From Bolinopsis microptera (lineage: Eukaryota; Ctenophora; Tentaculata; Lobata; Bolinopsidae), in NCBI RefSeq assembly GCF_026151205.1, contig NC_087078.1:14465118-14529117 (forward strand): 64,000 nucleotides of DNA, given 5' to 3'. Below are positions 1 to 64,000 of the stretch, in pieces; position 1 is the first letter of the stretch; each line of letters begins with the position of its first letter. Made by a program: the position numbers and the translations under genes. The notes under the pieces are model-generated. The model ran no database searches. It saw nothing but the letters and a program-made list of their open reading frames with translations, and was not told the DNA's origin.

Positions 1-651
1 ATTTAATAGCAGTAGCAAATGGTGCTTTGATGTTACGACGGCATTGTGACCCGCAAGAAATACAATGAATTTTGCGCTAATCTAAGTCTAATTGGGGCGA
101 GGCCTATTATCAACGGCACAGCCCTAAGTCAGTTAAGAGAATCTAATAACTCATTCATTGTATTATTATAATTAACTTGTGTGTTGGAAGTATGAATGAG
201 CCCTTTGACAATAGTAGCGCGATGTCTGTAACAAATTATGTCACTTAGACGAATTAGCACGTGCAAATTGATAATTAGCCAATTATGATAATGATAATAC
301 AACTCCACAGCTGCTTTGCAAAAATTTTGGCGGTAAACCTGCAGAAGCCCGATCGTCGCCATTCTCCATTTATCTGGGAAATTTCCGATTTTTGACGAGG
401 CAAATGTTATCTACCTTTTTATAGTACTTTCGATATTAAAAATAACGAAAATGATAATCGATAACAAATTATATCAAATTAAGTTACTGTAGCCAATGCA
501 CATGTTGGTCACAAGATAGCATGTGGTCAAAGGGGTCACCTGAAATCTCATGTTACCCAGCCAACATGGCTTTTCCAGTACCCACCTTCTCCCCGTAAAA
601 AGAATGTAATTGGACGGGTTAGAGATGCAGCTTGACGGAGATACAGCTCGA
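1..651. other. AT-rich sequence with no recognisable gene
   Basis: No exon, RNA gene or repeat could be supported here. I looked for the missing first exon of the downstream cornichon gene (a short Met-initiated hydrophobic segment ending at a phase-0 donor) and found none. Confidence 0.5.
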
Positions 652-1880
652 TCCTACCCAGTACCCACACTATATCAGAGTGCTCCTACCCAGTACCCAC
701 ACTATATCAGAGTGCTCTAGAGATCCTACCCAGTACCCACACTATATCAGAGTGCTCTAGAGATCCTACCCAGTACCCACACTATATCAGAGTGCTCCTA
801 CCCAGTACCCACACTATATCAGAGTGCTCCTACCCAGTACCCACACTATATCAGAGTGCTCCTACCCAGTACCCACACTATATAATCAGAGTGCTCTAGA
901 GATCCTACCCAGTACCCACACTATATCAGAGTGCTCCTACCCAGTACCCACACTATATCAGAGTGCTCTAGAGATCCTACCCAGTACCCACACTATATCA
1001 GAGTGCTCCTACCCAGTACCCACACTATATCAAAGTGCTCTAGAGATCCTACCCAGTACCCACACTATATCAGAGTGCTCTAGAGATCCTACCCAGTACC
1101 CACACTATATCAGAGTGCTCCTACCCAGTACCCACACTATATCAGAGTGCTCCTACCCAGTACCCACACTATATCAGAGTGCTCCTTCCCAGTACCCACA
1201 CTATATCAGAGTGCTCCTACCCAGTACCCACACTATATCAGAGTGCTCCTACCCAGTACCCACACTATATCAGAGTGCTCCTACCCAGTACCCACACTAT
1301 ATCAGAGTGCTCCTACCCAGTACCCACACTATATCAGAGTGCTCTAGAGATCCTACCCAGTACCCACACTATATCAGAGTGCTCCTACCCAGTACCCACA
1401 CTATATCAGAGTGCTCCTTCCCAGTACCCACACTATATCAGAGTGCTCCTACCCAGTACCCACACTATATCAGAGTGCTCCTACCCAGTACCCACACTAT
1501 ATCAGAGTGCTCCTACCCAGTACCCACACTATATCAGAGTGCTCCTTCCCAGTACCCACACTATATCAGAGTGCTCTTACCCAGTACCCACACTTTATCA
1601 GAGTGCTCCTACCCAGTACCCACACTATATCAGAGTGCTCCTACCCACTACCCAGTACCCACACTATATCAGAGTGCTCCTACCCAGTACCCACACTATA
1701 TCAGAGTGCTCCTACCCAGTACCCACACTATATCAGAGTGCTCCTACCCAGTACCCACACTATATCAGAGTGCTCCTACCCAGTACCCACACTATATCAG
1801 AGTGCTCCTACCCAGTACCCACACTATATCAGAGTGCTCCTACCCAGTACCCACACTATATGAATATCAGAGTGCTCTAG
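652..1880. repeat. 32-bp satellite array (about 37 units)
   Basis: A head-to-tail array of a 32-bp unit (CCTACCCAGTACCCACACTA followed by TATCAGAGTGCT). Several units carry an extra 8 bp, CTAGAGAT, after GTGCT, giving a 40-bp variant. There are rare substitutions (CTTCCC for CTACCC) and one four-base insertion (TATAATCAG). Because 32 is not a multiple of three and the unit lacks stops in all plus-strand frames, three units (96 bp) make a 32-aa pseudo-repeat and create long open frames with no coding meaning. The copies are nearly identical, which suggests recent homogenisation. Confidence 0.97.
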
Positions 1881-1948
1881 AGACTGTTCCGAAACAAACT
1901 CCGTAATAGGATTCATTAAATTATTACCTAAGTAACGGGATGTCTGTA

Positions 1949-2978
1949 GCCTTGAGAAGGGACGAGAGCAGCATTCCACTGCTTGAGAGGCAGGGTGCAC
2001 TAACATAACATAGCCTCGAGAAGGGACGAGAGCAGCATTCCACTGCTTGAGAGGCAGGGTGCACTAACATAACATAGCATTGAGAAGGGACGAGAGCAGC
2101 ATTCCACTGCTTGAGAGGCAGGGGTGCACTAACATAACATAGCATTGAGAAGGGACGAGAGCAGCATTCCACTGCTTGAGAGGCAGGGTGCACTAACATA
2201 ACATAGCATTGAGAAGGGACGAGAGCAGCATTCCACTGCTTGAGAGGCAGGGGTGCACTAACATAACATAGCATTGAGAAGGGACGAGAGCAGCATTCCA
2301 CTGCTTGAGAGGCAGGGTGCACTAACATAACATAGCATTGAGAAGGGACGAGACCAGCATTCCATTGCTTGAGAGGCAGGGGTGCACTAACATAACATAG
2401 CATTGAGAAGGGACGAGAGCAGCATTCCACTGCTTGAGAGGCAGGGTGCACTAACATAACATAGCATTGAGAAGGGACGAGAGCAGCATTCCACTGCTTG
2501 AGAGGCAGGGTGCACTAACATAACATAGCATTGAGAAGGGACGAGAGCAGCATTCCACTGCTTGAGAGGCAGGGGTGCACTAACATAACATAGCATTGAG
2601 AAGGGACGAGAGCAGCATTCCACTGCTTGAGAGGCAGGGGTGCACTAACATAACATAGCATTGAGAAGGGACGAGAGCAGCATTCCACTGCTTGAGAGGC
2701 AGGGTGCACTAACATAACATAGCATTGAGAAGGGACGAGAGCAGCATTCCACTGCTTGAGAGGCAGGGGTGCACTAACATAACATAGCATTTAGAAGGGA
2801 CGAGAGCAGCATTCCACTGCTTGAGAGGCAGGGTGCACTAACATAACATAGCATTGAGAAGGGACGAGAGCAGCATTCCACTGCTTGAGAGGCAGGGGTG
2901 CACTAACATAACATAGCATTGAGAAGGGACGAGAGCAGCATTCCACTGCTTGAGAGGCAGGGGTGCACTAATATAACT
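1949..2978. repeat. 64/65-bp satellite array (about 16 units) with dimeric tendency
   Basis: A tandem array of a unit beginning CATTGAGAAGGGACGAGAGC and ending CTAACATAACATAG. Units are 64 bp (GCAGGGTGC) or 65 bp (GCAGGGGTGC), and the two lengths alternate for most of the array, giving a 129-bp higher-order dimer. It starts about 70 bp after the unrelated 32-bp array. Units are almost identical apart from scattered single changes, for example near 2352 and 2790. Open frames on the minus strand are a by-product of 129 being divisible by three. Confidence 0.96.
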
Positions 2979-3399
2979 GCTCTTATACTGCTCCTTTACT
3001 ACTCGTTAGGCCTACATGCCAGTCTAGGACGCATGATCAAGGCAAGCATGTGCGCAGCCCATCCCACTGTGTGGGAGGTTATCACCCTTGTTCTTTGTTA
3101 CTAAGTCAATGGATCTGTCGCCTCTAGGTCCAAATTTGTTTGTGTTTCCAGTCAAAGACTGGTTATTGGGGTCACTCGAAAGTTTCGCAATTTTTAGTCT
3201 GAAAGATCTTACCGGTGATGCGATGTGTCTATACAGTTATATTAAAGTCACTATTGTGACGGTACATTAGAACTAGACAGAAACAAAGTGTGAAGGGCCT
3301 GAATATGTAGTATTAATATGTAGTATTAATACTAATTTGAATATAATTATAATCTATTTTAATTAAAACCATTTAAATATTCAATTTGATTAATTTCAG
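2979..3399. other. Unique sequence before cornichon exon 2
   Basis: No coding segment is recognised. The end of the stretch (TTGATTAATTTCAG, ending at 3399) is the acceptor for the first cornichon exon seen. Confidence 0.5.
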
Positions 3400-6300
3400 A
3401 TAATCTCGTTTGACGAGTTGAAGACGGATTACAAGAACCCAATAGACCTATGCAACTCACTTAACCCGGTGAGCAATATTCTTCAGCTGTGTTCTTGTTA
3501 AATGTTGTTTAATGGGACAAATTAGAGAGAAAAATATAAAATACTCATCAGAAAGTGTTACATCAAGAATAACACAGCTCACCACTTTATCATCGTATCG
3601 TATAGTAAGAAATAAGAACACGTCTGCTAGTTAATCCTCTGATAAACAGATCTACTGATGCAGAGAAGTATTTACTTAACTGTGGTCAAACACCGCCCTA
3701 TATCATTTGCTAATGAATCAAGGAAACTGAGTGATATATAACAGTGATACGCCTGATTTTGGTGGTGTGCAGTAAGCATGCAAGTACTAATTATAATGAA
3801 GAAATATAAAATATTTTGATGTCAAATGTTGTATCTTTATGAGGATTTCTTAATCTGCGTGAGTCTAATTTCCACGTTCCTCCTACTGAAAAAGACAATT
3901 TCGCTTTAGAATCATAAATAAATGTCGATTTTGATGTGTTCCTTTTTAAATTGGTGCTCGTAACAAACCAATTAATGAGACCGGTATTTTCGGTTTTTTT
4001 TAATTAATTTCAAAATTTGGTTAAATTATCGACAAAATGCTCACCGAACACAATCTTACCGGTACGCCGTCCATGCACAGTGCACAGTGCAGTGTGCACA
4101 CCTCACAATAAGATATAACAAATCAAGGTCTACTGCTTTTAAAGTATTAGAAAATGGGGCTAGGCACCATTTAATATTGCTGTCATTAGTGGAGAGCAAT
4201 TTAACGGGCAATTATGATTGACGAATCGGCCATTTTAAGTTTACTTATTCCTTGACTGTTGGTATTTAGAATTTAATATGCTTGATTGCAGTTTGAAAAT
4301 ATGGTTAGAAAACAGTCGCCGTTGTTAAACTGTTAAGTGCAATTTGCAACTGGATCAATATCCGGCATGATTAGGAAACTTTTGTACAGTTTGCAAGCAG
4401 GATGATTGAAATGTAAAATTTCTGCGCCATGTACGTGTGTTGGTGCCAGTAGAAAGGTGCAGCGGAGAAGAAAACTGATTGGATCCAGTCGAATACACAA
4501 TCCTCACCATAATAATTGTTTTTTTTGCTCTCAGAAAAAGGCATTAAATGGAACAATCTTAATATTTTTATTGGCCAAAAAGATTATTTAAAATTGAATT
4601 ACACATGATTTTCGGCATTTAAAAAAAGATACTTATTTTAATTTACAATTACTATTAGGCCAGCAGCAGTTCATAAAGTGTATACTTTCTTCGCCCGAGG
4701 CTTCGTTGCTCAGCGACTCATTTAACCTTACGGTTTCCCGATCATTCAGCTGAGTCAACATAGGAGAAGTACCACAGATGTGTAACATAACATAGCTCCA
4801 ACGGGCAACAGATTACTTAGACCTTTTATTGTTAATAATATTAATAACAATCAATAATAACAATATTAACATTAATTAAATTAATAGTAATCTCTATAAT
4901 ATCTTCAGCTGGTATTACCGGAGTATGTTCTACAAGGATTTATAGCCCTCAGCTACCTCTATTACATGCAGTATCTGGGTATTATTATCATGCTCCCTCT
5001 CACCGCTTATCATGCTTACAGGTTACCTTTTTAGTTACTTTTTAGTTACTTTTTAGTTACTTTTTAGTTACTTTTTAGTTAATTCCTACACTTATCATAT
5101 AGTTCTACTACCTGATCAGCTGCTAATTATTATTATATAGATTTTGAGTTAGATCAACCGTTAAAATTATTGACTTATTGATATTTATTGATATGCTATT
5201 CGAGGAAACGATTTAACAGAACAACACCAAATTACCAAAACTGTACGTTATTTGATTAAAATTTCTTCCATTGCAAGTTTTGACCATTTAGGGGTAAATC
5301 TGCTCTGGAGATTTTGAGACGAGTAATTGCGCTTCGATTTATTTAACGATATTTCCTTAGCTACCTTTAATAAGCATTATCAAGATCACATCAGTCTCAT
5401 TTGGTAACTTTGCCATCGTACATTTCATCCCACGCTGCACTATAAGTATATACTATATAGTACATCATGATACATTACTGTTACCCTAAACGTACTGCTA
5501 ACATGATACATTACTGTTACCCTAAACGTACTGCTAACATGATACATTACTGTTACCCTAAACGTACTACTAACATGATACATTACAGCATTACTGTTAC
5601 CCTAAACGTACTGCTAACATGATACATTACTGTTACCCTAAACGTACTGCTAACATGATACATTACTGCTACCCTAAACGTACTGCTAACATGATACATT
5701 ACTGTTACCCTAAACGTACTACTAACATGATACATTACTGTTACCCTAAACGTACTGCTAACATGATACATTACTGTTACCCTAAACGTACTGCTAACAT
5801 GATACATTACTGTTACCCTAAACGTACTGCTAACTCCAACTCTTACCCAAAGCATTAGCCAGTCTCCGATAACAGAATAAATAATAAAATAAATCTCAGG
5901 CCTTACATGATCTCGGGACCCGATCAAAATCATGACAGAAGTGACCACAACATATAATCATAATCACATGAAAATTATAAGTTTAAATGGGTTCTATCAG
6001 TGCTAGTTAGCGCTGGCCATCGCTAACTAGCGCTAACTAGCGCTGCATCTCGTTTAGACTATCGCAAAAGAACCTATAAACGCTTTTCAGGTATGTGAGG
6101 CGACCCCGGATGAGCGTGCTAGGAATATACGATCCAACTGCTGTCATGAACGGGGATGAGATGGACAGGAACAAGAAAGAGGGATTCATTAAACTAGCCC
6201 TCTATCTTATAAACTTCTTCGCTGGCCTCCTGTGGTAAGTTATTACGATTGTTGTGGTTATTATCAGGTTACTTAATATCGGTTTTTAACATTTATATGT

Positions 6301-9300
6301 ATATTTACGTTTTTTGTAACTAACGTTTCAAATTAGCTTGTTTATGGATGTCTAGTCGAGTGTGTCTTCACTCCTCAATCTTTTAAAATATGTTTTAATT
6401 CTATATACTTTATACGATAGCCACATGATTTTAAGGACCATATCAATTATCAGAACTGTCACCTGATCTATCCTAATGTGCTAACATTATTGTGAAGTTT
6501 GAAAGGTGGTGTTAGCCTGATCATGTTATTAGAAACGGATTATGATCTCAATTGAATTTGGAGGGGTTCAAAACAGCGAAAGTAACCAAATTATTTTTCA
6601 GTCGGAGTCTGAGAAATTGCATATTATGTCCTTGTTATCGCACTATTGAAATATTACAATATTATAGATCACAGATCAACATTTGGCTAATACAAATAAT
6701 ATGAGAAACAAGTATGAGGTACAATTAGTACTACAAAAAAGTCCATATATAGAACGCGTGAGGTACTTATATATTAACATGAAGAGGTTAAAATCAACGT
6801 TACACCTTTAAATCAGGTGGTTGTGATAAATTATATATTTTCTTGCACACAATAGAGAATTAAAGTAATACGTTGAGCACATTTCATAGATTTTATTGTT
6901 TAAACTAGTAATTGTAAAATATAATATTAATGAATTAAATATATGATATTAAAGGACGATAATGCAACACCTTATCTACTTTTATGCTCCTGACGTTCAA
7001 AGTTCAAACCCACTCATAAAATTAATCCAGGTATGTACTAGGTATGTACTAGATATGTACTAGGTATGTACTAGGTATGTACTAGGTATGTACTAGGTAT
7101 GTACTAGATATGTACTAGATATGTACTAGATATGTACTAGATATGTACTAGGTATGTACTAGATATGTACTATGTATGTACTAGATATGTACTAGATATG
7201 TACTAGATATGTACTAGATATGTACTAGATATGTACTAGGTATGTACTAGATAATTACTAGGTATGTACTAGATATGTACTAGGTATGTACTAGATATGT
7301 ACTAGATATGTACTAGGTGTGTACTAGGTATGTACTAGGTATGTACTAGGTATGTACTAGGTATGTACTAGATATGTACTAGGTATGTACTAGGTATGTA
7401 CTAGGTATGTACTAGGTATGTACTAGGTATGTACTAGATATGTACTAGGTATGTACTAGGTATGTACTATTTGTAGCTACAACAGCCATTCCACGGAGAA
7501 TTAGAATGATTTCTGGAACAATTATCTCAATCTTGTCGATACGGAGCCAAACGCCAACTGATAAACCAAAATTAGCATGATTTTAGCAAGACACAAAGTG
7601 CGTTTTAACAATTTTGTTAAGCCATGTGGGGTTTTGCATTAAAAACACATTTATTGACTCCTTATTTAGCAAACAGGAACCAGTAGTAACAATTTTCATA
7701 CCAAAAAACGTTAGCTACTTCTATTTATAGAGTTTATAAACTACCATAACTACTAACTACTTTCACTTCTATTAACTGCTTCAAGTAGACGGCAAGTAAC
7801 TAGCTCATACCAAGGATAGTTTAAAGAGTATGAGATACTCACAGTACGCGGAATCATAGCAAAAGACTCCCTTGCACAAAATAAAGTATTTCTCTGAGTC
7901 AGTACCAAACTATTCACTAGTAATTTACATACAGCTCCGACTATGTAAGCAACGCTGTCTATTTGGAGAAATATGGCTGCCGTCGCGTAATTACAGATCG
8001 TCTGAATTCTTCACCTATCACCGATACTAGCATTAAAACTTCCCTCCCTAGCTTATTTTCGATAAACATCTATAAGTCTAATGCCACGCCCAAATCCTAA
8101 TAAAGACAAAAACTTGACCGTTGATGGAGTAAACGTGTGTGCACATTGCACAACAGTTTTAAATTCCATTGAGAAATTGACATGCGAACCGAAAGTTTGC
8201 GAAAATTAACAAAATGTGGTGGATCTGAGCAACCCTTAAATATGACGTTTGGTTGCACAATACTGATATGTTAGTAACCGAGTCTATTATTTTATTCTAA
8301 GCTGTTGTTAATTTGTGGACGATAATTATATTAAGACCATTTAATTGTTCATTCGTCCAGTGACGAAAAATTGTGCCTAGACGCCAATTTAAGACAAAAT
8401 TTGTTAAGTTCTAAATTCTGAGTTTTTACTCGAATTTAAACTTATACCACTGTTATACTTTCGTCCCACGCGAATTGTGTCAATCTAATAAGAGTATAGG
8501 AGAGGAGCTTGGTTTAAACAAGTTTCATTGATGACCTATTATTTATCTCGTCTAAGTTAAAGTTCATTGTGCAAGGGGACACAAAAAGGACCAAATCTAA
8601 ACAGTGCATGAAGGAATAATATCTATAAAGATAAATGAATAAAACAGAACTAAGCACCCTATTATATCCCTATTATAATAAGATCTGCAGCAAACAGTAA
8701 TATATCACCCACCGGCCACCGCCTAATTTAGTTATTAGTTATTAGCCAGTTTAAGGGTCGTTATTAACAAAATTTGTTTTAAGTTTTGGCCTTTGAGTGG
8801 TGTGTCTATACTCTATAGGTACCGAGACGGACGACGGTAGTATCACGAGTGAGGCTATCTTACTTTAATGAAGAGTGTAATTGATATTTGGCGACAAAGA
8901 GGATATTTATTAGTTATTTTGTCATATTATAATAACTAGCAGGAACCCGTCTAACCCTAAAGTTGTAGGTTTACTGTGTTCCTACTTGAATTTACTTTGG
9001 GTTCTTTACTTTGAGAAGGATCAAACAAAGAGAAAGGAGGAGGATAACAACGTTAGGACAAAAGGGGTATAACTATACAGGGTGGCCCATAAGTGACTAC
9101 CCACACGCAACCTCTTAATAACTCACGTAATTCGTCTCCAAATTGCACCAAAATTTCAGAGATTATAGATATGGGTCAAACTTAGATTTCCTGAAAGTTT
9201 CATAAGCCACGCCCAATTACAGTGGGCGTGGCATGACACTTTCTCTTTTTCACTATTGTCTTCAGGGAATAGTAACAACACATATAAACAAGACCGACTG

Positions 9301-12300
9301 AAGGGAAAGTGGGAAATGTGAAGGGAATAGGGATAACTTTGTGAAGAAATAACTTTACTCCAAAACTCTTACTATTTGTAGCAGAGTTGTACAAAAAAAT
9401 AGCCGTCAGGACTCAGGAGGTCAGTTTGTAGTTAACTTATCAAGATAACAACTTCTTTGTTCGGTATAATATCTACATCTTAAAAATTACCCTAAACCAG
9501 CGAATGGATTACAAATATAAACTGACCCGAGCCCTACTGGTAAAGACATCCTCGCCCTATTTAAGTGGGTCCCAATCCCCACCGACTATTCTTCTTTGCG
9601 TCATGCCTATGTTCCTGAATACTTGCTTCATCATCTCCTTTTTATAAAAATCACGGTGTCTTTATTGACTAAGCGCACTACTAGTGGTAGTAGCTCTCGG
9701 AATGACTCCCACACCCACCACTTAAGAAACGGCCACTAACGAGCAGCACTTAAGAAACGGCCACTAACGAGCAGCCCAAAATATTTGAGTACTGTTGTTT
9801 AGCGTACAGGGTGGGACATAAGTTAGTGAGCAAACGTCCGTGCTTGCAGATGGCATACTCTACTACTTATCCGAGGAATCTGTCTCCTATGGTATAAGAT
9901 TCGATTGTTGGAGGCGACCTCCTTTTAATATTAAATTGTTTATATCCGGAAGAACCTGTTGAACAGGTCAGTAACTTTGTTTATCTTGGTACCAACATCA
10001 GTGGGGATGGTACCATTGACCGAGATCTTGACATCAGGATCCAGCGTGCTAATGGTACGTTCCATCAGCAGCTTTGGAAGATATGGAACAGTCGAACTAT
10101 AAGAACGCTTACCAAGATCCGTATTTACAAGGCTGCTGTTAAATTACTATTCTGTTATATGGAGCAGAAGTCTGGAACACAACAAAAAAGCAGATGAAAC
10201 GGTTTGAGGTCTTCCATCTCACCTCCCTGAGTAGAATCTCGAAGATAAAGTGGTTCTTCCATGTCACCAATGAAGAAGTTCTCAGGTGTGCTGGAATTAA
10301 GTCTATTGAAACTTTCATCGGTTCGGCTAGACTAAGGTGGTACGGACATGTTGTCAGAATGCCAGAGACACGGTTTCCCAATTTTTTACTGGATTGTAAA
10401 CCAAACTATGGAAAGAGACTGAGAGGACGACCCCGTAAAGGCTGGATGGCCTGTGTACTCGAGGATGCAGCTGAATTTACAGGTGTCGATAACATCAGCA
10501 GAGACGCAGTAAAACAGTTAGCTCTAAAACGAGTGGAATGGAGGTACATGTTACGCCGTATAATAGATGTGGGTGATGCAGGCCACTCCAACGACTAGGA
10601 GGAGACCTCTTCATGTGGCATGTATGTATGTTTATATCTGGTCTGGCTATCTGGGGGAACATGCTAACTAGAAACTCCAATCATTTCATTGTGTGATACG
10701 ACGTCATAATTGGACTTCCTGCACGACTCCCAGTGTGGATCAGGTGTCAACCCAATCACCTGTCACCTGATCCCACGTAATGAACAATCTCGTTGTTTCG
10801 TGCTTGATATCTCGGTCATCTGAGAAGCTAGAGATGCCATCCTTTCAGGACGAATGTAATTTTAATGGCAAATGTGAAAGTGAAAGTGAAAGTGAACGTT
10901 TATTCGAAAAATTACCACCTTCGTTGTCTTATTTGACGGATTCCTCGAATGAGTGATGATGATAACAAGTCATATCAGAAGTAACTATCTCATTGGAAAC
11001 TTTGTGACTGAGAAATAAGCCCACAGTATCTTATTGGCCATCCTGTATTAACGCCAAATAAAAAGAACAAGGTTGCTCAAACTTGGAATGAATATAATAT
11101 TCAGATTTAACGAACAGTAATGTTCGAGACCAGCGTTGCAATACAGTTATAACGTGAGCAACATCTAGGTTCAATGAGGGACAGAGCATGTGTCTGGTAT
11201 TGTCACACCCTAGATAGAGTAACAGATGTTTGCATATGCTGACCGTGCTCTTGAAAGCTTGAATCAGTAACAATAAGATTTACGCTGTCAAGAGGATGGC
11301 CTCATAGTAATATTCCTTGCAGATACTACTAATGAGATAATGGTATTGTAGCGAATGGTAACTATTTATTTTTAAATCTTAATATAACTTTATATATTAA
11401 CGGTATGATAACAGATAAGTACGTATTTGAAACAGATTTGGTGTATGCCCCCTTAAGCATAAAGAATTTGTATATTATCATACATATTAGTGTAACCCTG
11501 AGATTATTGTTTAAGATTATTTGTAAATGATCATTAGAACCACCTTCCGATTCAACGCTGAACAATATACAAGGTACCCAATCGTTGGATAGCTGTCGCC
11601 GATACAAACAGCACAGTGGATAAAATGTTAAGGCACCTACGGATAGCTTTTAAAGTAAATATTGTGATTCAATTTAATCTAAATTAAATTCTGTAAACCC
11701 ATCTTATGATAAAAGTCTGCCTTCCTTAGTGTTAGTTCCCCGTCGCTATTGTGGGGAAAATTGTAAGCTAATCGACGACTCAAATCAATTCACCCCCATT
11801 CATGAAAGTCAGACAAAGTCGCCGTTATTGCCCTATAAGTAGATCGACTCTTTATAAATGGGCTGAAATTCCTTTTTTCCCGATTCCCGGGAAATGCACT
11901 TACTGATTCCTGGGCTTTAAAGCATCAAAGCTCTGTATAATGGGTCATATTTGACACAATGCACGATGGCGCGTGCTCGGAGGGATATCGCAATGAGGTT
12001 ATGGCAGTGGTAATTGGTGAGACACTTACCGCTTTGCTTACCGACCATAATTTGTTCTTAATACCGTTCTTCGGCGGTGGCTTTATCCAGATAATCCCAA
12101 GACTAAAGTAAGACAGATACAATTTTTTGGTAGGAAACATCTTGGAAGCTTGAAACCATAACGAAACCATAAAAACCGCCAAAGCATTGTATGGGCTTGA
12201 ACTGGCACTTGGCAGTTGTTTATAAGGATAGTATTATATATTAAGCTTATGCAATATGTCGTTGCTTATGAAGTGTGCTCAAAATTTGGTGACAATTCCA

Positions 12301-12531
12301 CTGCAATGACGTAACGAGAAGGTGCCCATCGTCAGCATTAAGTTGAATATTTAAATTTACCGAATCCAGTGTTCACAGTACTAGTATTGCAAATCTTCAA
12401 AATCTTAGCTGAAAAAGTATTTAATTGCGTTCGATCATCATTGATCACAATAATCCGACCCTAATATCTTGAAAACTGTCATAACTTGAAACTTGTTTAC
12501 TTTCAGGATGATACTCGCTGTGAGCAGCTAG
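3400..12531 (+). CDS. CNIH: Cornichon family ER cargo receptor (CNIH1/CNIH4 type), exons 2-5; first exon not found
   Basis: Cornichon proteins (yeast Erv14) load transmembrane cargo into COPII vesicles at the ER. Four coding exons join in phase: 3400-3468 (FDELKTDYKNPID motif), 4909-5021 (LVLPEYVLQ, hydrophobic), 6091-6234 (YVRRPRMSVLGIYDPTAVMN, then a hydrophobic helix) and 12507-12531 (MILAVSS then TAG). All have CAG acceptors; donors are GTGAGC, GTTACC and GTAAGT. The joined part is 116 aa; adding a first exon of about 30 aa would match the family length near 144. The 16-residue insertion typical of CNIH2/3 between NPID and VLPEY is absent, so this resembles the CNIH1/4 export type rather than the AMPA-receptor type. 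The N-terminal helix exon must lie upstream, either in the first 3.4 kb in a form I did not recognise or outside the window. Intron 4 is 6.3 kb and leads to a last exon of only 25 nt. Family assignment is very secure. Confidence 0.93.
3469..4908 (+). other. Cornichon intron between exons 2 and 3
   Basis: GTGAGC donor at 3469 and TATCTTCAG acceptor ending at 4908. The interior is AT-rich; I see no repeat or second gene. Short open frames near 4371-4591 occur on both strands and show no family resemblance. Confidence 0.7.
5022..5082. repeat. 11-bp tandem repeat abutting a cornichon splice donor
   Basis: About five copies of an 11-bp unit (TTACTTTTTAG) begin at the splice donor itself (GTTACC at 5022), so each unit carries a GTTACT resembling the functional donor. 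The array appears to have expanded out of the donor region. Confidence 0.9.
5466..5834. repeat. 36-bp minisatellite in a cornichon intron
   Basis: About ten head-to-tail copies of a 36-bp unit (CATGATACATTACTGTTACC then CTAAACGTACTGCTAA). One copy near 5580 has a short internal duplication (CATTACAG). The unit length is divisible by three and open on both strands, giving repetitive open frames that are not genes. Confidence 0.95.
7030..7470. repeat. 11-bp GTATGTACTAG array (about 40 copies) in cornichon intron 4
   Basis: A 440-bp run of an 11-bp unit, GTATGTACTAG, with an A/G variant (AGGTATGT or AGATATGT) and a few point changes. In the G form each unit contains AG|GTATGT, a good match to a 5' splice site, in the sense orientation of the host gene. 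The period also equals about one helical turn of DNA. Confidence 0.96.
9719..9774. repeat. 28-bp direct duplication
   Basis: Two perfect adjacent copies of a 28-bp sequence starting CACTTAAGAAACGGCCACTA, inside cornichon intron 4. Confidence 0.9.
9940..10640 (+). mobile_element. RTE-clade LINE, 3' fragment (degenerate)
   Basis: A decayed reverse-transcriptase C-terminal region in the sense orientation of cornichon intron 4. Recognisable pieces: VSNFVYLGTNISGDGTIDRD near 9970-10020, then in another frame from 10194 EVLRCAGIKS, LRWYGHVVRMPE and GRPRKGW, ending at a stop at 10596-10598. Upstream stops and frame changes show it is dead. The 3' end is followed by CATGTATGTATG (about 10618), a short (ATGT)n tail like that of the second RTE fragment at 53.4 kb. 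RTE elements encode endonuclease and reverse transcriptase; only the C-terminal end remains here. Confidence 0.85.
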
Positions 12532-15500
12532 GACATATTACCAACAAGGAGTGTGACTCAGCTCAGAGGTCACATGGTCACATGGCGGACACGTGTGACG
12601 TATATAAAGTGATATTTTACCTTGGAGTTTTAGGACAGGATCTGCTGTTAGAACCTGCAGCTGAAACGCAGTTTGTGTGCTTTCTGCCATCATCTTCGGT
12701 TTCAATTTGTTATCATTATCAGTGTTTGCAGTTTGAGATTCTATGGGATGCTTTAATGTGGTTGGTGGTGCTTGGTATGCTTTGCGAAATGGAGCATTCG
12801 AACGTTTATTTTTTTCCTTGGCTTCACTTTTTATAAATTTGTATTAGTATGGAATGAAATAGTATTTGAATTTTTATACGGCTGAATCCTTATTAATCTT
12901 TAATGTATAATGCATAATTTTAGGTGATATGACTGAATTAACGGTGTGGTAATACACAATCAGTCTCGCTTTCTTTAGCTTAATGTCAGTGTCCAATGTA
13001 ACTCTTTGCTGTTATTACTGTAAATTGAATATACTCTCCTATCGATGAGCATAACATATGACAGTGTGACGAAACCGATAACAGTTTGACGAACACAGTA
13101 TTTGTTGTCGAAATATTCTAATCCTCCGATCCTTGAGATTGTCATTACTTGTATTCTGTACTTCCATTTATATTGGATTCACTGTGATATTATTATAAAA
13201 ATATTGATGTAGTTAACGTTTGAGTATAAATTTAGATTCAGATTTTTGTGTCGTGATCCTGTCTCCAAATTCGGCAGTATCCAAGAAGCCCGACCATCAA
13301 GGATAGACACTAAATAAGCAACATTTTCTTATAAACTTGAGTAAGAATTAAGATGAGAGTCCCTAAATAAAAGTTAACCCTTACTCTGACCATAACCCTT
13401 ATCTTCAATCTTAAAGTTATTTTCCGCTTAGCCTTATTAGTTGGGCTTCTTGCATAATGCCCCGATAGCGACTAGGCTATGAACAATCTCATCACTAGAC
13501 TTAGAGTGATACAGTTAGAATCAGGAATCCTCAGGAATTGATGCAGCTACTGGAATTTTGAATGAATAATGGGTTTTCAATGAAAGACTAGACTGTGAGT
13601 GTGACTAGATCTGTACTGAGATCAAGTCGCTAAAAAGTTGTGCCCGGCTGTTAAGATGCGTACTCGGGTTTCAGCACGACAACTTACTTAACGGCCTATT
13701 TAATGCTCCAATTTTCCATGAATTCTAGAGATTATTTATTTATTATATTTCATTAAATTGTGGTGGTATTAATTTAACTACGTATAATGGGCTCCTTTTA
13801 ACTAGAGTATGGAAATTCAGGTTCCGATATTATGGAATACCTCCCGGTTTGAGACTCACTCAGGGCACAGTCCAAACCCAAACTCTCTTTGTACAGATAC
13901 ATTTTTGGACAGTAATTTCTATTGTAATTATGGACTTCAGAATTTTATGTGAATTTATATCTGGAAGATAACCAATTAAAACAAGTTAGTAAAGGGTTGT
14001 AAAACAATTGGGTTAAATAGGACTACAATATTAATTTAACTCTCATATCTCATAACTTAGTCTTAATGTCCATTTACCCCAATAATTGAAGTGGTAGCAA
14101 ATGTGGTGAGGGTCAAGCGATTAAATAGGATGATTCACGAGGTCGCTGTTCCGGTTCTCTCTCTCTCTCTCTCTCTGAAGAGATCATATATCAATACAAA
14201 TTTAATAGACCACACTAATTATACGGAATATAGGTATTAATTTCCTACTTCTAGATAACTTACGAACTAGAATCACTATAAGTATAATTTACTAACCAAG
14301 GAATAAGAATATAAAGTGGCGATCTGGTCTTTTCATATAGTGGAATGTCAACTAGAACTGAACCATCTTGCATGGTCATCCCGAGGATCTAACATAGTGA
14401 CGAACGGTTCTCGAGGAAGGAGGGGGGAATCAATCTGAAGTAAGATAATTATAAGTACGGAGCGTTTAAGGTGTGACAATAATCAGATTGGTTAAGTTAA
14501 ATAAAGGGAAAATCTATCGTAGGAACCTCTTAATGAAGACGTTATAAACTTACAAAGCAATACGACTGGTGGAGCTTAGGTGAGGACAGGCAGAGCAAGT
14601 GGGGTGGGTATCACCGTCATATTGCCTGGAAATTAATAACTATTAGAACTAATAATAATTAGTACACAGGAAATAACTATAATACTACAATCGTCAACGT
14701 TAACAAGTGGAAAAGTGCTATGATTATGAACGATGGATTAAGGTTTACGTAAGATTTTTACCTCAGGAAAGGAACTCCATAGCCTAATTCTGGAAGGATC
14801 TATCGGGAACAGGTAGTACTAGTAGTGCGAGGAATCTGATGAGATATTATGTATATTAACGGCATATTAAGCATTATACGACGGAAATTGATCTAAGTAC
14901 GAACTAATCTTTAAGGTCAACCTTTTGATACGAATGCAATCAATGACAATAACATGATCAAGAACTTAATCTAAATTACGAACCTATAATAGAAATGAGT
15001 AACATGTGGAGAGAGAACGGACACAGCAGAACAAGACCCCGGGCCATGATAGGAACAGGTGAATGCAGAAGGCGAAAGGCGGAAGGCGGAAGGCGGCGAG
15101 CAGCAGGCGAGCTCCCCTTTTTGTAGACTGCTGGTTGACAGGTCTTTGGGGAGTTGAAGGGGGAGTTGATTCTCATGGCACTCTTGTAACACCTCGGCTA
15201 GTTCGTCAACACAATAATCAAAAATCAATGCTGTTAAAATAATTGTAAGTATTCTTTTAACTATAAGTTCTAATAAATTTGAAACTTTAACAATCTTCGA
15301 GCCACTACTTTTCCCACCGGGAACGTCACAATTCCAAATAACTACTAATTTACAACGGCTTAAAATACTAACTACAGCTTCACGCCGTGGGACATTGCAA
15401 CCCTACCGATAAAGACTTCAAAACTAATCTGACTACCAGTCTAGACCGACTACCAGTCTTTTAGTAAAACTATTCTATAAATTACTATAATTATAATACA

Positions 15501-15590
15501 GGCCGTTAGATATTGCAAACCTGAGATATTGCAAACCAGTTCACCCTCAATTCACTATACCCCTACCTAACACCGGCCAAATGAAAAAGC
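12532..15590. other. Cornichon 3' flank and intergenic DNA
   Basis: The cornichon 3' UTR should occupy the first part, but no convincing AATAAA signal could be tied to it. A (CT)n microsatellite of about 10 repeats sits at 14158-14176. A purine-rich GGCGGAA stutter is present near 15070-15100. No gene is recognised. Confidence 0.5.
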
Positions 15591-15899
15591 TTTCCTAGCC
15601 GATCTCCTGTCTATAACGTATTACATAATATATAATACATTGTTAACCAATACACTTCAAGCGCGTGCTTAATCACTCAACACTGAAGCTTCGAGTTCGA
15701 GATTTTGTAAGGTAGGAGGTGCACGATACACGATAAAAACAAACTTTTCAAAAATGTGTACCATTGATTTCTAGGGAGTGTGAGCTTTTTCACAATACCA
15801 AATTTCTCCAAGATTGCGACGAGAAGCAAGCTTTATAATGTGTTGTGTCATTGGTCTCAAAACGCTATATTCCCGAAATTCGCGTTCGTGGACTGAGCG

Positions 15900-17060
15900 T
15901 TGATTATTGTGGGTTGAAGGAGAGTTGACGGATGTTACTCGTCTAAATTTCTTCGAAGTAGCGCACGTCGCTTTCTTCTCTATGGCAAGTGCTACGAAGT
16001 GGAAGAAGCGCGCGCCGGGCCAGACCATTAACAATGGTCAAGTAGGAGAGTCGTTAAAAAACATTATCAAACACCTATTGATAGTACATACTGTCCAATT
16101 TTAATAGACTGACCCGGCGCGCGCTACTTCGTAGCTGGTAGCACATGCCTCGGGTCACCATTGCATCTATTTCGAGAAGAAAGCTGCGCGTTCACCTAAC
16201 CATAACATATGCTTTCGCACCACTGCGAGCACACCTGTTTCATGCATGGTGGAGTGTGCTTGCTCTATCCAGAGCCCTTACGTTTGTTGACGGATGTTAC
16301 TCGTCTAAATTTCTACGAAGTAGCGCGCGCTGCTTTCTTCTCGACACTCGAGGCAAGTGCTACGATTCACATTGATTGACGATGTCAACCCTTCCAGATC
16401 GTTGCTCTGCGAAGCACGCACTTGCCATCAGACCGTGATATTTCTTACCTGAGGACCCCAGGCTATTATGTTCATTAACCGAATATAGATTTGGCGGAAT
16501 GACAGGCTGAGCGCGGCCCAGTAAGATATTTCGAGAAGAAAACGGTGCACGCTATACTTCGAAGAAATTTATAGACGAGTAATATCCGTCAACAATTACG
16601 CTTGCAGTGGCGCGAAACAAGTGCACCCGCAGTGGCGCGAAAGCACGTGGTTAGGCGAAAGCGTTTGCCACTGTTTAGAGTAAAGCCGAAAGCGATGCAC
16701 ACTTATATTTCGAAGAAATTTATGATTATGAACATAAATAAAATAGCCTGGGTTCCCGGCCCGGCCCCAGGTAAGTAAGAATAAGAGCTTATATTAAATT
16801 GAATGTGCTTTCGCATTTCGGTAAAAAGTTCATTGACGATGTCAATTCATGGCAGCTCGGCGCGGCACAGTAGCGCATTTTGCCGATCTCGCTGTGAGAA
16901 GCCTCATTGACTGCGCGGCGCGGCACAGTAACGCATCGCGCTACAAGGTAAAAAGATAACCGGTTTGTCGATTGTTAATGGACTAGCCGGGCGCGCGCTA
17001 TGTATCACACACGGTAAAAACTCATGAACGTATATTACTCTTTATCATGTATCACTCTCT
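15900..17060. repeat. GC-rich foldback-repeat island A
   Basis: A patchwork of modules also found at 41.6-45.3 kb. The module GGATGTTACTCGTCTAAATT (followed by TTCGAAGTAGCGCGC) occurs near 15930 and 16296 on the plus strand and near 16560-16600 on the minus strand. An inverted repeat spans 15991-16135 (GCTACGAAGT..GCGCGCGCCGGG against its complement). The 80-bp CCTGAGGACCCC...CAGGCTGAGCGCGG module is at 16446-16525. GCGCGGCACAGTA motifs recur near 16860-16950. No open frame is credible; this is non-autonomous mobile DNA. Confidence 0.75.
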
Positions 17061-18170
17061 AACATTTTTCCTCACTACAAATATTACCACTTCTGATATA
17101 ATAATGTATTTTTGTCCTTTCTGGCTATTATATAGCTGTTCCATCTCCAAGACCAAGCGCTAATGGGTAGCTCGATCTTCAGGTGATCGATCTGGAGATA
17201 TGAAAACAGTTTTATGATCTTTACATAGTCTCAGTTTTTTGGCATTTATTACTGATATTTGACGAACCGGTACTAAAATTACTTTAAGCGAAACTTTGAC
17301 TGGTCTTGTCTCTTTGGCAGATTCGAAATGTGGTTTTTCTTCAATCTGTTGAAAAATCACGTCAACTTTATTGCACAGGTTTTAGTTACTCAAAACCTGT
17401 ATAATCTCTATCAGGGGTTATAGAGGTACCAAAACTCTTCCACCCATGGCGATAAGTGATTTGGACCTAAACCTGATCAACACTCCTAAACCTTAAAAGG
17501 TCATGGAGTGCTTGTTAGTTGGGGGTCTAAACTGCTTTTTGTTGTGATGTGAATTTGTTGACTTTATTTTTAGTAGACCATTTATATATTTTTTTAAAAG
17601 AAAAAAAAGGGGGGACCCCCAACCCATGTAGCTGAGACTCCTCACAGCAAGTAGACCAAAGTGGCTCTTGCTTGTGAAAGGTGTATCAACTACCCGCCGA
17701 GGCGGTGGGTTGGGAGTCCCCCCTGGGATCATTTCGTCCGTAAAATTTTACACAATTTTTTTTATTTGAAAATTCAATTAATCATTATATATATAAATCA
17801 AGCGTTACATTTCAGCCATGCAAAATTACAATGACATATTTTGATATACTAAATGGTAAATGGTACTGCAATATAAGTTGCTTAATGTTTGGCCGGATGA
17901 CAACTAACGAGAAAAATAAACTTGATTATAGAATAATTAATTCGGCTGAACCAACACATAGCAAGAGCCACATTAACGTTGGGGCCGTCTACCAAATTTG
18001 AATGACAAACATTAACAAGAAATCAAACATATCATAAATAATTATAAGGATTTTGTTCATTACAATTCCGTCACAACTGATAAAGAAAAAAGAAAAGGAC
18101 AAGCAGATAGGAAATTGGACGGACAGAATTGTAACCAACAAAAATAAATTTCTGAGACTCATAAGACTGA
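17061..18170. other. Intergenic, probably including a LINE 3' UTR
   Basis: No gene is recognised. The right part (about 18000-18174) adjoins the end of an antisense LINE frame and is probably its 3' UTR. Short minus-strand frames at 17160-17360 and 17493-17732 have no recognisable motif. Confidence 0.4.
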
Positions 18171-18174
18171 TGAG

Positions 18175-19115
18175 CTAATCTGGCCAGACTGTATCGGCAG
18201 CCCAGAGGTACTTGATCAGTTTGGCCTTAAAAGTAGAAATCCGCTCTGACTGCCGGATACATACTGGTAGACTATTCCATTTCAGCATAGATCTATGAAA
18301 AAAGCTATTTCGGAGGGCATCCGAGCAGGGCACAGTGGTACTCATGTAAGTTGAAGTATCCGACATATCAATTATTTGAGCATTGTGCCTAGTGTATCGG
18401 GTGCCCTCTGGACGGCATAGGACTATATATGTAGGGAGCGAAACTGGAATTATGCTATTCAATATTTTATAGAAGGTCATAAGATCGTTATAAATAAACT
18501 TCTGTTCAACAGGGAGAATATTTAGTTTCTTTTGCTCTGTAGCAAGTTTATCGTCATTATAACTGGAGTAAGGTTCACCATTGATCCATTTAATAGCCCT
18601 CTTTTGGATAGCAACAAACTGTTGAAGATGAGTTGCAGATTGAGGGGACCATATGACAGAACAATGTTCAAATATAGACCTAATTAACGCTAAATAGAAC
18701 GATCTTTTCTGCCTTTTATCAGTAGTGAAATGACATGTTCTCTTAAGTAGTCCAAGTCTAGAGGTAGCTTTGGAAACAAGCGCTTTACATTGTGCACCCC
18801 AATTAAACCTGGAGTTTATTGCGACTCCTAAATCTGACTGAGAGGGCACAAAGTCAATATCACTTCCAGAAAGTTTATAAAAGAAGGTATTGAATGGCAA
18901 GTTATCCAGCACGTTTCTTTGCAGGGACACAAAGAGGGCTTTGCACTTATGTGGGTGGAACTTCATTCGATTTCTCACTGACCAATCATATAATCTGTTG
19001 ATGTTATTTTGGATTATGTGATGGTCAGGGTAACCAAGGATCTCCCTCCAAATTTTAGTGTCATCTGCATAAAGTGCGATATTGGTGCCTTCAGAGACAC
19101 AGGAGAACATGTCAT
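18175..19115 (-). mobile_element. Non-LTR retrotransposon (CR1/Jockey-like), 5'-truncated RT C-terminus
   Basis: A single open frame of 311 aa encodes the last part of a reverse transcriptase: NIALYADDTKIW holds the catalytic YADD box, followed by FHPHKCKALFVS, the thumb region and the LINE C-terminal module (RSFYLALIRSIFEHCSVIWS, KRAIKWI, SFFHRSMLKWNSLP). It is truncated just upstream of the YADD box at about 19115, the usual outcome of incomplete target-primed reverse transcription. The frame is intact and so probably a fairly young copy. It is related to the 58.9-62.3 kb element (shared KRAIKWI, PVSLP and LKWNSLP-type motifs) but not identical. Confidence 0.9.
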
Positions 19116-19360
19116 TTATAAATATTCAGAATAAAACAAATATTATCAGAATAAAACAAAGGAGTGTTATAAAGTTGTTGTACTCTATAAGTGTATATTC
19201 ACCTACAAGCATAACTGCTTGGCGTGATGAGGTACATCTTTGATTGGTCGAAGGTCTTTCAACAACACAGCATCATCATTTTCATAGTAGTCCCCGGCTT
19301 ATGACGGGTTCATAGCGGTATTAAACATGTTTTTCTGGGCCCAAACATTCTACGCTCCTA

Positions 19361-20710
19361 CTATGCTATTACTGGTCTCTTGACTAACTCCCAATCATCT
19401 GTCCATATGGTAGTGTTTCTGGACAAATAGATGGTATACGATGCCCTCAGGCTGATCTCAGCGATCTTCATGCAGGCCTTCTTCTTCTCTTTGTTCTTTA
19501 CGTTCAGGTGGTTCATAAATGTTGGGAGGCTATAGTTGTAAATGCCTCGAGCTCCCACTTCTACTGTCTGGAGCTTGCAAGCCCATCCGTTGGCTTCTAT
19601 CTCTTCTGTCAGCTGCTGATATCTCTTCATCTTTCGCTTCTCTTGATCAGCAAAGTTCTGCTCATTTCCACAAGTCAGCTCCATTAGATAAACCTTCTTT
19701 GCTTTATCTGAATAGATCACTACATCAGGTCTTAGTGGTGTAGCTGCAATGTGCTGCGGGAAGTTCCTCTGTCTCTCATCCTCATCAAATATTATCTTCC
19801 AGTCGTTGGCATCTGAAAAGAAATATCTTTGGGTCTTATGATGAGTTGGGTCAGCTAAGGTAACCTTCTCGCGCTTATTGCCTGCCTTGTGAAAGACCGA
19901 CGGTGCCCTCTTCGATTCCTTGGCGATGTCGGAATTAAACTCGTCAATCTGTGATGAAACAGTCTTCATGATTTCACGTAGGACCTGATCATGGCGCCAG
20001 TTGAAACGTCCCTGTCTTAGTGCAACCTTGCAGAACGTGAGGATATGATTAAGTGTCCCTTGTTTGCTGCAGAGTTTACAGTTTCCTGAAACGGCTTTAT
20101 TCCAAAGCTTTAGGTTGCTAGGTGTTGACGCAGTGTCATGGATAGCATTGACATGAAACTTTAACAGTTCCGGACTAAGTTGATAGATCAGGTTATTCCA
20201 CGTGGTGTCGAATGTCATTGTATTTTCCCATGTGAGAAAGAGGTTTTGCCGCTTTTTGTCAAAAAGTGAACAAATAAGTGTCTCTTCATCAAAGGTCCTC
20301 ACCATGTTGGTTAGCAGTTTCCTCTCTGATGTGTCCTCATATCTTGTCCCATAACCGAGGCCAGTTGTACCAACTGCAGGTTTTCCAACTAACTCTTGGA
20401 AGTAAAGTTGGCGCTGACGGTCTTTCAGCTCTTTGGGATAAGACCACATCTTCTGTGTGTCTGCAATAGCCTTATGGTTAGAGTACACTTTTTTTGATGT
20501 AGGGGTCACTAGAGTTACAAAGTTGGTGTCCCTTAATAAGTTGGATGACTTTGTACTCAGTGCAGATGTTTTTCAGCTGCAATCCTTTCTGGTCTCTACT
20601 CCTGTAGAGGACGGTGGTGGTGCAAGGATGCGCAATCCCTAGCCACTTCTTAAGGTATCTGTTACACAGTGCCTCAAGCTCTCTCACAAATGTGATGGGT
20701 AGGTTATATT
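19361..20710 (-). mobile_element. R2/NeSL-type LINE C-terminus with CCHC knuckle and restriction-like endonuclease
   Basis: The main frame (382 aa) follows, in order: a linker; the zinc knuckle CKLCSKQGTLNHILTFC (Cys-x2-Cys...His-x4-Cys); and a PD-(D/E)xK-type core RPDVVIYSDKAKKVYLMELT, the arrangement of the C-terminal restriction-like endonuclease of R2, R4 and NeSL LINEs. Upstream, 20478-20710 in another frame encodes ELEALCNRYLKKWLGIAHP, typical of the end of the RT domain in this group. The two frames are separated by a one-base slip in an A7 run near 20490-20497, so the copy is broken. The 5' part (fingers and palm) is missing. Such endonucleases usually give site-specific insertion; the flanks here are other LINEs, so the native target cannot be read. 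Confidence 0.85.
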
Positions 20711-21069
20711 CAAATCTCTTTATTCAACAATATTAAATCATTATAGAACCTAATTTGTGGCTTGATCGTTATGTTAGGGCTATTCTGTTAGCTGATGCTG
20801 ACAGGCACTGCATGGGGCAGAGACTTAGGACCATTACGCTGGAGGCTTACAATGACCCTTTTTGAACCCCATGGCAGTGCTAGTTTTATTATGGTACAAA
20901 TTGTAAATCGAAGTTATGAAAACGATCAAGTCACTCCTGTTTTACACTATCAACAGCTACTTAAAACAACCTAGATTGTTTCAACTCACTTTGAAGATTA
21001 AACTGTTAAGTGATGAGTGATTGGGCTCATTAAACATTTTAGTAGCGGAGACATGCGGATCAGCTTCTT

Positions 21070-23150
21070 GAGGTTCTAATAGTTCATTCAGACAAGAAGT
21101 TTTATTTTTTCAAATTTAGTCGTTCAAGCTGCCTGAGTTCAGAAAGTTTGCCAAAGGGGCCCAGGTATTCTTGTCACCTTTACCCTGAGACGAGAGAATG
21201 ACTTTTTTTACCTTTGATTTGAATACACCATGAGTGATTTCAAGGTCGTTCAGTGCCAACATCTGACGGAATGAATTCCAAAGGCAACTAGATTTGTAAA
21301 CGAAACTGTTTGAGGGCATGGTTGTTATAAGAAGAGTTTCTTTGCCGGGTCTTTTAGACAAACAGAAAAGTTCAAATAGTGCAATTGGTGTTCGATATTT
21401 AAAGACTTTAAAAAGTTCATTGCAGCAGTGATACGCGTATAAATTATGCAATGTCATGAGTGATTGACGGGCAAAAATTGGCTTGGTGTGCTCTCTCTCA
21501 AAGAATTTGCTAGTAAGTTTCTGTTCACTGATAGGTCTAGTCCTAGCACATGTCATAAATTTATCAAGGTATGCTTTTTTGTCACCAAACATGATACGAA
21601 CACACTTTTTCTGGGCTACAAATAGTGGTTGAAGTTTATTATTACTTGCACCTCCCCAAACGGTAATGCCATAAGATAGGTGACTTTCAAAAAGTGTGTG
21701 GTACAGGTCCTAATGGATAGATGATGGAATTTTATCCTTAATCATGTATAGCCTCCCAGAACAGGACGAGAGTTTTCTAACTAGTTTCTCTCTATAGGGA
21801 TTAAAAGTTAGGCCTTCGTCGACAATTACTCCCAGGAATTTCGTTTCCTGCACCTTTGAGAGAGGTAGGCCGTTGAGGTAAAGTCTATTTTCAATTAATA
21901 AAGATTGATCATCAAGTTTTCTTTTAGCTGTATTGAATTCTATGTAGCAACTTTTCTTGGCGTTAACATGTAATTTATTAGCCAATGTGTACTCGTGGAC
22001 TGATCGTAGGACCCTATTTGCATTATTGTAGGCCTCAGCTCTAGTTTTGGCAACTACAAATATGTTTGTATCATCAGCAAATAGGACATAGCTAGTGTTA
22101 TCGAGTTGAGAGTTTGTTAAGTCATTTATGTATATTAAAAACAGGAGAGGCCCAAGGCAGCTCCCCTGTGGAACGCCATAGAGAACAGGAAGTCTGTCTG
22201 ATACTTCGCCCAGGACGGACACACAAAAATATTCTTTAATTTACTTAAAATGAGGTCATGCGAAACGCTATCAAAAGCTTTCGCAAAATCAAAATATATT
22301 ATATCAGTCCTGGACCTGTTATTCAATGCAAGTGCAAGATTGTCCGTGAAAGGTATCATTTGGGTTGTGCATGAACGTTCATGAACAAAACCGAGTTGTC
22401 GGTCATCCAACAGATCAGAACATGCAGCGTATAATGCAGTCTTTATGCACCTTTCAAAGACTTTCATTACAAGAGATGTTAACGAGATAGGCCTGTAGTT
22501 CTCAACCGAAGACTTATCGCCCTTTTTGTGCACTGGTACTACAAGTGCCAGCTTCCAATCAGGGGGTATGCATCCGCTCGAGAAAGACAGGTTAAATAAA
22601 ACACTAAGTGGGTATGCAAGGCTTTGGGCACAGTTTTTGAGGACTCTCCCATGAATCCCATCAGGGCCAGGGGCCTTGTTAGGATTTAACTTTTTAAGAA
22701 TCAACAGAACATCTTCTCTACTAAACACAAGACTTGAAAAACAATCATCACGAAAATCTATGCCAATGCCATAATCGCTCTCTTGAGAAAACTGCTCATA
22801 AAAATATTCGTTAAAAAGGGCAGCTTGATCAGATGGATTGTTTCGAAAGCGATTATGATATTTGACAGTTTCAGGGATCCTGGTTGACTTTGATTTAGAT
22901 TTAACGTAGGTCCAGAATTTCTTGGAGATAAGAGCATCATCGGAGTCATCCTCAACACTGAGTCTCATTCTTTCGTCCATCAAATTTTTAAATTTTGTAC
23001 GAAATGCACGAAACTTTTGTTTATGAGACTCAGAGTTGCTCCCCTTATGCCTTATTCTCCATTTCTCCTTATTTCGTAGGAGACGATCACAGTCGGAGTC
23101 ATACCATGGGGGCTGGAACTGAGACTTAATGGTCTTTTTAGTCTTAGTAA
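21070..23150 (-). mobile_element. CR1/Jockey-like LINE, 5'-truncated and degenerate
   Basis: Pieces read from right to left: SQFQPPWYDSDCDRLL (about 23110), a linker, then 22983-22135 with the RT fingers (NPNKAPGPDGIHG, VVPVHKKGDKSSVENYRPIS, YFDFAKAFDSVSHDL). The frame changes at about 22220 with loss of some sequence, continuing GVPQGSCLGPLLFLIYINDL and the catalytic YVLFADDTN. An in-frame stop at 21710 interrupts the thumb (KIPSSIH), after which coding resumes (DLYHTLFESHLSYGITVW) to a stop at 21116. The endonuclease domain is missing. At least one frameshift/deletion and one stop make it inactive. Confidence 0.88.
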
Positions 23151-23489
23151 TATAAAAATTATCTATATAATTTACATAATCTCCGGGGAGACAGAGGGGC
23201 GAGAAAGAACTTTGTCAATGTAGACAGTTTAGATTTGAACTTGGAGCCGCAAGGCCAAGAGTGATTTTCAAAATATTGAATTTTTGAAGGGTTATTTTTA
23301 TATAGGGTCATTGTGACATTATGTGTATACTGTTTGAAACAATTTATTATAAAATGTATTCCAAAGGCTGATAACATGCTCTGATAAAAAATTATTTGAC
23401 AACCTTTTAATATTTCTATCGTTATTGCAGGATTTCAGAACTTCTTTTCCTTTTAATTGATTATCATTTCGATGTGTAATTTAATCATT

Positions 23490-24111
23490 AACTACACACA
23501 CTTATATGCAAGAAAGGTGGCTATGTTTCTATGAGACACAACAACATCCGCGATCTAAATGCAGAGCTGCAGCGTGAAGTATGCAGAGATGTAGTGACTG
23601 AGCCAGCATTGATACCCCTTGATAATGAAGAAATTGTTGGTACCAATGCTGATAGAGCTGCACCTGATGTATCCTCACGAGGTCTCTGGAGCACATTTGA
23701 ACGAACATTCTTTGATGTCTGTGTTACCCACCCCAACTCACCCACATATGACAAAAAGATATGGAACAGATCTATAAAGCTCATGAAATGAGGAAAATGA
23801 AAAAGTACAACAACAGAATCATCCAGGTGGAAAAAGGCACCTTTACCCCACTTATATACTCAACAAATGGTGGATGGGGTCCACAAGCCACAAGATACCA
23901 CAAGAGACTCGCTGAAAAACTATCCCAGAAGAGAGGAGAAGACTATGCGGCTATTATGTGTTACATGCGCACCAGGATTAGATTCTCAATCCTCAGGAGC
24001 ACCCTGATAGCGGTCAGGGGTGAGAGAGGGAGACGGCAATCGTATACATTGCCAGTCAGTGTAACTTCGTTTAACTTGATACCTGCCACCATGGACTATG
24101 AATGTTTCTAG
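23490..24111 (+). mobile_element. Retroelement C-terminal zinc/nuclease module, family 1 (frameshifted)
   Basis: Encodes CKKGGYVSMRHNNIRD, then DRAAPDVSSRGLWSTFERTF with FFDVCVTHPN, a pattern I know from the C-terminal part of invertebrate non-LTR elements: a Cys/His motif followed by a PD-(D/E)xK-like nuclease core. A frameshift near 23760 splits it; the second frame (23761-24111) continues IYKAHEMRKMKKYNNRIIQV and TRIRFSILRSTLIAVRGERG. The upstream RT is missing. It lies tail to tail with a related but distinct module at 24458-25460. The exact clade is uncertain. Confidence 0.7.
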
Positions 24112-24457
24112 ACACTATCCTTTTGATATTGAGATATTGGTATCTCAGATCACGTGTACATCGTTTCTTTTTTATGACACAGTAATTTATTGACACTCAC
24201 AGCTATAATTTTAATCATTGAATCAGTATTTTTATCTGTGCTCTGCGTAATGCATCACATGAATCAGTTTTTTAATCTATTAACTTATTACACATTTGTG
24301 CTCTGCTTTAGCATCACTTGACTATTTAATACAATTGTTTGTCCAGGCCATGACCTTATAGTCAGCCAATTGGCCATTGCTATATTATGTGTATATTGTT
24401 TGAATATTCTTTATCATTAACTATTTAAAAAAATATATATTATTTACATAAACAAAC

Positions 24458-25460
24458 TTAAGAGACCTCAAAGCTCGTCTTCTGAGGAATGAGATTGAAG
24501 GATACGTCATCCAGTCCAAGGTGCTGGGCTTTTTGTCTTACTCTGATTCCCCTGAGTGCTATGAGTGTGCTTCGTAGCAGATCAAACCTGAATCGTGTTC
24601 TGATGTGATTTTTGACCTGGCTCTTAGCTTCTTTTTTGTGGTCAGCTATCCTTTCAGAAATATGATCTACAAACACAGTGCAGAGTGGGCCCATACCTAG
24701 CCTCCGGGTGTTGTAAAGACTAGTGGGACAAAGGACCCTTTGTCTGACTGAAGTACTCTCTCCTCATAGAGATCTTTCTTCTCTTTCTCATGCGCACTGT
24801 AGATTTTATCTGGTGGCTTAAATGTGTTTGAGTCGCAATTAGGATGAGTGACCCTGATGTCAAAGAATTTTCTTTCGAATGGTGCATACAGTCCAACAGC
24901 TGCTACATCCAGACGGGCTTCATCCTGGGTGTTGGTCTTCCTGGAGAATGAAGTTGGTTGGACAGGTAGGAGTGCAGGTTCTATCCTTACATCCTTACAC
25001 TTTGCTTCTTGAAGGAAGAAAGCTGCAGTGTCTCTAATGGCATTGTGGCGCATGCAAACGTATCCACCTAATTTATAATTAAGGGAGTGGTAGACACTGT
25101 TTGCATGTCCGCAAGCACATTTAGAGGGCACTCCTTGGATCTTCCATCCATAGCGTAGGCGTATGCTGTCTTGGAACTCTTGCTTGTTTAGAACATAGTT
25201 GAGGTCCTTTAGAGGTAATGCTGAAAGCCATGTTGATGCTCCCTTCTCTCTTGCTTGGTTAAGTGGTTCTTAAGAAGATGATCTGACCCATTATAAAGCA
25301 CCTTGAACCTTTGTGATAGAAACTCTTCTTTCTGTTTTCTCAGTTCTTCTTTCTTTTTTTTCTTTTTTTTCTCTTTTTTTTCATCTCGCCCACATCCAGC
25401 TTGGTTATATATTACAAAGGGTTTTATTTTTTCCCCAGTTTTAAAAATTTGTACCATTTT
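24458..25460 (-). mobile_element. Retroelement C-terminal zinc/nuclease module, family 2 (frameshifted)
   Basis: Reading right to left: a lysine-rich segment at 25457-25270, a frame change near 25220, then LPLKDLNYVLNKQEFQDSIR and LRYGW, CACGHANSVYHSL, GGYVCMRHNAIRD, and the nuclease-like core ARLDVAAVGLYAPFERKFFD IRVTHPNC. A further frameshift near 24697 precedes MGPLCTVFVDHISERIADHK and RTRFRFDLLRSTLIALRG, ending at 24458. The EFQD...LRYGW and CxCG...H...RHNxIRD signature is typical of this retroelement C-terminus. It is about 45% similar by eye to the plus-strand copy at 23490-24111, so two families are present. Confidence 0.72.
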
Positions 25461-28400
25461 TATAACATTTAGTCCCTCACTTTATTGCACAGTTTCTCTT
25501 CATCAGTCTCCTTCAAACCAAAGATTAGCACATTCCTACTGTGATCCTCTTCCGATACAACATTCTGTAAACCTTTGTCAAACTCTCTTCTGTAAGCACA
25601 ATTTAGTAAAATTGTATTTTACTAAATTGTATTTTACTAGCTTTTGGAACGTTTCAACTGAAAACTCTGATTTATTGTCACAGTTCGAAGCTTCAGCAAG
25701 TTCAGTGATCCGACTGTTATAGTCCTCATGCTCTTCAGTAATCCAGGAAGAGTAATCTGAAAAGAGTATTCTTTTCCTCCATCGTGTACTAGCTTGTACT
25801 TGAATAAAATTAAAACATAGTACCAGCTCAGCAGCAGTTGTAATGTAGTGATAAAATATAGATAAGAGAGCTAGATAACCATCGTTTATCAATGAAAATA
25901 GTATATTAGGGTGATATTGTCTTATTTTCAAAACTTTATACAATATTAATAATATGCAAATTGTAATTGATAATGTCAATCCTTCCCAGCTCGTATCGGC
26001 AGTCTACGATCCTGTTGCGAGAATCATTATTTGATTCTAGAGTGTGGCGTAACATCATATGTTGCACCTTCTACAGATTTTAAGCATTTGTCATCTCCTT
26101 ATAAATTTGTTTGCTGCTATCTGGTATGTGTCAACTACAAGACACATCCATATTTGCCTGCAGCACTATTGAGTTTTCAGATAGAAGAATGCTTTTGAAG
26201 TATGAATGTTGACCGACTGTGATATTTCACGGTCTTAGACAACACCTCTCTCGGTGTATTAACAGTGTTCTGTGCATGCTAAGATGTGGTTTGATGGCAC
26301 ACTAGGGTGCAATAGGCAGGAGTGACCTAAAGACCACACTCATGTGGTTCATGTCACTCCTGCTGATCGTCACCCATCATCACTGCTTGCCACCCCATTA
26401 CTGCTACAGTATTCATTCACACCCTATTAGCTATTTCTCGCTTGACACTTTTACTTAAAGATCTCCAAACTGATAACTCCGGCATCCATTAGGGATGCCA
26501 TACCCCTGAGGCAGGCAGAGCATCTTCATGGTTGTAATATACAACTTTTGATTTGCGATCCTTGTAAATGTATACCTTGAAATCCTTGCTATCCTCTCGT
26601 GGTTCACCTAGGTCCAGCCTCTCTTAAAAATAAAAAAGGTGCAACACATGGTATTATTACTTGTGTTGGGTTTGAGTTGTGTTTATAATGTTTAAATTTT
26701 TAACCACTATCTGTGGTCATTCTAGAAATTTGAAGATGGTGTAAAATAGCAAGTGACTGATACTATGGTGTTGTAAAAAGTTTATTTCTGATTTAAATTA
26801 AAATCAAATGGTGGTTGTTACACGACACATGATTTATCAATAGCATTACATCAGAAATTGAGAATATGATCTATGAATAGATGCATGGTCTAATTGATAT
26901 AATTAATATTTAAAAACGATACTCAAATAGGACCATGAATGTGGGGTTTATAGGAAATAGACTCCCAGTTGCTGTGCTATGTCAGAAGACAATGATAACG
27001 ATTCCAACACTGGTAAGGTTCTTATTGCAGTTGTAATTCTATCGCTGATGTATTTAGCTTTCAAAAGCAGTATTCAGTAATGGCTCATTTAACTCATGCA
27101 GTAGCACTTCTGTTTACATGCATGTGTACTGTTTTAACCCCACAAATTTCCAAATGAATCAGGTTTCCTGGCAAATCAGTGTTTCAATGTTTGCTATACA
27201 TTGAGGATATATCTGTAAATGGGGTTTTACTGTATAAGTTCATACGTTTCAGGTATTAGACTTGGCAGAGTCCCAGTGTGTAGGAGGTCTCAACCCCTGG
27301 GTCCTACCTGTACAGATGATTTTTACATTTTTACATAATTTTCTGCCTAGCTTTTTTTAGTTCTGCTCATCACATGGTTCTGGCCTCTCAACTGTTTTTG
27401 GCTCCTTGATAAACCAATTATTTGATTAAAATGCCCCCTCTAGTACTAGGGGCTACAGCTAATCAGCTGAATTAGTAATATTTACTTGTGACAGGTCCAT
27501 ACAATCTCATACAAATGTATCATATATGATACATTGTGGTCTCACTTCTGCAGTAACCTCAATTGATAATTATATCAAGTGTGATCGGTTATATCAAAAT
27601 GTCAGGAACAATTGTAAATGCTCTTCCCTAATAATAGTGGCACTTTTAAAAATAATCGAATTGAATCGAATTTATTAATTATACAGATCCCTGGCCCAAT
27701 TGTATCTAGATACAATCAAATCTTAAAGTGACATGACTTCTGACATGTTGGTTTCCGGTAGAAATACATCATCTGCGGTCCTAAATATAGCTTTACCATA
27801 TCTACCTTAGACATGATGTCATGATATTCTCAGGCTTAATAATGAATTTATAATAGATGGTCTATATGTCAGAAGGGAGTCAAAGGCAGAATAATCCTTT
27901 CTGTCCTGACACTAACATAAGACAAAGATTACTTATGGTTTGTTTTAATTTAGTACCCGCCTTTAACTCATAGACAAAAGATTATAATTGCTTTTGTAGA
28001 TTGGGCATTATGTTGTGCCTATAAAACAGTGTCACGGGCAATTATTCGTCCGTCAATTCGATGAATAACACAATGTTTTTGGTAAACAATAGACAAATTT
28101 AATTATTTAATTGGTAGCTTCTGTAGCAAAATCGGTTTATTGCAGTGTACTATTGTTTAGCATAATCTTCGATTTTACATGAGTTTGATCTCATCTAATA
28201 TCTATAATACTCTTATTTTGACACTGTTACTTGCTTTTATCATAATATTATGAACACAAATTTGTTAACAGTGATCAATTTCGCTTTACCTAATTTGTAC
28301 CACTTAACGAGTATATTACAGTATTTAATGATATATTTAGATCACGGAAGATTGTGACTAGAGAGTGATATAGTTATAAGATTGAACACGAGCTTTAGTG

Positions 28401-28708
28401 AATGTTTAATTTGCCTGTAAAACACATTATATTATGTAAGTTTTAAAATATTATATATAATCGACAAAAATTACATCTTTCCACTTAACTTTGTTCGATG
28501 GCATCGACCTTACAATTTAATAATTCCTGAACATAATTTAAACCTGCTTCGCAAATAATTTATTGGTTAGCATCCGTGTTTTTTATGTGGTATATTTCAT
28601 GAATCATGAGCCATATTGAATTTTCAATCCCATAATTCAGGGACAGTACATTACAGCGTGAAAAATCTTCTAGAATGCATTACGTAATTTAAAATATTGC
28701 TCCAGAGG
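25461..28708. other. Intergenic DNA, no gene recognised
   Basis: A minus-strand frame at 25578-25979 lies just upstream of the family-2 retroelement and may be a decayed part of it (WRKRILFSDYSSWITEEHED), but no motif supports this. The remainder is AT-rich and without a recognisable feature. Confidence 0.45.
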
Positions 28709-28709
28709 C

Positions 28710-29084
28710 TTTAAAGGCATCATGTAGCCGGTGGGCCCGACATGATACGACATATCTCGACACGTCGGGGTTTGTCAGGGTTTGTCGGGGTTTGTCGGGG
28801 TTTGTCGGGGTTTGTCAGGGTTTGTCGGGGTTTCCGGTTTGTCTAGCCTGGAGGCTTTTTTTTTTTTTTTTTTTTTTTTTTTTGAGTCTCCCAACAAAAA
28901 GCCGAGACGGAGTCATCAAGCTTTACGTGGAAAAACACTATACAAGAAGGCCTCATGTGGCCGGTAGGCCCGAGGCAAAACCCCTCGACAAACCCTGACA
29001 AACCCCGTTTGTCGGGATATGTCGGGGTTTGTCGGGGTTTGACGGGGTTTGTCGAGCCTGGAGGCTACATGATGCCTCTTTAAA
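28710..29084. mobile_element. Foldback element with GGGTTTGTCG repeats and a T24 tract
   Basis: Both ends carry TTTAAA next to an inverted repeat: GGCATCATGTAGCC on the left (from 28716) and its complement GGCTACATGATGCC on the right (about 29063-29076). Inside, a 10-bp unit GGGTTTGTCG is repeated about eight times at 28765-28835 and about six times at 28985-29052 (partly inverted). A run of about 24 T at 28857-28880 looks like a reversed poly(A). TTTAAA may be a target duplication or part of the palindrome. No protein is encoded. Confidence 0.7.
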
Positions 29085-30649
29085 CGACTGTAAAATTTCA
29101 ATTATACGTTTACATCATTTGCGCTTTATAATCACAACACTGTTCATATTACTTGCTAGAATCGTCGATCGGTGTTATAAAAGGGGTGTAATATAACATA
29201 ATATATATCTAAATATTATACAATTCGAGAAGAAAAGAAAATTTTATAAATAAATGTTCCGGACATTGATCAATATACAATTTATAAAGCATATATTTTA
29301 GGCTTGCCATTCTGTACTTACTGTTTAACCCTTTTGTTTTGTAAAACCCTGTGCAAATCTGGGATTTACTTTGTACTTCTAACTACAATTTTGTTTATTG
29401 TGATTTTGAATTTCGAGTGAACTTATACTGAATTTTTGAGTTTTAACTGAACTTTTAAATAGCCATGTTGCTGAAACCGTCACATAGTACCTTAACCATG
29501 GTAAGTTGATGCTTGCACCATCCTGGCATGTTCAATATCTTTAATAATTCTACTCCTCTGGAATGATGCTATTGCGATTACTTTTAATCTGATCATAATA
29601 TGTTCTCTGTGGTTTAACTGATCGCTCAGTTCTGATTTTTCTGATCCTCTAGCTGCTGATCTTAGATCTTTTTCTACCTTTTTCTACCTTTTTCTCAGCA
29701 TATATTTCTAACTGCTAGTTTTGTTTGTTTTGAAGCATGAATTAAATCTGAAATATGATTATATTTACACTGCCAACATAACTTTAAAAACATAGCACGT
29801 TATATAGCATGTATTTGCTACGGTAGTGGGGCAGTGTACTTTAAATCCAGCTTATAATAATAATAAGAACGAATAATGATCATATGACTCGGGAGTAGTC
29901 CATGTTGAAGTTAACCAATGTTTCTTGTGCGTTTTTTATGATGTCTGTAGTCGTTAAATATCAAATAATAGTCTAACCAAATTTATGTTTTTCCTTCAAA
30001 TCCTGACTCCAAGTTGACATAGTCCATTGCTGATTTACTGTACATAATACATATTTTATGAGACCAGCACGTGCCAATAATTTGTGTTTAAAATGTTGAA
30101 TTGTTTTGTCCACAGAATCGTCTATTTTCTTCCTCATGGAAATAAATAACCCCATATTTACAGTCGTGACAATAATAACTTCGTAATATTGTACTTAATG
30201 TTTCTCTGTGATCTTCTGTCGTAATTCTCTTGTCAACTGTGATTTTGATTGCTTTTTAGGTAAACCGAAAATACAGTTGGCAAACCAATTCAGCTGTAAA
30301 ATTTGGATTAAAACCCCAGCACGCATCTTACATCTGACTTTAAATAAGTAAAATGATCGATTTAAAACACAGCTCAACTTGAACATACCAGCTCTACTGT
30401 AACCTGATAGAGAAATGATACTATTCACAGTTTATGACGTTCTGCAATCTTGTGACGTCATTAAATGTTAAAACCACCGTATTTTGTAATCCTGCATGTG
30501 TAGATAATAATCATTTGCACGACTCAAATCAATATAATATGGGTGTGTAATTTCACTTTATCAAATATCACTCTCGTTCAGAACTTCTCAAGAATAAAAT
30601 ATTTGAATCACAAGCTTCCAGTTTTTAGTACATTCCATCAAGAGTCCAA
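29083..30649. other. Upstream region of the membrane-protein gene
   Basis: AT-rich; nothing is recognised except a possible non-coding first exon near 29465-29500. Confidence 0.4.
29465..29500 (+). other. Possible 5'-UTR exon of the membrane-protein gene
   Basis: A short segment ending ACCATG followed by a strong donor GTAAGT at 29501. Joined to the acceptor at 31645/31646 its ATG would be out of frame with the downstream coding start, forming a short upstream ORF that stops within exon 2. It could therefore be a leader exon with an inhibitory uORF, or a chance donor. Confidence 0.3.
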
Positions 30650-30653
30650 TTAA

Positions 30654-31570
30654 GGGGGCATACCCCAAAACAGTGGTTTGTGCCGTCCAGACCAAATGAC
30701 CTCATAGGCATTTCAGTGACCTTCTAGCGCACCGTTTCCACACCAAAAAAAATTATTTTGAGAATTCCCATTTTTGTAATCGAGCATTTCCTGGTTAAGA
30801 GTGCAATTTTCGGAAAAAATTATTTTGTGGTTGAGACGCTATAAGTTAATTATTTCTTGCGGTATCGGGTTGAAATTTTGCTCGCCGTTTATTCACATCT
30901 ATGTCGAGGTGTGTGTAAAATCTTGATATCGTATCTAAAAAGGCTGGTGTGTTATGAATTTTTAAAGTCAAAAAGCTAAAATAGTCCTTTTCAGGCTTAT
31001 TTTAACAAAAAGTCAGTCAGGGAAGATCGGATTATTTGATGCTTGACATCAAATTGTTCTCTGAATTCTGGCGCAGTTTTTGATGCCCTCAAAAATGTTT
31101 TTACTCATTCACCTTGTGATCTATTGGACCTCAAAGCCAAACAACAAATTTAGGCACATTTTTCGTTTTTAATATTTACTGATTTTTCTAAAATTTTGAT
31201 AGGAATGTGCTAGTGACTTTTTGAAGGGTGCAAAATAACTGCAACTAGCACATTTATATATGAGTTATGAACAACAAAACACCCTAAAATGCTTCCCTTT
31301 GAAGTTATGGGAGAAAATGTGATTTTTTTATCTGCAAAGCCAAATAAACGGCGAGCAAAATTTCAACCCGATACCGCAAGAAATAATTAACTTATAGCGT
31401 CTCAACCACAAAATAATTTTTTCCGAAAATTGCACTCTTAACCAGGAAATGCTCGATTACAAAAATGGGAATTCTCAAAATAATTTTTTTTGGTGTGGAA
31501 ACGGTGCGCTAGAAGGTCACTGAACTGCCTATGAGGTCATTAGGTCTGGACAGATTTGGGGTATGCCCCC
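30654..31570. mobile_element. piggyBac-type MITE with about 240-bp terminal inverted repeats
   Basis: Flanked by TTAA on both sides (30650-30653 and 31571-31574), the target duplication of piggyBac elements. The termini GGGGGCATACCCCAAA and TTTGGGGTATGCCCCC are perfect complements. The arms run 30654-30893 and 31343-31570 and are nearly identical, apart from about 12 extra bases near the left tip and scattered changes. The central 450 bp has no open frame, so the element is non-autonomous. It ends 75 bp upstream of the first coding exon of the membrane-protein gene. Confidence 0.93.
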
Positions 31571-31647
31571 TTAATAGGCCATTAAAACCCAATTACCTAA
31601 TTATCACCCAATTACCTAAATATAACCCACTAATTACTTTTTCAGGG

Positions 31648-34600
31648 ATGGACCCAGTGCTAATTATAGCTATAGTATTAGCTGTAGTTCTCATCCTAGT
31701 CATATTCGTCCTTATAATGTGCTGGAAACTAAGAAATCGCAAACACGACTCTACCAAGTAAGTTGTTGTGTAATTACAGTATAATTGCTGTGTAATTACT
31801 GTGTAAATAACTGTAATGATAACTGTGTTTTTTATGCTGTTGACTTTATTTTTTATACATATCAGATGTCCTTTAATTAAGCAGACGAATTGCACTTGAT
31901 ATTGTTCGGTATATTATTGTAAGAACTGTCAAGGAGCTTTCGAAACCATCGTAAGTTTTATGTGCTCGTGACAACTACTTTCAACTACTTCTAATCTTGT
32001 AATGATATTTATCACTGGTCACTGTATTGTCCCAGGTCACATACAACAGTAATTAAATGGTAATCATATAATTAGTATAATTATACGCCTTCATGTAGTT
32101 ACCAGTGCCACAGTACAGAAACTAGTCTGATATTTTGTAATTTAATACGTCTGGCTACATTGTTGTGAAATGTGGTATATTGTTTCACAAAGCAGCAGGT
32201 GCATATTATAGTATGATCCAGGGTCCGAATTGTTTACTTACATGCCATGGAATGTGTGCTTTTGATCCACATAGGATATGGTGATGTTTTCAGATCTATT
32301 TGATATGAAAACGAGATACCTTGATTCTTAATTCTTCTGCACTAATTAATTTCCCCTTAGTGCGGAAAGTTAAACTATATTTTTTCCTCCAATTGTAAAT
32401 CGTTATGAGAATATAACATATTCTAATAATAATGGCTAATGTATGCTGCTAACATAACCATTATCTGAGTATCAGTTTGAAACTTGTAACTGATATGGTT
32501 ATTGCTGGTTAGTGGTTACACGAACGGTTTAGCCTTAATATTGTTTAGTTAAGAGCATGTCCCAGCAATAGACCGATCCATAGCATTCATTTTGTGTTTA
32601 CATCGAGATATTAATCTGCGGTCAGCGGTAATATTGTCTGATCCAGATAATGTATGATATGTCATGTGCGCGCGGCTCGAAAGGCCTAAATTGTCAGCAT
32701 ACATTTTGTTTATACATGATGAAAGTTGTTATTGTCAATCATTAGTGAATGCGCGCATAACAAACGCGCGTTAGGTCGAGGAACCGAAATTAATCATCAT
32801 CGCATTCCTGAGTGTCCTGATATTAGGTCCCACTGGAATTATGGAATGTGTAATAGAATGTATAAAACATAATACCCCACAATTCCAGCGGAGGAGGAAA
32901 CATTGTGCTAACTAACCCCAATCCCGATGTTGAAGGAGTTAATTCAGACAGAGTCGCTATGTCAAAGTCAAAACTCATATCAGATCCTTTCATGCTGAGT
33001 AAGTACTTGTCAGTATTTGCCGTTCTGTCAGTTTTACTGTCTTACCTGCACAGTTGCATCGCAGTGCAAGCTCAGATTTCAATCTACCTTCAATGAATAG
33101 TATAGCGATCATTAGTTATGTTCATAAATAGGCGAACTGATTTATTTACAGATAGATTATTTGAGATAAGCTGTCTAATTGTACGAGTACATCTTTTAAC
33201 GATGAAAAGTTATGCTAAAATGGTAAAATAGTAAAATAGAAGAACAAAGTTTCAAGTATTTGTAAAATTTTAACTTGTTATCACTCGCAGATGCTGGTAA
33301 TTTATTGAAAGGGGAAGAGAAGCGAAAGTTTGACGAGATTGCTCAAAACTTGCAAGACGAGCGTTTTAAATTCCTTGTTATTTTGAACGCACTCAGAAGA
33401 GACGCAAAACCTTTGAGTGCTGATACCGAAGCCTTTTATACGTACAGGTGCGACTTAATTAATCTCTATTTGACTTGCATTTTTTATTTCTATTGATAAG
33501 ACTGCAGAAAATTCCAGAAATATTCCCTATGGAATAAAGTAAGTCTGGATTTATCATCAACTTCTCCGCAGGGAATGTATACACGAGTTATCGCGGTTCT
33601 TACACCTACTCAACAAATCACCGGAGGGCATTGTGCCGGACGATGGACTGTATCTAGCCAACTGGGCTACACAAATACTCGCCATCTACGACAACCAACG
33701 TCGGGTTAGTAAACTCAGTTACCTATTTTCCGTTGTTTTTATGCCGGTGGTGCAGCTTAAAGTACTTTCTAAAGATTAGCTAAAATGATGAATATGTCAA
33801 TTCCTACTTACTTTATCCGTTGTTTAATAACTAATCATCCCGACTAGATAATAGCGATACCGTACAGTCAGCTAGACATGGAAATAGAGGAAGCAGCCGA
33901 GTGTTTCCCTATCCAGCAGCTCCGTTCAAGTATGCGAGCACGTCGCTCTTCTATTGGTAGTAGTGAGGGCAGCTCTATTAACGATAGTGCTATTCGTGTA
34001 GATGTAAGTCTTAACTACTTTTTACTTTTACCGATCACTATTCAACCAAATAATTATGTTTTTTAAATGTTTTATATTAGACGAATTAATCTAAGCTCAA
34101 AACTGGATCGGCTCCGTATAAAAAACTGTAAGTCTATTTTTGGCATGTGTTTTCTTCAAATTCATCTCTACAGTTAAATGGTTTAGATGACCATTTTTAT
34201 TTTTGCATTAAAGTTACGAAGTCAAAGCATATCTCATTTTTACAAAACAAATATTTATCCCCAGTTGGAGAGTGAGGACGAGGAAGAGGAAATGAGGACG
34301 TCTTCTCAGCACCATACTACATCTTACGATGACGATGTGAGTTGAAACATCAGTTTTACTTTCCTTTTCTGTTTTTAAAGTGTTTACTTGTAGTATTGGG
34401 GGGGGGGGGGGGTGTCACGTCCGTCTATGTCCGCTTGTCTCATAGAATCCAAAAAGGACAGGACATAGGCGGACATAGGCGGACATAGACGGACATAGGC
34501 GGACATAGGCGGACATAGACGGACATAGGCGGACATAGGCGGACATTAATGGACACCTAAATTGCTAAATAAAATGTTCATTTTTTGCTGTTATAGGGGG

Positions 34601-37600
34601 ATCATGTTTTTTGTCCGTTCGGTACCCTATATTTTCAAAACGGACAAAAAATAGAGCGGACAAAAACGGAAAAAAATGGACAAAAACGGACAAAAATGGA
34701 AATAACATTTAGATGCTTCCTCCTCCTACTCTTCCTCCTCCTCCTCCTGGGTCTTCCTGATCTTCCTCAGTCCTCTTCCTCCTCCCCTCCTCAGTCCTCC
34801 TCCTACTCCTCCTCCTCGTCCTCAGTTCTCCTCATCAGTCCTCAACAGTCCTCCTCCCCAGTCCTCCTCCTCCTCCTGAGTCCTCCTCCTGGGTCCTCCT
34901 CCTGGGTCCTCCTCCTCCTCTTCCTCCTGGGTCCTTAGTCCTCCTCAGTCCTCCTCCTCATCCTTCTCCTCAGTCCTCTATCCTCCTCCTCAGTCCTCTC
35001 CCAGTCCCCATCCTCCTCCTCCTATTCAGTCCTCCTCCTCCTCCTCAGTCCTCCTTCTTCTCAGTCCTCCTCAGTCCTCCTCCTCCTCCTCCTCCTCCTG
35101 AGTCCTCCTCCTCCTCCTCCTCCTCTTCTCTCTCAGTCATCCTCCTCAGCCATCCTCCTCAGTCCTCCTCCTCCTGGGTCCTCCTCCTCCTCTTCATCCT
35201 CCTCCTCTTCCTCCTGGGTCCTCAGTCCTCCTCCTCCTGGGTCCTCCTCTTCATCCTTCTCATCAGTCCTCCTCCTCCCCAGTCCTCTCCCAGTCCCCCT
35301 CCTTCTCCTCCTCCTATTCAGTCCTCCTCCTCCTCCTCCTCCTCCTCCTCAGTTCTCCTCAGTCCTCCTTCTCATTTCTCCTAAGTCCTCCTCCTGAGTC
35401 CTCTTCCTCCTGAGTCCTCCTCCTGAGTCCTCATCCTCCTCCCTCTCAGTCATCCTTCTCAGTCATCCTCCTCAGCCATCCTCCCCGGCCCCAGCCATCC
35501 TCCTCAGCCATCCTCCTCAGTCCTCCTCCTTCTCAGTCCTCCTCAGTCCTCCTCCTCCTCCTCCTCCTGAGTCCTCCTCCTCCTCCTCCTCTTGCATCTC
35601 AGTCATCCTCCTCAGCCATCCTCCTCAGTCCTCCTCAGTCCTCCTCCTCCTGGGTCCTCCTCCTCCTCTTCCTCCTCGGTCCTCAGTCCTCCTCCTCTTG
35701 GGTCCTCCTCTTCATCCTTCTCATCAGTCTTCCTCCTCCCCAGTCCTCTCCCAGTCCCCCTCCTTCTCCTCCTCCTATTCAGTCCTCCTCCTCCTCCTCC
35801 TCCTCCTCCTCAGTTCTCCTCAGTCCTCCTTCTCATTTCTCCTAAGTCCTCCCCCTGAGTCCTCCTCCTCCTCCTCTTCCTCCTGAGTCCTCCTCCTGAG
35901 TCCTCCTCCTCCTCCCTCTCAGTCATCCTCCTCAGTCATCCTCCTCAGCCATCCTCCCCAGTCATCCTCCTCAGCCATCCTCCTCAGTCCTCCTCCTCCT
36001 CCTGGGTCCTCCTCCTCCTCCTCCTCCTGGGTCCTCCTGGGTCTTCCTGATCCTCCCCAGTCCTCTTCCCCCTCCCCTCCTCAGTCCTCCTCATCAGTCC
36101 TCAACAGTTCTCAACAGTTCTCCTCCTCTTCCTGATCCTCTCAGTCATCCTCCTCAGCCATCCTCCTCAGCCATCCTCCTCAGCCATCCTCCTCAGTACT
36201 CTTCAGTACTCTCCAGTCCTCAAAATGTTTGTCCGCTAATGTCCACCAATGTCCGCTAATGTCCACCAATGTCCGTCCAAGTCCGCCAATGTCCGTCCGG
36301 GTCCGCCAATGTCCGTCCGAGTCCGCCAATGTCCGTCCGAGTCCGCCAATGTCCGTCCGAGTCCGCCAATGTCCGTCCGTGTCCGCCAATGTCCCAAAAA
36401 ACACGTCCGTTGTCTCATAGAATCCAAAAAGGACAGGACATAGGCGGACATAGACGGACATGACACCCCCCCCCCCCCCCAGTATTTCAAATGTCAAAAT
36501 GAATAGAATACCATAATACATGTTTCTATCTAGTATCTATTTATTTTGAACAATTTGTGTGGGAGAAATTGAGAGATATGGAAAAGTTGAGACAGGCACT
36601 GCTGTATCTATTCACGTGTAAAGCCAATGCTTGTCCTGTGTCCATACTATACTGAATTATAGTTGAAGGTTATTGAAATAAAATTGAAACGAAATTCAGA
36701 ATGAATTAAATTGTTGAACTATACTATATACGATGTATGGGGGAATTTTTACAGATAAAGAAACCTAAAATCCAAATTCCAAATACCGAAAAACGTTTCA
36801 ACTTTTAAAAATGCAGTGAACATATTTTTATCACGTCATTACGATTCACTTAACAAAGTTAAGTCTCCACTAGGACCCATGTTCGTGTTGATTTCTGATT
36901 TACTCCTATTTGTGATAAAACTTGAAATGTCGTATGAAGCGCTCCGTAACAGTCGATCCGACGAAGTCCTCTGAAATGTTGTTAGTTGTATTACCAAATT
37001 TATAAAAATTTGTTAATTCAAATTTAAACATTGCACATAGAGAGTAAATTGATCATGCCATGTGCAAACCTACCTAAGATATCCCATCCATGGCGGAGAC
37101 TGTTTACCATATCCTGCGTCAGCGGTTTGTTCAGAAATGGACTTGTGAATAGAATATCCTATCTGCTCGACTCATTATCACACCCGACATCTATCTCTGT
37201 AACATTTCCGGATCTCTCCTCAAGGAGGAAGTCACTCCATTTCAAATACCTTGTTCGGCCATATCTCAATTCAACTTCGGAGCAAATTCCTCCGTCCTTC
37301 ATTTCTTTTATCTCCACTCCCGTCAGTTCTTTGCTGAACACATTTATTTTAAACATTTCTCCTCCGAATGCATTACCATCCTCAAAACCCCCTCCAAAAC
37401 TATCAAATTCGTTTCCAAGGACCATGTAGCCATCAATTGGTAGTTTTTTGCCCGATGCGGTTTCTTTGGTGCCTATTAATTCACCCTCGTAGTAGAACCT
37501 GAATGCCCTAGAAGACAGGGACCACGAAACACAGAGATGTCTCCATTCCCCTAGAGGTGCAGTTATTTTACTCCTCATGTCCAATCCTGCGTTGAAGATA

Positions 37601-39287
37601 TAGGTGCATCCTGTATCTTCTATCAATATGTCCTGATAAGGACTGGCTGATGAGCCGTATGCAAACCACCATCTGTCTGTTGAAGAACGCAACTTCTTTA
37701 CCCATCCACAGATGGAAAACGATTCTTTTAGGGGCTCCATAGCGGGTTTAAAAACCACATAATCCTTAGCTGTTTCAACGAACTTTAAACCAGTGGTAGA
37801 ACTGTCAGGTACTTTGGTGCAGGTTGCTGGGCTTGGTAGAATAAGGCCTACCAGTAGGAGTGGTACGGCTACTGAAAATATCATCTGCATGCTCCTTAGC
37901 TACGAATGTACGAGGTTAACAGTACTCTTGATTGTCTTCATTTATAGATCAATTTAATTAAAGGTTAAAAACAACGCATGTTACAAAATCAATGCGTTCT
38001 GATCGAGAAAATTTATAACTCCAATCGGATAAATTTCTTATATAATAACGATAAACGTGTTCAAACTTAAATCTTGTAAAATCTATCCACGCAGTAGTGG
38101 TCCTACCAGAAGAAGTGACCGATATAAAACATTATAATAATCTAGTGAAAACGAATTAATGACCCCAGGTCCAAGATGCACATTGATTATTCATATCAAC
38201 TGCTTTTGAACGGTTAATGTTGAGTTGACTAGTTGAAATAAGATTTCGGTGTTCAAAGGAAAAGGTTGCTCCTTTAATAATTCTTGATTGGTGTGAAACC
38301 ACACTCATATTTGGCAATGAAAGTGAACTACTTTTAAACAATTTTAAATTTAGGTAAGAGTGGGAAGACACTTTTCGCAAAATTTTGCACTTGAATGTTG
38401 CCTTTTTTTTAAAGGTTCGTCAGTCCAACAACCCAGACTCTTAGGACGGCACTTTCTGGATCCCATCGCCAGTTCCAGAGCTACCTTCAATAGGATTAGG
38501 ATGAAACACTTACTTATCGTACTCAACTCTCAAGGCGTACAACAAACGTTTAAAAAATTTAGTACTAAATTGTAAACGATACGGTTTATTAGGTATATCT
38601 GTATTCAGTTTACTACCGCCCTCATCAGATACACATTTCACGTGCGTCAGGGCAATTGTTTCATATTGTAGCTCAAACTTGGCTCTCCTTCAAAGTTTTA
38701 TCGGTGTTGTAACCTATTCTAGGGGTTTGTACCGGTAAACTCTTTATATTTATAAGTTTTACGTCTTTACTCTTTGTGTTTCGGAGTCAGTCGAGACTTT
38801 CCTTCATCGCACCATGACCAATACGGCTAAGTTATATTATAGGGCTACAAGGGCAGAGTTTGTTGACATACAACCACTATTGTGCACCATCTAATTACAT
38901 CCATTCCATCGGTCTTGTTGTGATGAGGGACAGTCTACACTAGCTTTAAATGTTTGAGCTGGAAGATTAAACAACTGGGTATGTCGTTAAATTAAGCCCT
39001 AGGCGTAAATTCGCCAAAATCGGAGAGAAATAATTCTGTGCCAACTCTTGGCGCTTATTACATAGACTATCAATAATCGCTGCGCTCGAGCCGTATTGTT
39101 CACCAAATTAGCCGCAGTTAAATGTTGCCTCTGTCCCCATTCCCCATGAAACAGTAATTTAAAACAATATTATTCTCAGGTTATCGTTAATCCTAATTCA
39201 TTTAACGACGACGAAGTAAGCTTAGAGGACAACAACATAATCGCCGCTCCTGTCCAATTCAGTAAGCTCAACGCAGAACATTACTGA
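31648..39287 (+). CDS. Unrecognised single-pass membrane protein, 281 aa, seven coding exons
   Basis: Coding exons: 31646-31757 (ATG at 31648), 32889-32998, 33291-33447, 33572-33704, 33848-34003, 34265-34336 and 39180-39287. Every junction has AG/GT boundaries and matching phase, and the joined frame is open to TGA at 39285. Residues 4-27 are a strongly hydrophobic helix (PVLIIAIVLAVVLILVIFVL...) followed by KLRNRK, so an N-out, C-in topology without a cleaved signal is likely. Residues about 78-170 form a predicted helical region (EEKRKFDEIAQNLQDERFKF, YRECIHELSRFLHLLNKSPE, GLYLANWATQILAIYDNQRR). Residues 195-281 are Ser-rich and acidic (RARRSSIGSSEGSS, SEDEEEE), probably disordered, ending LNAEHY. 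I do not recognise the family. The last intron (4.8 kb) contains a G-run element and an antisense pentraxin gene. Confidence 0.8.
31758..32888 (+). other. Intron 1 of the membrane-protein gene
   Basis: Donor GTAAGT at 31758, acceptor TTCCAG ending at 32888. The interior shows nothing recognisable. Later introns up to 34264 are short (124-292 bp). Confidence 0.7.
34398..36480. mobile_element. G-run/C-run-bounded element 1 (2.1 kb), 6-bp flanking repeat AGTATT
   Basis: Begins with a run of about 15 G and ends with a run of about 16 C; AGTATT is present immediately outside on both sides (34392-34397 and 36481-36486). The arms are inverted: TGTCACGTCCGTCTATGTCC next to the G run against its complement next to the C run, each followed by CTCATAGAATCCAAAAAGGA in opposite or repeated arrangement. 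Inside are 10-bp GGACATAGGC repeats (34460-34545), a 1.5-kb polypyrimidine tract, and about seven 20-bp units of TGTCCGTCCGAGTCCGCCAA type (36229-36400). No protein is encoded. It lies in intron 6 of the membrane-protein gene. Confidence 0.75.
34718..36200. repeat. 1.5-kb polypyrimidine (TCC/CTCAGTCC) tract
   Basis: The plus strand is almost entirely C and T with regular CAGTCCTCC, TGGGTCCTCC and CAGCCATCC interruptions. Blocks of about 600 bp recur (for example 35190-35400 resembles 35640-35860), so the tract grew by duplication. It is the kind of sequence that can form intramolecular triplexes. Serine/proline/leucine-rich open frames here are composition artefacts. Confidence 0.92.
37159..37890 (-). 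CDS. Secreted pentraxin-domain protein, intronless, 243 aa
   Basis: Residues 1-24 form a signal peptide (MQMIFSVAVPLLLVGLILPS, then PATC). The rest is one pentraxin/LamG-type jelly roll: SFSICGWVKK and HLCVSW contain the two conserved cysteines of the pentraxin disulphide, and VLGNEFDSFGGGFEDGNAFG with GEM matches the calcium-site segment (family form LGQEQDxFGGxFxxxQSxxGEI), keeping the acidic residues. The length fits short pentraxins (about 220 aa). Two further cysteines lie near the C-terminus. Pentraxins are calcium-dependent pattern-recognition proteins; ligand and role here are unknown. The gene sits antisense inside intron 6 of the membrane-protein gene. A TATA box (CTATAAATG) lies 50 bp upstream of the ATG. 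Intactness plus a promoter argue for a live gene rather than a retrocopy, though intronless structure permits a retroposed origin. Confidence 0.87.
   Translation of the reverse strand: MQMIFSVAVPLLLVGLILPSPATCTKVPDSSTTGLKFVETAKDYVVFKPAMEPLKESFSICGWVKKLRSSTDRWWFAYGSSASPYQDILIEDTGCTYIFNAGLDMRSKITAPLGEWRHLCVSWSLSSRAFRFYYEGELIGTKETASGKKLPIDGYMVLGNEFDSFGGGFEDGNAFGGEMFKINVFSKELTGVEIKEMKDGGICSEVELRYGRTRYLKWSDFLLEERSGNVTEIDVGCDNESSR
37939..37947 (-). promoter_or_regulatory. TATA box for the pentraxin gene
   Basis: On the minus strand CTATAAATG lies about 50 nt upstream of the pentraxin ATG, placing the start site near 37912-37918 and giving a short leader of about 25 nt. Confidence 0.55.
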
Positions 39288-41584
39288 GACGATTCACTGA
39301 CTTTATCGGAAAAGATCCAGAATATTCCAAAAAAGATGATGACTACGATTCGGCCTGACATATTAGGAAAGTAGTTTCACAAATTCAGACAGGGTTGTGT
39401 TGTACAGGTCAGTTGAGGGAGTGAAAATGTTTTAAACGTGGTTCAATGCTGCGTTGTTCAACGTTGTGTATTTTTATTAAATCAGAGGAATATTTTTAGA
39501 CAAATTAGAAATTCAGAGTTTTACATAACATATATTCGTTTATTGAATGATCAGTTTGGTGAGTTGGAGCTCACACGGATCATTTCAAACCAGTATTTGC
39601 AAATGAATCAAAATTAACCGCCTTACTGAACGTCAGAATGATAGAACACTGATTATTGTCTGTAGGATTTCTTGTTTCTCAGATCATGTGAGCAACAAAA
39701 TAGTAAGATTGATCGTTGCTTTGTTATCAAAAACTGTTTACTCAAAAAACTGACAGTTCTTCAGCTTTAATGGCAACTCAGCAATGTTTTTTGTTGTTGC
39801 CGGGGTGTCCCTCAACTTGTTCTTGTAAATAATACGCTGTCAAGGTTCACAGATTAAATGATGGTTTAGACATGCCTTTTAGTTTTATGAGGATAAACCT
39901 GGGGTATCTGTTAGCCTTATAAGGTAGTGTATGATTCAATGACATATTGTGATCCATGAATCTGGAGCGCCGACTACTTTTCAGCCTCCTAAACAAGTGG
40001 TGGGAACACCACGGTTACATTTGTCTGCGTTTGTAAATCGACCAATTATAGATGTTGATTCTGGTGGGGAGGTGAGGCTTATTTGTTTGACACATGACAG
40101 TGATTCTGGGGTTTGATTGGTCAGCAGTGGAAGCTGATTGGCATATTGCTGTCACGTGTCATGTCCCCACCAGGAGCATCATCTCAATCTGTTATGATTG
40201 GCAATGTAAAAATCGGGCTGCTTTCACTTTTGTTGTGTTTTACGTGTGGGGTTACTTTAAAAGATTTTTATACTTCATTGACAAATGATAAGGTCGAATT
40301 CAAATGGTTCTAGCCTACAGAAAAATCCCAACTCTGAACCAGTTTCACTCCAAAAAGATGAAGATTTTACATGGAATAGGTGGAATTTAAAGTAGATCCA
40401 AAGATGCTGAAGTAAGTTGTGTAGCCAGGCTCTTATTTGCTCCAGGAGTAACTGATTTAGAGTTTGGTGTTTTACTGTAGCTCACTAAGTAGTAAGTATT
40501 AGTATTACTATTTAGCGTATTTACTGACTACTGGATGGAGTAGACCTTCATTCTTTGATCATATTGTGGATGTTCAGTTAGGAGAATTAGAAGTATCGTG
40601 ATATTCAATGTCTGGCTATCATTTCTTCAGAGCTCTTAATTTAACCGAGTCCAATCGCTGCATTAGAAAATTGCAAAAATCAAGTTATACAAACACTCAC
40701 ATGCCCTTGGATAAGCTCCTTCGTTAATTTCACGTTCCAAGTCCAACCCAAATTTGGTGACCTCTTATGAATACATCTAAATGATAGCTTTGGATTAATC
40801 GGGTGATTAATCCTTTTTATATATTATGAGCATTGAACTTGAAGAAGTGGGTTAATCATTATGTGACTGACAGTCCTGTTTAAAGAATCTAAAGCTTTTG
40901 GAGGGAAAATGTCTCGATCGCACTAGCATTATCTGAGCTTTTGTTTAGCCATATCACATATGTCATTATGCAAGATGAACGTTGGTCGTTGACAGTGACA
41001 TGATATAATTATAAGACTTGTAAATTAACTCTAGTTTCAGTTAGAAATGAAGTGGAGAGAAATTGATTATCGAATTTGCTCATTTTTAATATTATATAAA
41101 ATCTATAGTTATACTATACTGCACGTTTGAGATAGGCAGATTGTATAACACTAGAAGTAGAAGATTCCCTTACTCTTGACTGCGTCGTTAAAATTAAACG
41201 ACGAGAACTAATTTGTAAAACTAAAATTCTGGGTAACCTGTTGGATAAAGCTTGAAGATTTATAAATGATAATATATTAGCTCAGCCGACTTCCTAAAAC
41301 GTTGTTTCACTTTTCTCTGTCATCATTTATGACGATTTATATTACACCAATCCAGCTTTCAAGTTGGAACAAATTCCAATAATTTATCCACCTCCATCAA
41401 TTAGCATCAACACGTTACACGAACAATCACTATCAGGGCGAAGGAGCGAAGTTAAGGTAATGGGCCAATTTCCCCTCCGTAATCAGTTTTACGCACAGCT
41501 ATTGTGTATAATTAGTGTAAGTAGTTTGTAGTTGCAGTGATATGATTAGTAACTGATTACTAATCAATCTGCAAGTGCAATTGT
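39288..41584. other. 3' flank of the membrane-protein gene and intergenic DNA
   Basis: No gene or repeat is recognised. Open frames near 40094-40313 overlap in two frames and show no family motif. Confidence 0.45.
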
Positions 41585-41618
41585 TTACTGGGCCGCGCTC
41601 AGCCTGTCATCCGCCTAA

Positions 41619-42028
41619 GGGGTCGTTCACATATTACGTAATCAACCGAGGGGGGTTTCCAAATGCTTACGGTTGATTATAATAACAATTTGACAATATG
41701 TTAATTCAAATTCCAATTTCATTATGATAGTGATAAAATTTAGAATTGATCGGATATCCACTATAGCATCCACTATAGCAACTAGCAAGTAGTTTGAAAG
41801 GTGCTTGGCCGGATATCATAACAATGATTTCGGCTCATCATGCAATGATCAGGGTAGCATGAAACGTAAAGAAAAATGATTTCCAGGGAAAAAAGTCAAA
41901 GGGGGGGGGGGGGGTCAGGCCTTGATTACGTAATATTGCTGTCAGGGGGGGGGGTGGGTCTTGATTACGGAGGGGGGGAGGGGGTAAAAATTGCTAAAAT
42001 ATTGATTACGTAATATGTGAACGACCCC
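41619..42028. mobile_element. PIF/Harbinger-type MITE with TAA target duplication
   Basis: A 410-bp element with matching 27-bp termini (GGGGTCGTTCACATATTACG TAATCAA and complement), flanked by TAA at 41616-41618 and 42029-42031. The interior is G-rich (runs of 14 and 9 G) and non-coding. It interrupts a copy of the 80-bp module found intact at 42731-42820 and 44204-44280, so the empty site is visible in the same window. A 3-bp TWA duplication is typical of PIF/Harbinger. Confidence 0.9.
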
Positions 42029-42109
42029 TAATCTCTGTTTATGAACATGATAGCTCGAGGTCCCCAGGTGAGCAATTGTAAAATGTAATTGTATTCTTGT
42101 ACATAAAAA

Positions 42110-42354
42110 TTCGGAATCAGCGTGCGAAAATACATCGATCCAAGTTGGTCTCAGCTACTATCGCCGTATCGGGGGCCCTTTTAGAAAAATCTCTGAGATC
42201 GACTGTAGTCGATTTTCATTTAGCACGCTCGCGAGCGTGCTAAATCACTCTACAGTCGATCTTCGAATTGTTCTACATTCTATTTCTAGAAGGGCCCCAG
42301 ACAGTTTAGTTGAAACCAACTTCAATGGATGTATTTTCGGACGCTGATTCCGAA
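42110..42354. repeat. 245-bp imperfect palindrome (foldback) with a 28-bp perfect core
   Basis: The left arm starts ATTCGGAATCAGCGTGCGAA and is mirrored on the right by GGACGCTGATTCCGAAT. Nested inside are complementary GGGGGCCCTT...AAGGGCCCC segments and GATCGACTGTAG against CTACAGTCGATC. The centre, 42218-42245, is a perfect palindrome around GCACGCTCGCGAGCGTGC. Confidence 0.9.
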
Positions 42355-42830
42355 TCACCCACCATGACATAGGGTTAAAATACTCCCCTGACGAGATATT
42401 GGCGAAAAACTTGTCTAGCGCGATGCGTTACTGTGCCGCGCCGCGCACTCAACGAGGCTCCTCACAGCGCACTCAATGAGGCTTCTCACAGCGCCGAGCT
42501 GAGATGAATTGACATCGTCAATTAAGATGCGCACGAGTGCGCGGCTCCCCGTGTATCGTAAAAACTCTACAGGAGTTCACTATAGTGAAACGACGATATA
42601 GGGGTCACGACGTGATACAAGTGGTTGCTACACGTTGTATAATGTATACCTAGTTCTCGCGGCCGGCCGATCAAAAGGCATAATATAAGGGGTTGCAGTG
42701 TGTGTCAAGGCTTCACATAGCCATGTGTATATTACTGGGCCGCGCTCAGCCTGTCATTCCGCCTAATATATATATAATCTCTATGTTGTTTACCAACATT
42801 AAAGCCTGGGGTCCTCAGGTAATGTGTATA

Positions 42831-43691
42831 TAGTAGAGGCTCTTACGGGCATTGTCTGCTCGATACGTTAGGGACCCCAGATACACCTTACTAGACGTAT
42901 TTTTGACCGTAGAATCGATTGAAAGTGGTTTCAAGATGATTGGACTGATTGTTCTGGGGTAAAATCGCAAAAAACCGATTTTTGGGCCAAAAATAGGCCA
43001 AAAAACCATGTTTTTTGATATTTTGAGCAAGTTAATTTTGTTGGCATGTCGGCAAAACTTGCATAAAGATAGCTAAAAGACAGCCGCACAAGATTGTATA
43101 AAAATAAAACAAATCCCTCTATTTGTTCTGAGGTAAAAATCCAAAAAAGTGGTAAAAATTTTGACTTTTTTGCTTTAAGTTTGAATAATTTTTTGCAGTT
43201 GTATTAAATCAACCCAAAAATAGTCACATCGTGTTTGCCTAAATTTTTCCTTTCCGAGAAGTACCCACTTCATATACTTAATCGAAGTTTGAATATTGTC
43301 ACTCCGCAAGCGTTTTTGCCAAATTTTCGACGCGCACTACGCGCAAAAGCATTTAGTTGTTATCAATTGGCACCCGCGCGTTCATCATAAATTTCAAACA
43401 GCTATAACTCAGCGAGATTATGTCCGTTCTAGCTCATATTTTCACACTAAATAGAAAATAATGTGATCTTATTGCTGACAAAATATGGATATAATTACTT
43501 TATTTGCCTTAGAGTAATAGACTGTCAAAGTTTAAAACGCGCATTGGTATAGCACGTGACTAATAAGGCCAAATTTATACTTCTTAACATATTATCGATC
43601 CTTAGACATCATACTATTGTGTCCAATTAGCGGTTAGGTCTCTAAACTCGTAGCAGAAAACACGTCTTTTTGCCCGTAAGAGCCTCTACTA
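42831..43691. mobile_element. Non-autonomous DNA element with perfect 21-bp inverted termini
   Basis: The left end TAGTAGAGGCTCTTACGGGC(A) at 42831-42851 and the right end at 43671-43691 are perfect complements. If the outer TA is the target duplication, the termini are GTAGAGGC...GCCTCTAC with a TA site, as in mariner-type elements. The 861-bp body has no open frame of note and contains AAAAAACCGATTTTTGGGCC-type sequence. Confidence 0.8.
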
Positions 43692-43812
43692 ATATTGTCA
43701 TACGTTGTATCGTCAGGACCATAGTGTATCCCCCTGTATCGTCAGGACTATAGTGTATAGTGAAACGACCGTGGGGGTCGCAACGTGATACAATGTGTAT
43801 ACTGTATACGCG

Positions 43813-44185
43813 CGCTCCTACTAAATCGCTCGCCCAAATTTTAAGAAAATTCTTGTGATAAGGCCCTTTAGGCATGCAAGTGATCTAGATCGGTGTATTT
43901 TTGGACGCTGATTCCGAATCACCCCCCCATGACGTAGGATTAAAATGCTTCTCTGGAGAGTTATGGGCAAAAAACCGTTTTGGTCACGTGACAGGCTAGC
44001 AAAACGTGAATTCGATTATTTAGAGTTAGGGTTAGGGTTAGGCCGGTTGTAGTTAAGATTATGGATAGCTTCGGGGTTAGGGTTAGGGTTGGGATTAGGG
44101 TTTATGTAAAACCGTTTTTTACGGCTGCAAAACCAAAAAAACCAAAGTCACGTGAAATTTTTGGGCGAGCGATTTAGTAAGAGCC
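43813..44185. mobile_element. MITE copy 1 with TTAGGG-type internal repeats
   Basis: The termini GCTCCTACTAAATCGCTCGC CCAAA and (complement) GCTCTTACTAAATCGCTCGC CCAAA form an inverted repeat of about 26 bp. GTATACGCG at 43804-43812 and 44186-44194 is a 9-bp direct flanking repeat. The middle (44025-44105) has blocks of GGGTTAGGGTTAGG and GGGATTAGGG. The second copy, 460 bp downstream, aligns end to end. Confidence 0.88.
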
Positions 44186-44284
44186 GTATACGCGTTATAC
44201 TTTACCTGGGGACCTCAGGCTATATCATGTTCATAAACATATGATTAGGCGGAATGACAGGCTGAGCGCGGTCCAGTAAGTTAT

Positions 44285-44390
44285 ACTGCGTGACGCGGTC
44301 GCGCGCTACTGCAAGCGAGAGGGCTCTGGTTAGAGCAAGCTCTAACCAGAGCCCGGGCTTGCAGTAGCGCGCGACAGCGCGTCATGCAGT
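44285..44390. repeat. 106-bp hairpin with a 16-bp perfect inner stem
   Basis: The inner stem GGGCTCTGGTTAGAGC (44321-44336) is separated by AA from its exact complement (44339-44354). Outside are GCGCGCTACTGCAAGC against GCTTGCAGTAGCGCGC and ACTGCGTGACGCGGTCGC against GCGACAGCGCGTCATGCAGT. Nearly the whole segment can fold on itself. Confidence 0.92.
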
Positions 44391-44644
44391 ACGCGTAGAC
44401 ACATGGCTATGTGAAGGTTAAAGCAATGTCAAGGCAGTGGTAATGTTATGGCTAGGAATTAAATTCTTTATGCCACTCGGAGGCTTATACGGCAATGTAA
44501 TTGAAAGTATAGTAATGGCTTAGAATTACAAATTAACAACCTGTGAGACTTGACGCGGACGGATGTTACTCGTCTAAATTTCTTCGAAGTAGCGCGCGCC
44601 GGGCCAGATCATAAACAATGGTCAATGTGAGACCAATTAATGCT

Positions 44645-44989
44645 TGCTCCTACTAAATCGCTCGCCCAAATGTTAAGAAAATTCTTGTGAATAAAGGCCC
44701 TTTGGGTATGAAATTGATTTCAACCGGTGTATTTTTGGACGCTGATTCCGAATCACCCCCCATGACATAGGGTAAAAATGTTTCCCTAAAGAGTTATAGG
44801 CAAAAAACCGTTTTGGTCACGTGACAGGCTAGTAAAACATGAATTCGACTGTTTAGGACTCGGGTTAGGTTTAGGGTTGTGGTAAGGGTTATGGATAGCT
44901 TTGGGGTTATTATTATCAATTATATATGGTTAGGGTTGGGATTAGGGTTTATCTATAACCGTTTTTGGGCGAGCGAATTAGTAAAAGCC
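44645..44989. mobile_element. MITE copy 2 with TTAGGG-type internal repeats
   Basis: Same family as 43813-44185: the left end GCTCCTACTAAATCGCTCGC and the right end GGGCGAGCGAATTAGTAAAA GC are inverted, and the interior shares GACGCTGATTCCGAATCACC and GGTCACGTGACAGGCTAG. The telomere-like part is shorter and more mutated (GGGTTAGGTTTAGGG, GGTTAGGGTTGGGATTAGGG). No clean target duplication is seen, so this copy is probably older or trimmed. Confidence 0.85.
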
Positions 44990-45039
44990 ATTATATTTAT
45001 GTTGCAAAGTTCTCATTCATAGTATTCGAAAATGTTTTA

Positions 45040-45754
45040 ATTTTGACAGGCTGTCAATCCCTTTTGATTTAAAAATGACTGTCTTCATACAGAAGAAACC
45101 AAATCTCAGAAATATCTAGGTCTCATGATAAATTGTATAACGTCGTGACCCCCATTGTTGTTTCACTAAGCGTTTCTACGATACAGGGGAGCCGCGCACT
45201 CGTGCGCGGCGGGTTGCATACAAATTATAACAAATGATAAACAATTAACTTATTAAAATTTCAGGACCATATTGATTATGTGAAATCTAAATTTGCTAGA
45301 AGAATAAAAGAATTATGTAGGTCTTAAAATCTCATTCCACTGAAACATAGAAAATGTGTGTAAATGCTCTTATACTCCCTTGCAATTTGATTACCTGAAT
45401 ATTATATGGTGTAGGGCTGCCAAAACCAAACTAAATTCTTTCAATATTTTGTACAAAAAAGTAGAAAAAATTGCTCTCGATGTCAATTGTCGTGAACCAT
45501 CAGTAAATGTGCATCAAGATATGAAATGGCTTCCCTTACATTATTTAAGGAGACAACTCCATCTGTCGACATATATGCATACAATTATTAATGAGAGTGC
45601 ACCGTCATCATTTACAAGTAAATTTGCCTATGTATCTGGAGGCTCACGTGATGCTGAGAGTTGCAACCTGTATTTCCCCAAATCTAGAACGCATATAAGC
45701 TTTTCGAATTTGGGTGCAAAATGCTGGAATTCAACTCCAGTGAACATAATATAA
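45040..45754 (+). mobile_element. CR1/Jockey-like LINE 3' fragment carrying a 101-bp insertion
   Basis: Recognisable pieces: SQKYLGLMI near 45105-45130, DHIDYVKSKFARRIKELCRS at 45267-45326, then in another frame YLNIIWCRAAKTKLNSFNIL and VHQDMKWLPLHYLRRQLHLS to a stop at 45752-45754 (AKCWNSTPVNII). This is the post-RT C-terminal region of a CR1/L2/Jockey-type LINE. Frameshifts and stops make it dead. It is split at 45133-45233 by a short insertion. Confidence 0.8.
45133..45233. mobile_element. 101-bp insertion with 8-bp flanking repeat ATGATAAA
   Basis: ATGATAAA occurs at 45125-45132 and 45234-45241, on either side of a 101-bp segment that interrupts a LINE reading frame at YLGLMI. The segment contains GTCGTGACCCCC and the palindromic GCCGCGCACTCGTGCGCGGC and matches modules elsewhere in the island. 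An 8-bp duplication would fit a hAT-type transposase. Confidence 0.6.
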
Positions 45755-47030
45755 GCTGAATGTCGAATGTACTGCCTAATTTTCACATTGTATGAAATCC
45801 TCATCTATGTTGGATGTAATTAATGGTATCTCATCATATGAAATTTTAAACAGTAGCTTTGACTATTTCTTCAGTCCGGCTCTGTGATAACTATAAGGTG
45901 TTTCGGAGTTTTTTTAAGTAGCAGGTCCCTGTGTTTTACTGACAAAATTATTTCTCTCTTACTTTATCAGCTTACCACGTCTGACCTGATGCCATTTTTC
46001 ACTCTAAGGTCTACACTTCTCGGTATATAAATGTACATAATTCTGACAACAAATGTCAAAGTGGGTATCTATGTAATTTTCGTACTAGTTTAATGGTTAC
46101 GTTCATGCCCACAGTTTAAGGTTAAATCTCACTGTACCATATTCATTAACTTATAACTTATTACATACTATACGTTGTCCTTAGAAGGTATTCTAACAGT
46201 TTTTGACTGACTTGAATGTCCTGCACAGCAGTTTGAAGCTTCTTTAAATTAGTTTTATTCTTATTGTATTGCTGTGTAAATTTAATTCTAAGGCTAATTA
46301 TACAAGCTTTATGGGATGCAGCTACAATATTTTCCTTCGGATCACAAACTCCTAGTGGCAGTCCAGCTTCTATTTACAGTTCCCATCGGCAACCATGGGG
46401 ATTACGTAGATTGTGACGCCCCGAGTCTGTGGTCCCTCCTATTGTGTGTGTGAGTTAAGGGTGGTACTCTCCTGGCATGCAAGGAAGGACTTCAGTTTAA
46501 AATACACATCGTCCGCATCAGAACAATCTGGCTTAGTATGGCTAATCTGGAATGTATTTTTGATTGTTGGTAACTTTTAGAATAATTATATGGGTGAAAT
46601 CGGCGAGAAGCCTTTAGTCAGGAACTGCTGTCGTCTTGGAGCTCCGAAATATAATTTGTCCAAACCAGTCAAGTTCAGATTGAGCAGATTGACCATGCAA
46701 CTCAAGTGATAAAAATTCCAGTAAACTACGTGCTAAGGATGGGTATAGAACAGTTAACTAAAATTTTGTAAAAAAAACTAAGACTGAAAGGACCATAACT
46801 TTTTAACAAAACTTGTCATGATGTGATTTCAGGATTACCACTATTGTGAATTTAATAAATGTAATTATCAATGAAACAAGAAATTCAATAAAACAAGAAA
46901 TTTAATTTTAGCACAGAATTATCATTTCTGTATCCTTGTATCCTATATTTTCCATTTCGAAATTTTATCAGATTCTTAATCAAATTTTCCAGAACACAAT
47001 GGAACAAGAAATGGAATTTAGAGATGCGGT

Positions 47031-49316
47031 ATGAGTCTTAAGAAAATTAAAAGATTGCTGACATTCACAAGACAAGGAATAGTTGACTATGATCAGTTCT
47101 ACGAGGGTGGTGGAGATGAAGCCATCAAATTCTCTTCTGAAGATACATCTATTTTTCTCATGAGAGTAAGTTAAACAAATCCTTTGTGATGATGAAATTG
47201 TATAGTTCAAAGAGTCTGTTCCCATTTTAATGTTATTTATTGTACAAAGATTTCATATTCTTAAATTGTTTCAGTTACGTGGTGATAAGCACACTTTGAA
47301 AGGGTCTAATGTAAAGCTATCAGAGGCAGAGCTGAGAAGACTTGGAATAGGGGCTCTTATGTTTGGGTCTTATCCAGTACAAAAACATGATGGGGTTGCG
47401 TCAAAGATTCATATACTAGAAAATACCAAGCAAATTTTCATGTGTTACACTTTCCTTGATGGTAAGAGAATATTTCCAATTTATGCTACTTGCTAGTTTC
47501 ACCGTGTTGTAGTCTGTAATGAATATTAATTTCTTATCTCAGTTTGTCATTAAGCATATTATGTATAATACTTTAAATAAATATGACCACCCTTTTAGAT
47601 CGACACCTGCATCGGAAGGAAAGGTCCCCTAATACCAGCGGCTATGGTTCATACAGATCAGGATCTGGTAGTTTAGTTGATTATCAAGAGAGATCTACAG
47701 ATGATGAACTCCAGTCGACCTCTGTTAACTCAGTGTCGTCTATTGCATCTAGTATTGCATCGTTTGCGTCCAGTATTGGTATAAGCAGTTTCAACGGAAA
47801 CAAAGGATCAGCAACAACTCCAGACCCACCCTTTTCATCAAGTATTCCTGCAAACACATATTTGGGAACTGGAGAAAAGGTGCCAGGACTGAAGAGAGTG
47901 GCTTCCTCTCCCAGTAAGCTTGCTACTCAGGGACTTAATTCTCGTAAGGAGAAGTTTGGAATTGGCTTTCTTTTCAAAGCCAACTGTATGGGGATCGATT
48001 TTGAGCAACTTAAGTCATTCATATTTGAAAGATTGCACATAATTGAGGCCCAAGCTATGGAATGTAGGAAGCGGTTGTTTTATTACTTAGATTTAGGGAA
48101 AAGCACGGACTATGAGCAGATAATAAACGGTATTTCTGATGGTTTTTTGTACTACCTCAACATGTCGGCCTCTGTGAAGAGGATTGGTAACCTCTGGCAA
48201 AGTGTTCACTTGGGTGGACTTGTTGGAAGCAGACAAGCAAAGAACAATGTTGCAGATCTGATATGTGACCTTTATCATCAGTATGAGGGCGAAAAGAAGT
48301 TCATGTCAACTGTAGTAACAGCTATTCTTTCTGCGAACTCAACGTGGCACTCAAATATATGTGATCCAAACCTGCAATCTCAGCTCAGCTCACAAAGTAG
48401 AAAGTTTCTCGATTTGTACGGTGGGCCAGGAAGCAATTTTCCCGTACGCATTGCATTCATCTCCCAAGATGTCACTCTCTTGCAAGGCTTTCTTGCCTTA
48501 ACAACCTATTTTCAGAGAAACACAGTTTTCGTCAAAAGCATCGGGCACAAGAAAGCCAAATTTATGGCTGTTGACAGTTCACAGCTAACGTTGCCTGACC
48601 TAGCATGTGACCCGAGTGAAAAGGTTGTAGAGGCAGTGCAGTCTGCCGTGGCATCTGGGACATTTTCTCTGTTATCTGAAGACGAGGTCAACAGCATAGA
48701 GTCCTCTAACAATAGTACCACACTGAATAGTGTTTCCTCAAAAACATCAATGAGTGATGAGGGTGATTTGTGTCCCAGATTTTCAACCAGTTTTGTGGAC
48801 TATTCTTTGAGTAGGAAGTTAGCCCAAGATGACATGATCCTTCCCAACAGGAATAATCTTCCTGCTTTATCTAATTTCTATCACCCCAGTTTCCCTGTGA
48901 TGGGCCTATCTTCACATGATGGCTTATTTAAAGATTTTAAGTGTGGTTTCGCTGCCCTACATGAGGCACTCAAACTGTCGATCAGTGAGGATGTGATATC
49001 AAAGATGGTCGTTAATGACGCCACAACATTTGACTGCAAGGTCTGGGTCCATGATGGTACATATCAAAAAATTTGCAAAATAACAGCCTCCAGCGCTGTT
49101 TCAAGGATCATTAAGAACTTTTTCGAGTTGAAACAGCTGACAGGAAACTCTAAGTTGTGTCTGCTGTATCTTGAGTCAGAGCTGCAAACATTAGCCCATG
49201 TCAGAGAAGCGTATCTCACATTTTGTCAGCTTGAACCATCTCCACCGCAAAAGTTCTTGGATGTCTTCAAAATGGATAAAACTGATGGGGAATTCTTTAA
49301 TCTCATCAAAAAGTAG
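47031..49316 (+). CDS. FNIP: Folliculin-interacting protein (FNIP/LST4 family), about 679 aa
   Basis: FNIP partners folliculin (FLCN) at the lysosome in Rag GTPase/mTORC1 and AMPK signalling. Exons: 47031-47165, 47275-47461 and 47599-49316; junctions are GT-AG with phases 0 and 1. The ATG at 47031 has an in-frame TAG 12 nt upstream. The N-terminal longin-type region includes LRRLGIGALMFGSYPVQ, equal to the FNIP MMFGSVAMSYKGSTLKIH segment. A Ser-rich stretch (about 111-225) precedes the middle DENN-like part: FGIGFLFKA (about 227), VVTAILSANSTWHS, FLDLYGGPGSNFPVRIAF with LQGFLALTTYF (about 385-412), matching FNIP ITAVLTNHLAWV and LGDLYGAIGSPVRLA...LLYFLTYF. The C-terminus has VWVHDGTYQKI and LCLLYLESELQTLAHVREAY, like FNIP MHLEDRLQEIYF. 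It is much shorter than vertebrate FNIP1 (about 1166 aa), mainly through short linkers. The apparent ATG at 47583 is intronic. Confidence 0.82.
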
Positions 49317-51258
49317 TTGAGAAGGTGAAATCAGTTGTGCCCTATTGTTTTCTCATAATATATGATAATATTGTTATAGGGAATGTATAAACATTTCTTG
49401 ATAAGAAAGTATTACTAGTATGTATCATAGGAATTTTAGGTTTTTGTTCTATGTGAAATATTTTTGATGCCACATAAGAACTTCACATGATAGTAATGAT
49501 TTTAGTGTAATGAAGTTGCTATATTGCTTCGATGATCTTATGGAATTTCAGTCTTGAACTCTCAAAGGGACATTTTAGATGATAGAAGTGAACTAACTAC
49601 TAGTGTTAGATTATATAGCTGAATTTGTATTTGATTTTTCTTTGATCAAACAAGTTGAACCCATATAGGTAGTATGATATTAACGTTTTATTTTTATTTG
49701 AAATGAAATTGTAATATTGCAATGATGTTATTTGTGAAAAGGAATTTATGATGGACAGTGTTTAAGCACAATGCCATGGGTTATTAGCTGCATTTAGTAA
49801 CAAATACAAGATTGATGGAGAATTGTTTCCCAAAGATGTTGAGGAAGAACTTCCTGTTCAGTTTGCCTTGTTTCGCACGATACTGCCTTTATATTTATTT
49901 GAGGAAAGCTATGAAGCCTGTGAATACTATCATTTAAGGCAAGCATGCTTTGCTATAGACATTATCACGTGACAAGTATGATAAGAATTTGATGTCATCT
50001 AGATTGTTTTTGTCTATATTATATTGAGCGGGTGAATATTAGAGACACATGCCCGGGCAAGAGTAAAAATACCACAGTTTTACATTTCGTGAGTTTCACC
50101 GACTGGAAGGAAGTATTCTTTCTATGATGTCCCCAATATTTACCATATCGTGTTAATAAGTCTTGAAACCACTCTTCATTGGCATTTTTGCTGTGCAACA
50201 AGAATTTAAAAAACGCAAATATAATGTTTTTTGATCGTACGATATGCAGTATGCATGGATTTTGTCGTTGAATAGAGTTCTGCACAGTCACTTTAGAGAG
50301 ACGATGGAGTTTTGTAACCGTCTTGTTTTCGAAAGGTAAGTCATCTAAAGCATAGTAAACTTTAATAAGTGTAAGGCAACTATGGGGTCTTCTTTGTTAC
50401 ACCTCTGAACTGCACGGGTCAGGTAAACAGTCAGATAAAGCTTATAAATAGACCTAACCATCACGTGACACAAATTGATGAGTTACTACACATCTTGTCC
50501 TTCGCTTTAAATTCTTTTTGTTAAGAAATCTTGTCATACATCGGTGATGTTGAGAATTATTTCGGTGACCCTTTACAGCTACAGCCGAAACTGGTATACT
50601 AAAAAGATTAATAGAAACATGACTTGATTAGACAGCTAGTTAGTAAATAGAGCCCATTTTAAAAGATTTAACTGCGTCTTGCATCCCTGAAAAACACATA
50701 TTTGTATAAAGTTTTGGTAAGAATGGTTTACTGAAACATGTAATATACGTCATGTTGAGGGGAGTGGAAATTCAATTATTATTTAAGTATGAAAGCAGGT
50801 ATTTTGTGGTGGACTGTCAAAATTCTTCTTAGATAAATATAACTTCAAACTCCAATCCAAAACCTAAAGTAAATTCAAATTTTGCCGGTATAAATAAATT
50901 TGAATGCATTGCAATGTCAAATAGTGGAATAGTTAGGAATTAGCTCGTCCGGTTCTACAATCTACGTTGGCTCAGTCCGTAACGTGATTAAGGGTAATGC
51001 TGTGTTACTCTATATAACAGAATATTTTATCATATGATAATAATTCAGTATTACTATAGCTGATTAAATATCAAAAGAAACCGTCAAGAGATTAAATATT
51101 TCTCTTTGAAAGAAACCGTAAATAGTAACTCACTCACTAATTTACACTTAAGAAAGGTGCTTTAATTGATTTGGATAGCCACGACGATTTAAGCCAAATA
51201 CATAATCAAATTAAGGGAACTTAAAATAGTATTCTTATTGAGGAGATACAATATAGTA
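49317..51258. other. FNIP 3' flank and intergenic DNA
   Basis: AT-rich, presumably beginning with the FNIP 3' UTR. No clear AATAAA signal or other gene could be assigned. Confidence 0.45.
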
Positions 51259-51264
51259 CTTTGA

Positions 51265-51821
51265 TCGGGGGATCATAAGGTCAGAATCGTACGTGACGTT
51301 GGGGGTGGGTCATATTTTCTTCCAAAACGCAGTTAGTACTTTTGTACTAAGTGGTCTGGGTGGGTCTGCTGCTCATTTCCCAGAAAAACAGTTAGTACAT
51401 GGTACACGGTAAGAGGGGTGTCCAACCCCAAAAAAACCCATTTTACCTCTAATTTCACTTTTGGGAATGGGTTTTGAGGTTTTTTCCTTTTTTTTGGGTT
51501 TTAAAAAAAATGTTTCCTTTTTTTGTAACTTTTTATCTAATTCGACTACATTGAAAACAAAACCCCTACTAAATAATGGGTATAATTTGCCCATTTCCCA
51601 ATTTTTAATGAGCTGTTTAAAAGTTTAAAGCAATGTATGGGTGGGTATCTTATTTTATATACCAAGACACAGTTAGTACCGTGATTTCTCAACAGTTAGT
51701 ACCGCAAAAGGGGTGGGTGTCCTAAGTATTATCCGAAGAAACAGTTAGTACCACCAAGGGGGTGGGTGGGTCTTTTTTGTACGTACGACACTTGGTACCT
51801 GATCCCCCCCCCCCCCCCCCG
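51265..51821. mobile_element. G-run/C-run-bounded element 2 (0.56 kb), 6-bp flanking repeat CTTTGA
   Basis: Starts TCGGGGGATCA and ends TGATCCC followed by a run of 17 C and a G; CTTTGA flanks it at 51259-51264 and 51822-51827. The arms are imperfect inverted repeats of about 30 bp, both reaching TCGTACGT(G/A). The interior repeats CAGTTAGTAC five times (near 51331, 51390, 51670, 51692 and 51740), each next to GGGTGGGT or similar. No protein is encoded. Confidence 0.65.
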
Positions 51822-51827
51822 CTTTGA

Positions 51828-53446
51828 GGAATACAAAAAAGGTATCAAATTTATGCAGATTTATGAAAATATCAACAAATCGACTTACTTGGTTTTCGAA
51901 AAAGCGAAAACTGAATAGTTGGGATGCAAGGTGACAGATAAGCTGATGAATATATTTCATGTGTACAGATAAAACTAGATTTCTTTATCTTTTGTTCAAT
52001 TATTATAGGCCCTTTTGATGGCTCTTAACTTGTAACAATTTAGTATCATAGTCACATGATATGATATGATATGGAATCACATATCATGGTGGAACTGTAA
52101 CTGGCAACTCACTAACAATTATGTCATGTGTCAATTAGGTTTCTGTGCTAGGAATTATGTATAGACCAACTAGGTTTCTGTTTCTCTATTTTATAAGATC
52201 TAGTAGGTGTTAAGAAGGTTTAGTTAATAATATTATGGTATTGATAGAGTAATTTTAGGTTATGTTACTATATTGATATCATTAAGATTATTTATTTAAT
52301 AATTTGATTTTCCCAGATTCAGACATAGTGACTCGAGTCGATATTACAATAGCTCAAAATTGTTTATATACTTTCATCTCTTACATACTGTAATCTTAAC
52401 ATTTTCAAGTGCATAGTGCCGAAATGATAGCATGGTGGCCAATGATTCTTCCAATTATTATGAAGATTCTTGGTATAAATCTTAGAATTTTGAGACTTTA
52501 TATGGCATAAATTTGAATATTAGTGAAGCTAAAGCAATACTGATCAAATTCTTCTTCTATACATAATTTATGCATCTTATAATCTTTATATCATAAAGAT
52601 CCAAGGAAAAATTAAGGCAGAAAACACCAGTTGGATAACTGAGTTTTATAACCCTTACAAGATTTCTGCCTATTAGTAAACTCAAAATGGCATAATGTCT
52701 ACCTTGATAACCTCGCTCTAGACTTTGATACAATGAATAGTTAGTGAAAGATTTTAGTGTCATAAATTGTAAGTTACTTGTTTTAACAAACCTCTGCAAT
52801 CGCGGAACCAAGTTCCTTTTTCCTCAACTTCAGAGCCGTTACCATGCTTCGTTGTCAGACTGGCACTGTATTATTTTGCGGATAAAAGCTGCTTATTATA
52901 GAAAGAAAGAACATTTGGTTTTTATTACTCACTACATACCGTGATTATTATTCCATGATCCAAAGATATTAAAGATGTTTAGAATTGTATGTTACTAACA
53001 AAGTTACCGATTATAATATGAATCCTGGAATACAAAAGGGAAATGCTTAAGTAGTTTACTCTTTATTTTGCATTTACTTGTAAATGTATTCTCTTGTTAG
53101 GTGTTTTATCATGATACCAGTCTATTCTTTGTCTCTTTTATAAGTAAATAAATTAATCTCTATAATTAATTAATTGGTTAAAGTCCAGGAGTTCCTTTAA
53201 ATCGATTAATTATTTCTGAAGCTAAATTTTATATTCTAACTTAATCAATTTGCACATGCATGATGCGAGACCTGAAAGTCAATAAATTTACAAAGTACCT
53301 AAGTCCTAAATATTATAAAGATAAATCATGTAATGTCGCCGAAAAGTTACTAGCACCTAAAGTAAAGCTGCTCAAAGTCTATTTTCAACATTGATGTCAT
53401 CTTTAAATGCATTTTAATCCTTCTTAAAATTTAAATTATACATACA
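51828..53446. other. Intergenic DNA, no gene recognised
   Basis: AT-rich with no motif-bearing frame. It ends at the 3' tail of an antisense RTE element. Confidence 0.45.
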
Positions 53447-54460
53447 TACATGTTACATGGCGAGATCTCCATCCAAAAGGATTAGTCTGCGTCATCTGCG
53501 TCATTACTTTGTATTATACAACTTCGGCGGGTAATATTTCTCCATCCTTTTCGATCTGCAGCCAATCTTCTCATACAATCAATCGTGAGTCCATTACGAT
53601 CCAATCTCTGCTCAGCATCTTCAATAAACACATCATTTAAGCTCTTCCTAGGCCTGCCTCTTGATCTCTTCCCATGCTTGGGTTTCCATTCAAGTAAATA
53701 GTTGGGCAACCGATCTTCAGGCATTCTACTGACATGTCCAAACCAACGCAGCCGTTTTGTTGTTATTATGTCAGCAAGGGCAGTTGTTGATGCCCTTCTT
53801 AAAACATCCTCATTACTTACTCGATGGAACCACCTCACTCTCAGGATTCTTCTTAAGCAGTACTGATGGAAAGACTCCAATCTTCTTGTCTGCACTTGAG
53901 TCGTGTTCCATATCTCACATCCATAGGTCAGAATGGTAAGAACAGCTGCGATGTAGATTCGCACTTTGTTGTTAATGCTTATGTTCTTATTCTTCCAAAT
54001 GTTGTTGAGTTGGTTAAAAGCTCCGGTTGCTTTTCCAATCCTGACACTTATTTCTTTATCAATCTTGCCATCTGATGTAATTTTGGCACCCAAATAAGTG
54101 AATTGAGTGACCTGCTTTGCAGAGTTTCCATCGACAGTTATATCTATGGTCCTATTCTCTGGGAGTGGGTGCTGCGATGTATCTTTCCCAATGACCATGA
54201 TCTCTGTTTTCTTTGCGTTCATCTTTAAACCCCCAAGTCCACAGTATTTCGCAATATTGTCCGTAGTTTCTTGCAGTCCTTCAACAGTGTCATCCATTCC
54301 TGCGATGTCATCAGCATAGTCAAGATCAATGACACATTTTTCCGGTTGTCTGGAACTTTGTCTGTACTGAAGTGTAAAACCACGGGATATATTCTTAAAC
54401 TTCTCTGCAAGTTCTAATCCCCAGTTAAGTACAAGATTAAAAATAGGGGGCCCTTGCACA
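53441..54460 (-). mobile_element. RTE-clade LINE, 5'-truncated with one long open frame
   Basis: An open frame of 325 aa carries the end of the RT palm and beyond: CVIDLDYADDIAGM (YADD box), LKMNAKKTEIMVIG, FTYLGAKITSDGKIDKEIS, LTYGCEIWNTTQ, LRRILRVRWFHRVSNEDVL, LRWFGHVSRMPEDRLPNYLL and GRPRKSLND. This order is typical of RTE elements. It is truncated at about 54460, just before the YADD box, at a QGPP in place of the usual QGDPLS. The 3' end (left side) carries TACATACATACATG, the same (ATGT)n tail as the fragment at 10.6 kb. Head-to-head with the EXD1-like gene, about 105 bp from its ATG. Confidence 0.9.
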
Positions 54461-54565
54461 TCACCTTTAAATTATACCCAACCTTCAAAGTTAATTAAGT
54501 TAGCTAATTAACAATGCCAGCTAATTAAGTTAATTAACAATGCCAGATAATGTAAGAGTGGCCCC

Positions 54566-57500
54566 ATGACCACGTTCAACACGAACGTAACCAGTGGGCT
54601 TGGAGCTCGGACCACTATCGGTCCTACCAAGATCAGATCACCCACTCGGTATTCGGATATGTTCGTGGGAGCACAGAATGACGTCATTGAGTCTATGTTA
54701 GAGGGGAATCATCAAGGTTAGTAAAAAGAAATGGGGTTCTTTAATTTATTAGCCATGACGTTAATTATTAATGATTGTTATTTAATTAATATAATTTATG
54801 ATTATTTTGGTGACCGACAACTTCATCCAATTAATCGGAAATTATTTGAATGAATAATTTGTAATAAAAGCTACTAATCTGTCCTCAATGTGTTGTGTAA
54901 ACAAATTATGTGAATTACGTGGTTAAGTCACTTTATTGTTTTTTTTTCAGAGTCAGCTAAAACTCAAAAGAAGGCCGCCCCTGCAAAGAATCTTACCCGA
55001 TACGAGCGGCTGTAAGTTATTCTTTTTAATCAATAAACAAATTAATTAGTTGATCAGCTTGTTTTAAAATCAAGTGTTTTTTATCAAACCCTCATTTATT
55101 GGGAATGGAAATTTGAAAAAAACTGTCTCTAGTAAATCTAAAATCCTGGTAAGTCAGCGTTTTGATTTTTACACTTAACATCTGCAAATATAAACCATTT
55201 GAGGGAAAGCTTTAAAAAAAACTATTCTTCAATCTAGGTTAAATATCAGATAGCAGTTAAACAGCACTTGTTCTACACAGTCTATACCTAACTACCACTC
55301 TAAAGACGCACTCGACATTGCCGAGTGTAGTTTTGATACGCAACTAGTCCCACGGAATATACCCAACTATTTGTCCCTTTCTTTCGTTATCTCTCAATGT
55401 AAACCAATCTAAAACAAAACATCTTGTACACACTTTGATCTATTGTTCAACTTTCAAATCCAAATATTCGCTGTGATAGTCCGATGTTCCGGGTGTAATT
55501 AAACGCCCACGTAAGGTGTGTTCTGAAGAAATAGTTAAACTATTTACTATAAGTAATGCATGTAAACTGCTCATTTGCTGTCCGTCAAATGGACACATTC
55601 ACTAATAGTTTACCTTTACAAGTTTGTACTGTTAACGCTACATTCGTCTGTAAGTCTAACGGCCATTATTGTTTCAGGACGAAACTGAGGAACAACAATC
55701 GGGATATTCAAACCATTCCTGGTAAGTGAAAAATGAACAATGAACAATGAACATACTATGAAGTATGGTCTCAGCGTTTTATCTTTGTATTTATTTTGTA
55801 TCTTTATGTTCTTTGTTCTTGCCTGTAAGGCCCGAAGGTGGGACAAGAGAGTTTTTGCTCTGTGCTAGTAGTTTTTGCTCTGTGCTAGTAGTTTTTGCTC
55901 TGTGCTAGTAAAAGCTTTCCAGATATAAATGTCTTTAGTAACAACCAGCATTAGGTTACACAGGGTCCTTTCTTATAGTCAATGTAAATATTATGTTACA
56001 TATTAGTTAAATCATGTTAGATAATAGTACATCCACTATCCTGTCCGTGATTCCAATTAGGGCCCATATTCTCATTCTCAAGATTTAAAATTTCTTGGAA
56101 TCAGTCGCGGGGAAATCTCGTATCACGAGAAGATGTAGCAATATTAAATTACATCATTTCCAAGATCTTGGACGTTTCTATTGTTACAAATATTCAATAG
56201 TTAGGGGAAATTCCCTCGTGCTTTGGCTTCGTTACATGGGAATCATCTTTAGATGTTTAAGGAAACTACACGGTAGGAAAGTTGGCATTTTCCACGGCGT
56301 CTCCTTTATCTCTGACAAGTTTGTGACCGCCTCATATTTTCGTACAACTCCGGTCTGAAAGTAAGTATAAAGTTTGTACCGTTAGATCAGACATGTCACG
56401 TGGCAGACTACGTGTCAGACCACGTGACAGACCACAGATCATGAGATCATCACTCGACGAGCGGTAATCTAATCATATTTGGAGACCTATCATCTTGATT
56501 GTTATCAGTCGACGTTAAAATATGTGGACAAGAGAAAGCCTTTCTCAGAAAAAGTAATTATGATTTCACTGTCAAATTCCGCACGGAAGTTCCAATTCCA
56601 TCTTTGGAATTCTGCCAATTTTGCACATCAACCCTCCATAATGTCCACTGTACTACGACATATATGGAGTTTTCATTTCAGAAAAGTTTATATCTGAAGA
56701 AAAGTTCTTATCTGAAGAAAGGGTTTAATTAGAAGAAAAGCGTTCAGCTTGGATGTACCCTACACAGCATGCAGACCTGACATGTTATTTGTACGGGTGT
56801 GTTCTAGGCGTTGTACTAGGTGCGGTGCAGTCAACATATGCTGACACATATTTTCACACTTAATAAAGTGTCAAAGCAGCACAGTATAATATATTATATA
56901 ATATCTGTATACCAAAAAGTTTACTAACAAGTCAGCTGTGTTGTCACCTGCTGATTTAATATGTGTGTACTGACGTGACGTTGCCAATCACGCTGCTGTT
57001 GCTGATCATTAATCATGATATTTATGGCAAAATTCCAATTTAGGCCGGGTGTGTTCAGTAAAATTGCAGGTTTTGTTTGATTTGAGTTAAAGAGAGTAAT
57101 GGAGTCGGAATGATAAAGTTGACAGGTTATTTCGTCAGAAGCAAAGCGGTGTTTTCTGCAGAAATTGTTATTTATTTGACTGAACTATTTCTCCGGTGAA
57201 ATCTTCTGCTCCATGTACAGTGTACACGTATGTACATATTTTAACAGTGCTACTTATCCGACACAATGCTCTAAAATCACATGACAATATAACATGAATT
57301 ACGTGAGCCGGCCAGTATAACACAACAGCGAAACAAAAACGAATATTAGAAGTAAGAATATTAATAAGTCTCCAATGAGCCGAGGTTTTTGTGAATCTGA
57401 TATGAAAAAGATCAGGAAATTGCGCTCATTTGGCATTTAAAAACGAAATCCTCCTACCACGTGAATTTCAACTTAATTTAAATAAATGTTATGTGACTCT

Positions 57501-60500
57501 TCAGACGGCATTTTTTTGTTGTAAGAAACTGGTATGACATGAACAATTTTTAGGGTTTTTAATATGTTCTTAAGATAACGAGCGTGGTTAACATAAACGA
57601 ACTCAGATTTATTTCGCTCAAATCTCATCTAAAATATGAATATCACAACATTTACTGGATACTTTAATTGTAACGTAATATATTCGACCAACCTTTCAAA
57701 TTAATATACCGTTTATAATAATGGGACCCATAATCGCTTAACGCTACATTCATCACCCGGTCACGTACGTCTTTCAGCCAGCTGCTCGCCAGAGTCTACA
57801 ATCAATAATAGGAAAATGCACTTTGCTTATTAGTGAATTGGCTCCATGTTCGTCACAGTTATTCTAATCGAACGAGATCCGACAATTGACTTGACAGTCA
57901 AGCACGAGAAAATGTGGAAGATCGGGTACTTCATAACAGGAACGCGCTTAGCCTTGAGACTAATTCAAATTTTCATTGTTATTGCCTGAACGTCTTTTTA
58001 ATGTGCGCTGCGCGCGCTGGTCACGTGATCAAAATAGAAGCAGTTCGGCTTTGTGTCGTTGAATGAAACTCGGGCGTTGCCGATGGAGAATGACGTCAGT
58101 ACATTAGCGAGGCTATGGTCGTTGCATCACAGAGGATACAACATAGTGAGGGACTGTGGATCATCGGGGAATAAAAAGTTAGTCTTGGCAAGATGTCCGC
58201 CGATAATTCTAGGAATCAGACTACGGAGAGAAATCTTTTCTCCGAAGAGAAATTGTTTCTCCATAATACAATATCGCATTCCCAACATCACTGACATGTA
58301 ACTTAAAACGAATGACCACAGCTTCCAATAATTAGCAAACTTTATTACAATGCATTTGCTGAGACATATGCGTTTTTTGGTTGAAGTACGTGATTTTGAT
58401 AATCTAGTAAAACAAAATCTTCCAAGGTACACGTTTCTGATTATTTCATAGATGCCATGTTTTTTTATTAAATACTTTTCAAATTTTACAGAGTACAGCA
58501 ATAGATGAATATAAAATAGAATCGTTCAAAATATCGCCCCCATCTGTAAAATATGATGGGCACCCAAACACGGTAAACACATAGTGAACTATGTCCGCAG
58601 TAACTTGGACCCATTACATCGAATCAATCTAAATCCAAAAATTTATGAAAAAACTATTTAATAACAAACAAATCCATGGTGAATAACTGTGGATATATAG
58701 TCAAAATTGGTATTTCAATACGTCAAATTCCAGATATAATACATTAGATACAGGTCTGATATGGTCATTAATGTGTGAGACGGTGTGCGGGTGAAGTGTG
58801 ATATGATGTTGAAAGTATAGGAAGGTAGATAAAAAAATTAATAAAACAAAAATAATAATAATATGGGGAGCAAAGAGACTAGGCTAGGCTGTTGTTTCAC
58901 TATCCAATAAACATTTCCATAGATGCTTAGTGACCTCAGCTTTGAAAAGACTAGTAGACACAATCTGTCTTACCTGTAAAGGGAGTCCATTCCACAGTAT
59001 ATGAGTTCTGTAGAAAAATGATTTTGCCAGTGGGCTATTTGAGGTACATAAGGTGTGTGAATTCTGACTTAACTTAGGTAAAATTGATGACACAATAGAC
59101 AGACTGTCGAGGTGGCAACGTCTTAGTCGAGAAGTCCCCTGATATAAAGAGAGATAGTGAGGCAGCGATACAGGAATTAAATTGTTCAGAACTTTGTGGA
59201 AAAAAATAAGATCATTCAAGTCAAACTTTTGAGACAAAGGGAGAATGTCGACAAGCTTGCACTTTTTGACATATTGCTCAGGTGGATAACTGCGGCCCTC
59301 TTCAGACAGAATCCATTTAATAGCTCTCTTTTGGAGACTTTCTAATTTATCACTAAGTGATTTATTACAATACAAGGGCGCCAGATTATGGAGCAATTTT
59401 CGAATTGGCTACGAACCAGGGAGAGGTAAAGCGCCCGGCGACGTTTCTGATCAATGACAATATGGCCATTTCTTCTGACCATACCAAGTTGTTGGCAGGC
59501 CTTAGTCAAAATTCTGTCGCACTGACTATTCCAACTTAGCTTAGGAGTAACATCGACTCCAAGATCTTTTTCTAACTCTACATACACAAGAGGAGAGCCA
59601 TCAAGATTATTATATGCGAATGGAGGAGATAAAGATGGTTTTCCTGAAACAATAAGCACTTTACATTTTGCTGGATGGAATCGCATTTTGTTTCTTAGTG
59701 CCCAGTCAGAGAGATAGTCTATATCCATTTGCAAATTAGTATTATCAGAAGATGAATGTATTTTACGCCAGATTTGTGTATCATCGGCATACAAAACAAT
59801 ATCAGTATTATCCGAAAGGCCAAGAGGAATATCATTGATAAACAATACAAAAAGTAAAGGACCAAGGATAGAGCCCTGGGGGACACCAGAATTAACTGAG
59901 AGGGTAGATGACATCTCATTACCAATAACCACTCTTTGGTAACGGCCTTGAATGTAATTGGTAAGAAATTTGAGAAGTGTACCACCCTATATGATTGAAT
60001 TACACTTCTTACCTGTAGCAATGCGAATCAAATTCAAGATAGCGTTACTGGTTTTCAAGTGCCTAAACGATTGTGCTCCTGAATATCTAAGGACAATGGT
60101 CAAAATTAGGGACACTAGTAAACATCATGTCAGAATGGACCATGACTTCTTCCTACTGGAACGCCCTCCTTTATCAAGGCTGAGGGCTACAGCTGGTGCT
60201 TTCTCTCACACTGCTCCTAAAATCTGGAATACACTTCCCTACTCACTACGCTCCATCTCTCGACTAGATGTTTTCAAGAAGGCTCTCAAGACCCATCTAT
60301 TTCATCAAGCCTATCCTGTATGTGCGAACAGTATTTTTGGTGATTCAGTAGTCATGGACGCAGGACTTTAAGATCAATCTACAATTTATAAATTTGAATT
60401 TTTGATTAGAAAAGGGACTACTAAGGTAAATTTATCTGCACCGCTTTGTTGGCCAGTATCAACTCCATTTTTTGGACTTTGGTCGCTTATACGGCCTAAG

Positions 60501-60517
60501 CGGTATACAAATAAAGC

Positions 60518-60552
<35 letters not shown>

Positions 60553-63500
60553 CAATGTTATATAAGGTCTTTAGCTTATGAAGAAGGATATCATGATTTA
60601 CAGAATCAAATGCCTTAGCAAAATCAAAATACACAACATGATTGATAATGTTTTCGTTAAGAGACAATGCCAGGCTATCACAAAAGTCAACCATATTGGT
60701 TGTGCATGACTTGTGCTCTAAAAAACCATGCTGTCTGGGATCAAGAAGGGTACTTGTCAAAGAAAGCAGTTTACGTTTAACAATGCGCTCAAAAACTTTC
60801 ATGACTAAACAAGTAAGGGATATTGGTCTATAGTTTTCAACCTCACTTTTCTTACCTTTCTTAAATATTGGGACAACATTTGCAAGTTTTCATTCTTGTG
60901 GAATGTAGCCGCTGTTGTAGGATCCACGAAAATGCATGTTAGAGGGTAAGCTAAACCTACGGAACAATTTTTTAGAATTTTACCGTGTATGCCATCTGGT
61001 CCCTGGGCTTTATTTGAATTAATATCTGAAAGAAGCTTACGAACATCCCGATGATCGAAGTCAATATCAAAATCAACATCATTGACATAGGAGATGTCAG
61101 TGTCAACTGTCATAAAGTGAAGGATCCGAAAACTGGTTATAAAAGAAAGAATTGAAAAGTTCAGCTTGATCTTTGGGTTTGAACCGAAGCTGTCCAGAAT
61201 AACTAACACAATTAGGAATACGGCAGGAGTTAGATTGATACTTAACATGTGACCAAAACTTCTTAGTTATAAGCGCTGGATCATCACTATTGAAAAGATT
61301 GTCTCTTATTTTGGCTGATGAAAGCCTCTTAAAATCTTTACGGCTAGTAACAAACTTTAACTCATCAGAAATAGAACCAGAAATTTTAAATTTAGCTCTG
61401 AGTCTATCTTTTTTACGGCATGAAGAAAAAAGTTCACTATCGAACCACGGGGGTTGGAACTCTGATTTAATAGTTACTTTAGGAATATGTATATCAACTA
61501 AATTCATAATGCAGTCTTTAACTAACTTCCAAGACGAATCAGGATCTAGGCATTCTAGGACTTGCCAATTAATCGAGCATAATTCACGCTTAATCATGTC
61601 CCAGTTTGCTTTCTTAAAATTATAGATTTTACGTTTAGGAGTTTTCTTACGGAAAAAGGAGCTTTTAATTAAAAAAGTGACAGGAAAATGATCAGATTTG
61701 CACACGGAATGAGGATCACAGACATTCAAGTTATCGATTGTGTTATCATAATTACTGAGAAGAAGGTCTAATGTATTACCACTTTTATGGGTGGGTGATG
61801 TGATCAACTGGGAGAGAGAAAGATCACTGAAAGAATCTATGAAGGATTGCTCGATAGGTACGGTACTGGATGAAGATAGCCAGTCTGTATGGGGAAGATT
61901 AAAATCACCAATAACATAGATTTTAGGGGGATTCTTTTTGGAAACTAGCTTGCGAATATAACTAACTATGACATCATGATTAGGTAACCCAAGAGTTCCT
62001 ACTATATAACAAGTACAGATTACAATACTCTCTTTGTTAGGAAAAGCAATTTTAACGGCAAGCATTTCGGCACCTAGGCTAACTGGTAGTCGGGTTGTAG
62101 TGGCGTCGAGATCAGACCGAACAGCCAAAAGAACACCACCTCCATTTTCCCTAAACTTTTTAGGGTTATTAGGATCTTGAGGATGAGTCTTTCTCGTGCG
62201 GTCATTGCGGAAGATTTCATATTTTGCGGAAGATTTCATATTTGTTCCGAGGAATTTAATTTCTATCAACTTCAGACGTTCACTACAGAGTGGTTGAGTC
62301 TATCCCAGACGCGATGGACGCTGCCCTGGAGTTGGCCAACTATCACAGTGTTTCCGTGTTGTGGGAAGGGTTTGATGTTAACAGGCATGGAGTTCTTACT
62401 TGGATCGTCTGTGGATATCTGTTAGTAGATCACCAGGTTTATTTGTTATAATAAATCATATTGCATCAACTATGTGCCATGGCCCATGATGTGTGCATCG
62501 TTTACCTCAGATCTATGGGATGGAAATTTGAAATCTTAAATAGATTTTCTGCATGGTGACACGGTTTCAACACGGTTTCAACATTGCATTGGTCAGTTGA
62601 ATTCACGCCTGGTGATTTGAAATTATTTTTTATAGTTTGTCCACTTTCAGAGGATCAGCGGTGCTTTTTAACATCCGCAAATTTGGAGCGAAAATATTTA
62701 CAGAAGGGGGCCTAAAAAGATTACTTGAAGCTCGTCACCCCATTAAGGTAACACTACTTGCTAATTTATATATTGTACGGTTTCTAAATATTAATAGGAC
62801 GAATTATAAGTCTAAACAAAATGCCAAAAAATGAAAATTAGGGGGGGGGGGGGGGGGGGGGGGGGGCCAACCATATTAAAGTATATTAAAGTATATCCCC
62901 GGGTCAAAATCGGAAAAAATCCTACATTTTAATATACTTTAATATACCTACAATTAGAAGATTTATATTCTTCGTTAAGATTTACATGATGAACTATATT
63001 TTTCACTCAGATTCGCAAGATAAGCCTGTTTTAGGACTAGTACATGAATTTCCATCCAGATTGGTCAAAAATTGGCTGAGCTATGAGCTTTAAAAAATAT
63101 GCCCATATTTGGGCATACGCTTTTGCCCAAATTCGCTTTTGCCCAAATTCGATAAAATTTCAATATTTTTTAATGAGACTAACTCTATGTGAAAGATATA
63201 ACTCAGTGTTTGTTGAATATAGTGGATACTAAGTAAAAAGACCTCCATGAACAAAATTGGGAAAATTGCACATAATATCTCGGTTCGGAATACTAGCCAA
63301 AATGACTTCATTAAAATTGAAATAACTCCATCAGTTTTCAATATTTTTTCAAGAACTTTTTGGAATCGATTAAGAATTGCATTTCAAGCTTATTTTGGGC
63401 AATAATTTTTGATGTAGGCCTCCAGGGAGATGGGAATATATTAAAGTATATTAAAGTATATTAAAGTATATTAAAGTATATCCCCGGGTCAAAATCGGGA

Positions 63501-64000
63501 AAAATCCTACATTTCAATATACTTTAATATGGTTGGCCCCCCCCCCCCCCCCCCCCCCCCAAATTACACACGTCCAAATAGGTGATTTGTTGATATTTGT
63601 TGATTGTGGAACCTCTGGCAACGCACCTTGCCTGGGTGTTTCCACCTTAGCCCATTCTTGTAAATCATATTGACAGAAATACCTGAACAGGTTATCCACG
63701 ATTGTAGCTGTCTGGCGGATATACTGTTTAACCAGTATGATGTAGAGCTTAGAGCAGGGAGTATTTTTGATACGCACGCTGCAGATCTTCTAATCCAGAG
63801 CAAGACATCACAGGAGCTGTACGTTATTATATGGATCTTGTTTTTTCTAACGAAAATGTTTTGAACAATTTCTTAGACGATATCAGGTTTTTGCACAGTG
63901 TGTTCTCTTACAGTTTCGCACGCAACTGCTCAACTGATGGCTAAAACTAAGCAAACATTTCACCCTCCACCACTCAGGACAGCTAAGACCTTGACAGAGT
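54566..64000 (+). CDS. EXD1: EXD1-like 3'-5' exonuclease-fold protein (piRNA pathway), partial at the right edge
   Basis: Mouse EXD1 is an RNA-binding adaptor in piRNA biogenesis with a DEDD exonuclease fold. Exons: 54566-54716, 54951-55011, 55678-55721, 62276-62420, 62651-62747, 63691-63818 and probably 63978 to beyond the window; all boundaries are AG/GT and phases match (1, 2, 1, 2, 0, 2). Residues 1-85 are basic and polar with no domain seen (EXD1 has an Lsm-like region there). From residue 87: VHYRVVESIPDAMDAALELA, VSVLWEGFDVNRHGVL, then GLKRLLEARHPIKVIHDC (HD motif at 169-170), LADILFNQYDV and SIFDTHAADLL (192-200), matching EXD1 KVIHDCRWLSD...VFDTQVADV. The catalytic DxE of motif I is replaced (VLWEG), as in the reported inactive EXD1. 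Intron 3 is 6.6 kb and holds an antisense LINE; intron 5 holds a G-run element. Confidence 0.82.
55722..58879 (+). other. Left half of EXD1-like intron 3
   Basis: Donor GTAAGT at 55722. It contains a three-copy 20-bp repeat (55851-55910). No gene is recognised; a frame at 58053-58301 has no family motif. Confidence 0.5.
55851..55910. repeat. 20-bp repeat, three perfect copies
   Basis: GTTTTTGCTCTGTGCTAGTA repeated three times head to tail in EXD1-like intron 3. Confidence 0.95.
58884..62269 (-). mobile_element. CR1/Jockey-like LINE (endonuclease + RT), 5'-truncated and interrupted
   Basis: The longest element in the window. Right to left: APE endonuclease (GGGVLLAVRSDL, VIGDFNLPHTDWL, SGNTLDLLLSNYD, CKSDHFPVTF) in a 388-aa frame at 62269-61103; linker FQPPWFDSELFSSCRKKDRL; RT fingers NKAQGPDGIHGKIL; then VVYFDFAKAFDSVNHDILLH at about 60600; and GVPQGSILGPLLFVLFINDI with IVLYADDTQIW (59932-59342); and the C-terminal module (KRAIKWILSEEGRSYPP, FYRTHILWNGLPLQVR) to the stop at 58884. 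Frameshifts occur near 61130-61240, 60840 and 59380. A 570-bp insertion splits the RT between KTLYNI and GGTLLKFLTNY. Only the first part of the endonuclease is lost. It is antisense in EXD1-like intron 3. Confidence 0.92.
59985..60555 (+). mobile_element. L2-like LINE 3' end with (ATT)n tail, inserted in another LINE
   Basis: Encodes IELHFLPVAMRIKFKIALLV, CLNDCAPEYL, LSRLRATAGAFSHTAPKIWN TLPYSLRS, DVFKKALKTHLF, the typical C-terminal end of L2-type LINEs, with a stop at about 60371. The element finishes GCGTT followed by about 12 ATT units (60517-60553), the microsatellite tail used by L2/CR1 elements. It is opposite in orientation to the surrounding element; removing it rejoins KTLYNI to GGTLLKFLTNYIQGRYQR in the host LINE. 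Confidence 0.88.
62841..63560. mobile_element. G-run/C-run-bounded element 3 (0.72 kb), 6-bp flanking repeat AAATTA
   Basis: Starts with 26 G followed by CCAACCATATTAAAGTATAT and ends with the complement TATACTTTAATATGGTTGG and a run of 24 C. AAATTA lies immediately outside on both sides (62835-62840, 63561-63566). Arms of about 110 bp contain TATTAAAG repeats and TCCCCGGGTCAAAATCGG in direct copies near each end. The centre has no coding frame. Located in EXD1-like intron 5 (62748-63690). Confidence 0.82.

Follow-up and report, generated by a model that had tools for sequence, protein, structure and literature searches.

Mobile elements with terminal runs of G and C in the genome of the ctenophore Bolinopsis microptera

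Results

Three run-ended elements in one window

The window, to which all coordinates refer, is a stretch of 64,000 nucleotides from Bolinopsis microptera (assembly GCF_026151205.1, contig NC_087078.1, positions 14,465,118 to 14,529,117 of the forward strand); loci elsewhere in the genome carry L numbers. A sequence-only reading had singled out three segments that open with G and close with C, here called copies 1 to 3, with families 1 to 3 as their relatives. Copy 1 is organized as follows:

34392-34397, no strand: left 6-bp target duplication, AGTATT
34398-34412, + strand: terminal G15 run
34413-34494, + strand: left end module, TGTCA and then inverted arms of GGACATAGRC subrepeats around a loop
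34718-36201, no strand: CT-rich simple repeat (TCC/CAG) interior
36401-36465, + strand: right end module
36466-36480, + strand: terminal C15 run
36481-36486, no strand: right 6-bp target duplication, AGTATT

The segment 34398-36480 is confirmed as an inserted, once-mobile element that opens with G15 and closes with C15, as first described except that the C run counts 15 and not about 16 nucleotides. The arms are complementary, as had been claimed, over 54 nt (87%), and AGTATT directly abuts the runs on both sides. The left end occurs at least 40 times in the genome at 94-100% identity. As a single strand, 34413-34500 with its 10-bp subrepeats forms a strong hairpin (z -6.8; 0 of 200 shuffles fold equally well), and the right module folds more weakly (z -1.9). 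The loop of the right module (TTGTCTCATAGAATCCAAAAAGGACAGGACATAGG) has the same orientation as that of the left module, and the end reads GACATGACA. Just inside the runs, family 1 has TGTCA...TGACA. The open frames of the CT-rich interior are of low complexity, three of them gave no Pfam match, and copy 1 seems to have no self-mobility.

Copy 3 has a comparable architecture:

62835-62840, no strand: left 6-bp target duplication, AAATTA
62841-63560, + strand: G26, stem-loop module, interior, second module in direct orientation, C24
63561-63566, no strand: right 6-bp target duplication, AAATTA

Here G26 occupies 62841-62866 and C24 occupies 63537-63560, the arms are 94% complementary over 53 nt, and the longest internal open frame is 97 aa. 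Copy 3 is a member of a second young family, distinct from that of copy 1, which numbers 40 copies or more that are 98-99% identical. Families 1 and 3 have stem-loop end modules that contain 10-bp subrepeats, and in both the module loops point in the same direction at the two ends.

The remaining element is constructed differently:

51259-51828, + strand: copy 2 with flanking duplications, CTTTGAT, C-GGGGG (51266-51271)...C17-G (51804-51821), CTTTGAG

Its runs are GGGGG (51267-51271) and C17 (51804-51820), and no inverted arms of at least 14 nt were found in it. CTTTGA occurs on either side without being flush as in copies 1 and 3. Because relatives have sevenmers at this position, the duplication is better read as 7 bp with one mismatch (CTTTGAT / CTTTGAG) outside CGGGGG...CCCCG. 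Judged by eye, family 2 has 7-bp duplications and an extra C/G outside the runs, and its longer matches are 78-92% identical. Copy 2 represents an older, separate family whose 7-bp duplications lie outside CG...CG termini.

Flush duplications and an empty site

In family 3, duplications were scored in 39 of 41 rows with both runs present (L041 and L048 were left out). A flush duplication measured 6 bp in 27, 7 bp in 5 and 5 bp in 4, with none in 3; the length thus varies and is not strictly 6. A flush match of 5-7 bp was present in 36/39 copies, compared with a match of at least 5 bp in 23 of 1482 mispaired flank pairs used as control, which bears out the earlier contention that the arrangement exceeds chance. 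Thirteen copies of family 1 were looked at, and the eight with both ends within the fetched DNA have duplications of 6 bp (6/8) or 5 bp (2/8). One of the latter, L055, sits in an A-rich stretch.

Empty sites had been expected to show junctions at the run edges, and a paralogous site for a single family-3 insertion, represented by L006 and L017, has them there. The joined flanks with a single AAAACC align ungapped across the junction to L006:2925-3008 (85.7%) and L113:514-596 (78%). For a second candidate, L030 versus window positions 42231-42402, the alignment is gapped.

Behaviour of the runs

In family 3 the runs span 8-38 nt for G and 8-30 nt for C, and left and right lengths are hardly correlated (0.10); homopolymer lengths taken from an assembly include sequencing error. 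Run length has no significant relation to divergence from the consensus (Spearman 0.17 and 0.05; n=44, with 16 of 60 rows dropped), and variability is already equally high in the youngest half of the copies. L013 and L025 belong to a tandem array and agree exactly in their interiors and over 65 bp of flanking DNA; their runs measure 38/26 and 21/17. The duplicates L161 and L162, which have a common flank, have G15 and G12. Run lengths unrelated to copy age and different between duplicates of one insertion fit fast slippage. Kinship and G-run similarity are weakly linked (Mantel p 0.02; C runs p 0.83), which allows for some inheritance of runs.

Internal tracts behave differently. An internal G5 tract is G5 in 12/14 occurrences and G6 in 2, and an internal C4G3 tract is unchanged in 105/117 and shorter in 12, where occurrences are not independent copies (the family-1 copy of the window is also in L010). 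This speaks against slippage alone, by which short internal G/C tracts might be expected to lengthen too; almost none do. Of 88 runs measured, a single one is shorter than 8; runs may therefore travel with the element or arise at insertion.

Long G tracts are also a property of the genome, with 841 exact G21 runs versus 116 exact A21 runs, and are plentiful away from element ends. Among 20 G21 tracts that were sampled, further families with run ends have different flanks: L090 has TTAA on both sides and L093 a 5/6-bp flank. Since runs also end unrelated kinds of element, they look more like a genome quirk than the mark of one new class.

Search for an autonomous partner

The interiors read contained no recognisable transposase, and no autonomous copy with family-1 or family-3 ends was found among 20 sampled ends and the polB, hAT and MULE loci viewed. 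Of 20 polB matches in the genome, 11 fall in open frames 1245-1261 aa long. Next to two polB loci, 11.8 kb of DNA that includes the presumed end junction held no G or C run of 6 or more. Domains of hAT type are abundant (366 candidates, of which 150 were scored and listed). We viewed 17 hAT loci, 6 as about 3.2 kb around the domain and 11 as 0.85-2 kb on the downstream side. A G/C run of at least 7 was absent from 16 of them and paired terminal runs from all 17; the one exception, L105, has G13 and G8 tracts and no mate run in the viewed stretch. Three MULE loci had no run of at least 6.

For family 1, only one match combined the end with a different continuation. For family 3, we chose 20 unpaired ends from the first 100 listed: 15 run into the known interior (L158 across 298 of 341 bases), L147 matches a 2-kb variant, L119, and L141 and L149 match neither the known interior nor L119. 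L142 and L159 have 28 bp of family-3 sequence in common before diverging from family 3. They were rejected as a parent element; extension revealed that the flanks are common too, so that the two are duplicates, and their common part held no recognisable transposase.

A solo module with G/C runs, L122, has AAATAA on each side. Together with the direct loops, it prompted the idea of a composite transposon, in which two mobile modules of about 85 bp bracket any DNA. This idea is not favoured: recombination between direct modules would account for L122, and a strict pattern search for a solo module of family 1 gave 0 matches.

Discussion

Copies 1 and 3 probably represent two young families of non-autonomous cut-and-paste elements of the MITE or foldback kind, mobilised in trans through their end modules, inserted at 6-bp staggered cuts and bounded by slippage-expanded G/C ends. 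A transposase supplied from elsewhere, presumably of DDE type, would recognise the stem-loop/subterminal-repeat module at each end and cut at the outer edge of the terminal tract. Insertion through a staggered cut of about 6 bp, preferably at AT-rich, roughly palindromic sites, would then leave the 6-bp duplication upon gap repair. The terminal G run, with C at the other end, would be the outermost part of the inverted repeat, and replication slippage would have lengthened it and would keep it hypervariable in a genome where long poly-G tracts abound. What tells against this model is the failure to find, at the loci viewed, a transposase or an autonomous copy that has such ends.

The first classification as a DNA-transposon or foldback group holds for copies 1 and 3 with their families, which have inverted arms, foldback-like ends and flush 6-bp duplications. 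Resemblance to MITEs lies in a length that is short to 2 kb, inverted termini, high copy number, flush duplications of near-constant length and interiors in which, as far as read, no transposase is recognised; the differences are the outermost G/C runs of 8-38 nt and module loops that are direct, not inverted. In foldback elements such as Drosophila FB, the ends consist of short tandem subrepeats that form inverted arms, and the target duplication is 9 bp. Tandem 10-bp subrepeats in inverted arms that form hairpins, weak in the right module of copy 1, are present here too, whereas the duplications are 6 bp, the subrepeats short and the termini homopolymeric.

One tentative possibility is that the elements are non-autonomous members of IS3EU/GingerRoot, which encode an rve-like DDE transposase, or of a hAT6-like group, with expanded G tracts in either case. 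Duplications of 6 bp are described for IS3EU and GingerRoot in PMC10045372, and the TGTCA...TGACA of family 1 may be compared. However, the termini given there are TA..TA for IS3EU and mostly TA..TA, occasionally TG..CA, for GingerRoot; here G/C runs are outermost, and no transposase was seen. For hAT6 and hAT7, PMC12730594 gives duplications of 6 and 7 bp, which match families 1 and 3 and family 2, respectively. The abundance of hAT domains favours such an origin, but no hAT gene lies beside such ends in the loci viewed, 16 of the 17 are devoid of G/C runs of at least 7, and the tracts of L105 are unpaired; the comparison concerns duplication length and not the termini of hAT6. MULEs make duplications of 8-11 bp, unlike the mode of 6 bp found here, and the three MULE loci viewed are devoid of runs of at least 6. 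The statement that no known superfamily can be assigned to families 1 and 3 still stands, as no autonomous partner was found at the loci viewed.

It is unlikely that all these elements form one new DNA-transposon class defined by homopolymer G/C termini, with the run as a functional end recognised by the transposase. Families 1 and 3 do have in common both an unusual end module and duplications of 6 bp. Moreover, 246/267 exact family-3 ends have a run of at least 6, and for the exceptions (21 distinct ends by hand count from 34 rows) a long run interrupted by a few bases was seen in 14 of the 16 fetched. Against this, copy 2 falls in a 7-bp class with different outer bases, L090 and L093 have other flanks, and L041, flanked on either side by CTACCT, pairs a G24 end with an end of no more than CC/CCC. 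Long runs are therefore not required at both ends now, although the short side of L041 may have shrunk later. The grouping of the three copies by their homopolymer ends is not supported: G-run ends are also found in family 2, whose duplications differ in length, and in other families of the sample, and the run by itself is not the mark of a superfamily.

We also consider it unlikely that families 1 and 3 form an undescribed group in which cleavage is set by the homopolymer edge, the poly-C 3´ end is recognised or is remade whenever the element inserts, and direct modules enclose unrelated interiors. Cleavage would then not occur at a fixed distance from the binding site, and the strand partnering the terminal poly-C 3´ end would be G-quadruplex-prone. 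The composite transposon survives only within this scheme.

Polintons (Mavericks) carry polB and integrase and make 6-bp duplications. Descent from them is very improbable: the genome has polB matches, many in long open frames, but the two loci viewed lack G-run ends. Chance pairing of G/C microsatellites, suggested by how common G tracts are in this genome, has a negligible probability; for families 1 and 3 the flush duplications, the family-wide interior homology and the empty site refute it already.

Many dispersed long poly-G/poly-C tracts are likewise described for Caenorhabditis elegans and C. briggsae in PMC2211496, where a text search for "transpos" gave 0 matches; here, the tracts are often at element ends. 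Among the publications listed by our literature searches, none has a title on ctenophore transposons of this sort, and none deals with poly-G-ended transposons, judged by title or start of abstract.

In conclusion, mobile elements with long, hypervariable G/C runs as their outermost bases are documented in a ctenophore genome. Two things that look alike are thereby separated, namely transposition with 6-bp duplication and a genome-wide expansion of poly-G at the ends of several element types. Annotators are cautioned that G-run ends are unsuitable as a superfamily mark. How a transposase would go on cutting at the edge of a run whose length changes is now a directly testable question.

The three copies and their families

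Paired G/C-run ends with repeats flush against the runs, as described in the sequence-only reading, are present in copies 1 and 3, and were correctly seen there:

Copy 1: G15 (34398-34412) to C15 (36466-36480); AGTATT flush on both sides
Copy 2 (region 51265-51821): GGGGG and C17; CTTTGA on both sides, with an extra C and G outside the runs; as sevenmers, CTTTGAT/CTTTGAG
Copy 3 (62841-63560): G26 to C24; AAATTA on both sides

Relatives of each copy (families 1-3) were sought in the 264.65-Mb assembly (G000; 232 contigs, C1-C13 with 15-26 Mb each), in which the window is C7:14465118-14529117, with a GC content of 38.3%. For family 3, the best 40 of 1324 first-look candidates from a DNA search with copy 3 were scored, and the full-length matches listed, the window copy aside, are 98-99% identical. 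A search with the 331-base left end of copy 1 gave identities of 94-100% in the best 40 of 1536 first-look matches, self included. The copy 2 family is older, with longer matches 78-92% identical, and many of its copies are not independent because they have flanks in common.

The window also holds long tandem arrays (652-1861, 1947-2977 and 7029-7469; units of 32, 64/129 and 11 bp) and, on the minus strand, remains of non-LTR retrotransposons (61103-62299 and 53482-54471), in which an endonuclease domain was recognised (Exo_endo_phos_2, E 7e-14) and matches to reverse transcriptase were weak, falling under the curated cut-off. Frames similar to these remains occur near 18175-23214 and 58884-60889.

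Target duplications and an empty site

The family-3 set comprises 41 copies (the window copy and loci L013-L052), with both runs present in 39. Flush duplications in these 39 are of 6 bp in 27, 7 bp in five and 5 bp in four, with none in three; when left and right flanks were mispaired as a control, the same test gave 5 bp or more in 23 of 1482 pairings. The 27 sixmers have A at the first position in 93% and T at the last in 67%, and treated symmetrically their consensus is roughly AAATTT. In L041, a copy dropped from the count, a G24 run at one end is matched by no more than CC/CCC at the opposite end, and CTACCT flanks the element on both sides. Thirteen family-1 copies were examined; both ends lay within the fetched DNA in eight, and the duplication is 6 bp in six of these and 5 bp in two.

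Family 2 behaves differently in length. Among 10 independent insertions judged by eye (L008, L009, L063-L067 and L072-L074, which have common flanks, being counted as one), perfect sevenmers were found in four (L068, L069, L074, L076), sevenmers with one mismatch in four (the window copy, L070, L075, L077) and none in two (L071, L078). These counts are softer than those for families 1 and 3 because the sevenmers lie outside CGGG...CCCG and were read with a leeway of up to two bases.

An empty site of the kind proposed as a check in the sequence-only reading was found for one insertion, L006/L017: its flanks, joined with a single AAAACC, align gap-free across the junction to an unoccupied copy of the same repeat within L006 (2925-3008, 85.7%) and to L113:514-596 (78%). 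Gaps interrupt the alignment of L030 to window 42231-42402, another possible empty site.

Structure of the ends and interiors

Inside the runs, both ends of family-1 and family-3 elements have a stem-loop module made up of tandem 10-bp subrepeats, GGACATAGRC for family 1 and TATTAAAGTA for family 3. Five modules were folded as single DNA strands; four form much stronger folds than shuffled sequences do (z -4.2 to -6.8), and the copy 1 right module is weaker (z -1.9). Unlike in ordinary inverted repeats, the loops at the two ends have the same orientation. At locus L122 one 85-bp module stands alone, bounded by a G run and a C run and flanked on either side by AAATAA; recombination between two direct modules would produce such a structure.

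The interior of copy 1 is a CT-rich simple repeat and that of copy 3 has a longest frame of 97 aa; the 2.0-kb and 1.4-kb variants L119 and L121 have frames of up to 116 and 81 aa, respectively. Three copy 1 frames matched no Pfam family (E 0.01), and in the interiors read (Pfam on copy 1 frames only) no mobility gene was recognised apart from a LINE inside one family-1 element (L011/L053). Another element, GGGGGGGATGCAACG...CGTTGCATCCCC, is nested in L119 at about 455-1860; by eye it has the 8-bp AATATACC on both sides, a further duplication length with a G-rich start. At loci L141 and L149 the sequence beyond a family-3-like end differs from the known interiors, and a rarer variant or a parent element could be located there. 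Three family-3 ends spaced by about 2.4 kb (G000:C5:6766343, 6768743 and 6771142) form an element-containing tandem array; the interiors of two fetched elements are identical.

Run lengths and poly(G) in the genome

Exact family-3 ends with at least 6 C number 246, and 21 distinct ends (counted by hand from 34 rows) lack such a run. Of 16 of the latter that were fetched, 14 have a long run broken by a few bases; the L118 left end and L129 have no interrupted long run. Family-3 runs span G 8-38 and C 8-30, the two showing no correlation within a copy (r 0.10), and one of 88 is shorter than 8. Run length has no significant relation to divergence from the consensus (Spearman 0.17 and 0.05; 44 of 60 family-3 loci), and the youngest half of the copies shows just as much scatter. 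Elements with identical interiors at different target sites have runs of 30/15 and 12/9 (L021/L052). Differences between L013 and L025 (tandem array, 65 bp of common flank, identical interiors; 38/26 vs 21/17) and between the shared-flank duplicates L161 and L162 (G15 vs G12) suggest that runs alter in length once inserted.

In this genome of 38% GC there are 841 exact 21-G runs and 116 exact 21-A runs. Twenty G21 sites, every fifth of 100 listed, were judged by eye, and five are ends of inverted-repeat elements:

L084: family 1 end
L090, L096, L098: another family, inverted ends with TTTTTTGTGAAACT-like sequence and G/C-run termini; TTAA on both sides of L090, no duplication recognised by eye at L096 and L098
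L093: element end, flank TGTAC or CTGTAC

At L082 a C10 run lies 232 bases on, with no matching arms and no duplication; the G run of L091 is part of a longer inverted repeat. At the remaining sites the run belongs to a tandem array or to some other repeat, or no mate run was seen. The 6-bp duplication is therefore predicted by family membership, not by the mere pairing of G and C runs.

Growth of G tracts is not confined to ends but also occurs within repeats. A G14/G10/G7 cluster at window 41901-41978, within a repeat with 'gattacgtaat' motifs, resembles by eye sites L081, L087 and L092 of the sample, and L085, L095 and L089 are satellite-like arrays whose units have long G tracts (in L085, e.g., CTAATAGTCATAGT-G(n)). 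Little growth is seen in short internal tracts, where 12 of 14 occurrences are G5 and 105 of 117 are C4G3.

Possible relatives and mechanism

The IS3EU/GingerRoot group has 6-bp duplications and TA..TA ends, according to PMC10045372, and its termini do not fit the G/C runs of families 1 and 3. For hAT6 and hAT7, given 6-bp and 7-bp duplications in PMC12730594, duplication length alone fits. No autonomous partner with such ends was found at the loci viewed, which were sampled as stretches rather than whole elements: 16 of 17 hAT loci lack any run of 7 or more (the exception, L105, contains G13 and G8 tracts that are unpaired), three MULE loci have none of 6 or more, and 11.8 kb beside two Polinton-type polB loci (20 polB matches in all) has none of 6 or more. 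At three places polB genes form inverted pairs (L099, G000:C9:664900-671650; C9:6595755/6606125; C7:6691702/6702995); in one, the genes are separated by a palindrome (3222-bp arms, 100% identical, about 303 bp centre), which could reflect either genuine head-to-head copies or a fold-back introduced during assembly.

Non-autonomous cut-and-paste transposition is the simplest account of all three families, the cuts being staggered by about 6 bp in families 1 and 3 and by 7 bp in family 2. The terminal G tract would form the outer portion of the inverted repeat, and slippage would have lengthened it and would keep its length unstable. Two things remain odd: the outer cut is flush with the run despite variable run length, and there is no growth of internal tracts. 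Either the edge of the run fixes the position of the cut, or rebuilding of the runs is too fast for more than a rare short stage to be seen.

The sequence-only interpretation thus held in part: these are real transposons, but not one class defined by homopolymer ends, given the 7-bp family 2 and the other flanks in the G21 sample. The families, not placed here, are transposons of a known kind in an unusual form, with a new superfamily still conceivable. The difference in duplication length (6 vs 7 bp) suggests two or more transposition systems, and the common run architecture would therefore be convergent or genome-driven.
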